Origin: Gammaproteobacteria bacterium
GTDB taxonomy: Bacteria > Pseudomonadota > Gammaproteobacteria > GCF-002020875
Length of the DNA: 48,952 nt
Assembly: GCA_018648825.1 (NCBI GenBank)
Contig: JABGQL010000078.1
Coordinates: forward strand, 1-48,952
Reading direction: 5' to 3'
Part shown: positions 1 through 48,952 of the stretch, in pieces
How positions within the stretch are numbered: position 1 is the first letter of the stretch
How the letters are laid out: each line of letters opens with the position of its first letter
The notes under the pieces: model-generated
What the model was told of the DNA's origin: nothing
Database searches by the model: none
The model's input: only the letters and a program-made list of their open reading frames with translations
Translations under genes and position numbers: made by a program

Positions 1-69
1 ACTTTTTGTACAAATTTAGGCTTGTCTGCATGGGCTTTTTGAGAAGTTACGAAAAGGAAAAAGAACCTC

Positions 70-843
70 ATGTCAATCGACCTGCAACAGGTGGCTATTA
101 ACCCCACCGGAGTCACCCCGCTATACCAATCGGACGCGCACTCCATCTACTGGGTTGGGGTGGCGGAAGAGAGCGCCTTTCGTTGTAATGTCTACTTGAT
201 TGTTGATGGGGACGAGGTGATTCTGGTTGACCCCGGTAGCCGTGCCCATTTTGCGCAGGTAAAAGAGCGTATCTCCAGCGTGATCGACCCAATGAAGGTG
301 ACTGGCGCAATCGTCTGCCATCAAGATCCCGATGTGGCCGCATCGCTACTCGACTGGCTGGCCCTGAACCCTGCGATAAAGGTCTACACCACACCGCGTA
401 CCCATGTGTTATTACCCTATTATGATATCGAATATGACTATGTAGATGTCGAGGAGAATAGTGAGGTGACGCTCCCCTCCGGTGCGGTATTGCGCTTTAT
501 CGCCTCGCCGTTTCTCCACTTTCCCGGTGCCTTCACCACCTATGATGTCGCCACTCAGGCGCTCTTCTCCGGAGATATCTGGGCCGCGCTGGACAGTGAC
601 TGGTCGCTGGTGGTGAAGGAGAATTTTGACAGCCATCGTGACAGCATGGATCTGTTTCATATGGACTATATGGCCAGCAATGTTGCCTGCCGAGGCTACG
701 TAAAGCAGTTGGATGGTCTTGAGATTGACGCCATTCTGCCGCAGCATGGATCTATTATTGACTCTAAGTTTGTAAAAGAAGCTGTTGATTATCTAGAAAA
801 TGTACGTTGTGGAACAGACCTGGTGTATCCGGAGTTCTCTTGA
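70..843 (+). CDS. ODP-like diiron metallo-beta-lactamase-fold protein
   Basis: This 257-residue protein has the metallo-beta-lactamase fold of the oxygen-binding diiron (ODP) and flavodiiron family. The canonical HxHxDH motif is replaced by H84-x-D86-x-D88 (HQDPD). Further likely metal ligands are H150 in FLHFPGAF, D169 in SGDIW and H226 in PQHGS. There is no flavodoxin domain, so it is unlikely to reduce oxygen or NO alone. In this family stand-alone diiron proteins can bind O2 and act as sensors. It has no signal peptide, so it should be cytoplasmic. Only 15 bases separate it from the PAS kinase downstream, which suggests one operon and a sensory input role; that role is inference. The start is the first ATG, with AAGGAA about ten bases upstream. 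Confidence 0.85.
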   Translation: MSIDLQQVAINPTGVTPLYQSDAHSIYWVGVAEESAFRCNVYLIVDGDEVILVDPGSRAHFAQVKERISSVIDPMKVTGAIVCHQDPDVAASLLDWLALNPAIKVYTTPRTHVLLPYYDIEYDYVDVEENSEVTLPSGAVLRFIASPFLHFPGAFTTYDVATQALFSGDIWAALDSDWSLVVKENFDSHRDSMDLFHMDYMASNVACRGYVKQLDGLEIDAILPQHGSIIDSKFVKEAVDYLENVRCGTDLVYPEFS

Positions 844-858
844 TCTTCACACCTTTAT

Positions 859-2226
859 ATGAGTGAACAGAATGTGAGTGAACAGAGTGCTAATGACCCG
901 GAGCTGATCCAGCTGCGGCGTACCAACCGTATGCTCCAGCAGCGGGTCAAGCAGGCTGAGCGTATTCGCAAACAGTGGAGTGCGGCGGTGCTGCAGCTTG
1001 AAGAGTCGCACGAGCGCGAAAAGCGCATTAGCCAGCAGCTGGTCGAAAAAGAGAGTTTCCTCTCCAGTATCACCGGCAGCATGAATGAAGGGGTCTACGT
1101 GATCAACAATGACGGGGAGCTCACCTTTATGAACCCCAAGGCGGAGGCCCTGCTGGGGTGGACCCAGAGTGAGTTGTTGGGAGAGGATGTGCATGCACGG
1201 GTTCATGCGCCTCGAGCGGATGGTAGCCTGCTGGAGGTGGCGCACTGTCCGGTACATAAAACCCTGCTGGATGGCAGGCACCACAGCACCGAAAAAGATT
1301 GGTTCCAGAGTAGGAGCGGAAACTCTTTTCCGGTTGCCTTCTTCTCCTCTCCGCTGATGGAAGACGGTGTACAGCGGGGGGCAGTTGCCGTATTTCGTAA
1401 TATTGAGCAGGAGCTGGAGATGGAGCAGCGCCTGATTGAGACCGAAAAAATGGCCTCTCTCGGTGGCATGGTGGCCGGTGTGGCACATGAGGTCAATACA
1501 CCGGTGGGGGTGGGGGTGACCGCAATCACCTACATCAGTGATGAGACCAAAAATTTCCAGCAGGCCTTTGCCGCTGGCGGGCTCACCAAACAGAGCCTCA
1601 GTGACTATCTGGATACCATGATTGAGAGCAGCGAGATCGCCGAGAGCAACCTGGGGCGTGCAGCAAAATTGATTCGGGACTTCAAGAAGGTCGCGGTCAA
1701 CCAATCCATTACCCAGTGTGACACCTTTCTGCTCAAGCCCCATATTGAAGAGCTGCTGCACTCACTACAGCCACGCCTCAAGCATCGTCCGCTGGAGGTC
1801 AAGCTGCACTGTTCAGACACCCTCTCCATAGAGAGCGATTCTGGCGCATTGACACAGATTCTGGTCAACCTGATTGAAAATTCACTGATACACGCCTTTG
1901 AAGAGGATGAGTCCGGCACCTTGTCGATTGAGGTGGAAGAGCTGCCACACTCCGGCACGCAACAGAAAATCCGTCTCAGCTACCGGGATGATGGTCGGGG
2001 AATGACAGAGGTGGTGCGGCAGCACATCTTTGAACCCTTCTTCACTACATGCAGAGGAAAAGGGGGCAGTGGGTTGGGGATGCAGATCGTCTATAATCTG
2101 GTGGTTCACCGTCTACAAGGCACCATACAGGTCGAGAGCGCAGAGGAACAAGGCGCACACTTCCTGATAGCGCTGCCCGCTGTGATGCAAGATCAGCCTG
2201 ATACCACGGTGGAGAGGAGTAATTGA
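859..2226 (+). CDS. PAS-domain sensor histidine kinase (soluble)
   Basis: This is a 455-residue cytoplasmic histidine kinase. Residues 15-65 form a charged coiled coil. A PAS domain follows at about 66-185. The phosphoacceptor is H210 in GVAHEVNTP, the NTP variant of the H-box. The ATPase domain at about 290-445 shows the N-box (ILVNLIENSLIHAF), G1 (DDGRGM) and G2 (GSGLGMQI). It carries no receiver, so it must phosphorylate a separate one; the hybrid protein encoded directly downstream starts with a receiver and is the obvious partner. No clear ribosome binding site precedes the ATG. The first codons contain a near-exact repeat (MSEQNVSEQ), so a GTG at 874 is an alternative start. The stop overlaps the next start (TGATG), which points to translational coupling. 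Confidence 0.9.
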   Translation: MSEQNVSEQSANDPELIQLRRTNRMLQQRVKQAERIRKQWSAAVLQLEESHEREKRISQQLVEKESFLSSITGSMNEGVYVINNDGELTFMNPKAEALLGWTQSELLGEDVHARVHAPRADGSLLEVAHCPVHKTLLDGRHHSTEKDWFQSRSGNSFPVAFFSSPLMEDGVQRGAVAVFRNIEQELEMEQRLIETEKMASLGGMVAGVAHEVNTPVGVGVTAITYISDETKNFQQAFAAGGLTKQSLSDYLDTMIESSEIAESNLGRAAKLIRDFKKVAVNQSITQCDTFLLKPHIEELLHSLQPRLKHRPLEVKLHCSDTLSIESDSGALTQILVNLIENSLIHAFEEDESGTLSIEVEELPHSGTQQKIRLSYRDDGRGMTEVVRQHIFEPFFTTCRGKGGSGLGMQIVYNLVVHRLQGTIQVESAEEQGAHFLIALPAVMQDQPDTTVERSN

Positions 2227-4196
2227 TGAGTGAAGAAGAGCTACTGTTTGCCGATGACGAAGCGGACAGCGTTGTATCGCAGACGCCTGCAGAGCCACAG
2301 ATCGACAGCGCCCACCCCTGGAAGGTGATGGTGGTGGATGACGAGCAGAGTATTCATGATGTGACTCGCCTCTCACTGAGAAAGGTGACCTTTGAACAGC
2401 GCCCTCTTGAGCTGATCCACGCCTACAGCGGAGAAGAGGCGGTGCAACAACTACAGCAGCACCCTGACGTGGCGCTGATTCTGCTGGATGTGGTGATGGA
2501 GAGCGATGATGCCGGCCTCAAAGCGATCAAACAGATTCGGCAGACCGAAAAAAATGAGCTGGTCCGTATCGTACTGCGTACCGGTCAACCGGGGTCTGCA
2601 CCCGCGCATCAGGTCATTGTCGACTACGACATCAACGACTACAAAGACAAGAGCGAACTCACCTCGGATAAGCTTTTCACCTGTGTGATCTCCTCCCTGC
2701 GTGGCTATCAGGGGTTGCAGAAAATCCAGCATCACCAGCAAGTGAAGCAGCAGCTGTTGGCAGAGAAGGAGGCCAACCGGGCAAAAGATGACTTTCTGGC
2801 GGCGATGAGCCATGAGTTGCGCACTCCACTGACGGCACTGTTGGGCAATGGGGAGCTGCTCAGCTCCAGCGGGCTTAACCATGACCAACAGAAGTTGCTG
2901 GAGTCGATGGACGTGTCCGGCAAAGGGCTGCTCTATTTGATCAATGACCTGCTCGACGTCTCCAAGATCGCCGCCGGTAAATTTACCATCGACGACACCG
3001 AATTTGACCTTGATGCGCTACTCGACGAGATCAAAACCATCTTCTATAAACGGGCGGAAGAGGCCAGGCTTAGCTTCAAGGTCTCATCCAGCCTCCACTG
3101 TAGCACCCTGTTGAGAGGGGACGGGCACCGCATCAGTCAGATCCTGATCAACCTGCTGGGCAATGCCGTTAAATTTACCGAGCAGGGCAGTGTTACCCTC
3201 ACAATCAGCGAACTTGAAGCAATCGATGGATCAGAATTACCACAACTCAGTATGGTAGTTCAGGATCAGGGGATCGGCATCTCTCCCGAGGTGATGGAAC
3301 AGCTGTTTCAGCCCTTCGAACAGGGGGATAGCTCCATCTCCCGCCGTTTTGGCGGTACCGGACTTGGGCTCTACATCTCCAGACAGTTGGTCGACTTGAT
3401 GGGTGGTAGCATCCATGTTGACAGTGTAGCGGGGCAAGGGGCACGCTTTGAGGTGCGGTTGCCACTGCGTTTCAGTGAAACCCCGGTTCAACTGCGTATC
3501 TCCGGGCAACAGCACTCCCTTCCTGCAAATTATCAGGGCACCGTGTTGATTGCCGAAGATGCCCCCGAGCTGCAACTACTGGAACAGCGTATGGTGGAGC
3601 GCTACGGCCTTAAGACGCGAATTGCGCGCAACGGAGAGGAGGCGGTAGAGCTGGCACTGGCAAAATCGTTTGATCTCATCTTGATGGATATGCAGATGCC
3701 GTTGATGGATGGCATTGAGGCGACGCGACAGTTGAGGAGAGCGGGCTGTACCACCCCCATTGTCGCACTGACCGCCAACGTCATGCCCAGACACCGGGAG
3801 CAGTTTAAGCAGGCGGGCTGTGACCACTTCCTGGAAAAACCGATCAACCGCAGTGCGCTGGAGCAGGTGCTGACCACACATCTTCACAAGGGCGCTGAAC
3901 CCGTACAGGAGCTTGATGACCTCATTGATGATGAGCTTTACCAGCTATTTATAGAGCGCAGCCGTGTCCTGCACCAAGAGATGATGGCAGCATTTGAAGT
4001 GAGCAGCTGGGCAGAGGTGCGTAGCGCCGCGCACACCATCAAGGGGAGTGGCACAACCTTCGGTTACCCCGACCTGACCCGAATGGGCGCCGAGGTCTGT
4101 ATCACCATCGATGCCGACAACCATGCAGAGGCGGCAACCGCCGTAGAGCAGTTGCATCAGGTGTTACAGCAGATCAGTGGCCCACTGCCAACGTAA
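2226..4196 (+). CDS. Hybrid kinase: REC - HisKA - HATPase - REC - HPt
   Basis: This soluble phosphorelay protein has about 656 residues. Its order is an N-terminal receiver (phosphoacceptor D88 in LLDVVME), a coil, HisKA (H196 in MSHELRTP), an ATPase domain with N-box NLLGNAVKF and G2 FGGTGLGLY, a second receiver (D488 in ILMDMQMP) and a C-terminal HPt domain (H603 in HTIKGSG). It holds the only HPt domain in the cluster, so it is the natural hub that collects phosphate from the other hybrids; this is inference. I chose ATG 2226 because GGAGAGGAG lies about seven bases upstream and the codon overlaps the preceding TGA. An in-frame TTG lies just before it. The upstream PAS kinase probably acts on the N-terminal receiver. 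Confidence 0.9.
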   Translation: MSEEELLFADDEADSVVSQTPAEPQIDSAHPWKVMVVDDEQSIHDVTRLSLRKVTFEQRPLELIHAYSGEEAVQQLQQHPDVALILLDVVMESDDAGLKAIKQIRQTEKNELVRIVLRTGQPGSAPAHQVIVDYDINDYKDKSELTSDKLFTCVISSLRGYQGLQKIQHHQQVKQQLLAEKEANRAKDDFLAAMSHELRTPLTALLGNGELLSSSGLNHDQQKLLESMDVSGKGLLYLINDLLDVSKIAAGKFTIDDTEFDLDALLDEIKTIFYKRAEEARLSFKVSSSLHCSTLLRGDGHRISQILINLLGNAVKFTEQGSVTLTISELEAIDGSELPQLSMVVQDQGIGISPEVMEQLFQPFEQGDSSISRRFGGTGLGLYISRQLVDLMGGSIHVDSVAGQGARFEVRLPLRFSETPVQLRISGQQHSLPANYQGTVLIAEDAPELQLLEQRMVERYGLKTRIARNGEEAVELALAKSFDLILMDMQMPLMDGIEATRQLRRAGCTTPIVALTANVMPRHREQFKQAGCDHFLEKPINRSALEQVLTTHLHKGAEPVQELDDLIDDELYQLFIERSRVLHQEMMAAFEVSSWAEVRSAAHTIKGSGTTFGYPDLTRMGAEVCITIDADNHAEAATAVEQLHQVLQQISGPLPT

Positions 4197-4793
4197 CCTG
4201 CCCTCTCTGCGGACTCCTCCGGATACACACAGAAAATGCTCCATTAGGGGCTCCTTAGGGACTCTCTTGTATGGGTACCATCCGTTTTGTCGGGTGAAAA
4301 ATGGAGAAGAGGGCCATTGCTTGCTCTATTGGGTCAGGGGTGAGGTGTCATAATTGGGACATTTTTCTGGGTTTTTGGGTGTTAAATGAAGCAGTCTGGA
4401 TGTTATGGAGTCTTCCGGTTCAAATAGTATACATTTTGATCTGTTTGCTTAATGTCAATATGTAATATATTGGTTTATCAGTATTTTTATGTTGATTGTA
4501 TGGATATCATTATTCCATAATAATCCTTGATAGTTATCTTTTAGGGGGCTCCTGAATCAGTCTGTAGGAGCTGAATTGTGCTCGTAGATGGTAGCCAAAT
4601 GGAGAGCTATGAGGTGAATTTTGCACATGACGGACTCAATGCCTCCTTGCTGTACAGAGATAGATCGTCGTAATTAGATAGTTATCAATAGAGCAATGGA
4701 GTGGAGCTTGAAGGCTGACAGATGCCAAAAATATCTCGTCTACCTCGCTGCTCTTCTCTTTATATTACATACCCACAGCTGGAAGCGATACCG
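4197..4793 (+). other. Spacer before the four-module giant kinase
   Basis: This 597-base spacer has no well-supported gene. The middle (about 4380-4540) is clearly richer in A+T than the flanking genes and is the likely promoter region of the kinase gene, but no convincing -35/-10 pair was found. A stem-loop is formed by GCTCCT and AGGAGC around 4549-4572 without a T-run. A possible small reading frame at 4578-4673 is listed separately. Confidence 0.5.
4578..4673 (+). CDS. Possible 31-residue small ORF
   Basis: A GTG at 4578 is preceded by TAGGAG at a normal distance (seven bases) and opens 31 codons to a TAA at 4671. The product ends in an alternating polar and hydrophobic stretch (NFAHDGLNASLLYRDRSS) that resembles a beta strand of an outer-membrane or secreted protein. 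It could be a real small gene, a decayed 3' end of a lost gene, or chance. No homologue is recognised. Confidence 0.15.
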   Translation: MLVDGSQMESYEVNFAHDGLNASLLYRDRSS

Positions 4794-7700
4794 ATGAAAC
4801 TGAGTAACCTCACCCTGCGTAACAAACTCTTGCTCACCATCCTCTTCACCTCGTCGATGTTGGTGTTGCCGTGGTGGTTTATCAGCTCCAGTCTGGAGCA
4901 GCTGGCGGAGAAGAGTGACAAGGCGAGTACCTCCAACCGTATCATCAAGCTGGCCAAAGAGGCGCGGATCGAGGAGAAGAACTTCATCCAGCGTAACAAG
5001 CCGGAGTACGCGGAGAATGTGGAGCGTATCCTCAAGGAGATGGAGGTCATTACCACGGAGAGTCTCAACCAGTTCCAGCAGCAGCAGAACATCAACCAGG
5101 TCAACCAGATTCGCCAGCGTCAGATCGCCTACCATCAGGCCTTCAGCCGCTATGTGGGTCTCGACCGCAACTCAGAGCAGCAGCAGCAGAGTATGGAGCA
5201 GTCGGCACGCGCACTGGAGCAGGCGGCACTCGCCCTGCGTAGCGACCAGAAGCAGCAGCGTGAGGGGCTGATGGGTCGCCAGGAGGAGCTGCGGGTGGCG
5301 ATCAAGGACAAGAGTAACAAGTTGGTGGGTGCCAATATACTGGTGGATCTCACCAATGTCGCGATTATCGCCAAGAAGGACTTTGTGCAGTTTGGTGAGG
5401 AGCGCTATGCCGATCTGCTGCGCAGTACCCTGCGGACCATGCGCCGCACAATCGATGACCTGCTGCCACGCTTCAAGAAGGTGCAGAATCTGGAGAAGTT
5501 GCGCGAAATGGGGCCGATGCAGCAGCGTTTTCTGGAGAGTTTCGAGGAGCTGGTCTCAACCAGAGAGGAGCTGAGAGAGGATGGCGAGCAGATGATGGTG
5601 GAGGAGGCGCGCCAGTTGGAGCAGCAGGCGCTTGCGCTACGGGTGAGCCAGAAGCAGCAGCGTCAGGCGCTGCTGGCAGAGCCGAAGCTGGATCAGGCCG
5701 CGTTGACCGACAAGCTGGAGAAGGCGGCGATGGCCAACCGCCTGATCAAACTCACCAAGGAGGCGCGCGTCGAGGAGAAGAACTTCATCCAGCGCGGGGA
5801 TAGAGCGTATATCGCCAAGGTGGAGGGGCTGCTGGAGGAGATTAATCAGCAGGCGGAGCTGTTTCTCCCGCGCTTCCGTCAGCCACAGAATATCCAGCAG
5901 ATGGAGCTGATTCATCAGAGTAAAGAGGCCTATGAGCGGGCCCTTGCACACTATGTGGAGTTGAATCAACGCTATATGGATATTCGTGCAGACATTGATG
6001 CGGTCGTCTCCGAGCTACAGCGCGTTGTGGTTGAGTTGATCGAGAGTCAAAACATCGATATTGCCGCCTACACCATGGAACAGGAGGGGGTTTTTGCCAA
6101 GATCGCCGACAAGGTGAGCAAGGCGGCGATGGCCAACCGGCTGATCAAGCTCGCCAAGGAGGCGCGCATTGAGGAGAAGAACTTTATCCTGCGTGGTGAT
6201 GAGCGCCATATCCAGGAGGTGCGCAAGGTGCTGTCAAGTCTGGAGGCGCTGGGGCAGCAGAGTCTGTTGGAGTTTGAGCAGTCGCAGAATGTGCGCCAGT
6301 TGAACACCGTACTGAGTGAGCTCGGCCTCTACCACAACCACTTCGAGAACTTCGTCTCCACCTATTCGGAGAGTCTCGACAGCCGTGCCCAGATGGAGCT
6401 GGAGGCGCGCCAGCTGGAGCAGCAGGCGCTGGCACTGCGCAGTGATCAGAAGCAGCAGCGGCAGCTGATTCAGACACAGACCGAGGAGGTGATCATCGCC
6501 TCACTGCTGGCTGCCGGTGCCGTGGTGGTGGTGCTGCTACTACTGATCTTGCGTAACCTCAGCGGTCGCATGAGCAATCTGGTGAAGCAGGCACAGGACA
6601 TTGCCGAGCGCAAGGTGCTGCAAGAGCGTGAGATTGAGGCGGCCACGGTAGTGGAGGATGAGCTCGGCGAGGTAGAGCAGGCGCTGATCGATATCAACCG
6701 CAGCTTCCTTGAGATCACCCGCCAGTCGGAGCGTATTGCCGACGGGGACTATGAGCAGAATATCACCCCGCGTTCAGCACAGGATAGTCTGGGCGTGGCG
6801 ATGGTGCAGATGACCGCAAACCTGCGTCAGTTGATGGAGGATAACGAAGCGCGCAACTGGGTGGATGGTGGTGTTGCTACCATCAATGAGACGGTGCGCG
6901 GAGAGCAGGACGGCACCCAGTTGGCCAACCAGGTCATTGAACAGCTCTGTAGCTACCTGCAGGCCAGTGTCGGTGCGCTCTATCTACGCGTAGAGGTCGA
7001 TTCGGAACAAGATAAGGGGGTGTCTGAGCCGATGCTGCAGCTGTTGGGCAGTTACGCCTTCAGTGAGCGTAAGAACCTCTCCAACCGTTACCGTTGGGGG
7101 GAGGGGGTTGTTGGGCAGGCCGCACTGGAGGGGAAGTTGATTCAGCTCTCTCAAGTGCCCGATGACTACATTAAGGTCAGCTCTGGACTGGGGGAGAGTA
7201 CACCACAGCATGTTGTGGTTGTCCCCTTCCTGTTTGAGGGAGAGGTGCGTGGTGTTGTAGAGATTGCCACGGTGGCGGCCCTCAATTCTGGCGTAAGAGA
7301 GATATTGGAGCGTAGTGTAGAGGCGATCGGCATCGCCTTTGAGGCGGTGCAGCGACGTGATGAACTGAATGACTCTTTGAAAATCTCGCAACAGTTGGCA
7401 GAGCAGATGCAGATGCAGCAAGAGGAGTTGCAGCAGACCAATGAGCAGCTCACAGAGCAGACCGAGGCGCTGGAGGTTTCACAGCGTGATGTAGAGGAGC
7501 GTAACCGTCGCCTGGAGGTGACTCAAGATGAGTTGAACCAACGTGCCGAGCAGCTCACCCAGTCGAGCAAATATAAATCGGAATTCCTCGCCAATATGAG
7601 CCATGAGCTGCGCACCCCGCTCAACTCTATCCTGCTGCTCTCGAAGATGATTGCCGGCGGCGATGTGGCGAAGAGTGATGACCAGCGCAAGCATGCCCAG

Positions 7701-9686
7701 GTGATCCATGATGCCGGCTCTGATCTGCTATCGCTGATCAATGAGGTGCTGGATCTCTCCAAGATTGAGGCGGGCAAGATGATGGTTCATCTGGAAACAG
7801 TCGAGGTGGCCCCCTTTATCGAGAGCTTCTCGTCGCTGTTTCGGCCACAGGCGACAGCGAAGGGGGTTGGGTTTGAGGTGGTGGTAGAGCCGGGCACTCC
7901 AGAGCGCCTGCGCAGTGACCATGATCGCCTGCAACAGGTGTTGCGTAATTTCCTCTCCAATGCGATGAAATTTACCGACAGTGGTGCTATTACAGTGCGA
8001 GCCAGCCAGTTCAATCCGAAGATGGTCGCTGACCTGGTCGGTTTTGGTGGGGTTCGTGACACCCTGCAGAAAAACCCGCAAGACTATATAGTGTTTAGCG
8101 TGGAGGACAGTGGCAGAGGCATTCCGCAAGAGAAGCGCGAGCTGGTATTTGAGGCATTCCAGCAGGCAGATGGTTCAACCAGCCGCTCCTATGGAGGTAC
8201 CGGTTTGGGACTCTCAATTTCGACCCAGATTGCGACAATGCTGGGGGGGATGCTGGCGCTGCACTCCAGTACCGATGCACAAGGCCACGGCTCTCTCTTC
8301 AGTATTGTGCTGCCGATAGAGCCGGGGAGCGCACTGCTTGAAGAGGCTGAGGTGGTTGAGGAGCAGGAGCAGCAGGCGAGCCTTGCAACAGCATCCAGTG
8401 ATCGCTACTCCTACACCGTTGATGTCACCTCTCCGGGGGGTGGAGATGAAGAGAGGCTGCGTGACGACCGCATGACCACCGCCAGAGAGGATGAGCGTAC
8501 CCTGCTAGTGGTTGAGGATGATATACGTTTTGCGCGCAGCTTGATCGAGCTGGGGCAGCAGCGAGGGTTCAGGGTGATCCATGCCGGGAGTGGTGCAGAG
8601 GGGGTGCGTCTGGCGGAGGAGTACCTGCCTGCGGCCATTATGCTGGATATACAGCTGCCGATTATGGATGGTTGGGATGTGATTCGTCACCTTAAGAAGA
8701 CCCCGGAAACCAGCCACATTCCAGTCCATGTGATCTCCGTGGTGGAGGAGAAGAGGCTCGGTTATCGGCTGGGTGCCGCACATTACCTGACCAAGCCGGT
8801 CACTCCACTGGAGCTGGATGACGCCTTTAACAAGATTGAACAGCACTTGTCGACAGAGCTGCGCTATCTGCTGGTGGTGGAGGATAACCGGATTGAGCGT
8901 GAGGCCATTGTGCAGTTGCTGGAGTGCAAAAACAGCGGGGTTGAGTGTCACCAGGCATCAACCGGCAAGGAGGCGATGGAGCACCTGCGGCGTCAACACT
9001 ATGATGCCTGCGTGGTTGATCTGAAGATGCCGGAGATGGATGGCTGTGCACTGCTGAAAGAGATGAGTGAGGATGAAACGCTGGAGTACACCCCGGTGAT
9101 CATCTACACCGGACAGGATGTGGATCGAAAGCAGGAGCAGATGCTGCGCAAGTATGCGGACCAGATTATTCTCAAAACGGCGGACTCCTCTGCCCGCCTG
9201 CTGGAGGAGGTTGCGCTATTTTTGCACCGTAGCCGCAGCAGCTTCAGTGAAAATGCACAGCGGCTGTTGGCGGACATCTCAGACAAGGATCAACGCTTCG
9301 AGGGGCGTACGGTGCTGCTGGTGGATGATGATATTCGCAACACCTTTGCTCTCAGTGCGATCCTTGAGGTGCGTGGATTGAATGTCTTGAGCGCGGCCAA
9401 TGGGGCTGAGGCGCTGGATGAGCTGGAGGCCCATGTCGATGAGGTCGATATTGTGCTGATGGATATCATGATGCCGGTGATGGATGGCTATGAGGCGATG
9501 CGTAGAATCCGTAAAGATGAGCGCTTTGCGGGGCTGCCAGTGGTGGCGTTGACCGCCAAGGCGCTACAGGAGGACCGTGCATTGGCGATGGAGGCGGGTG
9601 CATCCGACTATATGACCAAGCCCATCGACTATGACCAGCTCTTCTCGCTGATTCGTGTCTGGCTCGCGGCTGGGAGAAGCGGTTAA
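4794..9686 (+). CDS. Giant hybrid kinase: four helical modules, HAMP, GAF, HK, 3 REC
   Basis: This membrane kinase has about 1630 residues. TM1 (about 10-35) is followed by a periplasmic region of about 530 residues and TM2 (about 566-586). The periplasmic part is four tandem helical modules of about 133 residues. Each opens with a form of NRLIKLAKEARIEEKNFI, near residues 45, 177, 312 and 445; the second copy is the most divergent. The family resembles 4-helix ligand-binding bundles (HBM or CHASE3 type). A HAMP-like linker, a GAF domain (about 690-850), a long coiled coil, HisKA (H937), an ATPase domain and three receivers (D1285, D1409, D1557) follow. ATG 4794 is preferred: GGAAG lies eight bases upstream and it leads straight into TM1. 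An ATG at 4722 would add 24 residues of non-signal sequence. Its paralogue lies on the other strand at 16467-20954. Confidence 0.9.
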   Translation: MKLSNLTLRNKLLLTILFTSSMLVLPWWFISSSLEQLAEKSDKASTSNRIIKLAKEARIEEKNFIQRNKPEYAENVERILKEMEVITTESLNQFQQQQNINQVNQIRQRQIAYHQAFSRYVGLDRNSEQQQQSMEQSARALEQAALALRSDQKQQREGLMGRQEELRVAIKDKSNKLVGANILVDLTNVAIIAKKDFVQFGEERYADLLRSTLRTMRRTIDDLLPRFKKVQNLEKLREMGPMQQRFLESFEELVSTREELREDGEQMMVEEARQLEQQALALRVSQKQQRQALLAEPKLDQAALTDKLEKAAMANRLIKLTKEARVEEKNFIQRGDRAYIAKVEGLLEEINQQAELFLPRFRQPQNIQQMELIHQSKEAYERALAHYVELNQRYMDIRADIDAVVSELQRVVVELIESQNIDIAAYTMEQEGVFAKIADKVSKAAMANRLIKLAKEARIEEKNFILRGDERHIQEVRKVLSSLEALGQQSLLEFEQSQNVRQLNTVLSELGLYHNHFENFVSTYSESLDSRAQMELEARQLEQQALALRSDQKQQRQLIQTQTEEVIIASLLAAGAVVVVLLLLILRNLSGRMSNLVKQAQDIAERKVLQEREIEAATVVEDELGEVEQALIDINRSFLEITRQSERIADGDYEQNITPRSAQDSLGVAMVQMTANLRQLMEDNEARNWVDGGVATINETVRGEQDGTQLANQVIEQLCSYLQASVGALYLRVEVDSEQDKGVSEPMLQLLGSYAFSERKNLSNRYRWGEGVVGQAALEGKLIQLSQVPDDYIKVSSGLGESTPQHVVVVPFLFEGEVRGVVEIATVAALNSGVREILERSVEAIGIAFEAVQRRDELNDSLKISQQLAEQMQMQQEELQQTNEQLTEQTEALEVSQRDVEERNRRLEVTQDELNQRAEQLTQSSKYKSEFLANMSHELRTPLNSILLLSKMIAGGDVAKSDDQRKHAQVIHDAGSDLLSLINEVLDLSKIEAGKMMVHLETVEVAPFIESFSSLFRPQATAKGVGFEVVVEPGTPERLRSDHDRLQQVLRNFLSNAMKFTDSGAITVRASQFNPKMVADLVGFGGVRDTLQKNPQDYIVFSVEDSGRGIPQEKRELVFEAFQQADGSTSRSYGGTGLGLSISTQIATMLGGMLALHSSTDAQGHGSLFSIVLPIEPGSALLEEAEVVEEQEQQASLATASSDRYSYTVDVTSPGGGDEERLRDDRMTTAREDERTLLVVEDDIRFARSLIELGQQRGFRVIHAGSGAEGVRLAEEYLPAAIMLDIQLPIMDGWDVIRHLKKTPETSHIPVHVISVVEEKRLGYRLGAAHYLTKPVTPLELDDAFNKIEQHLSTELRYLLVVEDNRIEREAIVQLLECKNSGVECHQASTGKEAMEHLRRQHYDACVVDLKMPEMDGCALLKEMSEDETLEYTPVIIYTGQDVDRKQEQMLRKYADQIILKTADSSARLLEEVALFLHRSRSSFSENAQRLLADISDKDQRFEGRTVLLVDDDIRNTFALSAILEVRGLNVLSAANGAEALDELEAHVDEVDIVLMDIMMPVMDGYEAMRRIRKDERFAGLPVVALTAKALQEDRALAMEAGASDYMTKPIDYDQLFSLIRVWLAAGRSG
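4923..6480 (+). repeat. Four direct repeats of about 400 bp encoding sensor modules
   Basis: Within the kinase gene the segment coding for the periplasmic modules repeats with a period of about 400 bp. Near-identical DNA begins around 4923, 5719 and 6118 (for example GAGGAGAAGAACTT), and a diverged copy begins around 5323. A linker coding for ALALRSDQKQQR or a close variant closes copies one, three and four. The high DNA identity between copies three and four suggests recent duplication or gene conversion. Confidence 0.75.
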
Positions 9687-10976
9687 ATGGATTCCGTGGA
9701 GTCACTGCCGATTCTGGTGGTGGATGACAAGCCACAGAATCTCTACTCTTTTCGCCATGTGCTGGAGGGGGGCGGGTTCTCCGTGGTAACCGCCGAGTCT
9801 GGAATGGAGGCGCTGCGCTATCTGCTGAAGCGGGATGTCTCTCTTATTCTGCTCGATGTGCAGATGCCGGAGATGAATGGCTTTGAGGTGGCGCAGGCGG
9901 TGCAGCGTAATCCACGTCACCGACAGGTGCCGATCCTCTTTATTACCGCCAGCCACCGCACCGATGATTTTATTAATCATGGTTATGATGTAGGGGCGTA
10001 TGACTATCTGGCAAAGCCGGTGGATGATCGCATCCTGTTGAATAAGGTGCGTCTGTTTCATACCCTCTATCTGCAGCAGCAAGCGCTGTTGGCAGAGCGC
10101 GAAGCACGTAAAAAAGCGGAGTCGAGAGAGCATTATCTGGCCTTCCAGTCCGGTGTTTTCGATATGTCGAACACCATGATGCACCATATCGGAAATAGCA
10201 TTCAGGGGATGGAGGCGTCCATTGCGCTGTTGAATGAGAGCCACACGGCACTTTCCCGCCTGCACCACTTCTACCAAAAGAGCGTTGCTGAGTTGGCCGA
10301 GGCGGAACAGCAGGACGATCACCCCACCATTGACCGTCTGCATAAGATGTTGCTGGATGCCAGCCTGAAGATGCCGGCGGTGCTGGAAAGTGAGTTGTTA
10401 TCGCCGATGGGTGAGTCTCTGGACTCTCTGCAACAGGGGGTTCGACATGTTGTCAAAATCATCCGGGTGCAGCAACGGGGCAGTAACCCCAGAATGGAGC
10501 AGCACTGTTTCTCTGTTAAAGATCTGCTGGATGATCTGGCGGTGATTGTTGGTGAGCGTCTGCAGAGAGATGAGATTGAGTGGCACCAGTGGGTCGATCC
10601 TGAGCTTGGGGAGATCTGTCTGCCACGCAATCAGCTGCTACAGTCTCTGGTTGCGTTGACACAAAATGGCATTGATGCGATTGAACAGCAGCTGCTACAG
10701 GGCGAGTTGAAGCAGGCTGAGGGGCGTATCGCAGTGCGTGTCAGTCGCGAGGGAGAGCGGTTGAGAATTGAGTTGGAGGATAATGGTGAGGGCATCAGTG
10801 AAGCTGTTCGTGCCCGTCTTTTCAGTTTTGGTTTTACCACCCGAACCAATGGGCAGGGGGTGGGGCTGCACAATGCGGGCAACTTTATCAGCAGCTGTCA
10901 GGGGACCATTGAGTTGCTCAGTGAAGGGGTGGGGGCTCGGGTGGTGGCGTCGCTTCCGCTACCTCTGGGGGAGTAA
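9687..10976 (+). CDS. Response regulator-kinase: REC plus unusual H-box and HATPase
   Basis: This is a 429-residue soluble protein. An N-terminal receiver (D57 in LLDVQMPEMNG, invariant K near 110 in AKPVD) leads to a coil, a dimerisation region with a non-canonical H-box (HHIGNSIQG, H166/H167), and an ATPase domain with N-box LVALTQNGIDAI, G1 DNGEGIS and G2 GQGVGLHNAGNF. The usual HELRTP is absent; H167-x-x-N170 may play that role. The receiver could switch the kinase on by phosphotransfer from the giant kinase directly upstream, whose TAA is immediately followed by this ATG. GGGAGAAG provides the ribosome site. The output partner is not obvious; the diguanylate cyclase next door is a candidate. 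Confidence 0.85.
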   Translation: MDSVESLPILVVDDKPQNLYSFRHVLEGGGFSVVTAESGMEALRYLLKRDVSLILLDVQMPEMNGFEVAQAVQRNPRHRQVPILFITASHRTDDFINHGYDVGAYDYLAKPVDDRILLNKVRLFHTLYLQQQALLAEREARKKAESREHYLAFQSGVFDMSNTMMHHIGNSIQGMEASIALLNESHTALSRLHHFYQKSVAELAEAEQQDDHPTIDRLHKMLLDASLKMPAVLESELLSPMGESLDSLQQGVRHVVKIIRVQQRGSNPRMEQHCFSVKDLLDDLAVIVGERLQRDEIEWHQWVDPELGEICLPRNQLLQSLVALTQNGIDAIEQQLLQGELKQAEGRIAVRVSREGERLRIELEDNGEGISEAVRARLFSFGFTTRTNGQGVGLHNAGNFISSCQGTIELLSEGVGARVVASLPLPLGE

Positions 10977-11020
10977 TAAAAGCGCAAGAAATGGTGTAAA
11001 TTTGTAATATAATCAGCCTT

Positions 11021-11272
11021 ATGCCTCATGCCAATATCAGTTCATCGTTGATTGAAATCAACCCGGATACGATTGTGAATAATCGAATTCTGGTGGTTGA
11101 CGATGAGCCGTTGGTGATCCAAACCTACCGCGAATCACTGGATACCACGACGTTTGATCTCAGTGACTTTGATTTTCTCAATACTGCTGCTCATCAAGAG
11201 GTAGATCCTCCGCTTGAGTTTGAGGTCAGCAGTGCAGTGCAGTGCAGGGCCAGGAGGCAGTGGAGTTGGTGA
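11021..11272 (+). CDS. N-terminal fragment of REC-GGDEF diguanylate cyclase (frameshifted)
   Basis: The first 75 codons encode the start of a receiver domain (RILVVDDEPLVIQTYRESL), then the frame is lost at an AGTGC repeat and ends at TGA 11270-11272 after a nonsense tail (CRARRQWSW). Removing one 5-bp copy restores the frame to the downstream GGDEF part and gives an uninterrupted protein of 359 residues. No ribosome site is obvious, and a TATAAT lies at 11008-11013, only seven bases before the ATG. This is either a pseudogene half, a phase-variable off state or a sequencing error. Confidence 0.7.
   Translation: MPHANISSSLIEINPDTIVNNRILVVDDEPLVIQTYRESLDTTTFDLSDFDFLNTAAHQEVDPPLEFEVSSAVQCRARRQWSW
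11231..11247 (+). repeat. AGTGC x3 short tandem repeat that breaks the reading frame
   Basis: Three perfect copies of AGTGC followed by AG lie inside the receiver-coding part of the diguanylate cyclase gene. With two copies the codons read S-S-A-V-Q-G-Q-E-A-V-E and join both halves in frame; with three, a TGA follows after nine codons. Gain or loss of a unit by slipped-strand mispairing is the natural explanation. Confidence 0.8.
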
Positions 11273-12105
11273 GGCAGGGGATTGATCAAGATGCCCCGTA
11301 TGCCGTGGTGTTTTTGGATATGCGGATGCCTCCAGGCTGGGATGGGCTGCAGACGGCAACAGAGATCCGTAAACTGGATGATAATGTCTATATCGTTTTT
11401 GTGACCGCCTATTCAGACCACTCTGTGAATGAGATGCAGGAGAGGTTGCACAAAAATACTCTGCTATTGCATAAGCCATTCTATAAAGATGTGGTACTAC
11501 AGATGGCAAGAACCTTCTGTATCAGCTGGGCGCGTGAACAGTGTCTGGTGCAGACCCGAAAGCGCCTGAGCCACCTCTCAGAACGGATGGCTGAGCAGGT
11601 TAACCGTGATGCACTGACAGAGCTCTATAACCGTTACTATCTGGATCGCCAGATGGAGCTTGAGATCAAAAGGGCACGACGTGAGCAGCAGCCCGTCGGT
11701 GTGTTGATGATCGATATTGACTGGTTTAAGGTCTATAACGACCAACATGGCCACCTGATGGGAGACCAGGCGCTACAGCAGATTGCAGTAGCGCTAAAAG
11801 ATGCAGTCAACCGCCCGGCAGATTTTGTTGCCCGTTATGGGGGCGAGGAGTTCTGTATGGTGCTTCCGAATACCGAACCTGAGGGGGTGGAAGAGGTGGC
11901 GGAGCGCGCGCGCGGAGCGGTAGAGGCGTTGCAGATTCAGTTTGTTGATTCGGCAGAGACGGATTTCCCTTACCTGACCATCAGCGTGGGTGGGGTGAGT
12001 CGAATACCGCTGCCGGGAGATCGGGACACCTCATTGATCGATGAGGCGGATCAGATGCTGTATCAGGTCAAATCGTCCGGTAAAAACCGAGTCTTGATTG
12101 CCTGA
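11242..12105 (+). CDS. REC (partial)-GGDEF diguanylate cyclase, C-terminal part
   Basis: This open frame of 287 residues from a GTG holds the rest of the receiver (phosphoacceptor D in VVFLDMRMPPGWDG, K in LHKPFY) and a complete GGDEF domain. The active site is GGEEF in RYGGEEFCMVLP. An RxxD inhibitory site (RPAD) lies five residues before it, so product inhibition is expected. The domain should make c-di-GMP from two GTP. Whether this half is translated alone is unclear: its GTG lies within the repeat and no ribosome site is visible. In the frame-restored form it would be a 359-residue phosphorylation-activated cyclase (REC-GGDEF), the only recognisable output of the surrounding kinase cluster. 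Confidence 0.8.
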   Translation: MQGQEAVELVRQGIDQDAPYAVVFLDMRMPPGWDGLQTATEIRKLDDNVYIVFVTAYSDHSVNEMQERLHKNTLLLHKPFYKDVVLQMARTFCISWAREQCLVQTRKRLSHLSERMAEQVNRDALTELYNRYYLDRQMELEIKRARREQQPVGVLMIDIDWFKVYNDQHGHLMGDQALQQIAVALKDAVNRPADFVARYGGEEFCMVLPNTEPEGVEEVAERARGAVEALQIQFVDSAETDFPYLTISVGGVSRIPLPGDRDTSLIDEADQMLYQVKSSGKNRVLIA

Positions 12106-12117
12106 AAAATGGTAATT

Positions 12118-12154
12118 CCTTCCCCCTAAATGGGGAAGGGACTTTTGTTTTTGC
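12118..12154. terminator. Terminator between convergent GGDEF and kinase genes
   Basis: CCTTCCCC and GGGGAAGG form an 8-bp stem with a 6-base loop at 12118-12139, followed by a T-rich tract on the plus strand (ACTTTTGTTTTTG). It lies between two convergent genes and probably serves the plus-strand gene. The same stem with nearly the same loop occurs at 32349-32370, so this may be a copy of an interspersed repeat. Confidence 0.7.
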
Positions 12155-12164
12155 ATTGACCTGA

Positions 12165-14882
12165 TTAAGTCCCTATAAATCTAGTCAGGGTCTGCTGTAG
12201 CTCTTGTCGATCAATCGGTTTTCCGATAAAGCCACTGCCGCCCACGGCATCAAAGGCGTCCCGGTGTTTTTGTAGAACATTGGCGGTGAGTGCGATAATC
12301 GGGATCTCGCTGTTGCGCGCACGAATCTGCTGAGTAGCCTCAATGCCATCCATCTCCGGCATCTGCATATCCATCAAAATTAGGTCAAATGGCTGCTCGG
12401 CCTCACGCGCGACAGCCTCAATACCGTTGTTTGCAGTGGTTACGGTCAACCCCATCGACTCCAGAATTCTGCGCTCCAGTAGCTGTAGTTCCGGGGTGTC
12501 TTCTGCCACTAGAACGGTTCCCTGCAGTTGAATTTTGGTGGTTCGTTTCTGGGTAGACGGCTTCTGCTGTGGGCTGTTGAGTGGTTTGCCAGGGCGATAA
12601 GGGAGTCTGAGGGTGAATGTGGAGCCTTGCCCATCCTCACTCTCAACGGTAACGGTGCCACCCATCAGTTGGGCGAGGTGGAAGGAGATGTAGAGCCCCA
12701 GACCGCTACCACCAAAGCGCCGTGAAATGGAGCTATCCGCCTGTTCAAAGCGCTTAAAGAGTCGATCAACCACCTCCGGCGGCATGCCGATCCCACTGTC
12801 TTTAACGCTAAAATAGAGTTGTTGTTCAGAGACCCAGCTACTTAGGGTGATGCTGCCTTGCTCGGTAAACTTGACCGCATTGCCAATCAGGTTGATGAGG
12901 ATCTGCCCACTGCGTTGGATGTCGCCAACCAGGAGGTGGGTGAATGGCCGCTGCTGTTTGATTGCAAAGTGCAGTCCTGAATCCTGCATACGCAGCGCAA
13001 ACATCTGTTGCAGGTCTTGCAGCAAAATATTGGGATCATACGGGGTCTCCTCAATGGTGAATTTCCCGGATTCGATTTTTGAAAGGTCGAGAATGTCATT
13101 CACCAGTGCCAGCTGTCTGCGTCCAGCGCTCTCTATTGACTGCACCAGTGCGCTATTTCTGTCGTCATGCTCCTGCTCTGCCAGCAGCTCACAGTTTCCG
13201 ATGATTGAGGTGAGCGGGGTGCGCAGCTCATGACTCATTGAGGCGAGGAACTCATCCTTACTGATGCTCGCCTGTTGGGCGTCTTCTAATGCTGTACGCA
13301 GCTGCTGCTCCATCTCAATACGTTTTGAGATATCACGGAATACCGCGACCGACCCACTGGTGCTGTTGTCTGTGGTGAGAGGGGTGGCGCTCAACTCAAC
13401 CGGAAGGAAATGGCCATCATGGTGTTTGAACCAGTCCTGATCGGTATAGTAACTCTTGCCTTGTGCAATGCTTTTATGGGTGGGGCAGTCTGCGGCAGAG
13501 ATCACAGTACCATCAGGGTGTCGGGCGTGAATGATGTCGTGGAAATTTTTGCCCAGTAGCGCTGTGTGGTGATAGCCCAATAGTGTTTCAGCGGCACGAT
13601 TTATAAAGATCAGCATTCCATCCTGATCGAGTGCATAGACTCCATCCTCCATGCTGGAGGTGAGACTCTCGGAGAAGCGGCGCGCGGACTCCAGCTGTGT
13701 ATAGCTCTCTTTCAGTCGTGTCTGTGTCTCCTGAATGGACTCCAGCAGTGCAGTGACCTCTCCCTGATTGTGTGCAATATCGATCTGCTCTTCAAAGTTG
13801 CCCGCACCAATGGCCTGTAGTTGGTGTGCTGCAGTATGTAGCCCCAGTACCACACGGCGCAGCTGGAGAAAGGCGAGCAGAATGGAGAGGATGAGTGCCA
13901 GTAGTAGCACTATAACCAGGAAGATGCTCTCGGTGATCTTCTGGTTGATGGTCTCTTTTAGCTCTTGCTGGATCAGTTGGTGGAGATCTGTTGCCAGTAG
14001 ATGGAGTAGGTAGATCGGTTCAGAGGCATCTTCAAAGAAGCCCTCTGGAGAGAGGCTGATAATAGCTGCGTCTACCAGCTCCCACTTCACCAGGTCACGC
14101 ACCCCCTGAATCTGATTGACTAGCTCGCCAAGGATGGAGAGGGTGCGCTCATTGAGGTTGTCTCCTTCATCTTCCAGTGAGAGACGTAGACGGATAAACT
14201 GATTCTCGGAGTCCCACAGGGTGCGCTCAATGCGTTGTAGCAGTAGGTCCTCCTCATCTTCACGAACAACGTTATGGTTATCTGAGGCGGCTCGAGCGAT
14301 GTATCCACTGCCCGCGCCGCGCAGTTGGGCCATCACCTCTCTCAGATTGGGGATATCTTGTAGCAGAATATGCTGATGACCGCTACGCTCAGGCAGGAGC
14401 TGGGCGATGGTGTGGTTGATGTGCTTAACCAGGTTACCCATCTCGATGAAGCTAAACTCATCTCCCTGTTGCTGTAGCCATAGCGCTTCGATGCGGTGGA
14501 GTGAGCGCTCAATCTCCTGGGTGCTGGCTAGAGATGTGGGGAGTTTTTCCTGCAGGTTTTTCAGCTGCTCCAGCTGGGTGTCAAGCTGCTGCTCTAGTGT
14601 TGTGAGGTGCTCTTCGGCAAAATCGTAGTGGCCCGGATAGTGGATGGAGATTTCGCGTAGGCCGCGATACTGTGTGGCCTGATCAAGCGCACTATAGAGT
14701 GGGCTGATCCACCCCAGTATCTGTTGTTGTTGCTGTAGCGTATCGATCTCACTCTTCCGCTCCCACAGGGTTTGACTGAACAGCATCAGTAGCGGTAGTA
14801 GCAGAATACCACCGCTCAGCAGCAGAGATCGTCCCATCCCCCCTTTTGGGAGGCGATTCAGTAGGTTAGGGTGTCGGTTCAT
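12165..14882 (-). CDS. Membrane hybrid kinase: sensor - HAMP - PAS - HK - REC
   Basis: This 905-residue protein has an N-terminal TM (about 19-37), a periplasmic helical sensor of about 270 residues rich in Gln and Leu, a second TM (about 315-340), a HAMP region, a coiled coil, a PAS domain (about 405-520), HisKA (H551 in MSHELRTP), an ATPase domain (N-box INLIGNAVKF, G2 FGGSGLGLY) and a C-terminal receiver (D838 in ILMDMQMP). The sensor is not assigned to a named family. The ATG overlaps the TGA of the preceding kinase gene (ATGA), which implies coupling. No strong ribosome site is seen. A near-perfect promoter 166 bases upstream (15048-15076) could express it independently. Confidence 0.9.
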   Translation of the reverse strand: MNRHPNLLNRLPKGGMGRSLLLSGGILLLPLLMLFSQTLWERKSEIDTLQQQQQILGWISPLYSALDQATQYRGLREISIHYPGHYDFAEEHLTTLEQQLDTQLEQLKNLQEKLPTSLASTQEIERSLHRIEALWLQQQGDEFSFIEMGNLVKHINHTIAQLLPERSGHQHILLQDIPNLREVMAQLRGAGSGYIARAASDNHNVVREDEEDLLLQRIERTLWDSENQFIRLRLSLEDEGDNLNERTLSILGELVNQIQGVRDLVKWELVDAAIISLSPEGFFEDASEPIYLLHLLATDLHQLIQQELKETINQKITESIFLVIVLLLALILSILLAFLQLRRVVLGLHTAAHQLQAIGAGNFEEQIDIAHNQGEVTALLESIQETQTRLKESYTQLESARRFSESLTSSMEDGVYALDQDGMLIFINRAAETLLGYHHTALLGKNFHDIIHARHPDGTVISAADCPTHKSIAQGKSYYTDQDWFKHHDGHFLPVELSATPLTTDNSTSGSVAVFRDISKRIEMEQQLRTALEDAQQASISKDEFLASMSHELRTPLTSIIGNCELLAEQEHDDRNSALVQSIESAGRRQLALVNDILDLSKIESGKFTIEETPYDPNILLQDLQQMFALRMQDSGLHFAIKQQRPFTHLLVGDIQRSGQILINLIGNAVKFTEQGSITLSSWVSEQQLYFSVKDSGIGMPPEVVDRLFKRFEQADSSISRRFGGSGLGLYISFHLAQLMGGTVTVESEDGQGSTFTLRLPYRPGKPLNSPQQKPSTQKRTTKIQLQGTVLVAEDTPELQLLERRILESMGLTVTTANNGIEAVAREAEQPFDLILMDMQMPEMDGIEATQQIRARNSEIPIIALTANVLQKHRDAFDAVGGSGFIGKPIDRQELQQTLTRFIGT

Positions 14883-16429
14883 ACGGAGTGGATAGTACCA
14901 TTTTCAGCATAAGAAAACTCGCATGTGCTGATGTTTTGTTTACGAGCAGTGCTTGAGCAGTGAGGTGCCCCCCAATCGTTGGACAGAAATAGGGGGAAGT
15001 TAAGACAATTATTCATGCGGTTTTTCAGTGAAAAATTGATTCCATAAAATATAGTTGTAGTGCTGTTTTTTGTCAACCATTTTATCCGATATTTGACCTG
15101 GCGGAGTGTGGTTAAGGGGTGAATAAGTGAGGTAATGCTGTGGTCAACCTCTGCAATCAACACCGTGCCAGTAAGTTGTGGTCGCTCGGCCCTCTGTTGC
15201 TGCACCAAAGGTACCATTGTGGTGGGCTCTGCTTGCTCTAGTGGAATCAGTAGCTCAAAACGAGAGCCCTTGCCCTGCTCACTCTCTACACGCAGTGTGC
15301 CCTGCATTAGCGTTGCCAGACTGGAGGAGATATAGAGCCCCAGCCCGGTCCCCCCAAAGCGGTTGGAGATGGAGTGGTCGGCCTGCTCAAACGGTTTGAA
15401 GATGCGCTCGGCGACCTCATGGGACATGCCGATGCCACTGTCTTCGACCACAAAGCGGATCTGGTGTGCTGCGCTATCCTCAGAAACCTCAAGGGTTACG
15501 CGCCCCTCTTGGGTGAGTTTGACGGCATTCCCCAACAGGTTGATAAGGATCTGTCCCAGGCGTTTTCCATCTCCAACAAAGTGGTGACTTTTCAGATGCT
15601 CCTCTTCCACCTGAAACAGCAGCCCTGACTCTTTGGCCCGCTTGCTGAAGATCATCTTGACCTCATGCAGCAGTACAGAGAGGTCGAACTCGGCATGGTC
15701 AATCTCAAACTTTCCAGACTCGATCTTGGCGCTGTCGAGAATATCATTCACCAGATAGAGCAGGCTTTTTCCCGAGATCAGAACCGATTGCAGTAGCCCC
15801 TGTTGATCTGTGTTGAGTTCACTTTCGGCAAGGAATTCACTGTTGCCGATGATGGAGGTGAGGGGGGTTCTCAGCTCATGACTCATTGAGGCCAGGAAGT
15901 CATCCTTGGCTATGCTCGCTGCCTTCGCGCTCTCCACGGCCTGCTGCAGCACCTCGTTGTTCATCAGCGCCTTGTTGAGCGCCTCAGTGGCACGGTTTTT
16001 CTCCTCCAGCGCCAGCTTTTCACAGTAGAGGGAGTGGAAGGTCTGCACCTTGTTGACCAGTACCTGGTTATCAATCGGTTTGGTCAGGTAGTCATAGGCC
16101 CCCACCTCATAGCCGTTACGGATAAACTCATCACTGTTGAGGGTGGCGGAGATAAAGAGGATTGGCAGGTCATGGTACTCCTGTCGCTGTCGAACCATAC
16201 GTGCGGTCTCAAAGCCGTTCATCTCCGGCATCTGTACGTCCATCAGTACCAGGGAGACTGGCTGTTTGATCAGATATTTCAGCGCCTTCACCCCGGAGTC
16301 GACGGTGACCACATCAAAACCGGCATTGGTGAGAATGGTCTTGAAGGAGTAGAGGTTCTCCTTTTTGTCATCCACCACCATTACGGGTGGGAGGCTCTTT
16401 TCGGTGGTTGAAAAATTGCTCATATTCAT
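14879..16429 (-). CDS. REC-HisKA-HATPase kinase with second receiver lost
   Basis: This is a 516-residue soluble kinase. A receiver (D64 in LMDVQMPEMNG), a coil, HisKA (H184 in MSHELRTP) and an ATPase domain (N-box NLLGNAVKL, G2 FGGTGLGLY) are intact. A linker then leads into the first strand of a second receiver (TGTVLIAE), exactly as in the neighbouring hybrids. After residue 427 the sequence changes to an 89-residue tail rich in Asn, Thr, Ser and Ile with no receiver motifs and no phosphoacceptor. The join is near 15150. The tail stays open up to the ATGA overlap with the next gene. The start at 16429 has AGGAAG eleven bases upstream. The kinase core should still work, but phosphate transfer to its own C-terminal receiver is not possible. 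Confidence 0.85.
   Translation of the reverse strand: MNMSNFSTTEKSLPPVMVVDDKKENLYSFKTILTNAGFDVVTVDSGVKALKYLIKQPVSLVLMDVQMPEMNGFETARMVRQRQEYHDLPILFISATLNSDEFIRNGYEVGAYDYLTKPIDNQVLVNKVQTFHSLYCEKLALEEKNRATEALNKALMNNEVLQQAVESAKAASIAKDDFLASMSHELRTPLTSIIGNSEFLAESELNTDQQGLLQSVLISGKSLLYLVNDILDSAKIESGKFEIDHAEFDLSVLLHEVKMIFSKRAKESGLLFQVEEEHLKSHHFVGDGKRLGQILINLLGNAVKLTQEGRVTLEVSEDSAAHQIRFVVEDSGIGMSHEVAERIFKPFEQADHSISNRFGGTGLGLYISSSLATLMQGTLRVESEQGKGSRFELLIPLEQAEPTTMVPLVQQQRAERPQLTGTVLIAEVDHSITSLIHPLTTLRQVKYRIKWLTKNSTTTIFYGINFSLKNRMNNCLNFPLFLSNDWGAPHCSSTARKQNISTCEFSYAENGTIHSV
14883..15150 (-). other. Segment replacing a receiver domain
   Basis: This 268-base stretch follows the interrupted receiver of the kinase gene and looks unlike its neighbours: it is richer in A+T, and its translation has no receiver motif in the gene's frame. 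A search by eye of the other minus-strand frames for a DMQMP-type motif also failed. No terminal inverted repeats or transposase motifs are recognised. It contains a strong promoter-like sequence. A deletion-replacement or a mobile-element scar is possible. Confidence 0.5.
15048..15076 (-). promoter_or_regulatory. Consensus-like sigma-70 promoter inside the replaced segment
   Basis: On the minus strand TTGACA (15076-15071) and TATATT (15053-15048) are separated by exactly 17 bases. It points toward the membrane hybrid kinase gene that starts at 14882. Its position within the replaced segment suggests that the rearrangement brought in a promoter. It has not been tested. Confidence 0.55.
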
Positions 16430-16466
16430 TCTGTTTTCTACTTCCTGTTGCTATTCCCTGTTGCGA

Positions 16467-19400
16467 CTACTTGTGTGCGCTTGCAGAGAGCCAGACACGC
16501 ATCAGTGAGAACAGCTGGTCATAATCGATCGGTTTGCTCATATAGTCGGAGGCCCCGGCCTCAATCGACAGCTCCTGATCCTCCTTCAGCGCCTTGGCGG
16601 TCAGTGCGATCACCGGCAGCTCTGCATGGTCGGGGTTTTCTCGCAGCTTGCGTGTGGCCTCATAGCCATCCATCACCGGCATCATGATATCCATCAATAC
16701 CAGCCCAATCTGCGCCTTGTGTTGCTCCAGTAGCTCCAGACCCTCCTCACCATTGAGTGCGGTGATCACCTCCATCCCTCTCATCTCCAGTACCGAGGTG
16801 AGGGCGAAGGTGTTGCGGATATCATCATCTACCAGCAGAACGGTCTGCCCCTTGAGTATGTCATCATGCTGGTTGACCTCGGCAATCATCTTCTGCTTCT
16901 CTTCACTGAGGTTGGCCTGTACCCGATGGAGGAAGATGGTGGTCTCCTCCAGCAGCCGTGCCGGAGACTCGGCAGTCTTCAGCACAATACTCTCGGCATA
17001 GCGGCGCAGCCGTCTCTCGTCATCGATAGAGAGATCCTGCCCGGTGTAGACAATGGTCGGGATGTGCTCAATGTGCGGATCTTCGTCCATCGTCTCCAGC
17101 ACCTGATAACCGTCCATATCCGGCAGGTGGAGATCCAGAATAAAGGCATCATAGCGGTTACTGGAGAGTGCCTGGATGGCATCTGCGCCATTGCCTGCTC
17201 CGGTGCACTCGATATCGCGTCCACTCAGCAGTTTGATAATGGCGTCGCGCTCGACCTCATTGTCCTCAACTACCAGTAATTTCTTGATGCTTCTCTCCAG
17301 CTGCTGCTCGATCTGACTGAAGGTGTTGTTCAGCCTCTCTGGATCGACCGGTTTTACCAGATACTGTACCGCACCCAGTCGACGCCCCAGCTGGATGTCA
17401 TCGACCACGCTGATAATGTGAACCGGAATATGGCTGGTCTGCGGGTTGCTCTTGAGTTGGCGGATCACCCCCCAGCCATCCATGATCGGTAGCTGAATGT
17501 CGAGCAGAATTGCAGAGGGTAGATAGTGTTCTGCATGGCGTACCCCCTCCGTTCCGGAGGCCGCATGAATCACCTTGAAGCTGTTTTTGCGCCCCAGCTC
17601 CATCAGTATATTGGCAAAGCGGCGGTCATCCTCAACCACCAGCAGGATGCGCTCATCGCTGGGAGAGGTGGTGAGCTGATCATCTTTCAACAACTCTCCG
17701 CTGCCTGAGGCGGGGAGATCGGTAACCATCGTCGATGGGATGATATTACGCTCCCCACCACTGATCTGCTCCAGCTGTTGAACCTGAGTATGCTCCGAAC
17801 TCTGCTGTAGCGTTTTACTGGGCTCCAGTGGGACCACAATGCTGAAGGTTGTGCCGTGGTCGGCCTGTCCATCACTCGACTCCAGCGCCAGGGCGCCCTC
17901 CAGCAGGTCAGCAATCTCACGGGAGATGGAGAGCCCCAGTCCGGTACCGCCATAGTTGCGGCTGGTGGAGCCATCTGCCTGCTGGAAGGCCTCGAATACG
18001 ACTCCCAGCTTATCTTTCGCAATACCAATACCGTTATCCACTACGCTGAAGAGCAGATAGTCCTCTGGAGACTGGTTGATCAACTGACGCAACGCAGGGC
18101 TGGTGGTTGCGGTCAGGCTGTCTGTGACGCTTTTATTTGCTGTTGAAACTTTCAGGGTGATGGAGCCACTGTCGGTAAATTTGAGGGCGTTGGAGAGGAA
18201 GTTTCGCAACACCTGCTGCAAGCGTTCACGGTCACTGTAGAGGTCGGGGGTGATCTGATCTTCAATGTCTACCTTGAAGGTCAGCCCTTTCTGTTCGGCC
18301 TGAGGACGGAACAGGGTATTAAAGCTCTGTGCAAACTCCCGAACATGAATAGTGCTGAGATCAGTTGCCATTTTGCCGGACTCGATTTTCGCCAGATCCA
18401 GCACCTCATTGATCAGTAGCAGTAGATCGTTGCCAGCGCTATAGATCACCTCCGCATTTTTGCGCTGATCCTCGGACTTTTTCATCTCACCACTGGCCAG
18501 CATCTTGGAGAGCAGAAGAATGGAGTTGAGTGGGGTGCGCAGCTCATGACTCATATTGGCCAGGAACTCCGACTTGTACTTGCTGGATTGGGCCAGCTGT
18601 TGTGCCCGCTCGGTGAGCTCGGTCTGTGCGTTGATCAGGCTTCCGTTGCGCTCCTCTACCTCGCGCCGAGTCTGGTCCAGCGCACTGGTCTGCTCTTCCA
18701 GCTGCTCATTGGTCTCTTGCAGCTCCTCCTGCTGGGCCTGTAGCTCTTCGGTCAGGGCCCGTGACTCCTGCAGGGAGTCATCCAGCGCCTGGCGGCTGTT
18801 GGCAGACTCAAAGGCGATGCCGATCGCCTCCATACTGCGCTCCAGCAGTTCAACCGCCTGCGCGTTCAGTGGCTCCAGGGTGCCCAGTTCGATCACCCCG
18901 CGCACCTCATTCTCAAACAGGAACGGGGTGACGATGATATGGTATGGCGTGGTCTCTCCCAGACCGGAGTGGATCTTGATGTAGTCATCCGGCACATTGG
19001 AGAGACGGATTACCTTAGCCTCCAGCGCTGCCTGACCGACGACCCCTTGCCCCCAGCGGTAGTGGTTGGAGAGGTTCTTGCGTTCATTGTAGGCGTAGGT
19101 GGCAAATAGCTGGAGCTCTGGTTCTGCAAGTGCCGCACCAGAACCATCCTGTTCGTTACGTAGATAGAGTACCCCGACACTGGCACCCAGCGCCCGGGAC
19201 AGTGTCTTCAGGACGGCATTGGCCAGCTGCTGCTCAGCCTTCTCTCCGCGTAGCACGGTGTTGAGATCGGCAATGCCGTTGTCGATCCAGCTGCGTTGAT
19301 TGCGCTCCTCATTGGCCAGTAGCAGGCTGGTGGCCATCTGTTGAAAGCTGTTGGCAAGCTCGCCAATTTCATCACCCGTGTCTATATTCAGTGAGGTCTC

Positions 19401-20954
19401 CAGCTCTCCCTGACCAATGGCGTCGGCTGCCTGCTGTAGCACCTGAACGGGTCGGGTGATGGAGCGGATGATCCATGTTGCGAGGGCGATGATCAGCAGC
19501 AGAAAGAGGGCAGTCAGGGTGATGAAGAGGTTTTGCTGATTGCTGGCAAGCCGTTGGCTGTGGCTGTATTTTTCGTCAATCTCTTGCTGTTCACCAGAGA
19601 CAAGCTGATCAAGTTCACTACGGATTTCGTCCAGAATGGCCTTGCCTTGCCCCTTGTGCAGCGCCTCTGCCAGTGCCTTGAGGGAGAGCGGATTGCGGTT
19701 CATCTCACGGCGGATTGCAATCTCGGGGGTTGCGGCCTCCTGCTCCCAGCGTGTTGCCAGCTGCTTCAGTTGCTCCAGTTGCTGGCGCATGGTGGGCAGA
19801 TCATAGGCATTGGTATTGAGTCTCTGTAGTGCGTTGAGCTGTTGCTGAAATTGCTCTCCTCCATTGCGGTATGGTTCAAGTAATGCATCCTGCCCGCTTA
19901 ATAGATAGCCGCGTAGCCCCGTCTCCTGATTTACAACGGTGTTGAGAAGTTTTGCACTCAATGCCGCAGCATGTCCGTTCTCTGCCCGCTCGAACCGTTG
20001 CTGAAGGGTAGAGAGGATCAGTTGCATGTCATCAACCAAGCTCTCTCCCTGAATATCAAATGCCTGATTTTCTACCGTACCGCTGTTGTTTGGGGCTTGT
20101 TGCCGGTTGACCATACCTGCAATGGCGGGTTGTGCGATCTCCTCTCTCCAGCGCCGGTTGAGTCTGCTCAGCTGCTCAATCTCCTGTCGGGTTGCCTGAC
20201 GGTTATGGGCGTTGGCGAGTAGTGTCTCAAATTGCTGAAAGCTCTGTTCGAATAGCCTCTCTCCGGCAATGTACGGCTCCAGAAAAGACTCCTCCCCGGT
20301 TACCAGAAAGCCCCGTTGGCCGGTCTCACGGTCAACCATCGCCTTGAGTATGGTGTTGATCAGCAGCTCCCCACGAAGGTTGCCATCCAATTGCAGGGCC
20401 TGGATCATCTGGCGGGTAGTGCTGCGCAAGGCGTCGAGGATCGACTTTCCGGCACCCTCGCGGAGGATTTTCTGCAGCTGTTCCGCGCTGGCATCTCCCT
20501 TACGTAGTTCACGGCGCATCGCGATTTCAGGGGTTGCCGCCTCTTTGATCCAGCGCTCTACCAGCCACTCGACCCGATTTAAATGCTCGCGATGTTCCTC
20601 CTGGTGGCCACCACCTTGATGGTCATCACCGTGTGTTGTAGAGGCGTTGTGTGTGGAGAGCTTTTGTCGGGACCGCTCCAGCGTTGTTCGGAACGCCTGC
20701 TGACCCTGATGGTAGGGGGTGAGAAAGGACTCATCTCCGGTAATAATAAACCCGCGCTCTCCCGTCTCCATATCCACCACCAGCTTTTGTAGCCGGTTGA
20801 TGTCGATGATGGCTGGGGTATTGGTCTCAATAACGCTGGAGAACTCCTCAACCAGGGTGTTGGTGCCTCTCAGCATAAACAGGCTGAGGAGCAGTAGCAG
20901 AATTAGAACCAGGGTGTATCCGGCACCGATCTTTTTGCCAATATTTATCTGCAT
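16467..20954 (-). CDS. Giant hybrid kinase: three CHASE3, HAMP, GAF, HK, 3 REC
   Basis: This is a membrane kinase of about 1495 residues. TM1 (about 8-27) is followed by three tandem CHASE3 modules, recognised by DMETGERGFIITGDESF, DRETGQRGFLVTGEESF and NQETGLRGYLLSGQDAL. TM2, HAMP, GAF, a long coiled coil, HisKA (H803 in MSHELRTP), an ATPase domain and three receivers (D1152, D1274, D1422) follow. From HAMP onward it parallels the plus-strand giant kinase closely, including the phrase SSKYKSEFLANMSHELRTP; only the periplasmic sensors differ. ATG 20954 is chosen because AAGGAG lies seven bases upstream and it leads directly into TM1; an upstream start at 21101 adds 49 residues without signal features. 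It heads a minus-strand set of three kinases. Confidence 0.9.
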   Translation of the reverse strand: MQINIGKKIGAGYTLVLILLLLLSLFMLRGTNTLVEEFSSVIETNTPAIIDINRLQKLVVDMETGERGFIITGDESFLTPYHQGQQAFRTTLERSRQKLSTHNASTTHGDDHQGGGHQEEHREHLNRVEWLVERWIKEAATPEIAMRRELRKGDASAEQLQKILREGAGKSILDALRSTTRQMIQALQLDGNLRGELLINTILKAMVDRETGQRGFLVTGEESFLEPYIAGERLFEQSFQQFETLLANAHNRQATRQEIEQLSRLNRRWREEIAQPAIAGMVNRQQAPNNSGTVENQAFDIQGESLVDDMQLILSTLQQRFERAENGHAAALSAKLLNTVVNQETGLRGYLLSGQDALLEPYRNGGEQFQQQLNALQRLNTNAYDLPTMRQQLEQLKQLATRWEQEAATPEIAIRREMNRNPLSLKALAEALHKGQGKAILDEIRSELDQLVSGEQQEIDEKYSHSQRLASNQQNLFITLTALFLLLIIALATWIIRSITRPVQVLQQAADAIGQGELETSLNIDTGDEIGELANSFQQMATSLLLANEERNQRSWIDNGIADLNTVLRGEKAEQQLANAVLKTLSRALGASVGVLYLRNEQDGSGAALAEPELQLFATYAYNERKNLSNHYRWGQGVVGQAALEAKVIRLSNVPDDYIKIHSGLGETTPYHIIVTPFLFENEVRGVIELGTLEPLNAQAVELLERSMEAIGIAFESANSRQALDDSLQESRALTEELQAQQEELQETNEQLEEQTSALDQTRREVEERNGSLINAQTELTERAQQLAQSSKYKSEFLANMSHELRTPLNSILLLSKMLASGEMKKSEDQRKNAEVIYSAGNDLLLLINEVLDLAKIESGKMATDLSTIHVREFAQSFNTLFRPQAEQKGLTFKVDIEDQITPDLYSDRERLQQVLRNFLSNALKFTDSGSITLKVSTANKSVTDSLTATTSPALRQLINQSPEDYLLFSVVDNGIGIAKDKLGVVFEAFQQADGSTSRNYGGTGLGLSISREIADLLEGALALESSDGQADHGTTFSIVVPLEPSKTLQQSSEHTQVQQLEQISGGERNIIPSTMVTDLPASGSGELLKDDQLTTSPSDERILLVVEDDRRFANILMELGRKNSFKVIHAASGTEGVRHAEHYLPSAILLDIQLPIMDGWGVIRQLKSNPQTSHIPVHIISVVDDIQLGRRLGAVQYLVKPVDPERLNNTFSQIEQQLERSIKKLLVVEDNEVERDAIIKLLSGRDIECTGAGNGADAIQALSSNRYDAFILDLHLPDMDGYQVLETMDEDPHIEHIPTIVYTGQDLSIDDERRLRRYAESIVLKTAESPARLLEETTIFLHRVQANLSEEKQKMIAEVNQHDDILKGQTVLLVDDDIRNTFALTSVLEMRGMEVITALNGEEGLELLEQHKAQIGLVLMDIMMPVMDGYEATRKLRENPDHAELPVIALTAKALKEDQELSIEAGASDYMSKPIDYDQLFSLMRVWLSASAHK

Positions 20955-21108
20955 AGGGGGCTCCTTGTGGTGGCGGGGGTGCGAGCCAATGTTTGCGGTT
21001 TGTTTGGCAAATTCTGTTCTATTCTTTGTGAGAGGCTGGATGGCATACTTTTTCTTGCGTGTATTTTGAGGAGGTCTCAGAAAATTGACCCAACGATGCA
21101 AAGACTAT

Positions 21109-21252
21109 AGGGTATCTCTAAAAATAGTAATTTTTCTGTGAGTGCAAGAAAGCACCGCACGGAGAAGCGCAGTGTACACGCGAGTACATGAGCATTCGAG
21201 TACGGAGCTGACGCAGCAATCGCTGAAAAAGTGCATTTCTTAGAGGTGCCCT
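21109..21252. repeat. MITE-like repeat, copy 1, with imperfect terminal inverted repeats
   Basis: The element starts with AGGGTATCTCTAA and ends with TTAGAGGTGCCCT, which are inverted repeats with two mismatches. The interior contains GTGTACACGCGAGTACATGAG-like sequence shared with the second copy. No reading frame of note is present. Non-autonomous mobile elements have this form, but I cannot name the family. Confidence 0.6.
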
Positions 21253-21480
21253 ATAATCCACTGAAGACATATTATAGGGCAGCAGTAATGTATTAACGAA
21301 TCAATATTTTATATGTTAAATTTAAGAAAACTCATGAGCATGTATACTATTCAGACCTTAGGCTCTTGCGGCCCTTCCAATTGTTTCAATTAGTGCACAT
21401 TAATCCAAAATTCATGTCTCGAATATGGCGCCGCCCTTAATTATGGTAGTGTAGCGCTATAAAGCGAACATAGTGGAGGC

Positions 21481-21589
21481 GCAAGAAAGTCCCGCACGGA
21501 AAACCGCAGTGTACACGCGAGTACATGAGGGTTTGAGTACGGGTCTGACGCCGCTATCGTGAGAAAAGTGCATTTTTAGAGGTGCCCTT
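21481..21589. repeat. MITE-like repeat, copy 2, left end missing
   Basis: This copy matches the first from GCAAGAAAG through to TTTTTAGAGGTGCCCT with scattered differences. The left terminal repeat is not seen, so it is probably truncated. It ends about 65 bases before the rhodanese start and may supply part of that gene's leader or promoter. Confidence 0.6.
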
Positions 21590-21653
21590 GAGTCTGGGGT
21601 GCGGAATCTTAGTGCATAGTTATTGAGTGAAAACTGGAAACGGGAGGAGCGCT

Positions 21654-22478
21654 GTGAAAAAGGTATACCGGATTTTATTGCCACTACTGCTGCTGTTCTG
21701 TGCAGCAGCTGAGGCAGAAGAGGGCGCGGAGCCATTCCCGCTACGCACCCAATTTCCAGAGGTCAAGGTGATCTCGCTTGAGGCGCTGCAGGAGCAGTAT
21801 GAAGATGTGGTGATTGTCGACTCAAGAACCCGCTTCGAGTACGAAACCATCCATATCAACAAGGCGGTACGTGTTCCTGCGTCGAGCAAGAGCTTCCTCA
21901 AGCTGTTGGAACGCTATGTTCCAGACTATGACAGTAAGGTGGTCTTCTACTGCAACGGGGTTACCTGTTCCAAGAGTTATCGGGCAGCGGCACTGGCAAC
22001 CCGTGCCGGATATACCGATGCCTATAGCTTTGATGCGGGCATCTTTGCCTGGGCTACAGCGAACCCCCGGTTCACTACACTGCTTGGAAAGTCACCGATG
22101 GTTCTGGAGCAGTTGATCTCGGAGCAGCACTTCGCAGCGCATACCATCGATTTTGAGACATTTCGTAAGCGTGCCAGTGAGCCGGATGCCATTGTGATCG
22201 ATGTGCGTGATGCGGCACAGCGCAGAAATAGTGATGGTACCCGCAATGACCTGCCGGGGATGCCGAGTCTGGATCGCACACAGCGCCTTGTGCTCTACAT
22301 GGATCTATTGAAGCGCAAGCTGGAGAGGAGGGAGTATATAGGGAAGCAGTTGCTGATCTTTGATGCTACGGGCAAGCAGGTAAAGTGGTTGGAGTACTCT
22401 CTGAAAAAATATGGCTATGATCATTACGCCTTTCTGAAGGGCGGTGTTTATTCGGTCACGGAGGTGGTTCATCGGTAA
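21654..22478 (+). CDS. Exported rhodanese-domain protein
   Basis: This protein has about 274 residues. It begins with a signal peptide (KK, then a Leu-rich core, then an AAAEAEE cleavage region), so it should be periplasmic or lipid-free secreted. The first domain is rhodanese-like: VIVDSRTRFEYETIHI and the active-site loop from C100 to C105 (CNGVTC). Such domains carry sulfur as a persulfide on the loop cysteine. The second half (about 165-265) resembles another rhodanese fold (IVIDVRDA near its start), but the loop (FDATGKQVKW) has no cysteine, so it is probably inactive or a binding domain. I chose the GTG at 21654 because GGGAGGAG lies four bases upstream; a GTG at 21627 would precede the signal peptide. 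Substrate and partner are unknown. Confidence 0.8.
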   Translation: MKKVYRILLPLLLLFCAAAEAEEGAEPFPLRTQFPEVKVISLEALQEQYEDVVIVDSRTRFEYETIHINKAVRVPASSKSFLKLLERYVPDYDSKVVFYCNGVTCSKSYRAAALATRAGYTDAYSFDAGIFAWATANPRFTTLLGKSPMVLEQLISEQHFAAHTIDFETFRKRASEPDAIVIDVRDAAQRRNSDGTRNDLPGMPSLDRTQRLVLYMDLLKRKLERREYIGKQLLIFDATGKQVKWLEYSLKKYGYDHYAFLKGGVYSVTEVVHR

Positions 22479-22525
22479 TCAGTACTGGTCTTGATGTGAG
22501 GTGTTCGATATGATGACGGTCTAAG

Positions 22526-22537
22526 ATTGTCGACATT
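22526..22537. promoter_or_regulatory. Predicted GntR operator upstream of nitroreductase
   Basis: ATTGTCGACATT differs at one base from the palindrome ATTGTCGACAAT found before prpE and gntR. It lies 22 bases before the nitroreductase ATG, a position suited to repression. It suggests that the gene belongs to the propionate regulon. Confidence 0.6.
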
Positions 22538-22558
22538 ATGAATTAACAGGAGACCGCT

Positions 22559-23224
22559 ATGGACGTCAAACAGGCATTGGCCGAGAGAAAATCAACCCGC
22601 GCTTTTGAGGCGCGTACAGTAGAGCAGGAGAAGCTGGATGCGGTGCTGGATGCGGCGCGCCATGCCCCCTCTGGGGTCAATACTCAGCCGTGGAAGGTGG
22701 CTGTAGTAACGGGGGAGAAGCTCAAGCAGGTGACCGAGGCGATGGAGTCAACATTCCGCGCTGGACAGAAGGGGAAGATGGACTATCAGTACTATCCGCT
22801 AGAGTGGCAGGGCGAGTATAAAGAACGGCGCAAGGCGTGTGGTCTACAGATGTACCAGACGCTAGAGATTGGTCGAGAAGATAAGCAGCGGCAGATGGAC
22901 CAGTGGGCCGCCAACTACCGGGGTTTTGATGCGCCGGTGATCCTCTTCTTTTTGATGGATGGGGTGATGGAGGCCGGCTCTTTCCTCGATTACGGCATGT
23001 TTATGCAGTCGGTGATGTTGGCGGCACAAGAGCAGGGGCTGGCAACCTGTCCGCAGGCAGCGCTGGCTGAGTACCCGGAGATCGTAAAACAGCAGTTGGG
23101 CTATGCCGAAGATACGGTGTTGGTTGCTGGAATGGCGATGGGGTATGAGGATACTGCTGCGCTGATCAACAGCTACCGTACACCACGTGAGGAGGTAGAC
23201 GCTATTGCAACCTTCTATCAGTAA
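22559..23224 (+). CDS. Nitroreductase-family FMN oxidoreductase
   Basis: This 221-residue protein is a flavin-dependent NAD(P)H oxidoreductase of the nitroreductase superfamily. The FMN phosphate-binding motif RKSTRAF is at residues 10-16, and HAPSGVNTQPW at about 35-45 contacts the flavin. A second FMN segment (LATCPQAALAEYP) and the closing AGMAMGYED also fit the family. It should be a cytoplasmic homodimer. The natural substrate cannot be told from sequence. CAGGAGA precedes the ATG. A GntR-type operator lies upstream, and the gene is followed by the perfect operator palindrome in front of prpE, so it is probably co-regulated with propionate catabolism. Its role there is not established. 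Confidence 0.85.
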   Translation: MDVKQALAERKSTRAFEARTVEQEKLDAVLDAARHAPSGVNTQPWKVAVVTGEKLKQVTEAMESTFRAGQKGKMDYQYYPLEWQGEYKERRKACGLQMYQTLEIGREDKQRQMDQWAANYRGFDAPVILFFLMDGVMEAGSFLDYGMFMQSVMLAAQEQGLATCPQAALAEYPEIVKQQLGYAEDTVLVAGMAMGYEDTAALINSYRTPREEVDAIATFYQ

Positions 23225-23270
23225 CGACTGAAGCACTTGACGCAGGCGTCGAGTGGAGATACCGTAAAAG

Positions 23271-23290
23271 CAAGATTGTCGACAATCTTG
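23271..23290. promoter_or_regulatory. Perfect 20-bp palindromic GntR operator before prpE
   Basis: CAAGATTGTCGACAATCTTG is a perfect palindrome containing the core ATTGTCGACAAT. A possible promoter (TTGACG at 23237, weak -10 near 23260) lies just upstream, so bound regulator would block the transcription start of prpE. Confidence 0.7.
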
Positions 23291-23298
23291 TTTTTTTT
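23271..23298 (+). terminator. Possible terminator sharing the operator palindrome
   Basis: The palindrome can fold in RNA as an 8-bp stem (CAAGATTG / CAATCTTG) with the loop TCGA, directly followed by eight T. It lies 47 bases after the nitroreductase stop and would end that transcript. If a prpE promoter lies upstream of it, the same hairpin would attenuate prpE. Confidence 0.5.
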
Positions 23299-23364
23299 AT
23301 GGGCGGGATTGGTTCGGCGAACAGGGTATTGCATACACAAGTAAGATAAGAAGGAGATGGCGTG

Positions 23365-25257
23365 ATGAATTATCAACAGACCTACCAGCAGTCGATGGAT
23401 GATCCTGATGGTTTTTGGGGAGAAGCGGCCAAATTGATTGATTGGGACAGACCCTTTGATAAGGTGCTGGATGACTCCAATGTGCCGTTCTACCGTTGGT
23501 TTAGCGGCGGCATGCTCAACACCTGCTATAACGCGATTGATCGCCATGTTGAGGCGGGTAATGGGGGGCGTGCTGCACTGATCTATGATAGCCCGGTTAC
23601 CGACACGCAACATACCTACTCTTTCAGTGAAATGAAAGATGAAGTCTCTCGTCTAGCCGGTGCGCTACAGGCGCAAGGGGTGGAGAAGGGGGATCGGGTG
23701 CTGGTCTATATGCCGATGATTCCACAGGCGGTGATGGGGATGCTCGCCTGTGCCCGTATCGGTGCCGTCCATTCGGTGGTATTTGGTGGCTTTGCCGCCA
23801 ATGAGCTAGCAACCCGTATTGACGATGCCAAACCGAAGATGGTGCTCTCCGCCTCCTGCGGTATTGAGGTGAGCCGTGTCATTGAATACAAGCCATTATT
23901 GGATCAGGCGATTGAGCTCTCCACGCATAAGCCTGAGCATACCCTGATCTTTGCACGTCCACAGGCAGAGGCGACGATGGTGGAGGGGCGTGATCTCGAT
24001 TGGGTGGCCGCCTGTGAAGCGGCTGCACCAGCGGCCTGTGTCTCAGTAGCAGCAACCGATCCGCTCTATATCCTCTACACCTCCGGCACTACGGGTGTCC
24101 CCAAAGGGGTGGTGCGGGATAATGGCGGTCATGCGGTGGCGATGCAGTGGAGTATGCAGAATATCTACGGGATGGAGCCGGGTGAGGTGTTCTGGGCCGC
24201 ATCCGACGTTGGCTGGGTGGTGGGCCACTCTTATATTGTCTATGCGCCATTGCTGAATGGAAATACCACGGTGGTGTTCGAGGGCAAGCCAGTGGGTACT
24301 CCAGACCCCGGTGCCTTCTGGCGGGTGATTGCAGAGCATGACGTTAAGGTGATGTTCACCGCACCCACCGCCTTCCGTGCGATCAAAAAGGAGGACCCCA
24401 ATGGGGAGTTCCTGAAGAGATACGATATGCCCAACTTCCGTGCACTGTTCCTCGCCGGAGAGCGCTGTGACCCAGATACCCTAGAGTGGGCAGAGAATAT
24501 GCTGCAGGTGCCGGTGATTGATCACTGGTGGCAGACCGAAACTGCGTGGGGGATTGCCGCCAACTGTCTGGGTATTGAGCAGCTTCCTGTCAAACCAGGC
24601 TCCCCCTCTTGTTCTGTTCCTGGCTATAACGTACAGGTGTTGAATGATGATGGAGAAGAGGTGGCGGATGGGGATATTGGCAGCATCATGATCAAGCTGC
24701 CGATGCCTCCCGGTTGTCTGCCTACGCTGTGGAATAACGATGAACGTTTTGTGGAGTCCTACCTCAGTGCACATGAGGGCTATTACCTGACGGGTGATGC
24801 GGGCTATAAAGATGAAGATGGCTACCTCTGGGTGATGAGCCGTATCGATGACATTATCAACGTGGCGGGACACCGTCTCTCGACTGGCGGGATTGAGGAG
24901 GTGATCGCCTCCCACCCTGATGTGGCCGAGTGTTCGGTGATTGGTGCTGCCGATGCCTTGAAGGGGGAGTTGCCGGTTGGGCAGATCGTTCTTAAGTCTG
25001 GAGTCGATCGCCCCGATGATGAGGTGGTTGCCGAGGTGGTGCAACTGGTACGCAGCAAGATCGGCCCGGTTGCCGCCTTCAAGAAGGCGGTGGTGGTGGC
25101 GCGTCTGCCAAAGACCCGCTCCGGTAAGATCCTCCGAGGCACCATGAAGAAGATTGCTGACAGTCAGGCGTACAAGGTGCCGGCAACCATTGATGACCCG
25201 GCGATACTGGAGGAGATCAAGGGTTCTCTACAGACCATTGGCTATGCAAAAGAGTAA
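23365..25257 (+). CDS. prpE: Propionyl-CoA synthetase (acyl-CoA synthetase)
   Basis: This AMP-forming acyl-CoA ligase of about 630 residues activates propionate to propionyl-CoA, the first step of the methylcitrate cycle. The family signatures are the phosphate-binding loop YTSGTTGVPKG, the adenylation motif with WWQTETAWG, TGDAGYKDEDGY and SRIDDIINVAGHR. The catalytic and acetylatable lysine is near residue 588 in KTRSGKILRG. Acetyl-CoA synthetase has nearly the same motifs; the length and the prp neighbours favour PrpE. I chose ATG 23365, with AAGGAG eight bases upstream; a GTG lies immediately before it. Lysine acetylation is known to silence this family. Confidence 0.88.
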   Translation: MNYQQTYQQSMDDPDGFWGEAAKLIDWDRPFDKVLDDSNVPFYRWFSGGMLNTCYNAIDRHVEAGNGGRAALIYDSPVTDTQHTYSFSEMKDEVSRLAGALQAQGVEKGDRVLVYMPMIPQAVMGMLACARIGAVHSVVFGGFAANELATRIDDAKPKMVLSASCGIEVSRVIEYKPLLDQAIELSTHKPEHTLIFARPQAEATMVEGRDLDWVAACEAAAPAACVSVAATDPLYILYTSGTTGVPKGVVRDNGGHAVAMQWSMQNIYGMEPGEVFWAASDVGWVVGHSYIVYAPLLNGNTTVVFEGKPVGTPDPGAFWRVIAEHDVKVMFTAPTAFRAIKKEDPNGEFLKRYDMPNFRALFLAGERCDPDTLEWAENMLQVPVIDHWWQTETAWGIAANCLGIEQLPVKPGSPSCSVPGYNVQVLNDDGEEVADGDIGSIMIKLPMPPGCLPTLWNNDERFVESYLSAHEGYYLTGDAGYKDEDGYLWVMSRIDDIINVAGHRLSTGGIEEVIASHPDVAECSVIGAADALKGELPVGQIVLKSGVDRPDDEVVAEVVQLVRSKIGPVAAFKKAVVVARLPKTRSGKILRGTMKKIADSQAYKVPATIDDPAILEEIKGSLQTIGYAKE

Positions 25258-25269
25258 ATTGTCGACAAT
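25258..25269. promoter_or_regulatory. Predicted GntR operator upstream of gntR promoter
   Basis: ATTGTCGACAAT is an exact 12-bp palindrome starting right after the prpE stop. It ends five bases before the -35 box of the gntR promoter. Confidence 0.7.
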
Positions 25270-25274
25270 CTGTA

Positions 25275-25304
25275 TTGACAATAGGCGAATATAGCGTTTA
25301 TTAT
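25275..25304 (+). promoter_or_regulatory. Promoter of the gntR-prpBC operon
   Basis: TTGACA (25275-25280) and TATTAT (25299-25304) are separated by 18 bases. The start of transcription would be around 25311. The promoter sits between two predicted operators, which fits autoregulation by the GntR protein. Confidence 0.65.
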
Positions 25305-25320
25305 CGCTACGGGAATTAAA

Positions 25321-25332
25321 TATGTCGACAAT
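25321..25332. promoter_or_regulatory. Predicted GntR operator over the gntR start codon
   Basis: TATGTCGACAAT keeps the core TGTCGACA and the right half of the palindrome, with two changes in the left half. It overlaps the ATG of the regulator gene itself and lies downstream of the promoter. Confidence 0.5.
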
Positions 25333-25978
25333 TAAAGCAGAAACATCAGAAGCAGTCACCGTAGCGGATCGGGTTTTTGGTTCGCTCTGTGATGCCATTG
25401 TGAAGGGTGAGATTGCTGCGGGCAGCAAGATCAGTGAGCCGGAGCTGGCGAAGCGGTTTGATGTCAGTCGTGCATCGCTACGTGAGGCGATCGGAAGACT
25501 GGAGGCCTGCAACCTGGTCAGCCGCCGTCCCAATGTCGGGGCGCGTGTGGTGGAACTCTCGCTGGATGAGTTGCTGGAGATCTACCGGGTGCGTGAGGCG
25601 TTGGAGGGGATGGCTGCCCGTTTGGCTGCAGAGCAGATGAGTGAGAACGAGCTGGATGAGTTGGAGTCACTGCTGGAAGATGAGCAGCAGTTTGACCCCA
25701 ATGACATCAACCATGATTTCCACTATGCCATTGTGCAGGGTGGAAAGAATCGGCGCCTCGCACACCTGCTGTGTGATGACCTCTACCACCTGATGCGGAT
25801 GTACCGTTATCAGCTGGGGCGTGACAGTGGTCGTGCCTCGACCGCCTCGAAAGAGCACGGGCTGATCCTGGATGCGTTGCGGGATCGGGATGGGGAGATG
25901 GCTGAACTGCTGATGCGTCGACATATTCGTAAATCCCGTCAACATATTGAACAGATGATCGAGAACAGTGCTGAATAG
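25322..25978 (+). CDS. GntR-family (FadR/FCD) regulator of propionate genes
   Basis: This 218-residue regulator has an N-terminal winged helix (about 12-80: ELAKRFDVSRASLREAIGRL) and a C-terminal FCD ligand domain. In the FCD domain D and H in NHDFHYAI, H in KEHGLIL and H in MRRHIRKS are the usual metal or ligand-binding positions. It sits between prpE and prpB, and palindromes with core TGTCGACA mark its own promoter, prpE and the nitroreductase gene. Comparative-genomics work on proteobacteria has described GntR propionate regulators called PrpQ; this protein probably belongs there, but the name is inferred. Repression relieved by a propionate-pathway intermediate such as methylcitrate is likely. 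Confidence 0.85.
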   Translation: MSTIKAETSEAVTVADRVFGSLCDAIVKGEIAAGSKISEPELAKRFDVSRASLREAIGRLEACNLVSRRPNVGARVVELSLDELLEIYRVREALEGMAARLAAEQMSENELDELESLLEDEQQFDPNDINHDFHYAIVQGGKNRRLAHLLCDDLYHLMRMYRYQLGRDSGRASTASKEHGLILDALRDRDGEMAELLMRRHIRKSRQHIEQMIENSAE

Positions 25979-26011
25979 CGGCAGTTCTCAACAACAGACG
26001 GAGCCTAAATA

Positions 26012-26896
26012 ATGAGTGATTTGACCCCCGGACAGCGCCTGCGACAGGCGGTTGCAGAGAACAGTCCACTACAGGTACTGGGCACCATCAACGCCTACAG
26101 TGCAATGATGGCAGACAAGAGTGGTGCACAGGCGATCTACCTCTCCGGTGCCGGTGTGGCGAACGCCTCCTACGGGCTGCCGGATCTGGGGATGACCTCA
26201 CTCACCGACGTGCTGACCGATGTACGCCGCATCACCTCGGCGACGGAAGTACCACTGTTGGTGGATGCCGATACCGGCTGGGGTAGTGCCTTCAATATCA
26301 CCCGCACCATCAAAGAGATGGTTGCAGCGGGTGCAGCGGGTGTTCATATCGAGGATCAGGTGATGGCAAAACGCTGCGGTCACCGCCCCAATAAAGAGAT
26401 CGTCTCCCAGCAGGAGATGGTGGATCGCATCAAGGCGGCAACCGATGCACGCAGCGATGGTTTTGTGATCATGGCGCGTACCGATGCGCTGGCGGTGGAG
26501 GGGATGGACTCTGCGATTGAGCGTGCACTGGCCTGTGTTGAGGCGGGTGCCGATATGATCTTCCCCGAGGCGATGAATACGCTGGAGCAGTACCAGACCT
26601 TTACCGAGGCAGTCAATGTGCCGGTGCTGGCCAACATCACCGAGTTTGGCGCGACACCGCTCTTTACTACCGAAGAGCTGGACGGGGTTGGGGTCAAGCT
26701 GGTGCTCTATCCACTCTCCGGCTTCCGTGCGATGAATGCAGCGGCACTCAACGTATTCAAGGAGATTCTGGGCGAGGGAACACAGCAGGGGGTACTCGAT
26801 ACCATGCAGACCCGGGCAGAGCTGTATGAGTTCCTCGACTACCACAGCTATGAGCAAAAATTAGACAGTCTATTCGCTGAAGGCAAAGAGAAGTAG
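26012..26896 (+). CDS. prpB: 2-methylisocitrate lyase
   Basis: This 294-residue enzyme cleaves 2-methylisocitrate to pyruvate and succinate, the last step of the methylcitrate cycle. The isocitrate-lyase/PEP-mutase superfamily motifs are VDADTGWG (D85 and D87 bind Mg) and the active loop K120-R-C122-G-H (KRCGHRPNK). The length matches the family (about 295). GGAG lies about eleven bases before the ATG. The gene follows gntR after 33 bases without a new promoter and precedes prpC by 11 bases, so it is in one operon. Confidence 0.93.
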
Positions 26897-26907
26897 AGGT
26901 ATACATC

Positions 26908-28074
26908 ATGGGTTTGAATGAAGCCGCAGCCACAGGCGCTGCACCAAAAAAGAAGAAGTCAGTCGCACTCTCCGGTGTGGCGGCAGGGACCACCGCACTC
27001 TGTACCGTAGGGCGTACCGGTAATGATCTGCACTACCGTGGCTATGACATCCTCCACTTTGCCGATAAGGCGGAGTTTGAAGAGGTGGCCTACCTGTTGA
27101 TCCACGAGAAGTGGCCCAACCGTGCTCAACTCGACGCCTATAAGGCGAAACTGAGAACCCTGCGTGGCCTGCCGGATGCACTGAAAACCGTATTGGAACA
27201 GATTCCCGCAGATGCCCATCCAATGGATGTGATGCGCACCGGTTGCTCCATGCTGGGTACGTTGGAGACCGAGGATGAGGGGCACGATGTTGAGGCCGCA
27301 CGTACCATCGGTGATCGTATGATCGCCTGCTTTGGTTCGATTCTCGCCTACTGGTGGCACTTCGCACAGAGCGGCACCCGCATTGAGCTGGAGACCGAGG
27401 ATGACTCCATTGGTGCGCATTTCTTGCATCTGCTACATGGTAAGGCACCAACCGAATCACAGATACGTGCGATGCACACCTCACTCAATCTCTATGCCGA
27501 GCATGAGTTCAACGCCTCCACCTTTGCTGCCCGTGTGGTGGCTGGAACCGAATCCGATATGCACTCAGCAATTACCGGGGCGATTGGTGCACTGCGTGGG
27601 CCGAAACATGGGGGTGCCAATGAGGCGGCGTGTGAGATCCAGAAGCGTTACAGCAGTGCCGATGAGGCCGAGGCCGATATTCGTCAGCGAGTGGCCAACA
27701 AGGAGATCATCATCGGCTTTGGCCACCCGGTCTACACTACAGGCGATCCACGTAACGAGATGATCAAGGGAGTTGCCAGGTCGCTGTCGGAAGAGGCGGG
27801 TGAGATGACCATGTTTGAGGTGGCAGACCGCCTGGAGACGGTGATGTGGGATCTGAAGAAGATGTTCCCCAATCTCGACTGGTTCTCAGCGGTGTCGTAC
27901 CACATGCTCGGTATCCCCACCTCCTTCTTCACCCCGATCTTTATCATGTCACGTACTACGGGTTGGGTGGCGCATGTGATCGAGCAACGCATCGACAAGA
28001 AGATCATTCGCCCCAGTGCCGAGTACACCGGGCCGGAAGAGCAGAGCTGGGTTCCGATTGAGGAGCGCCCTTAA
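26908..28074 (+). CDS. prpC: 2-methylcitrate synthase
   Basis: This 388-residue enzyme condenses propionyl-CoA with oxaloacetate to 2-methylcitrate. It shows the citrate synthase fold with the two catalytic histidines in [10 protein letters not shown] and [13 protein letters not shown] and the aspartate in [14 protein letters not shown]. The C-terminal segment ([21 protein letters not shown]) is close to E. coli PrpC and lacks the N-terminal extension of GltA-type synthases. AGAGG precedes the ATG. A stem-loop terminator follows, so prpD downstream may need its own promoter or read-through. Confidence 0.93.
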
Positions 28075-28109
28075 CCGATCTATTTTTATGATTTACCTCC
28101 CCCTATTGA

Positions 28110-28151
28110 ACGCCCTCCCTGATCACCTGGATTACAGGGCGTCTTTTTTAC
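28110..28151 (+). terminator. Rho-independent terminator after prpC
   Basis: ACGCCCT (28110-28116) pairs with AGGGCGT (28136-28142) around a 19-base loop and is followed by CTTTTTTAC. It lies 36 bases after the prpC stop. Confidence 0.65.
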
Positions 28152-28184
28152 AAAATTGAACAGCCTTTAACCACAGAAACTCTA

Positions 28185-28230
28185 ACCTCCTCCCCCTTGC
28201 AGGGGGAGGATTGAGGTGGGGGTAGAGTAT
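28185..28230. repeat. G-rich palindromic intergenic repeat, copy A
   Basis: CCTCCCCC and GGGGGAGG form an 8-bp stem around TTGCA (28189-28209), followed by ATTGAGGTGGGGGTAGA. The same pattern recurs at 31225, 32277, 32331 (inverted) and 40373, always between genes. REP-like elements behave this way. Confidence 0.7.
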
Positions 28231-28269
28231 GCCTCCCCAGTGGTAAGTATTTTTTAAATGGAACAGAAC

Positions 28270-29718
28270 ATGAGCACAAACCAAGTAGAGAGTAATATTC
28301 GCCCCGATACCGATCCAGAGCTGGTCGCCATGGCCGATTACATGTGTGACTACAAGGTCACCTCCGAAGAGGCGCTGGATACCGCCCGTAACAACCTGAT
28401 GGATAGCCTCGCCTGTATGTTGATGGCGATGAAATTCCCGGAGGCGAACAAGCACTTGGGGCCGATTGTCCCCGGTACGGTAGTGCCCAATGGTGCGCGT
28501 GTGCCGGGTACTCAATTTCAGCTCGATCCAGTGAAGGCGGCATGGGATATCGGCGCACTGGTACGCTGGCTCGACTTCAATGACACCTGGCTGGCGGCAG
28601 AGTGGGGCCACCCCTCTGATAACTGGGGTGCAGTACTGGGGTTGGGTGATTATCTGAGCCGTAAGGCCATTTCAGAGGGCAAGAAGCCACTGACCATGGA
28701 GCAGTTACTGCACACCATGGTGAAGGCGCATGAGATTCAGGGCGTATTGGCACTGGAGAACAGCTACAACCAAGTCGGTCTCGACCATGTGCTGTTGGTC
28801 AAGGTGGCCTCAGCGGCGGCCGCAGCAGTGATGCTGGATCTGGATAAGGATCAGGTGCTGGACGTGCTCTCCCACGCATGGGTTGATGGACAGTCCCTGC
28901 GTACCTATCGTCACACCCCCAATACCGGATCACGCAAATCGTGGGCAGCGGGTGATGCCTCCAGCCGTGCAGTACGTCTGGCGATGATGGTGGCGAAGGG
29001 AGAGATGGGGATGCCCAGTCCACTCTCTGCGCCCACCTGGGGTTTCTACGATGTCCTCTTCAAGGGCAATAAGTTCAAGTTCCAACGTGACTACGGCAGC
29101 TACGTGATGGAGCAGGTACTGTTCAAAATCTCCTATCCAGCAGAGTTTCATGCACAGACGGCGGTTGAGTGTGCACTGGCACTGCATGATGAGGTGAAGG
29201 GGCGTGTGGATGAGATCGAGCGTATCGAACTCAGCACACAAGACTCCGCAATCCGCATCATCTCCAAGCAGGGGCCGCTGCATAATCCAGCAGATCGTGA
29301 CCACTGTTTACAGTATATGGTGGCGATTGGTCTGCTCTATGGAGAGCTGACGGCCAGCCATTATGAGGATGAGGTGGCAACCAACCCTGAGATCGATGCA
29401 ATCCGCGAACTGATGGTGGTGCAGGAGGATAAGCGTTACTCCGAGGAGTATCACGACCCTGATAAGCGTTCCATCGCCAACGCCATCCAGATCTTCTATA
29501 AAGATGGCGGCAACAGTGAAAAAATAGAGGTAGAGTATCCGATTGGTCACCGTCGTCGCCGTGCAGAAGGCATTCCCGTATTGGAGAAGAAATTCCTCGA
29601 TGCACTGCACAACCACTTCCCACGTCGTCAGGCACGCAAGGTCTATGACCTCTGTCTTGATGCAGAGAAGTTGAATGCGATGCCGGTGAATGAGTTTATG
29701 GATCTGTTGGTAATTTAG
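28270..29718 (+). CDS. prpD: 2-methylcitrate dehydratase
   Basis: This protein of about 482 residues is the iron-sulfur-independent 2-methylcitrate dehydratase of the MmgE/PrpD family, which makes 2-methylaconitate or methylisocitrate in the cycle. The protein aligns by eye with E. coli PrpD from NIRPDTDPELVAMADYMCDY onward, with WLDFNDTWLAAEWGHPSDNWG and HAWVDGQSLRTYRHTPNTGSRK as the most typical stretches. The length is as expected (about 483). No acnD or prpF is present, so this window uses the PrpD version of the pathway. ATG 28270 fits the family N-terminus; ATG 28258 would add MEQN, and neither has a strong ribosome site. It is separated from prpC by a terminator and repeat A. Confidence 0.92.
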   Translation: MSTNQVESNIRPDTDPELVAMADYMCDYKVTSEEALDTARNNLMDSLACMLMAMKFPEANKHLGPIVPGTVVPNGARVPGTQFQLDPVKAAWDIGALVRWLDFNDTWLAAEWGHPSDNWGAVLGLGDYLSRKAISEGKKPLTMEQLLHTMVKAHEIQGVLALENSYNQVGLDHVLLVKVASAAAAAVMLDLDKDQVLDVLSHAWVDGQSLRTYRHTPNTGSRKSWAAGDASSRAVRLAMMVAKGEMGMPSPLSAPTWGFYDVLFKGNKFKFQRDYGSYVMEQVLFKISYPAEFHAQTAVECALALHDEVKGRVDEIERIELSTQDSAIRIISKQGPLHNPADRDHCLQYMVAIGLLYGELTASHYEDEVATNPEIDAIRELMVVQEDKRYSEEYHDPDKRSIANAIQIFYKDGGNSEKIEVEYPIGHRRRRAEGIPVLEKKFLDALHNHFPRRQARKVYDLCLDAEKLNAMPVNEFMDLLVI

Positions 29719-29900
29719 AGCAAAAGCGGTCTCGCGCAATACCCCAGGGCACCCTCTCTTGCCACTACGTGGCAATTCACCTTGAGGCGCAAAACCGCAA
29801 AGAAAAGCGTGATAGGGCGTTTTTCTCTTTATGATGTGAAAAGTGTGCTGGGTTCACCGTTTATAACAGGCGATAAATGGTTTTTCGGTCCAGCTTTTTC

Positions 29901-29924
29901 CTTTGCGTCTTTGCGCCTTTGCGT
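29901..29924 (+). repeat. Three direct copies of CTTTGCGY in the icd leader
   Basis: CTTTGCGT, CTTTGCGC and CTTTGCGT stand head to tail about 30 bases before the icd start. A related sequence in the opposite orientation (AGGCGCAAAACCGCAAAG) lies at 29785-29802. The function is unknown; it may be a decayed dispersed repeat. Confidence 0.5.
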
Positions 29925-29951
29925 GAGACGCTGTTAAAAAGGTATTTACGT

Positions 29952-31211
29952 ATGGCAAAAATAGAATTAGTAGATGGCAAGTTGAATGTACCGGATCAGG
30001 TCGAGATCCCCTTTATCGAAGGGGATGGCATTGGTCCTGATATTTGGAGTGCAGCGGTACGGGTGTTTGATGCAGCCGTGGAGAAGGCCTACGATGGCAA
30101 GCGCAAGGTGCTCTGGAAAGAGGTGCTGGCAGGGCAGAAGGCCTTTGATCAGACCGGAGAATGGCTACCCGAAGAGACCATGCAGACCTTTCGTGACTAT
30201 CTGGTGGGGATCAAAGGCCCTCTAACCACTCCGGTGGGGGGTGGGATGCGTTCATTGAACGTGACCCTACGTCAGGAGCTGGATCTCTACACCTGTCTGC
30301 GACCGGTGCGCCATTTCAGTGGTGTCCCCAGCCCGGTGAAGAAGCCAGAGCTGGTCGATATGACCATCTTCCGTGAGAACACCGAGGACATCTACGCAGG
30401 TATCGAGTACATGAACGGTACCGATGAGGTGGAGAAGCTGAAGAAATTTCTGATGGAAGAGATGGGGGTGAGCAAGATTCGCTTCCCGAATAGTTCATCT
30501 ATCGGTATCAAGCCGGTCTCTCAAGAGGGGTCGGAGCGTATTATTCGTCAGGCGATCCACTATGCGCTGACCCGCAACCTCCCTTCTGTGACTCTGGTTC
30601 ACAAGGGTAATATCATGAAGTTCACCGAAGGTGCCTTTAAGAACTGGGGGTATGAGCTGGCTGAGCGTGAGTTTGGTGATCAGGTCTTTACCTGGGCACA
30701 GTATGATCGCATTGCGGCTGAAGAGAGCAAAGAGGCTGCGGATAAGGCGCAGGCTGATGCAGAGGCGGCCGGTAAGTTGATTGTTAAAGATGTGATTGCT
30801 GATGCCTTCTTGCAGCAGATTTTGCTGCGTCCAGCAGAGTACTCGGTCATTGCAACGCTGAACCTGAATGGTGATTATGTCTCCGATGCACTGGCTGCAG
30901 CGGTGGGTGGTATCGGTATTGCTCCGGGGGCCAACATCAATTATGAATCTGGACATGCAATCTTCGAGGCGACTCACGGTACTGCACCGAAGTATGCGGG
31001 ACAGGATAAGGTCAATCCCGGGTCAGTGATTCTCTCTGGAGCGCTGATGTTTGAGCACTTGGGCTGGACGGAAGTGACTGCGCTGATTTACCAGTCACTG
31101 GGTGAGGCGATTGAGCAGAAGACCGTCACCTATGACTTTGAGCGTCTGATGGACGATGCAACCTTGGTTAAGTGCTCCGAGTTTGCAGATAAGATGATCG
31201 AAAAGATGTAA
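29952..31211 (+). CDS. icd: Isocitrate dehydrogenase (NADP)
   Basis: This enzyme of 419 residues oxidises isocitrate to 2-oxoglutarate with NADP in the TCA cycle. It is close to E. coli Icd throughout: [65 protein letters not shown] and [19 protein letters not shown]. Ser101 matches the E. coli serine that AceK phosphorylates. ATG 29952 begins MAKIEL with AAAAAGG upstream; an upstream in-frame ATG at 29877 translates the CTTTGCG repeats and is not credible. Icd shares isocitrate-related chemistry with the methylcitrate genes upstream, but no common operator was seen. Confidence 0.93.
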
Positions 31212-31224
31212 CTTGCGCCCTGTT

Positions 31225-31258
31225 CCCTCCGCCTTGCAGGGCTAGGGTGGGGGTAGAA
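31225..31258. repeat. G-rich palindromic intergenic repeat, copy B (short)
   Basis: CCCTCCGCCTTGCAGGG followed by CTAGGGTGGGGGTAGAA matches copy A, with part of the central G-run missing. It lies between icd and the hydrolase gene. Confidence 0.65.
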
Positions 31259-31278
31259 CATCAAGAGGTTTTGTTTGT

Positions 31279-32229
31279 ATGAGTGAATTGAAGTTCCAAG
31301 AGGTCGGTTTTGGTATCACCCTGATTGAGGGGTGGTATGAACGAGAAGGAATGGCCTGTAGCTATCTGATCGAATCGAATGGTGCGGTAGCACTGGTAGA
31401 TACCGGTACTGCACGTGTCTCTCTGCATATTCTTGAGCTGCTAGAGCAGCGGGGGATTGCCCGTGAACAGGTGAAATATATCATTCCAACCCATGTTCAT
31501 CTGGACCATGCCGGAGGGGCTGGGCAGCTGATGCAGGCACTGCCCGAGGCTCAACTGATTATTCACCCGTATGGCACTCGCCACATGGTTGACCCAAGCA
31601 AACTGCAAGCAGGTGCCACTGCTGTTTACGGCAAGGAGAAATTCAAAAAGGCCTTTGACCAGCTATTGCCAATCCCCGTTGAGCGGGTGACTGAAATGGA
31701 GGAGGGGATGGAGCTGGATCTCAATGGCCGCCCCCTACGCATGGTAGACACTCCGGGACATGCCAAACATCATCTCTGCGTCTGGGATGAGCAGTCGAAA
31801 GGGCTATTTACTGGGGATGTCTATGGCAATAGTTATCCTGAACTGACCACGGTGAAGGGGCGTTACCTAACGCCCGTCACCAGCCCCGTACAGCTGGACC
31901 CACCCGCATGGCATGCGAGTATCGATAAGATACTGGCGATGAATCCAGAGCGGCTCTTTCTCACCCACTACGGCATCTTGGAGCAGCCAGCGGCCCGTGC
32001 AGAGCAACTGCACAAAGATCTGGATGCCTATCTGGAGATGGCAACGGCATTACCTCCTGAGGGTCGTTATGAGAAGCTGTTTGCACAGATCAATGAGTAT
32101 CACCAACAACAGGTAAAGGCTCACGGTTGTGAGCTCTCTAATGAAGAGCTGGATCGTTTGATTGGCTCCGATAATGAACTCTGTGCCCAAGGGCTAGAGG
32201 TGTGGATGCAGCGTCAGGAACGCGCCTGA
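31279..32229 (+). CDS. Metallo-beta-lactamase-fold hydrolase
   Basis: This 316-residue cytoplasmic protein has a full dinuclear metal site: H72-x-H74-x-D76-H77 (THVHLDHAGG), a later His in TPGHAKHH, an Asp in FTGDVYG, and a His in LTHYG. The enzyme is therefore probably an active hydrolase, in contrast to the altered motif of the ODP-like protein at the start of the window. The C-terminal third is a helical extension (about 240-316). The family includes glyoxalase II, lactonases and thioesterases, and the substrate cannot be told. AAGAGG precedes the ATG. It is flanked by repeats B and C, which suggests a separate transcription unit. Confidence 0.8.
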   Translation: MSELKFQEVGFGITLIEGWYEREGMACSYLIESNGAVALVDTGTARVSLHILELLEQRGIAREQVKYIIPTHVHLDHAGGAGQLMQALPEAQLIIHPYGTRHMVDPSKLQAGATAVYGKEKFKKAFDQLLPIPVERVTEMEEGMELDLNGRPLRMVDTPGHAKHHLCVWDEQSKGLFTGDVYGNSYPELTTVKGRYLTPVTSPVQLDPPAWHASIDKILAMNPERLFLTHYGILEQPAARAEQLHKDLDAYLEMATALPPEGRYEKLFAQINEYHQQQVKAHGCELSNEELDRLIGSDNELCAQGLEVWMQRQERA

Positions 32230-32276
32230 CTACAGCTGTTGTGAAACTTCAGCAACTTTCATTATGGCTTTTAAGT

Positions 32277-32317
32277 CCCCTCCTCCTGTCAGGGGGAGGG
32301 CTAGGGTGGGGGTTAAG
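32277..32317. repeat. G-rich palindromic intergenic repeat, copy C
   Basis: CCCCTCCTCCTGTCAGGGGG followed by AGGGCTAGGGTGGGGGTTAAG matches the family in direct orientation. It forms an opposed pair with copy D, only 14 bases away. Confidence 0.7.
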
Positions 32318-32330
32318 TGCCTGATTATGT

Positions 32331-32371
32331 ATCCCACCCCCATCCTAACCTTCCCCCTTAATGGGGAAGGA
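32331..32371. repeat. G-rich palindromic intergenic repeat, copy D (inverted)
   Basis: ATCCCACCCCCATCCTAA is the reverse of the G-rich arm, followed by the stem CCTTCCCC / GGGGAAGG (32349-32370) with loop CTTAAT. Copies C and D face each other, as paired REP elements do. The stem is almost the same as the terminator at 12118-12139. Confidence 0.7.
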
Positions 32372-32402
32372 GTTAACAGCAGTCCCGTAATGAGAGTTGC
32401 TA

Positions 32403-33797
32403 GTGAAATTTGATCCCCCTCTACTGCTGTTGCTATTAGCTGGCGGGACGCTGCTACTATTTCCCGATATCATGTTTGATACAGCGTCTGATTTAATGCC
32501 AGATTCAGCGCTTGGTAAAGGGGCGGGTCTGGCACTGATTACCATCGGGCTGTTTGCTACAGGACGCATTCCAGAGTACCTCACCGCGTTACTCTTCTTC
32601 TCGCTGGCGATGCTGTTCCAAGTGGCCCCGGCAGAGGTGGTCTTCTCCGGTTTCCAGTCCACCGCCTTGTGGTTGGTCTTCGGTGGACTGGTGATCGGTA
32701 TTGCGATGAATATCACCGGATTAGGCAAACGCATTGCCAGCCAGCTGGCAAGCCACCTAGAGGGGAGTTACTTTCGTCTGATCAGTGGTATGGTGCTGGT
32801 GGGGTTAGCGCTGGCCTTCGTGATGCCCTCAGCCATGGGGCGAATTGTGTTGTTGATCCCCGTTACCTTGGCACTGGCAGCTCACTTTGGTTTTGAAGAG
32901 GGCTCCAACGGACGTACCGGACTGGTGGTGGCCGCAACACTGGGTACCTTTATTCCCGCCTTCACCATCCTCCCCGCCAATGTGGTGAATATGATTCTGG
33001 TGGGGATGGCCGAGAGTCAGTACAACTTCTCTCCGCTGTTTGGGGAGTATCTACTGCTGCTCTTTCCTGTATTGGGGTTGATGAAGGCGGGGCTGATTAT
33101 TGCTCTGGTGCTCTGGTTCTACCCCGATGAACCCAAGGTGGTGGCGGAGAGCGAGGTACACCAGCGAGAACGGCTATCCAAAGAGGCGCGTACCTTGGCA
33201 GCAGTATTGATGCTATTACTACTGCTGTGGGCCACTGATTTTATCCACCATATCTCTCCTGCATGGATTGGTCTGGCGGGGGCCGTCTACCTACTCTTGC
33301 CCAAAGTGGGGGTGGTCAATGGCGAGCAGTTTAATCGTGAGATCAACTATGCACCGCTGTTTGTAGTGGCAGGGGTGATCGGTCTGGGTGGGGTGATCCA
33401 CTATGCTGGATTGGGGAGTGTGATCGGCACCCACTTAATCGCCAACCTGCCACTTGATCCCGCTACCCCCTTTATCAACTACCTCTCGGTTGCACTGATT
33501 GCGACCTCTACCGGGTTGGTGACCACGCTACCCGGTATTCCAGCGGTTATCACTCCGTTGACGGGAGATATTGCCCAGATCACCGGTTTCTCACCATCTG
33601 CCGTGTTGATGATGCAGATGGTGGGGATCTCCTCCATTCTCTTTCCCTATCAGGCACCGCCACTGATCGTAGCGCTGCAACTCGCTGGGGTAAAAATACG
33701 AGCGGTATTCAGGCTGATTTTAATCCTGGCGTTGGCCTCTTACCTGTTTTTTATTCCGCTCAACTACCTATGGTGGCAGTTACTGGGTTGGGTGTAG
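32403..33797 (+). CDS. SLC13 (DASS)-type anion permease
   Basis: This is an inner-membrane transporter of about 464 residues with roughly 11-12 hydrophobic segments. The pattern FQSTALWLVFGGLVIGIAMNITGLGKRIA near the N-terminus and the repeated half starting at NYAPLFVVAGVIGLGGVIHYAGLG follow the divalent anion:sodium symporter fold (CitT/SLC13 superfamily). Likely substrates are dicarboxylates, sulfate or similar anions; I cannot choose among them. GTG 32403 is preferred because GAGAG lies six bases upstream; a TTG at 32397 is too close to it. The gene meets ygfZ tail to tail with four bases between the stops. Confidence 0.8.
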   Translation: MKFDPPLLLLLLAGGTLLLFPDIMFDTASDLMPDSALGKGAGLALITIGLFATGRIPEYLTALLFFSLAMLFQVAPAEVVFSGFQSTALWLVFGGLVIGIAMNITGLGKRIASQLASHLEGSYFRLISGMVLVGLALAFVMPSAMGRIVLLIPVTLALAAHFGFEEGSNGRTGLVVAATLGTFIPAFTILPANVVNMILVGMAESQYNFSPLFGEYLLLLFPVLGLMKAGLIIALVLWFYPDEPKVVAESEVHQRERLSKEARTLAAVLMLLLLLWATDFIHHISPAWIGLAGAVYLLLPKVGVVNGEQFNREINYAPLFVVAGVIGLGGVIHYAGLGSVIGTHLIANLPLDPATPFINYLSVALIATSTGLVTTLPGIPAVITPLTGDIAQITGFSPSAVLMMQMVGISSILFPYQAPPLIVALQLAGVKIRAVFRLILILALASYLFFIPLNYLWWQLLGWV

Positions 33798-33801
33798 GAC
33801 T

Positions 33802-34836
33802 CTACTGAATGATGATGACTGGAATAGCCCCATCTTCACTCAGTGTGACATCGTCTGCCTCAGCAGCAGAGACCTCAATCACAGCCAGTCCTTCCCATGC
33901 CCCATCGCCATCCTTCTCAATAGCGATCACTTCACCGGCTCCCTGAGCCGATGTTGAGGAGGCGGAGTAGAGTTTGGAGCCTATTGTAGGGGCGCTCTCC
34001 TCATGGATAAAGATGGAGAACATCTTACGCTTGAGCTTACCCAAGTACTCCATGCGTGCCACCACCTCTTGACCGGGGTAGCACCCTTTCTGAAAACTGA
34101 GGCCATTGATCGCTTGCAGGTTGAGCATCTGCGGTACAAAGGATTCTTGAGTCTGCAGAAAGACCGAGGGGACGCCTGCTCTAATCTTCAGTAGCTCCCA
34201 GGCTCCACGACCTATAGGGGCAGACTGCACATCAAAGTGTGACCAAATTTTCTGTGCAGGTTCGGCCTCGGTGACGACCAAAAAGCGGGGGTGAGGACCG
34301 GGGCGAAGGCGCACGATGGTGCATTTGTCGGTAATGACGGCACTGTCTACCTCAGAGGGGAGTGGTGAGGCCTCAGCAACAGCAGAGAGTTGTGCCTCTG
34401 CTTTGGGACCAGAGAGGCCGATGCGCACGGCATCCTCACTGAGATTGTTGATGGTTACCTTAGAGCGGAAGATAAACATCTGTAGTTTCTTCTCAACACC
34501 CTCTACCAAATCTCTGGGGAGAATCAGCAGGAAACGATCTTCAGCCACGCGGGTCACCCGGAACAGGGCAAGCAGACGTCCTTTTGGGGTACACCAACCA
34601 TCAAACTGACTCTTGCCAACCGCCAATGTAGCGACATCATTGGTGAACTGGTTTTGCAGAAACTCAATGCTGTCTTCGCCACAGACCTCAAGAATCGCAA
34701 GATGAGAGAGGTCACACATCACATCTCCACTCCCTACAATGTGACGCTCCTGCTCGATATTGCCAAAACTGACCACTATATCTTGAACCAGTTCTGCGCC
34801 GTTATTGGTAAGGTAACTCTTCCAGTCACTGTTCAT
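33802..34836 (-). CDS. ygfZ: YgfZ-type folate-binding protein
   Basis: This 344-residue protein is of the YgfZ/GcvT-like family that helps maintain certain iron-sulfur enzymes, such as tRNA methylthiotransferases, in a folate-dependent way. The diagnostic motif K250-G-C-Y-P-G-Q-E is complete, with C252 the conserved cysteine. The N-terminal region (LSHLAILEVCGEDSIEFLQNQFTND) is typical as well. It has no signal peptide. It lies 12 bases after nadB on the same strand. NadB itself is a flavoenzyme that feeds the iron-sulfur enzyme NadA. Confidence 0.9.
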   Translation of the reverse strand: MNSDWKSYLTNNGAELVQDIVVSFGNIEQERHIVGSGDVMCDLSHLAILEVCGEDSIEFLQNQFTNDVATLAVGKSQFDGWCTPKGRLLALFRVTRVAEDRFLLILPRDLVEGVEKKLQMFIFRSKVTINNLSEDAVRIGLSGPKAEAQLSAVAEASPLPSEVDSAVITDKCTIVRLRPGPHPRFLVVTEAEPAQKIWSHFDVQSAPIGRGAWELLKIRAGVPSVFLQTQESFVPQMLNLQAINGLSFQKGCYPGQEVVARMEYLGKLKRKMFSIFIHEESAPTIGSKLYSASSTSAQGAGEVIAIEKDGDGAWEGLAVIEVSAAEADDVTLSEDGAIPVIIIQ

Positions 34837-34848
34837 ATCGGTTGACTC

Positions 34849-36468
34849 CTAAGTGTTTGGGGTGAGAATGGTGTTCTCTGCCTGCTGCTGTTTGTTTGGA
34901 TAGTCTAAAGTATAGTGTAAACCACGACTCTCTTTGCGCTGTAGTGCCGATTGAATAATCAACTCTGCGACCTGTGCCAGATTACGCAGTTCTAGCAGGT
35001 TATTAGAGATGCGGAAGTGGCTGTAGTACTCGGCAATCTCTTGCTGTAGTAGCTCAATACGGTGTTGCGCCCGCTCTAACCGCTTGGTGGTGCGCACAAT
35101 GCCGACGTAATCCCACATAAAACGGCGTAACTCATCCCAGTTATGGGAGACCACCACCTCTTCGTCGGAGTCGGTAACTCGGCTCTCATCCCATGCGGGA
35201 ATGGGGTCTGTTGGTACTGAGGGTGGGTTGTTCTGGTTGATGGCGTTGGCAGAGGCCGCAGCAAATACCAGGCACTCCAGCAGTGAATTACTCGCCATAC
35301 GGTTGGCCCCATGCAGGCCCGTATGGGCCACCTCACCCACCGCATAGAGCCCCTCTAGGTCCGTTTTTCCCTCTAGGTCTGTGATAATGCCACCACAGGT
35401 GTAGTGGGCTGCAGGTACCACTGGAATGGGATCGCTGGTCATATCAATCCCAAACTGCTGTAGTCGGTTATAGACCATTGGGAAATGTTCGCGGATAAAG
35501 GCGGGGTCTTTAAAGCTGATGTCGAGGAAGAGGTGGTCAGCACCGATACGTTTCATCTCATGGTCGATGGCGCGGGCCACAATGTCGCGTGGTGCCAACT
35601 CTTTCCGATCGTCGAAGCGCTCCATAAAGTGGGTAAGGTTAGGGAGTAGCAGTTTACCCCCCTCACCACGTACCGCCTCGGTGACCAGAAAAGATTTTGC
35701 TTTGGGGTGGTAGAGGCAGGTGGGGTGGAATTGGTTGAACTCCATGTTGGCGACACGACACCCTGCACGCCAAGCCATCGCAATACCATCACCGGTAGAG
35801 ATGTCTGGGTTGCTGGTGTAGAGATAGACCTTACTGGCTCCGCCTGTCGCCAACACCACGCGGGAGGCCTGAAAAACCCGAACCTGCTGTTGAGGGCGAT
35901 TAAGTACGTACGCCCCGACCACTCGGTGGGGTTCACCGTGGTCATGCTGCTTGGGTTGGGTGATTAGATCAATGGCGATGTGGTGCTCAAAGATATCGAT
36001 ATTTTCCCGCTGACGCACCTGCTCCGTCAGTGTGCTCTCTACCGCCTTTCCAGTGGCATCGGCCGAGTGAATCACCCGGCGATTACTGTGTCCACCTTCG
36101 CGGGTTAGGTGAAAGGGGGCCTCAGGATTACTGCTGTCAGTACGGGAGAAGGGGACACCCGCCTCAACCAACTGTTCAATCGCCCCACGAGCTCGTTCCA
36201 CTGCAAAACGGACTACCGATTCGTCACAGAGCCCATCCCCAGCATTTAGTGTGTCATTAACATGGGAGTCAATGGAGTCCGCCTCATCCAGTACGGCAGC
36301 GATCCCACCCTGCGCATAGAGAGTAGAGCCCTCATCTAGTGTAGACTTGGAGAGCAGTGCAACACGTAACGCAGGATCGAGCTGTAGCGCGGTGGTCAAT
36401 CCCGCTGCGCCGCTACCGATCACCAATACATCGTATGGAAAGAAGGTCACATGTTTCTGGAGTGTCAT
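34849..36468 (-). CDS. nadB: L-aspartate oxidase
   Basis: This 539-residue FAD enzyme oxidises L-aspartate to iminoaspartate, the first step of de novo NAD synthesis. It shows the dinucleotide-binding motif [15 protein letters not shown] near the N-terminus, LYAQGGIAA, the active-site stretch [15 protein letters not shown], and the C-terminal FAD motif [25 protein letters not shown], as in the succinate dehydrogenase/fumarate reductase family. The length matches E. coli NadB (540). It is transcribed away from rpoE, the arrangement seen in E. coli, and the two starts lie about 70 bases apart. No NadR or niacin-type site was recognised. Confidence 0.95.
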
Positions 36469-36471
36469 AGG

Positions 36472-36499
36472 GGAACTATTCTACAATGCGTCTGTCCAT
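36472..36499 (+). promoter_or_regulatory. Candidate sigma-E autoregulatory promoter of rpoE
   Basis: GGAACTA (36472-36478) resembles the sigma-E -35 box GGAACTT, and GTCCAT (36494-36499) weakly resembles the -10 box GTCTAA, with 15 bases between them. It lies 38 bases upstream of the rpoE start and just outside nadB. Autoregulation is usual for this family, but the -10 match is poor. Confidence 0.4.
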
Positions 36500-36536
36500 C
36501 TTAGCCATAACATAACTTATATCGGGAAAAGAGCTT

Positions 36537-37109
36537 TTGAAGCAGCAGGAGACAGATCAGGTTTTGGTGGAGCAGGTCCAGCGAGGGGACAAGCGCGCCT
36601 TTGATCTGTTGGTGCTGAAATATCAGCATAAAGTGGTGGCGCTGGTGAACCGTTTTGTCAAAGATCGCTCTGAGGCAGAGGATGTTGCACAGGATGCTTT
36701 TATTCGTGCCTACCGTGCGCTGGCAAATTTTCGTGGTGATAGTGCCTTCTATACTTGGCTTTATCGTATTGCGGTCAATACCGCGAAAAACTATCTGGTC
36801 TCACGGGGAAGACGTCCACCAACCGCTGATATCGATGCGGAAGAGGCGGAACTTTTCTTTCAAGAGCAGGGTCTGACAGAACAGGCAACACCCGAGAGTG
36901 AGCTGGTACGAGATGAGGTGCAGCAGACGTTGCAGGCGGCACTGGCAGCGCTTTCTGATGATTTGAGAATGGCAATCACCCTGCGTGAGTTAGAGGGGAT
37001 GAGTTATGAAGAGATTGCCGAGGTGATGGACACCCCCATCGGGACAGTGCGTTCCAGAATCTTTCGGGCCCGTGAGGCGATTGCAAAGCAGCTGGTGGCA
37101 GCCGCATAA
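36537..37109 (+). CDS. rpoE: Envelope-stress sigma factor RpoE (AlgU)
   Basis: This ECF sigma factor of 190 residues directs RNA polymerase to envelope-stress promoters. Region 2 contains FLDLLVLKYQ-like and FRGDSAFYTWLYRIAVNTAKNY segments; region 4 has ITLRELEGMSYEEIAEVMDTPIGTVRSRIFRAREAI. Both are nearly identical to E. coli RpoE. The alignment with E. coli places the start at TTG 36537 (LKQQETDQVLV matches MSEQLTDQVLV). No ATG gives this N-terminus, and AAAAGAG lies close upstream, so a TTG start and weak translation are likely. The order rpoE, rseA-like, rseC, degQ-like follows. The product should be held by the anti-sigma protein encoded next. Confidence 0.93.
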   Translation: MKQQETDQVLVEQVQRGDKRAFDLLVLKYQHKVVALVNRFVKDRSEAEDVAQDAFIRAYRALANFRGDSAFYTWLYRIAVNTAKNYLVSRGRRPPTADIDAEEAELFFQEQGLTEQATPESELVRDEVQQTLQAALAALSDDLRMAITLRELEGMSYEEIAEVMDTPIGTVRSRIFRAREAIAKQLVAAA

Positions 37110-37123
37110 ATTCAGGCGTAATC

Positions 37124-38044
37124 ATGACAAAACAGAGCAACGACCAATACGATCAACAATACAGTGAACAGCTCTCTGCGCTGATGGATGGAGAGCTGTC
37201 TGCAGAGGCGCTACAGCAACTGTTGAAGCGTGTGGAGCAGCGACCGCAGTTGCGCCAGCAGTGGTCCGATCACCATGCGGTGCGTCACACCCTGTTTGAG
37301 AAGCGCAACTGCTCTGTGGTTCACTCCTCAATTGCAGATCGTGTAGCCGCTGCGATTGAATCGGAACCCGTGGTATTGGCACCTGCTACGGCCCAACCTA
37401 AGGTACAAGTCGCTAGGCCAAAGATACCGGCTTGGGTGCCCTTAGCGTTGGCAGCCTCACTGGCAACGGTCACCTTTTGGGTGATGCAGCCACAGATCCA
37501 GAACAGTACCCAACAGCTGGCAAAGAGCAGTGTCGAGACCGAGTGGGTTGAGGTTGATGGGGCGTGGATTGAGCGCTGGGTCAACCCTATGGAGAACAGT
37601 ACAAGAGAGAGCAATGCAAGAGTGCGCTCATATCTGGTGCGTCATGACGAGAACCGCAGCAGTGCACAGGAGCGTGCCTCTCTGGTCTCGATGGCCCCCA
37701 GTGGGGTGGTCGCCCAGCAGCGTGGGGTTGCCAAGCGTATCGTGGGGTGGAAGGTAGGGTGGTTACCCGAAGGGTTCCAAGAGGTGGATACCTTGCAGCA
37801 TCAAATTCCCAGCTTTGGTGGGGCAGTGACTCACTTGGTGTTGAGTAATGGGGAGGCGGTCTTCTCTGTCTTTATTGAGAAATCTGCAAGCGAGGGGGAG
37901 AGTGAGCGGCAGATGAAAGAGCAAGAGCGCCCAGTTAATCTCTACAGCCACTCCCAGTTAGGGCATCGCATCACTGTTTTAGGTGAGGTACCCATGGATG
38001 TGGTGCGCAAGGTCGCGCGCTCTGTTGAAGCGCAGAGTGGGTAG
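37124..38044 (+). CDS. Anti-sigma-E protein: RseA fused to RseB C-terminal domain
   Basis: This 306-residue single-pass inner-membrane protein contains an RseA cytoplasmic domain (about 10-75: EQLSALMDGELSAEAL), a TM at about 102-121, and an RseA-type periplasmic segment (about 140-195: VRSYLVRHDENRSS). A domain that matches the C-terminal half of RseB/MucB follows at about 203-303: VGWKVGWLPEGF, THLVLSNGEAVFSVFIE and HRITVLGEVPMDVV. The N-terminal lipoprotein-localisation-like half of RseB is absent, and no separate rseB gene follows. The cytoplasmic part should bind RpoE; the RseB-like part may shield the periplasmic segment from DegS-type cleavage in cis. It lies 14 bases after rpoE. Confidence 0.8.
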   Translation: MTKQSNDQYDQQYSEQLSALMDGELSAEALQQLLKRVEQRPQLRQQWSDHHAVRHTLFEKRNCSVVHSSIADRVAAAIESEPVVLAPATAQPKVQVARPKIPAWVPLALAASLATVTFWVMQPQIQNSTQQLAKSSVETEWVEVDGAWIERWVNPMENSTRESNARVRSYLVRHDENRSSAQERASLVSMAPSGVVAQQRGVAKRIVGWKVGWLPEGFQEVDTLQHQIPSFGGAVTHLVLSNGEAVFSVFIEKSASEGESERQMKEQERPVNLYSHSQLGHRITVLGEVPMDVVRKVARSVEAQSG

Positions 38045-38049
38045 CTGTC

Positions 38050-38511
38050 ATGGTTAAAGAACATGCCACGGTTGTTGCGGTAGAGGGTGAGCAAGCCTGG
38101 GTGGAGACGGTGCGGCAAGCCTCTTGTGGTGGCTGTGGTTCGCAGTCTAGTTGCGGTACATCGACACTCTCGAAGCTGTTTGGTAACCGTCCCTTTCGGG
38201 TTGAGGTGAAGAACAGACTGCATGCAACGGTGGGGGCTGAGGTGACCATCGCGGTTTCAGAGCAAGGGTTGATGGGCGGTGCTGCGAGGCTCTATCTACT
38301 GCCTCTGTTGTTACTGTTTGCTGTGCTCGTTGTTATTCAGTGGCTGCTGCCCCAGCAGCCGGAGTGGCAGATCATCCTTTTATCGCTATTGTTGACTGCA
38401 ACTGGAGTAGAGTGGATGCGGGTACGGGGGTGGTTCGAGGTGGAGAACCTGATCCCAGAGATTACAGCAGTACATCAGCAATACATCAGCAGAACAACCA
38501 TCAAAAAATAA
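38050..38511 (+). CDS. rseC: RseC/MucC family membrane protein
   Basis: This 153-residue inner-membrane protein has two TM segments (about 81-103 and 107-123) and an N-terminal cytoplasmic part with the cysteine pattern C26-x2-C29-x5-C35 (CGGCGSQSSC). E. coli RseC has a comparable cysteine cluster and modulates sigma-E and SoxR reduction. The start is the ATG five bases after the upstream stop. Its place between the anti-sigma gene and the DegP-type protease is the classical one, apart from the missing rseB. Confidence 0.85.
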   Translation: MVKEHATVVAVEGEQAWVETVRQASCGGCGSQSSCGTSTLSKLFGNRPFRVEVKNRLHATVGAEVTIAVSEQGLMGGAARLYLLPLLLLFAVLVVIQWLLPQQPEWQIILLSLLLTATGVEWMRVRGWFEVENLIPEITAVHQQYISRTTIKK

Positions 38512-38590
38512 ATATACTACAAATATACTATAGGAGCCCCAGAGCTGTTCAGAGGTTCCTGAAGCATCATAACAATAAGGAAAAATAAGC

Positions 38591-40096
38591 ATGAATCGGA
38601 AGATTGCCGGAATCAATACAAAACTCTCTCTGGGGGCCGCACTGTTGCTACTCTTCTCCTCTTGGAGTGTGATGGCCGCAAATGTCTCTGGACTACCGAA
38701 CTTTACCGAACTGGTAAAGCAGCAGATGCCAGCGGTGGTCAGTATCCGTGTGACCCAAAAGCGGACGATGGGGGGGATGGGGATGAATCCATTCTCTCAG
38801 GGGGGACCGAATGATCTCCCTTATGATGAACTCCCTGAGTTCTTTCGCCGTTTTTTTGAGGACCGAGGCATGGGGATGGGACCAAGCCCTCATGGCAATA
38901 AGCCACGCGAGTTTGAGTCTCAGGCGCAGGGGTCTGGTAGTATTTTGAGTGAAGATGGCTACATTCTCACCAATCATCATGTCATTGAAGATGCGGATGA
39001 GATTGTGGTGCGGCTCTATGATCACCGTGAATTCAAGGCGACGGTGATTGGTTCCGATGCTCGTTCTGATGTTGCGGTAATTAAGATTGATGCGGACCAG
39101 CTACCCACGATCAAAACCGGAACCAGTACGGAGCTGGAGATCGGTGAGTGGGTGCTGGCGATTGGCTCACCGTTTGGGTTTGAGATGTCGGCTACCGCTG
39201 GAATCGTTAGTGCTAAGGCGCGTAACATCTCCGAGGGGAGTAACCAGTTTAACTATGTCCCCTTTATCCAGACGGATGTGGCGATTAATCCCGGTAACTC
39301 AGGAGGTCCACTATTTAACCTAAATGGTGAAGTGGTCGGGGTCAACTCCATCATCTTCAGTAAATCCGGTGGCTATATGGGGCTCTCCTTTGCGATACCC
39401 ATTGAGATGGCGATGGACGTGGTCAAGCAGGTGAAGAATGGTGGGCATGTCAGCCGTGGTTGGTTGGGGGTGATGATACAGCCTGTTACCCGTGACCTAG
39501 CTGAATCCTTCGGTATGGATCGCCCCGTTGGCGCACTGGTGGCGCAGATTCTGGATGATGGTCCAGCCTCCAACTCTGATCTACAGGTTGGTGATGTGAT
39601 TCTGGAGTTCAATGGTCGCTTTGTAGAGAGCAACACCCATCTACCTCCCATCGTAGGGCGCACTCCTGTGGGGCACCCTGTACCTGTCAAGGTGATGCGA
39701 GAGGGGCGTGAGCGTATTCTCAAGATCAAGATTGGAGAGCTGCCTGCAGAAGAGGAGCTGGCCGATGCCCGACCACAATCCCCAATGCAGGGTAAAAAAG
39801 TGGAGAAGGCCGTCACCAAGCGTTTAGGAATGACCCTGAAACCACTCCCTAAACAGGTGCGTAAAGCGCGTTCTATCTCTGCTGGTGGGGTCTATATTGA
39901 TGCTGTCGATAAGGGTAGTGTTGCTGAGCAGTTTGGTCTGCAAAAGGGGGATGTGATTAGCCGCGTCAACTATGTCGTGGTTGAAGGGGTTGATCACCTG
40001 CTGGAGCTGCTCGACACTTTGCCTGAAGGGAGAGGGGTACCTGTCTACATCGTGCGTGATAAAGGGCCAATCTTCCTCGCACTGCGCCTGCCATAA
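38591..40096 (+). CDS. DegP/MucD-type periplasmic serine protease (Do family)
   Basis: This 501-residue HtrA protease has a signal peptide (NRK, a hydrophobic core at about 11-27, cleavage near VMAA). The catalytic triad is H130 (TNHHVI), D160 (RSDVAVI) and S237 (NPGNSGGP). Two PDZ domains follow: about 275-380 (SRGWLGVMI, LQVGDVILEFNG) and about 400-495 (VYIDAVDKGSVAEQFGLQKGD). Such enzymes degrade or refold damaged periplasmic proteins. The position at the end of the rpoE operon is that of mucD in Pseudomonas and differs from the separate degP of E. coli. AAGGAAA precedes the ATG. Its TAA overlaps the next ATG (TAATG). Confidence 0.93.
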   Translation: MNRKIAGINTKLSLGAALLLLFSSWSVMAANVSGLPNFTELVKQQMPAVVSIRVTQKRTMGGMGMNPFSQGGPNDLPYDELPEFFRRFFEDRGMGMGPSPHGNKPREFESQAQGSGSILSEDGYILTNHHVIEDADEIVVRLYDHREFKATVIGSDARSDVAVIKIDADQLPTIKTGTSTELEIGEWVLAIGSPFGFEMSATAGIVSAKARNISEGSNQFNYVPFIQTDVAINPGNSGGPLFNLNGEVVGVNSIIFSKSGGYMGLSFAIPIEMAMDVVKQVKNGGHVSRGWLGVMIQPVTRDLAESFGMDRPVGALVAQILDDGPASNSDLQVGDVILEFNGRFVESNTHLPPIVGRTPVGHPVPVKVMREGRERILKIKIGELPAEEELADARPQSPMQGKKVEKAVTKRLGMTLKPLPKQVRKARSISAGGVYIDAVDKGSVAEQFGLQKGDVISRVNYVVVEGVDHLLELLDTLPEGRGVPVYIVRDKGPIFLALRLP

Positions 40097-40335
40097 TGAA
40101 AGCATTACAGTTGATGGTACGGGAGGGGTGCCATCTCTGTGATGAATTTGAGGATCTGTTGGAACACCACCCGTTAGGTAGCCAGTTTGAGCTGGAGCGG
40201 GTGGTCATCAATAATCGAGCGGATCTGGAAGCGTTGTATGGCACAAAAGTACCCGTTCTGTTGGGGGAGTCCTCTGAAATCTGTCACTACTTTATAGACC
40301 AGAAGGCATTAAAAGAGTATCTTCTCTCCGCGTAA
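40096..40335 (+). CDS. Glutaredoxin-like protein (DUF836)
   Basis: This 79-residue thioredoxin-fold protein has the redox motif C12-H-L-C15 (REGCHLCDEFE) after the first strand, and VPVLLG with the cis-proline stretch later. It should be cytoplasmic. Translation is coupled to the protease by a one-base overlap. It probably handles disulfides or a redox partner for the envelope-stress system; the role is not established. Confidence 0.8.
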   Translation: MKALQLMVREGCHLCDEFEDLLEHHPLGSQFELERVVINNRADLEALYGTKVPVLLGESSEICHYFIDQKALKEYLLSA

Positions 40336-40372
40336 AATTATCAGTGATTTCATAACAACATTCATGTTTTGA

Positions 40373-40414
40373 CACCCTCCACCTTGCAGGGGGAGGGCAG
40401 GGGTGGAGGTAGAA
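40373..40414. repeat. G-rich palindromic intergenic repeat, copy E
   Basis: CACCCTCCACCTTGCAGGGG followed by GAGGGCAGGGGTGGAGGTAGAA matches copies A-D. It lies between the glutaredoxin and phoB genes and is translated if the upstream TTG of phoB is used, which argues against that start. Confidence 0.7.
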
Positions 40415-40461
40415 TGCATGAATTTATGCAACGCTTAATACAAGGAAAGAGGATAGGTTGT

Positions 40462-41169
40462 ATGACCAAGTCGGGTATCAAAATACTGCTGATTGATGAT
40501 GAGACTGAATTTAGAGAGATGATGAGTCACTACTTTCAGAAATTGAGTCATACACTAGTGGAAGCAGCTGATGCGGAGGATGCATGGAGCCAACTGATTG
40601 CAGATCGTCCTGATATTGTGTTGTTGGACTGGATGCTTCCAGAGATGGATGGGATTCAGTTATTAAAAAAAATCAGAGCCAAAAAACGCTTGAGGAGAGT
40701 GCCGGTGATTATGTTGACGGCACGTGCCGATGAGCAGAGCCGGATCGATGGGCTCGATGCCGGAGCCGATGATTATGTGATGAAGCCATTTTCTCTGGGG
40801 GAGTTGGATGCCCGGATTCGTGCAGTACTGCGCAGGCTAAAGCCACTGAGTGGTGAAGATGCAGAGGCCTCTTCCACTCAACAGATTAAGATAGATGTCG
40901 ATCGGCATAAGGTATTTGTGAATGGAAAACGTGCACACCTCAGCCCAACAGAGTTTCGCCTGCTCCATTTTTTGATGTCCCATCCCAATAAAGTGTACAG
41001 CCGTAACCGTCTGTTGAACCATGTTTGGGGAGAGATGGTGGTGGTTGAGGAGCGTACAGTGGACCAACATATTCGCCGCCTGCGTAAAGTGCTGAAAAAA
41101 CATGGGGGAAATCACAAGGTGATTGCCACTGTGCGAGGTTTTGGTTACCAGTTTACTGTAGATGAGTAG
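40462..41169 (+). CDS. phoB: Phosphate-regulon response regulator PhoB
   Basis: This is a 235-residue OmpR-type response regulator. The receiver has acidic pocket DDE near residue 12, phosphoacceptor D56 (LLDWMLPEMDG) and K near 105 (KPFSLGEL). A winged-helix effector domain follows (about 138-233: VDQHIRRLRKVL, RGFGYQF). Phosphorylated PhoB binds Pho boxes to switch on phosphate-starvation genes. I chose ATG 40462 with AAGAGG upstream; the open frame extends upstream to TTG 40369, but that part translates repeat E. The downstream histidine kinase, DUF47 protein and PiT permease support the PhoB identity. Confidence 0.88.
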   Translation: MTKSGIKILLIDDETEFREMMSHYFQKLSHTLVEAADAEDAWSQLIADRPDIVLLDWMLPEMDGIQLLKKIRAKKRLRRVPVIMLTARADEQSRIDGLDAGADDYVMKPFSLGELDARIRAVLRRLKPLSGEDAEASSTQQIKIDVDRHKVFVNGKRAHLSPTEFRLLHFLMSHPNKVYSRNRLLNHVWGEMVVVEERTVDQHIRRLRKVLKKHGGNHKVIATVRGFGYQFTVDE

Positions 41170-42208
41170 AAATAGAGCGGGGAAAGGGCAAAGCCTTTCG
41201 AGTCAATCGGTGCTGGATCTATTCAACGCCCTGCCAGAGATGATCCTACTGTTGGATGATCAATTTCGGGTAACGTGGTTTGATCGTTTAATGCGCCACT
41301 CATTCGGTTGGAAACGCAAAAAGACGTTGGGTAAGCCGCTGGATCAACTTTACCCGTTTTCAGAGGTCGACCTTCCCTTAGGGAGAGATGGGAATGCTCC
41401 GATCTGTCTGCATATGAGGTCCGGTGCAATACGTTGCTTCCATGTAGAGCTGATATCCTATCGAAATAAGCAGAAAATAGTGCGCTTGAGTGAGCCGGGT
41501 CAGCAGCTCAAACCAGAGACTCAACAGCGTGAATTTGTTGCCAATGCCTCTCATGAACTACGTACACCCTTGGCGATACTGGGCGGGTATCTGGAGCAGA
41601 TTTCAGTAGATGATCACGCTACAGTATGGAGTCGCCCACTGGAGGTGATGACGCTGCAGAAGGAGCGCATGCAGCAAATTATTGATGATATGCTGCAACT
41701 ATCCGGGTTGGAGCAGGCGGGCGAGCGTGTGCGCCAAGAGACTGTAGATGTGCCGGAGTTGTTGGATGAGTGTCTGCAAACCCATGCCATTCTGGCAAAA
41801 AAGAGAGATCAAAAGCTCACCTTGAAACTGGATAGACAGCTGTTGTTAAGGGGGAGTACACAGATGCTGAGAAGCGCATTCTCCAACCTGATTATCAACG
41901 CGGTCAAATATACCCAGAAAGGGGGGGCAATTACCGTGCGTTGGGAGCAGGATGGAGCTGTGGCACAGCTGAGTGTACAAGATAATGGGCCGGGCATTCC
42001 TAAGGCTGCTCAAAAACGGCTCACGGAGCGCTTCTATCGTGTAGATAAAGGACGCTCTCGGGAGATGGGGGGGACTGGATTGGGGCTCTCTATCGTACAA
42101 GGTGTACTACAGGCTCATGGGACCCTATTGGAGATAGAGAGTGGCAAGGGCAGTGGAAGCTGCTTCTATGCACAATTCCCTGCCAATCTACTGCTCAGCA
42201 GAGGCTGA
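41162..42208 (+). CDS. phoR: PhoR-type histidine kinase without membrane segments
   Basis: This kinase has 348 residues. A PAS-like domain (about 15-110: LPEMILLLDDQFRVTWFD) leads to HisKA (H131 in NASHELRTP, the phrasing of PhoR) and an ATPase domain with N-box NLIINAVKYT, G1 DNGPGIP and G2 MGGTGLGLSI. E. coli PhoR is about 430 residues and has N-terminal membrane segments; here none are found, so the kinase should be soluble or peripheral. An N-terminal loss is not obvious because the ATG overlaps the phoB stop by eight bases. PhoR normally senses phosphate through the Pst-PhoU complex, and no pst genes are in the window. Confidence 0.85.
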   Translation: MSRNRAGKGQSLSSQSVLDLFNALPEMILLLDDQFRVTWFDRLMRHSFGWKRKKTLGKPLDQLYPFSEVDLPLGRDGNAPICLHMRSGAIRCFHVELISYRNKQKIVRLSEPGQQLKPETQQREFVANASHELRTPLAILGGYLEQISVDDHATVWSRPLEVMTLQKERMQQIIDDMLQLSGLEQAGERVRQETVDVPELLDECLQTHAILAKKRDQKLTLKLDRQLLLRGSTQMLRSAFSNLIINAVKYTQKGGAITVRWEQDGAVAQLSVQDNGPGIPKAAQKRLTERFYRVDKGRSREMGGTGLGLSIVQGVLQAHGTLLEIESGKGSGSCFYAQFPANLLLSRG

Positions 42209-42267
42209 CACGGTTTACCGTAGAGCACTTTGAGAGCACCTTGGTAGCAAATGAGTTATTGATGGGT

Positions 42268-42301
42268 TGTTCATCAAGCTGTCACAATTGCCCTCTATAC
42301 T
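42268..42301 (+). promoter_or_regulatory. Candidate Pho box and -10 before the DUF47-pit operon
   Basis: TGTTCAT and CTGTCAC are separated by four bases (42268-42285). The second matches the Pho box half-site CTGTCAT at six of seven positions, the first at four. TATACT follows at 42296-42301 with ten bases between, the usual spacing for a PhoB-dependent promoter that lacks a -35 box. It would drive the PhoU-like, PiT and CNNM genes. Confidence 0.45.
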
Positions 42302-42347
42302 GCAGGAAAATTAATAGACGATATTACAAAAGAGGAGTTTGCTGGAT

Positions 42348-43028
42348 ATGGCAATGAATACGATTACTGGGCTTTTCGGTGGAGCCTCCCCGTTTACTGC
42401 GTTGCAGAAACATATGGAGTGTGTGCTCAGCTGTGTGCGAGAGATGCCATCGCTTATTGATGCAGTGATTGCAGAAGATCAAGAGCAGGTCAATGAGATC
42501 AAGGTGCGGGTTTTCAAGTCTGAGAATGATGCCGATGAAGTGAAAAATGGCCTGCGTGGGCATCTCCCCAAAAGCCTGTTTATGCCGGTGGATCGTCGTG
42601 ATCTGCTAGCGGTTTTGACGACCCAAGACTCTATTGCTGATGTGGCCCAAGATGTTGCAGGACTGTTTATTGAGCGCCCGATGGGGGTGCCAGAACCGAT
42701 GCAGCCACTACTGCGCACACTCACCCAGCGTTGTGTAGATGTGTGTGAACACTACGGTAAAGTGATCAATGAGTTGGATGAGCTGGTCGAGATGGGGTTT
42801 CGTGGACGTGAGGCCGACCAGGTTGAGCAGATGCTCGCTGAGCTTAATCGCATAGAGGATGAGACTGACGATATGGGTATCGAACTGACTCAGATTCTGC
42901 ATCGAAATGAGGATGACATTAATCCGGTATCGGTGATGCTATGGAGGCAGGTCATTGAGTGGATCGGTGATATTGCTGATAACGCTGAGAAATCCGGTGA
43001 CAGGCTGCGTCTGTTGATCGCCCGTTAA
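42348..43028 (+). CDS. PhoU-like DUF47 protein (TIGR00153 type)
   Basis: This all-helical cytoplasmic protein of about 226 residues belongs to the DUF47/PhoU-like family, which often pairs with PiT permeases. Acidic repeats characteristic of metal-binding helical bundles are seen (FKSENDADEVKNGLR, LNRIEDETDDMGIEL, IGDIADNAEKSGDRLR). ATG 42348 is chosen with AGAGGAG ten bases upstream; a TTG at 42339 is too close to it. It sits directly before the permease gene, so it probably regulates phosphate uptake through it. A candidate Pho box precedes the operon. Confidence 0.85.
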   Translation: MAMNTITGLFGGASPFTALQKHMECVLSCVREMPSLIDAVIAEDQEQVNEIKVRVFKSENDADEVKNGLRGHLPKSLFMPVDRRDLLAVLTTQDSIADVAQDVAGLFIERPMGVPEPMQPLLRTLTQRCVDVCEHYGKVINELDELVEMGFRGREADQVEQMLAELNRIEDETDDMGIELTQILHRNEDDINPVSVMLWRQVIEWIGDIADNAEKSGDRLRLLIAR

Positions 43029-43055
43029 AACTGATTAAGCAGAGAGGATTACATT

Positions 43056-44324
43056 ATGGAAAGTATTGCACTCTATGGCCCTTGGTTCTTGGGGATTGCA
43101 GTTGTTTTTGGTCTCTATATGACTTGGGGTATTGGCGCCAATGATGTCGCCAATGCGATGGGGACATCGGTGGGCTCTGGCGCGATCAGTGTTAGGCAGG
43201 CGATTATCATCGCCGCAATTTTTGAGTTTGCCGGAGCCATTATTGCGGGTGGTAACGTTACCAAGACCATTCGTAAGGGGATTATTGACCCCGCCAGTAT
43301 TGTAGATACCCCCGAAATTCTGGTGTTTGGGATGCTGGCTGCGCTGTTGGCGGCGGCGATTTGGTTGATGGTCGCCTCCTTTAAGGGGTGGCCGGTCTCT
43401 ACCACTCACTCCATTGTGGGTGCGCTGGTTGGGTTTGCCGTTGCAGGGATTGGCGTGGATGCCGTCAACTGGGGCAAGATTGGTCAGATTGCAGCCAGCT
43501 GGGTGGTCTCCCCTGCGCTGGGTGGCATCATCGCCTATATGTTGATGATCAGTATTCGTAATCGCATACTCAATACCGAGACCCCCTTTGAGAATGCAAA
43601 ACGTTACGGCCCCTACTATGTCTTCTTGTTAGGGTTTATCGTCTCTTTGGTGACCCTATTCAAAGGGCTGAAACACCTCAATCTAGAGCTGAGCACGATG
43701 GAGAGTGTGCTGCTCGCCATGCTGATTGGTGGAGCGATAGCGGCAGTAGGTTGGATGTTGATTCAACGTATTGAGGTTGATGTCGAGGCGGATAAAGCAT
43801 TTCACTTTGCCAGTGTGGAGAAGGTGTTTACCCCGATGATGATCTTCGCTGCTTGTGCCATGGCCTTTGCCCATGGCTCCAATGATGTCGCCAATGGTAT
43901 CGGTCCACTGGCTGCGGTGGTGAGTATCGTTAACTCGGGTGGTGAGGTGATGCAGAAGGCGGGGCTTCCAGTATGGATTCTACTGCTCGGTGGTGTCGGA
44001 ATTGTGGTGGGGCTGGCAACCATGGGCTATAAGGTGATGCGTACTATCGGTAACGATATTACCGAACTGACCCCAACGCGTGCCTATGCAGCCACGCTGG
44101 CGGCTGCAATTACTGTGGTGCTGGCCTCCAGAACGGGATTACCTGTCTCCACCACCCATATTGCGGTGGGTGCGGTGATCGGTGTAGGGTTTGCCCGAGG
44201 GATTGGTGCCATTGACCTGCGTATGGTGGGTAACATTGTGGTTTCATGGGTGATTACCCTGCCGGTTGCAGGGATTATGGCGGCCCTGTTCTTCTTTACA
44301 CTGAAGGGGATGTTTAGCGTGTGA
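43056..44324 (+). CDS. PiT low-affinity phosphate permease
   Basis: This 422-residue inner-membrane transporter has about ten hydrophobic segments and the two PiT signatures, GANDVANAMGTSVGSGAIS near residue 28 and GSNDVANGIGPLAAV near residue 275, one in each inverted half. Each half also has a WPVSTTHS or LPVSTTHI motif. PiT proteins carry metal-phosphate complexes, usually with Mg, driven by protons or sodium. The start has AGAGAGG upstream. The last four bases overlap the next gene's start (GTGA). The DUF47 partner lies 27 bases upstream. Confidence 0.92.
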   Translation: MESIALYGPWFLGIAVVFGLYMTWGIGANDVANAMGTSVGSGAISVRQAIIIAAIFEFAGAIIAGGNVTKTIRKGIIDPASIVDTPEILVFGMLAALLAAAIWLMVASFKGWPVSTTHSIVGALVGFAVAGIGVDAVNWGKIGQIAASWVVSPALGGIIAYMLMISIRNRILNTETPFENAKRYGPYYVFLLGFIVSLVTLFKGLKHLNLELSTMESVLLAMLIGGAIAAVGWMLIQRIEVDVEADKAFHFASVEKVFTPMMIFAACAMAFAHGSNDVANGIGPLAAVVSIVNSGGEVMQKAGLPVWILLLGGVGIVVGLATMGYKVMRTIGNDITELTPTRAYAATLAAAITVVLASRTGLPVSTTHIAVGAVIGVGFARGIGAIDLRMVGNIVVSWVITLPVAGIMAALFFFTLKGMFSV

Positions 44325-45727
44325 CCACACTTTGGCTTGAGTTTCAGCAACAGTGGGAGTTGGTGGCCACCTTTTTGGCCATCGATTTTGCGCGTCTCTC
44401 AGAGCCTGATATGGTGCTTCGGATTGCGCTGCAGTTTCTGCTGCTGTTTGGTTCAGCCTTCTTCTCTGGTTCGGAGACCGCACTATTCTCACTCTCGAGG
44501 CTCGATCTGCACCGCCTGCGCAAAGAGAAGAGCGGTACTGTAGAGACACTACATGCACTGCTGGATCAGCCTCGCCGCCTGATTATTTCGATACTACTGG
44601 GTAATGAGCTGGTCAATATTGCGGCAGCCGCCAATATGGCGGGCATTCTGGTGACCCTCTATGGGGTAGAGTATGCTGGTTGGATCAATATTTTCATCAT
44701 GGTCCCACTACTGTTACTGCTGGGTGAGGTGACTCCGAAGACCATTGCAGTCTCTAATCCGGTCACCATCAGTAGCCGTTTTGTGGCTCATCCAATGTCG
44801 GTCTGGGTCAATTTAGTCTCTCCACTGCGCTGGATGGTACGTGGGGTAGCCGACCGTGTCACGACCTGGTTGGTGGGGGAGGAGAAGGCGGCAGAGAATA
44901 TCCTTCAGGTGGATGAGTTTCGCAGTCTGGTAGAGGCGGTCGCTCGAGAGGGGGAGCTGGACGCCACCGAACGGGCCTTGATCTACAATCTGCTGGAGGC
45001 CGGAGACACCGAGATTGTCGAGGCGATGACCCCTCGCATTCGTATCGACTTTATCGATGCAGAACTGCCGGTCACTGAGGTGGTGGAGTGTTTTCGTACC
45101 CTGCAACATCCACGGGTTCCGGTCTTCTCCGGTCACCGAGATAGTCTGATGGGGTTTCTCCATGCGGAAGATCTGTTGCGTCTGGTGGCGGAGGGGCGAG
45201 ACCTCTCTACAGTACTGTTAGAGGAGATTATTCGTCCCCCGGTGGTGGTCCCTCCGACCAAAAAGGTGGATGAGATGTTTGATTTTTTTCAGGCCAATAA
45301 TGCCCGTGCAGCCATTGTGCTGAATGAGTTTGGCGGGGTGGATGGGATTATCACCATGAAGGATGTGCTGACCTTCATCTTCGGGCAGATCACCGGACAG
45401 ATCAAGGGCGATGATCTGTATCGTCGTAATGATGAGAATGAGTATGAGGTGCCGGGTGATATGAAGTTGATTGATTTTAATAATCTGACCAACTTCGGTA
45501 TTGATGATCCTCGAATGACCACCATTGGTGGGGTACTGTTCCGTTACTTGGATCGTCTGCCTCAGGTTGGGGATCAGGCCACCTGTGCGGAAGGGGTGGT
45601 GATTCGGGTGTTGGAGATGGAGGCGCACCGCATTGTTCGGGTCCATGTCTCTCTTCATGCCTCAATTGATGTCAGTGAGTCAGAGATCGCTGAAATAGAG
45701 AAGGAACAACAGGAGTCAATAGAGTGA
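44321..45727 (+). CDS. CNNM/CorC-type DUF21-CBS membrane protein 1
   Basis: This 468-residue protein has an N-terminal DUF21 transmembrane region (about 25-190), where LFGSAFFSGSETALFSLSRLDL is the family's opening motif. A pair of CBS domains follows (about 215-340) and a C-terminal CorC_HlyC domain (about 365-450). The family is linked to magnesium or cobalt export and is sometimes labelled hemolysin. Translation starts with GTG overlapping the PiT stop. The close coupling to a permease that moves Mg-phosphate is notable. The next gene is a paralogue, also with overlapping GTG. Confidence 0.85.
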   Translation: MTTLWLEFQQQWELVATFLAIDFARLSEPDMVLRIALQFLLLFGSAFFSGSETALFSLSRLDLHRLRKEKSGTVETLHALLDQPRRLIISILLGNELVNIAAAANMAGILVTLYGVEYAGWINIFIMVPLLLLLGEVTPKTIAVSNPVTISSRFVAHPMSVWVNLVSPLRWMVRGVADRVTTWLVGEEKAAENILQVDEFRSLVEAVAREGELDATERALIYNLLEAGDTEIVEAMTPRIRIDFIDAELPVTEVVECFRTLQHPRVPVFSGHRDSLMGFLHAEDLLRLVAEGRDLSTVLLEEIIRPPVVVPPTKKVDEMFDFFQANNARAAIVLNEFGGVDGIITMKDVLTFIFGQITGQIKGDDLYRRNDENEYEVPGDMKLIDFNNLTNFGIDDPRMTTIGGVLFRYLDRLPQVGDQATCAEGVVIRVLEMEAHRIVRVHVSLHASIDVSESEIAEIEKEQQESIE

Positions 45728-46983
45728 GCCTTTTGGAGATGATACTGTTGTTGCTGTTCTTCCTCTTGCTCAAGGGGTTTTTCTCCGGTTCTGAGATCGC
45801 CTTGGTCAACTCAGATAAGATGCATCTACACCACCGTGCACGACAGGGGGATAAGGGGGCGGCACTGGTATTGAAGCTGTTCAAGACCCCAGATCGTCTG
45901 CTGGGAACAACCTTGGTCGGTACCAATATCGCAACCGTGGTCTTTACCACAATGGGGACCATGTGGTTGATCGAGCGTTTTGGTTCAGCCGGTGACCTCT
46001 ATGCCTTCCTGCTCTTTACCCCCGTGCTGTTGATTTTTGGGGAGGTGGTTCCCAAGAGTATCTTTCAGCAGAAGTCCGATGAGTTCTCACCACTGGTGGT
46101 GTTTCCACTGCGTTTTTTTGCTTGGCTGTTTTTGCCGTTGACCTTCATCTTCTCTCGGCTTGCGCGGCTTGCAGTGCGTCTATTTGGTGGTAGTACGGAG
46201 CAGAGTGGGTATATGACCCGTGAACAGATTCGTTCGGTGGTCGAGATGGCGGATCGTGGAGCCAATGTTGATGTGTTTGACCGTGAGAGAATCAAGCGGG
46301 TAATTCGCTTCTCAGAGACCACTGTGGGAGAGGCGATGGTACCGGTAGCGGAGATGGTGGCGATACACCGTACCCGTGATATAGAGGATGCCATGGTACT
46401 GGTGCGTGGTCGGGGGTACAACCGGCTTCCGGTCTACAAACGCAATGTGACGAATGTGATCGGTATTGCCACCCTGACCACCTGGGATCTACTCGATCCG
46501 AAGCTGGCGGAACGTTCGTTGGATGAATTTATTGAGCCGGTCTACTACGTCTCCCCCTATCAGACGATTGATACCCTGTTGCCGATACTGCGCGAGCGAG
46601 AGGATCATATGGCGATTGTGGTGGATGAGTTTGGTTCTGCCATCGGTATGATTACCATTGAGGATATTTTGGAGGAGGTGGTGGGGGAGATTGATGTAGG
46701 CTATGATTTTGAGGAGTATCTGCCGCGCACTCGACATATCTTTGAGATGCTGGATGAGGAGACCTACCTGATGGATGGCCGGATCTCTATCTCACTGCTC
46801 AATGAGACCTTGGGGATCAGCCTTCCCTCGCTTGAATTTCATACCTTGGCTGGATTTATGATGGCACGACTGCGCCATATTCCACAGGCTGGGGAGTCGA
46901 TTGAGGAGCTGGGCCACCGTTTTATTGTTGAAGATAGTGATCAGCGATCCATTGGTAAGGTACGTATTGAACCTGCAGATTAG
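45724..46983 (+). CDS. CNNM/CorC-type DUF21-CBS membrane protein 2
   Basis: This 419-residue paralogue of the preceding gene has the DUF21 motif FFSGSEIALVNSDKMHLHH, about three or four TM segments, CBS domains (about 205-325) and a CorC_HlyC domain (about 340-415: YLMDGRISISLLNETLGI). The GTG start overlaps the upstream stop by four bases. The pair may work as a heteromer, but this is inference. No terminator is seen downstream. Confidence 0.85.
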   Translation: MSLLEMILLLLFFLLLKGFFSGSEIALVNSDKMHLHHRARQGDKGAALVLKLFKTPDRLLGTTLVGTNIATVVFTTMGTMWLIERFGSAGDLYAFLLFTPVLLIFGEVVPKSIFQQKSDEFSPLVVFPLRFFAWLFLPLTFIFSRLARLAVRLFGGSTEQSGYMTREQIRSVVEMADRGANVDVFDRERIKRVIRFSETTVGEAMVPVAEMVAIHRTRDIEDAMVLVRGRGYNRLPVYKRNVTNVIGIATLTTWDLLDPKLAERSLDEFIEPVYYVSPYQTIDTLLPILREREDHMAIVVDEFGSAIGMITIEDILEEVVGEIDVGYDFEEYLPRTRHIFEMLDEETYLMDGRISISLLNETLGISLPSLEFHTLAGFMMARLRHIPQAGESIEELGHRFIVEDSDQRSIGKVRIEPAD

Positions 46984-47097
46984 TACTAGAATTGGATTTT
47001 CCTTGCTATGTCGTCTATTCTTCGATAAGCGCTTGGTGCAACATTGTAGTGGTATGGTTTAAGTGATGATAAAACACCTAATTGAGAAGGTAAGAAA

Positions 47098-47895
47098 ATG
47101 GCATCTAAAAAACAGAAGTTAACAGAGTCGATGGTACAGATTGATGAGCTGAAGGAGAGCCTGCTACAACTTGTAGAAAGGGTAAGTTTTCTGGAGGAGA
47201 AGATCGATAGTATTGAGTTGGTGGCAGGTCCTCAGGGTGAGGTGGGGCCAGCAGGGCCAAAGGGAACTGCCGGTTCAAAAGGGGCTGCGGGGCCTAAGGG
47301 TGAGACTGGTGCGGTGGGTCCCAAAGGGGCTGCCGGTCCTAAGGGTGAGGCTGGGGCTGCAGGCATCAAAGGGGTTGTTGGACCTAAGGGTGAGGCTGGG
47401 GCTGCGGGTATCAAAGGGGCCGTTGGCCCTAAGGGTGAGGCCGGGGCAGCGGGCATCAAAGGGGCTGTCGGCCCTAAGGGTGAGACTGGGCCTACGGGCA
47501 TGAAGGGAGCTGTGGGTCCCAAGGGAGAAGCTGGGGCAGTGGGTCCCAAGGGTGAGGCGGGGCTTGCTGGACCCAAGGGAGATTCAGGGGGGCCTGTTGG
47601 ACCTCAGGGGCCTATTGGGTCCAGAGGCCCGGTCGGAAAAGATGGTTTAGTGGGGCCTGTGGGGGTACGTGGTCCCAAGGGTGAGGAGGGGGAACAGGGA
47701 CCTCAAGGACCGTTTGGACCACAGGGTGAGCCGGGACCTGCAGGGCCGATGGGGGCTCAAGGGCCAATGGGAGGAGTAGGCGCTCTTGCAGGTTCAGATA
47801 AGGGGGCGCCAAAGCAATCTGAGGGTTCAGCTCCTATTGTGAAGTCGACTCCCGCTAGAAAGAAGTCGTTAATAAGGAGTGTGGAAAAGTCTTGA
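47098..47895 (+). CDS. Collagen-like Gly-X-Y repeat protein
   Basis: This 265-residue protein has a short N-terminal coiled coil (about 12-40: heptads of Leu/Val/Ile, IDELKESLLQLVERVSFLEEKID), then 60 Gly-X-Y triplets: 40, one extra glycine, then 20. PKG and KGE combinations dominate, and Lys-Gly-Glu contacts stabilise bacterial collagens that lack hydroxyproline. The coil would serve for trimerisation. The C-terminus is basic (PARKKSLIRSVEKS). No signal peptide, lipobox or anchor is seen, so it would either stay in the cytoplasm or leave by an unusual route. GAGAAGG precedes the ATG. The 45-bp repeats invite length change. The function is unknown. Confidence 0.85.
   Translation: MASKKQKLTESMVQIDELKESLLQLVERVSFLEEKIDSIELVAGPQGEVGPAGPKGTAGSKGAAGPKGETGAVGPKGAAGPKGEAGAAGIKGVVGPKGEAGAAGIKGAVGPKGEAGAAGIKGAVGPKGETGPTGMKGAVGPKGEAGAVGPKGEAGLAGPKGDSGGPVGPQGPIGSRGPVGKDGLVGPVGVRGPKGEEGEQGPQGPFGPQGEPGPAGPMGAQGPMGGVGALAGSDKGAPKQSEGSAPIVKSTPARKKSLIRSVEKS
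47344..47523 (+). repeat. Four 45-bp tandem repeats within the collagen-like gene
   Basis: Units start at 47344, 47389, 47434 and 47479. The first three are nearly identical (GGTGAGGCTGGGGC...CCTAAG) and the fourth has diverged. Each encodes five Gly-X-Y triplets, so unit loss or gain keeps the frame. Confidence 0.8.
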
Positions 47896-47911
47896 TACAA
47901 AAATTTTAGAT

Positions 47912-47943
47912 GTTGTTAATGCTCCTAAGTGGCGGTTAACAAC
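47912..47943. other. Inverted repeat between collagen-like and H1-like genes
   Basis: GTTGTTAA (47912-47919) and TTAACAAC (47936-47943) form an 8-bp inverted repeat with a 16-base spacer. There is no T-run, so it is more likely a protein-binding site or a weak hairpin than a terminator. Confidence 0.35.
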
Positions 47944-47974
47944 GGTGATGCATTCATTACAATATTAAAAAAAT

Positions 47975-48625
47975 ATGGACTACGCTATGACAACTAATAC
48001 AGCTGCAAACTCTCTACTTAATGCTGCTTCAATCAAGCAGTGCAAGCAGATAGCAAATAATGATGATATTCAAGGCAAAAGAGCGAAGGCACTTTTGGCG
48101 CTCAATGGTGGGGGCAGTAACAGTGAGGCCGTGGAGCAATCCGGCTTAACGGTTGGGCAGGTGAACTACCTACTGACCCGTTTTAAAGTCGTGGGCATGG
48201 AATTTCTTAAGGCCACAAGTGCGAAGAAAAAAGTGGTAGTCAAGAAAGCGGTTGTTAAAAAGAGCGTGGTTAAAAGGGCCGCAGTCAAGAAAGCGGTTGT
48301 CAAAAAGAGAGTGGTTAAGAGTGAAGTGATAAAGAGGGTGGCTGTTAAAAAAGCAGCGTTAACGGAAGTGCCTCAAGCGGTGATACAGAGTGAACCGGAT
48401 GTCGTTGATAGCACAGCTGCTGAGAAACCGGTTACAGCAGAAAAGAGAGCGGTCACTGATGAGACTTTAAAACCGGAAAAGAAGAAAAAGGCGAAGAAGC
48501 CTGCCAAAAAATCAAAGAAGGCAAAGAAAGAGAAGGCGAAGAAAGAGAAAACCAAGAAGCCTGCTAAAAAATTGAAGGGTTCAAAGAAGAAAAAAAATAA
48601 GGGAAAGGGCAAGAAAAGTAAGTAG
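47975..48625 (+). CDS. HTH protein with histone H1-like lysine-rich tail
   Basis: This protein has 216 residues. The N-terminal part (about 20-80) resembles a homeodomain-like helix-turn-helix (KRAKALLALNGGGSNSEAVEQSGLTVGQVNYLLTRF is the core, continuing to residue 77). The rest is low complexity: repeated VVKKAVVKK-type units (about 84-125), an acidic and polar hinge (about 128-168), and an almost pure Lys/Ala tail (KKAKKPAKK type). AlgP and H1-like bacterial proteins have such tails and bind DNA non-specifically. Starts at 47975 or 47987 are both possible and no ribosome site is clear. It is probably a nucleoid-associated protein. Confidence 0.75.
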   Translation: MDYAMTTNTAANSLLNAASIKQCKQIANNDDIQGKRAKALLALNGGGSNSEAVEQSGLTVGQVNYLLTRFKVVGMEFLKATSAKKKVVVKKAVVKKSVVKRAAVKKAVVKKRVVKSEVIKRVAVKKAALTEVPQAVIQSEPDVVDSTAAEKPVTAEKRAVTDETLKPEKKKKAKKPAKKSKKAKKEKAKKEKTKKPAKKLKGSKKKKNKGKGKKSK

Positions 48626-48633
48626 CGCCGTGA

Positions 48634-48696
48634 CTTCTCAATACCCCTCCAATGCAAACTGTAGGGTTATTGAGAAGAGACCTTTAATGGTTTTTT
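48634..48696. terminator. Terminator between convergent HTH and amphi-Trp genes
   Basis: CTTCTCAATACCCCT (48634-48648) pairs with AGGGTTATTGAGAAG (48663-48677) with one mismatch, giving a 15-base stem around a 14-base loop. A T-run follows at 48691-48696 on the plus strand, somewhat distant. The 3' arm overlaps the last codons of the minus-strand gene. Confidence 0.6.
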
Positions 48697-48945
48697 ACTG
48701 CGCCTCTTTTTCTCTTTCTCCTGCCAACTGATGCGGATATTGACACGCTGACGACCATCCTCTTGGCTAGCAGTGAGCTTGAGTTCAAGCAGATCCTCTG
48801 GGGTCATCTCGATCTTATTGTCGTCATCACTGAAACGTAGCTTTCCACCCTCAATGCCGTCGGTAATGGCGTTGAGTATCTTGCTGAGTGACCTCTTGTC
48901 TTGAAGAGAGTCATGTCTAAATCGTCCATTTTTATTAAAGCTCAT
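48667..48945 (-). CDS. Amphi-Trp domain protein
   Basis: This 92-residue cytoplasmic protein matches the amphi-Trp domain (TIGR04354 type): a helix (SLSKILNAITDGIEGGKLRF), then strands with D and E residues (KIEMTPEDLLELKLTAS) and a terminal ISWQE followed by a basic tail (KEKKRRSKK). The family has no established function. It is convergent with the H1-like gene. The ATG is at 48945, only seven bases from the end of the window, so upstream control cannot be read. Confidence 0.75.
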   Translation of the reverse strand: MSFNKNGRFRHDSLQDKRSLSKILNAITDGIEGGKLRFSDDDNKIEMTPEDLLELKLTASQEDGRQRVNIRISWQEKEKKRRSKKPLKVSSQ

Positions 48946-48952
48946 CTTATCT

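Follow-up and report, generated by a model that had tools for sequence, protein, structure and literature searches.

In Escherichia coli and Pseudomonas, the release of sigma-E is described as requiring two signals: misfolded outer-membrane proteins, which act through DegS or AlgW, and lipid A, which acts through RseB or MucB. The periplasmic part of MucA contains a segment, alpha-I (residues 157-177), that binds the C-terminal domain of MucB and requires W158, R162 and H170, and a further segment, alpha-II (181-191), that binds the MucB N-terminal domain, where the lipid A-binding site is located (PMC7400510). RseB of E. coli buries the DegS site in its hydrophobic pocket, aided by a strand of the N-terminal domain (PMC7400510).

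Here we describe a locus in a 48,952-nucleotide stretch of gammaproteobacterial DNA (the window) that resembles both the RseA-RseB pair of E. coli and the MucA-MucB pair of P. aeruginosa. The shared elements are an RpoE-linked operon, an RseA_N domain, one membrane span, a putative alpha-I-like segment, an RseB/MucB C-terminal domain, a DegS/AlgW-type protease and RseP. In contrast to these systems, which use two proteins, a single protein is encoded here, and the genus that carries it is without the RseB N-terminal lipid-binding domain, the alpha-II motif and a separate rseB. The pathway is a known one with a new domain arrangement and the predicted loss of one input. A search confined to open-access papers turned up no earlier description of a fusion between RseA and RseB.

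Architecture and operon of the fused protein

The open reading frame at 37124-38044 (plus strand, like all operon features given below) starts with ATG and encodes 306 amino acids, whose domains were assigned using Pfam and phmmer. Residues 14-93 (37163-37402) match RseA_N, the sigma-E-binding part (PF03872; score 56.8 bits, cut-off 24; E 3.4e-15). The sequence-only reading had claimed that the C-terminal domain of RseB is joined to RseA, and proposed an HMM search of residues 200-303. This search bore the claim out, with MucB_RseB_C found at residues 207-302 (37742-38029; PF17188, 74.8 bits against a cut-off of 30.1, E 6.2e-21). Each of the genus's five fusions matched both Pfam families. When solved structures were compared by phmmer, E. 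coli RseA (1or7) aligned with residues 14-97 of the fusion, and MucB and RseB (6in9, 2v42) with residues 183/204-304. The cut-off of the NCBIfam RseA equivalog PRK10863 was missed (53.3 against 263 bits), with the model covering only residues 14-96.

Both domains lie in one open frame with a single transmembrane segment between them (residues ~103-121; 37430-37486), assigned from the hydropathy maximum. The peak occurs at the same position in 5/5 fusions, a topology read from hydropathy alone. Because this one strong hydrophobic segment separates it from RseA_N, the fused RseB domain is expected to be in the periplasm, the same side as for RseB. RseB is a separate soluble periplasmic protein; its C-terminal domain is encoded here in frame with RseA_N and a membrane segment. 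The domain architecture and the pathway assignment are well supported.

The fusion begins 14 bases downstream of rpoE, the sigma-E gene (36537-37109; TIGR02939, 305.9 bits, over the curated cut-off), and is followed by rseC/mucC (38050-38511; PF04246, E 1.8e-27) and by a gene for a degP/mucD-type protease with two PDZ domains (38591-40096; TIGR02037 over cut-off). Upstream of rpoE we noted a possible sigma-E-type promoter, GGAAC-N-TCCA (36472-36498), a weak candidate; a stricter sigma-E promoter pattern gave no match in the window. Four sister species carry an AAC-N18-TCTA element upstream of rpoE, with TCCA in the window. The occurrence of a sigma-E-like element before rpoE here and in the sister species may suggest autoregulation.

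Two further regions of the window were noted. Downstream of degP, positions 40369-44324 hold genes that read as response-regulator, histidine-kinase and PhoU-like, together with a phosphate transporter gene of the PHO4 family, assigned by Pfam; sister species (L033-L035) and the species G001 have lepA at this place. Hybrid histidine kinases and response regulators are clustered at 2223-16429; among them is a 1654-aa protein that combines an HBM-type sensor and a GAF domain with three receiver domains.

Distribution of the fusion and partner genes

The intact fusion frame is common to five species of the genus, with 54-58% identity to the window's protein, and the four sister species share the same locus order: nadB (reversed), rpoE, fusion, rseC and degP. 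Among 95 relatives compared, the two domains of the fusions were ~0.3 kb apart in one frame, and the other genomes with both domains had them in separate frames at a distance of roughly at least 0.9 kb. When a profile of the five fusions was run against 369 genomes of the class, full-length matches occurred only within the genus, and the non-genus matches listed covered the RseA part or the RseB part alone; this survey is a sample, and rare fusions elsewhere are possible. The order to which the genome with the most similar RseB domain (G033) belongs is represented here by two genomes, both with separate genes. The survey of relatives proposed earlier accordingly identifies the fusion as a genus-wide trait. 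The publicly named relatives are uncultured gammaproteobacterial metagenome assemblies.

The sensing half of RseB was said to be gone, and rseB to be missing from the operon; both statements held, and no rseB was found in the rest of the genome. The RseB N-terminal family (PF03888) was absent from the fusion protein and gave no match in the window's genome even at E<=10, nor any match, linked or unlinked, in six genus genomes, four of which are at least 90% complete. E. coli, used as a control, gave a match. Although the genome that contains the window is 88.5% complete, relatives at 97-99% give the same result. The RseB N-terminal lipid-binding domain was thus found neither in the fusion protein nor in the six genus genomes, and the fusion was the only MucB_RseB_C match in the window's genome. 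An unlinked rseB was rejected on the strength of the PF03888 searches.

RseP is encoded in the window's genome (L049; TIGR00054 well over cut-off), as is a DegS-type protease of 377 aa (L044), for which the best models, TIGR02037 and TIGR02038, both scored below cut-off. The genomes with an ortholog of this DegS (79-85% identity) are the same five that carry the fusion. Both genes are missing from the sixth species, G001 (95% complete), where RpoE also had no match above the family cut-off. On its contig L089 the order is ygfZ-nadB-(58 bp)-rseC-degP-lepA, with rpoE and the fusion both gone (junction 4436-4495). On another contig, L092 (10325-10379), the neighbours of G004 degS (L093) lie ~50 bp apart. 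G001 has therefore undergone two unlinked and precise losses, one of rpoE together with the fusion and one of degS, with rseC, degP and the flanking genes kept. An assembly gap as the cause was rejected, since the flanking genes are contiguous at both places. Because G001 precisely lost these unlinked genes, the fusion is tied to sigma-E and DegS. This gene content supports the view that the fusion acts with RpoE and DegS, the joint loss amounting to one evolutionary case. The description of the protein as a switch is supported indirectly, by the rpoE operon, by the presence of DegS and RseP and by the joint loss in one sister species. G001 itself is a case in which the sigma-E pathway has been lost in nature.

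Periplasmic segments and the fused domain

Following the membrane segment, the fusions share a conserved periplasmic block, TEWVEVDGxWxERWxNP (residues 139-155; 37538-37588; from the alignment), which adjoins the putative alpha-I and lines up with the sequence that precedes alpha-I in ordinary RseAs. AlphaFold predicted it as a low-confidence hairpin. The putative RseB-binding alpha-I (residues 164-179; 37613-37660) was recognized by spacing and conservation. The fusion keeps a Trp together with R166, Y170 and H174, in the R-x3-Y-x3-H spacing of MucA R162, Y166 and H170. R166, Y170 and H174 are invariant in 5/5 fusion species. The stand-alone alpha-I profile score was weak and near the best shuffled scores, and the identification is a tentative one, drawn from position, spacing and conservation, which fit. 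The linker that follows (residues 180-206; 37661-37741) is missing the PYxRIV alpha-II motif of ordinary RseAs, which is absent from the fusion.

All 46 RseAs from genomes with a separate RseB have the alpha-I motif, as do 5/5 fusions, against 0/9 RseAs from genomes where no RseB was found. The nine RseAs from genomes without detected RseB span eight families; a Fisher test on these counts ignores phylogeny and was not relied on. The RseAs of RseB-less gammaproteobacteria (L080-L087 and L064) are like the fusion in that RseA adjoins RpoE and no RseB N-terminal domain was found, but they lack both an RseB domain of any kind and the alpha-I motif, which the fusion has. These proteins, from several families, are without the YLVxH motif of alpha-I, and one of them (L084) ends directly after the membrane segment.

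The fused C-terminal domain shares its fold and sequence family with RseB/MucB. AlphaFold gave it a high-confidence fold, which superposed on MucB 6in9 with an rmsd of ~2.3 A over 106 columns (Foldseek). In neither of two AlphaFold runs was alpha-I docked on the domain. Combined alignments of RseA, RseB and fusion sequences misplaced the RseA tails and were kept out of folding.

The fusion differs from RseB/MucB in that the N-terminal half is missing, the domain is not separately secreted and several otherwise invariant positions are changed. These positions, counted against 49 separate RseB C-terminal domains in MucB numbering, are invariant or nearly invariant in the separate domains. D247, a central inter-domain residue of MucB (PMC7400510), is D in 49/49 separate domains and N in 4/5 fusions. 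Position 249 (L249) is hydrophobic in all 49 and E/D in every fusion, and G272 is G in all 49 and R/Q in every fusion. G267 is replaced by M in 5/5 fusions, and A273 is also changed. Without the N-terminal domain as a cover, such exchanges would become permissible; alternatively, they may reflect a new surface function.

Proposed mechanism and competing explanations

On balance we favour a reading in which the fusion is a lipid-blind, one-piece anti-sigma-E whose RseB C-terminal domain would clamp the RseA segment in cis. Retention of the alpha-I motif, loss of alpha-II and the exchange at D247 count in its favour, and the undocked alpha-I of both AlphaFold runs and its weak profile score count against it. 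Its origin was probably one in-frame deletion that removed the rseB signal peptide and the lipid-binding N-terminal domain. The fused domain would then hold the adjacent alpha-I in cis as a permanent 1:1 tether that substitutes for the separate partner, and this clamp would set a higher threshold for cleavage by DegS. Once misfolded outer-membrane proteins had activated DegS, it would cut first and RseP second, whereupon sigma-E would be freed. No lipid input is expected because the lipid A-binding N-terminal domain has been lost, and the switch should be blind to the usual RseB ligands and answer to the DegS signal alone.

The fused domain might instead be a structural cap that provides periplasmic bulk or stability, so that RseP could not cut before DegS had removed it, while the DegS step itself went unregulated. 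Such a cap would agree with the size exclusion at RseP established for E. coli RseA. It would also agree with the absence here of the RseB N-terminal-domain strand that helps to shield the DegS site (PMC7400510); given the part this strand plays in E. coli, a C-terminal domain on its own may fail to cover the site. Retention of the alpha-I motif, which RseB-less RseAs do not have, suggests specific contact and not mere bulk, and we consider the cap possible but unlikely. The exchanges at L249, G272 and G267, conserved in 5/5 fusions, could form a new surface, as expected if the remodelled domain were a sensor in which a ligand other than lipid A, or a redox or pH state, opens the hold on alpha-I and licenses DegS. 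This is rather improbable, given that no pocket or ligand was identified and that removal of the N-terminal cover accounts for these exchanges as well.

The ~30 residues between alpha-I and the domain would permit either arrangement, so two fusions might also swap domains, each gripping the other's alpha-I, and the switch would be a dimer. The sequence gives no preference for this over the cis form, and we attach little weight to it. That the fusion is a functionless, decaying relic or the product of misassembly or a frameshift is scarcely credible. It would fit with the division of the genomes into many contigs, the metagenomic origin of the named relatives' assemblies and the loss of the gene in one species, but five species keep an intact frame at the identities given above with a well-conserved RseB domain, and the loss in G001 was precise and shared with rpoE and degS, unlike decay. 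An assembly artefact was rejected, being contradicted by five assemblies.

Here the lipid-sensing half of RseB has been removed and the binding half kept and permanently attached, which separates the holding role of RseB from its lipid-sensing role. The fusion would be a natural construct for asking if a grip on RseA is enough to set the threshold and if the pathway can do without its lipid arm.
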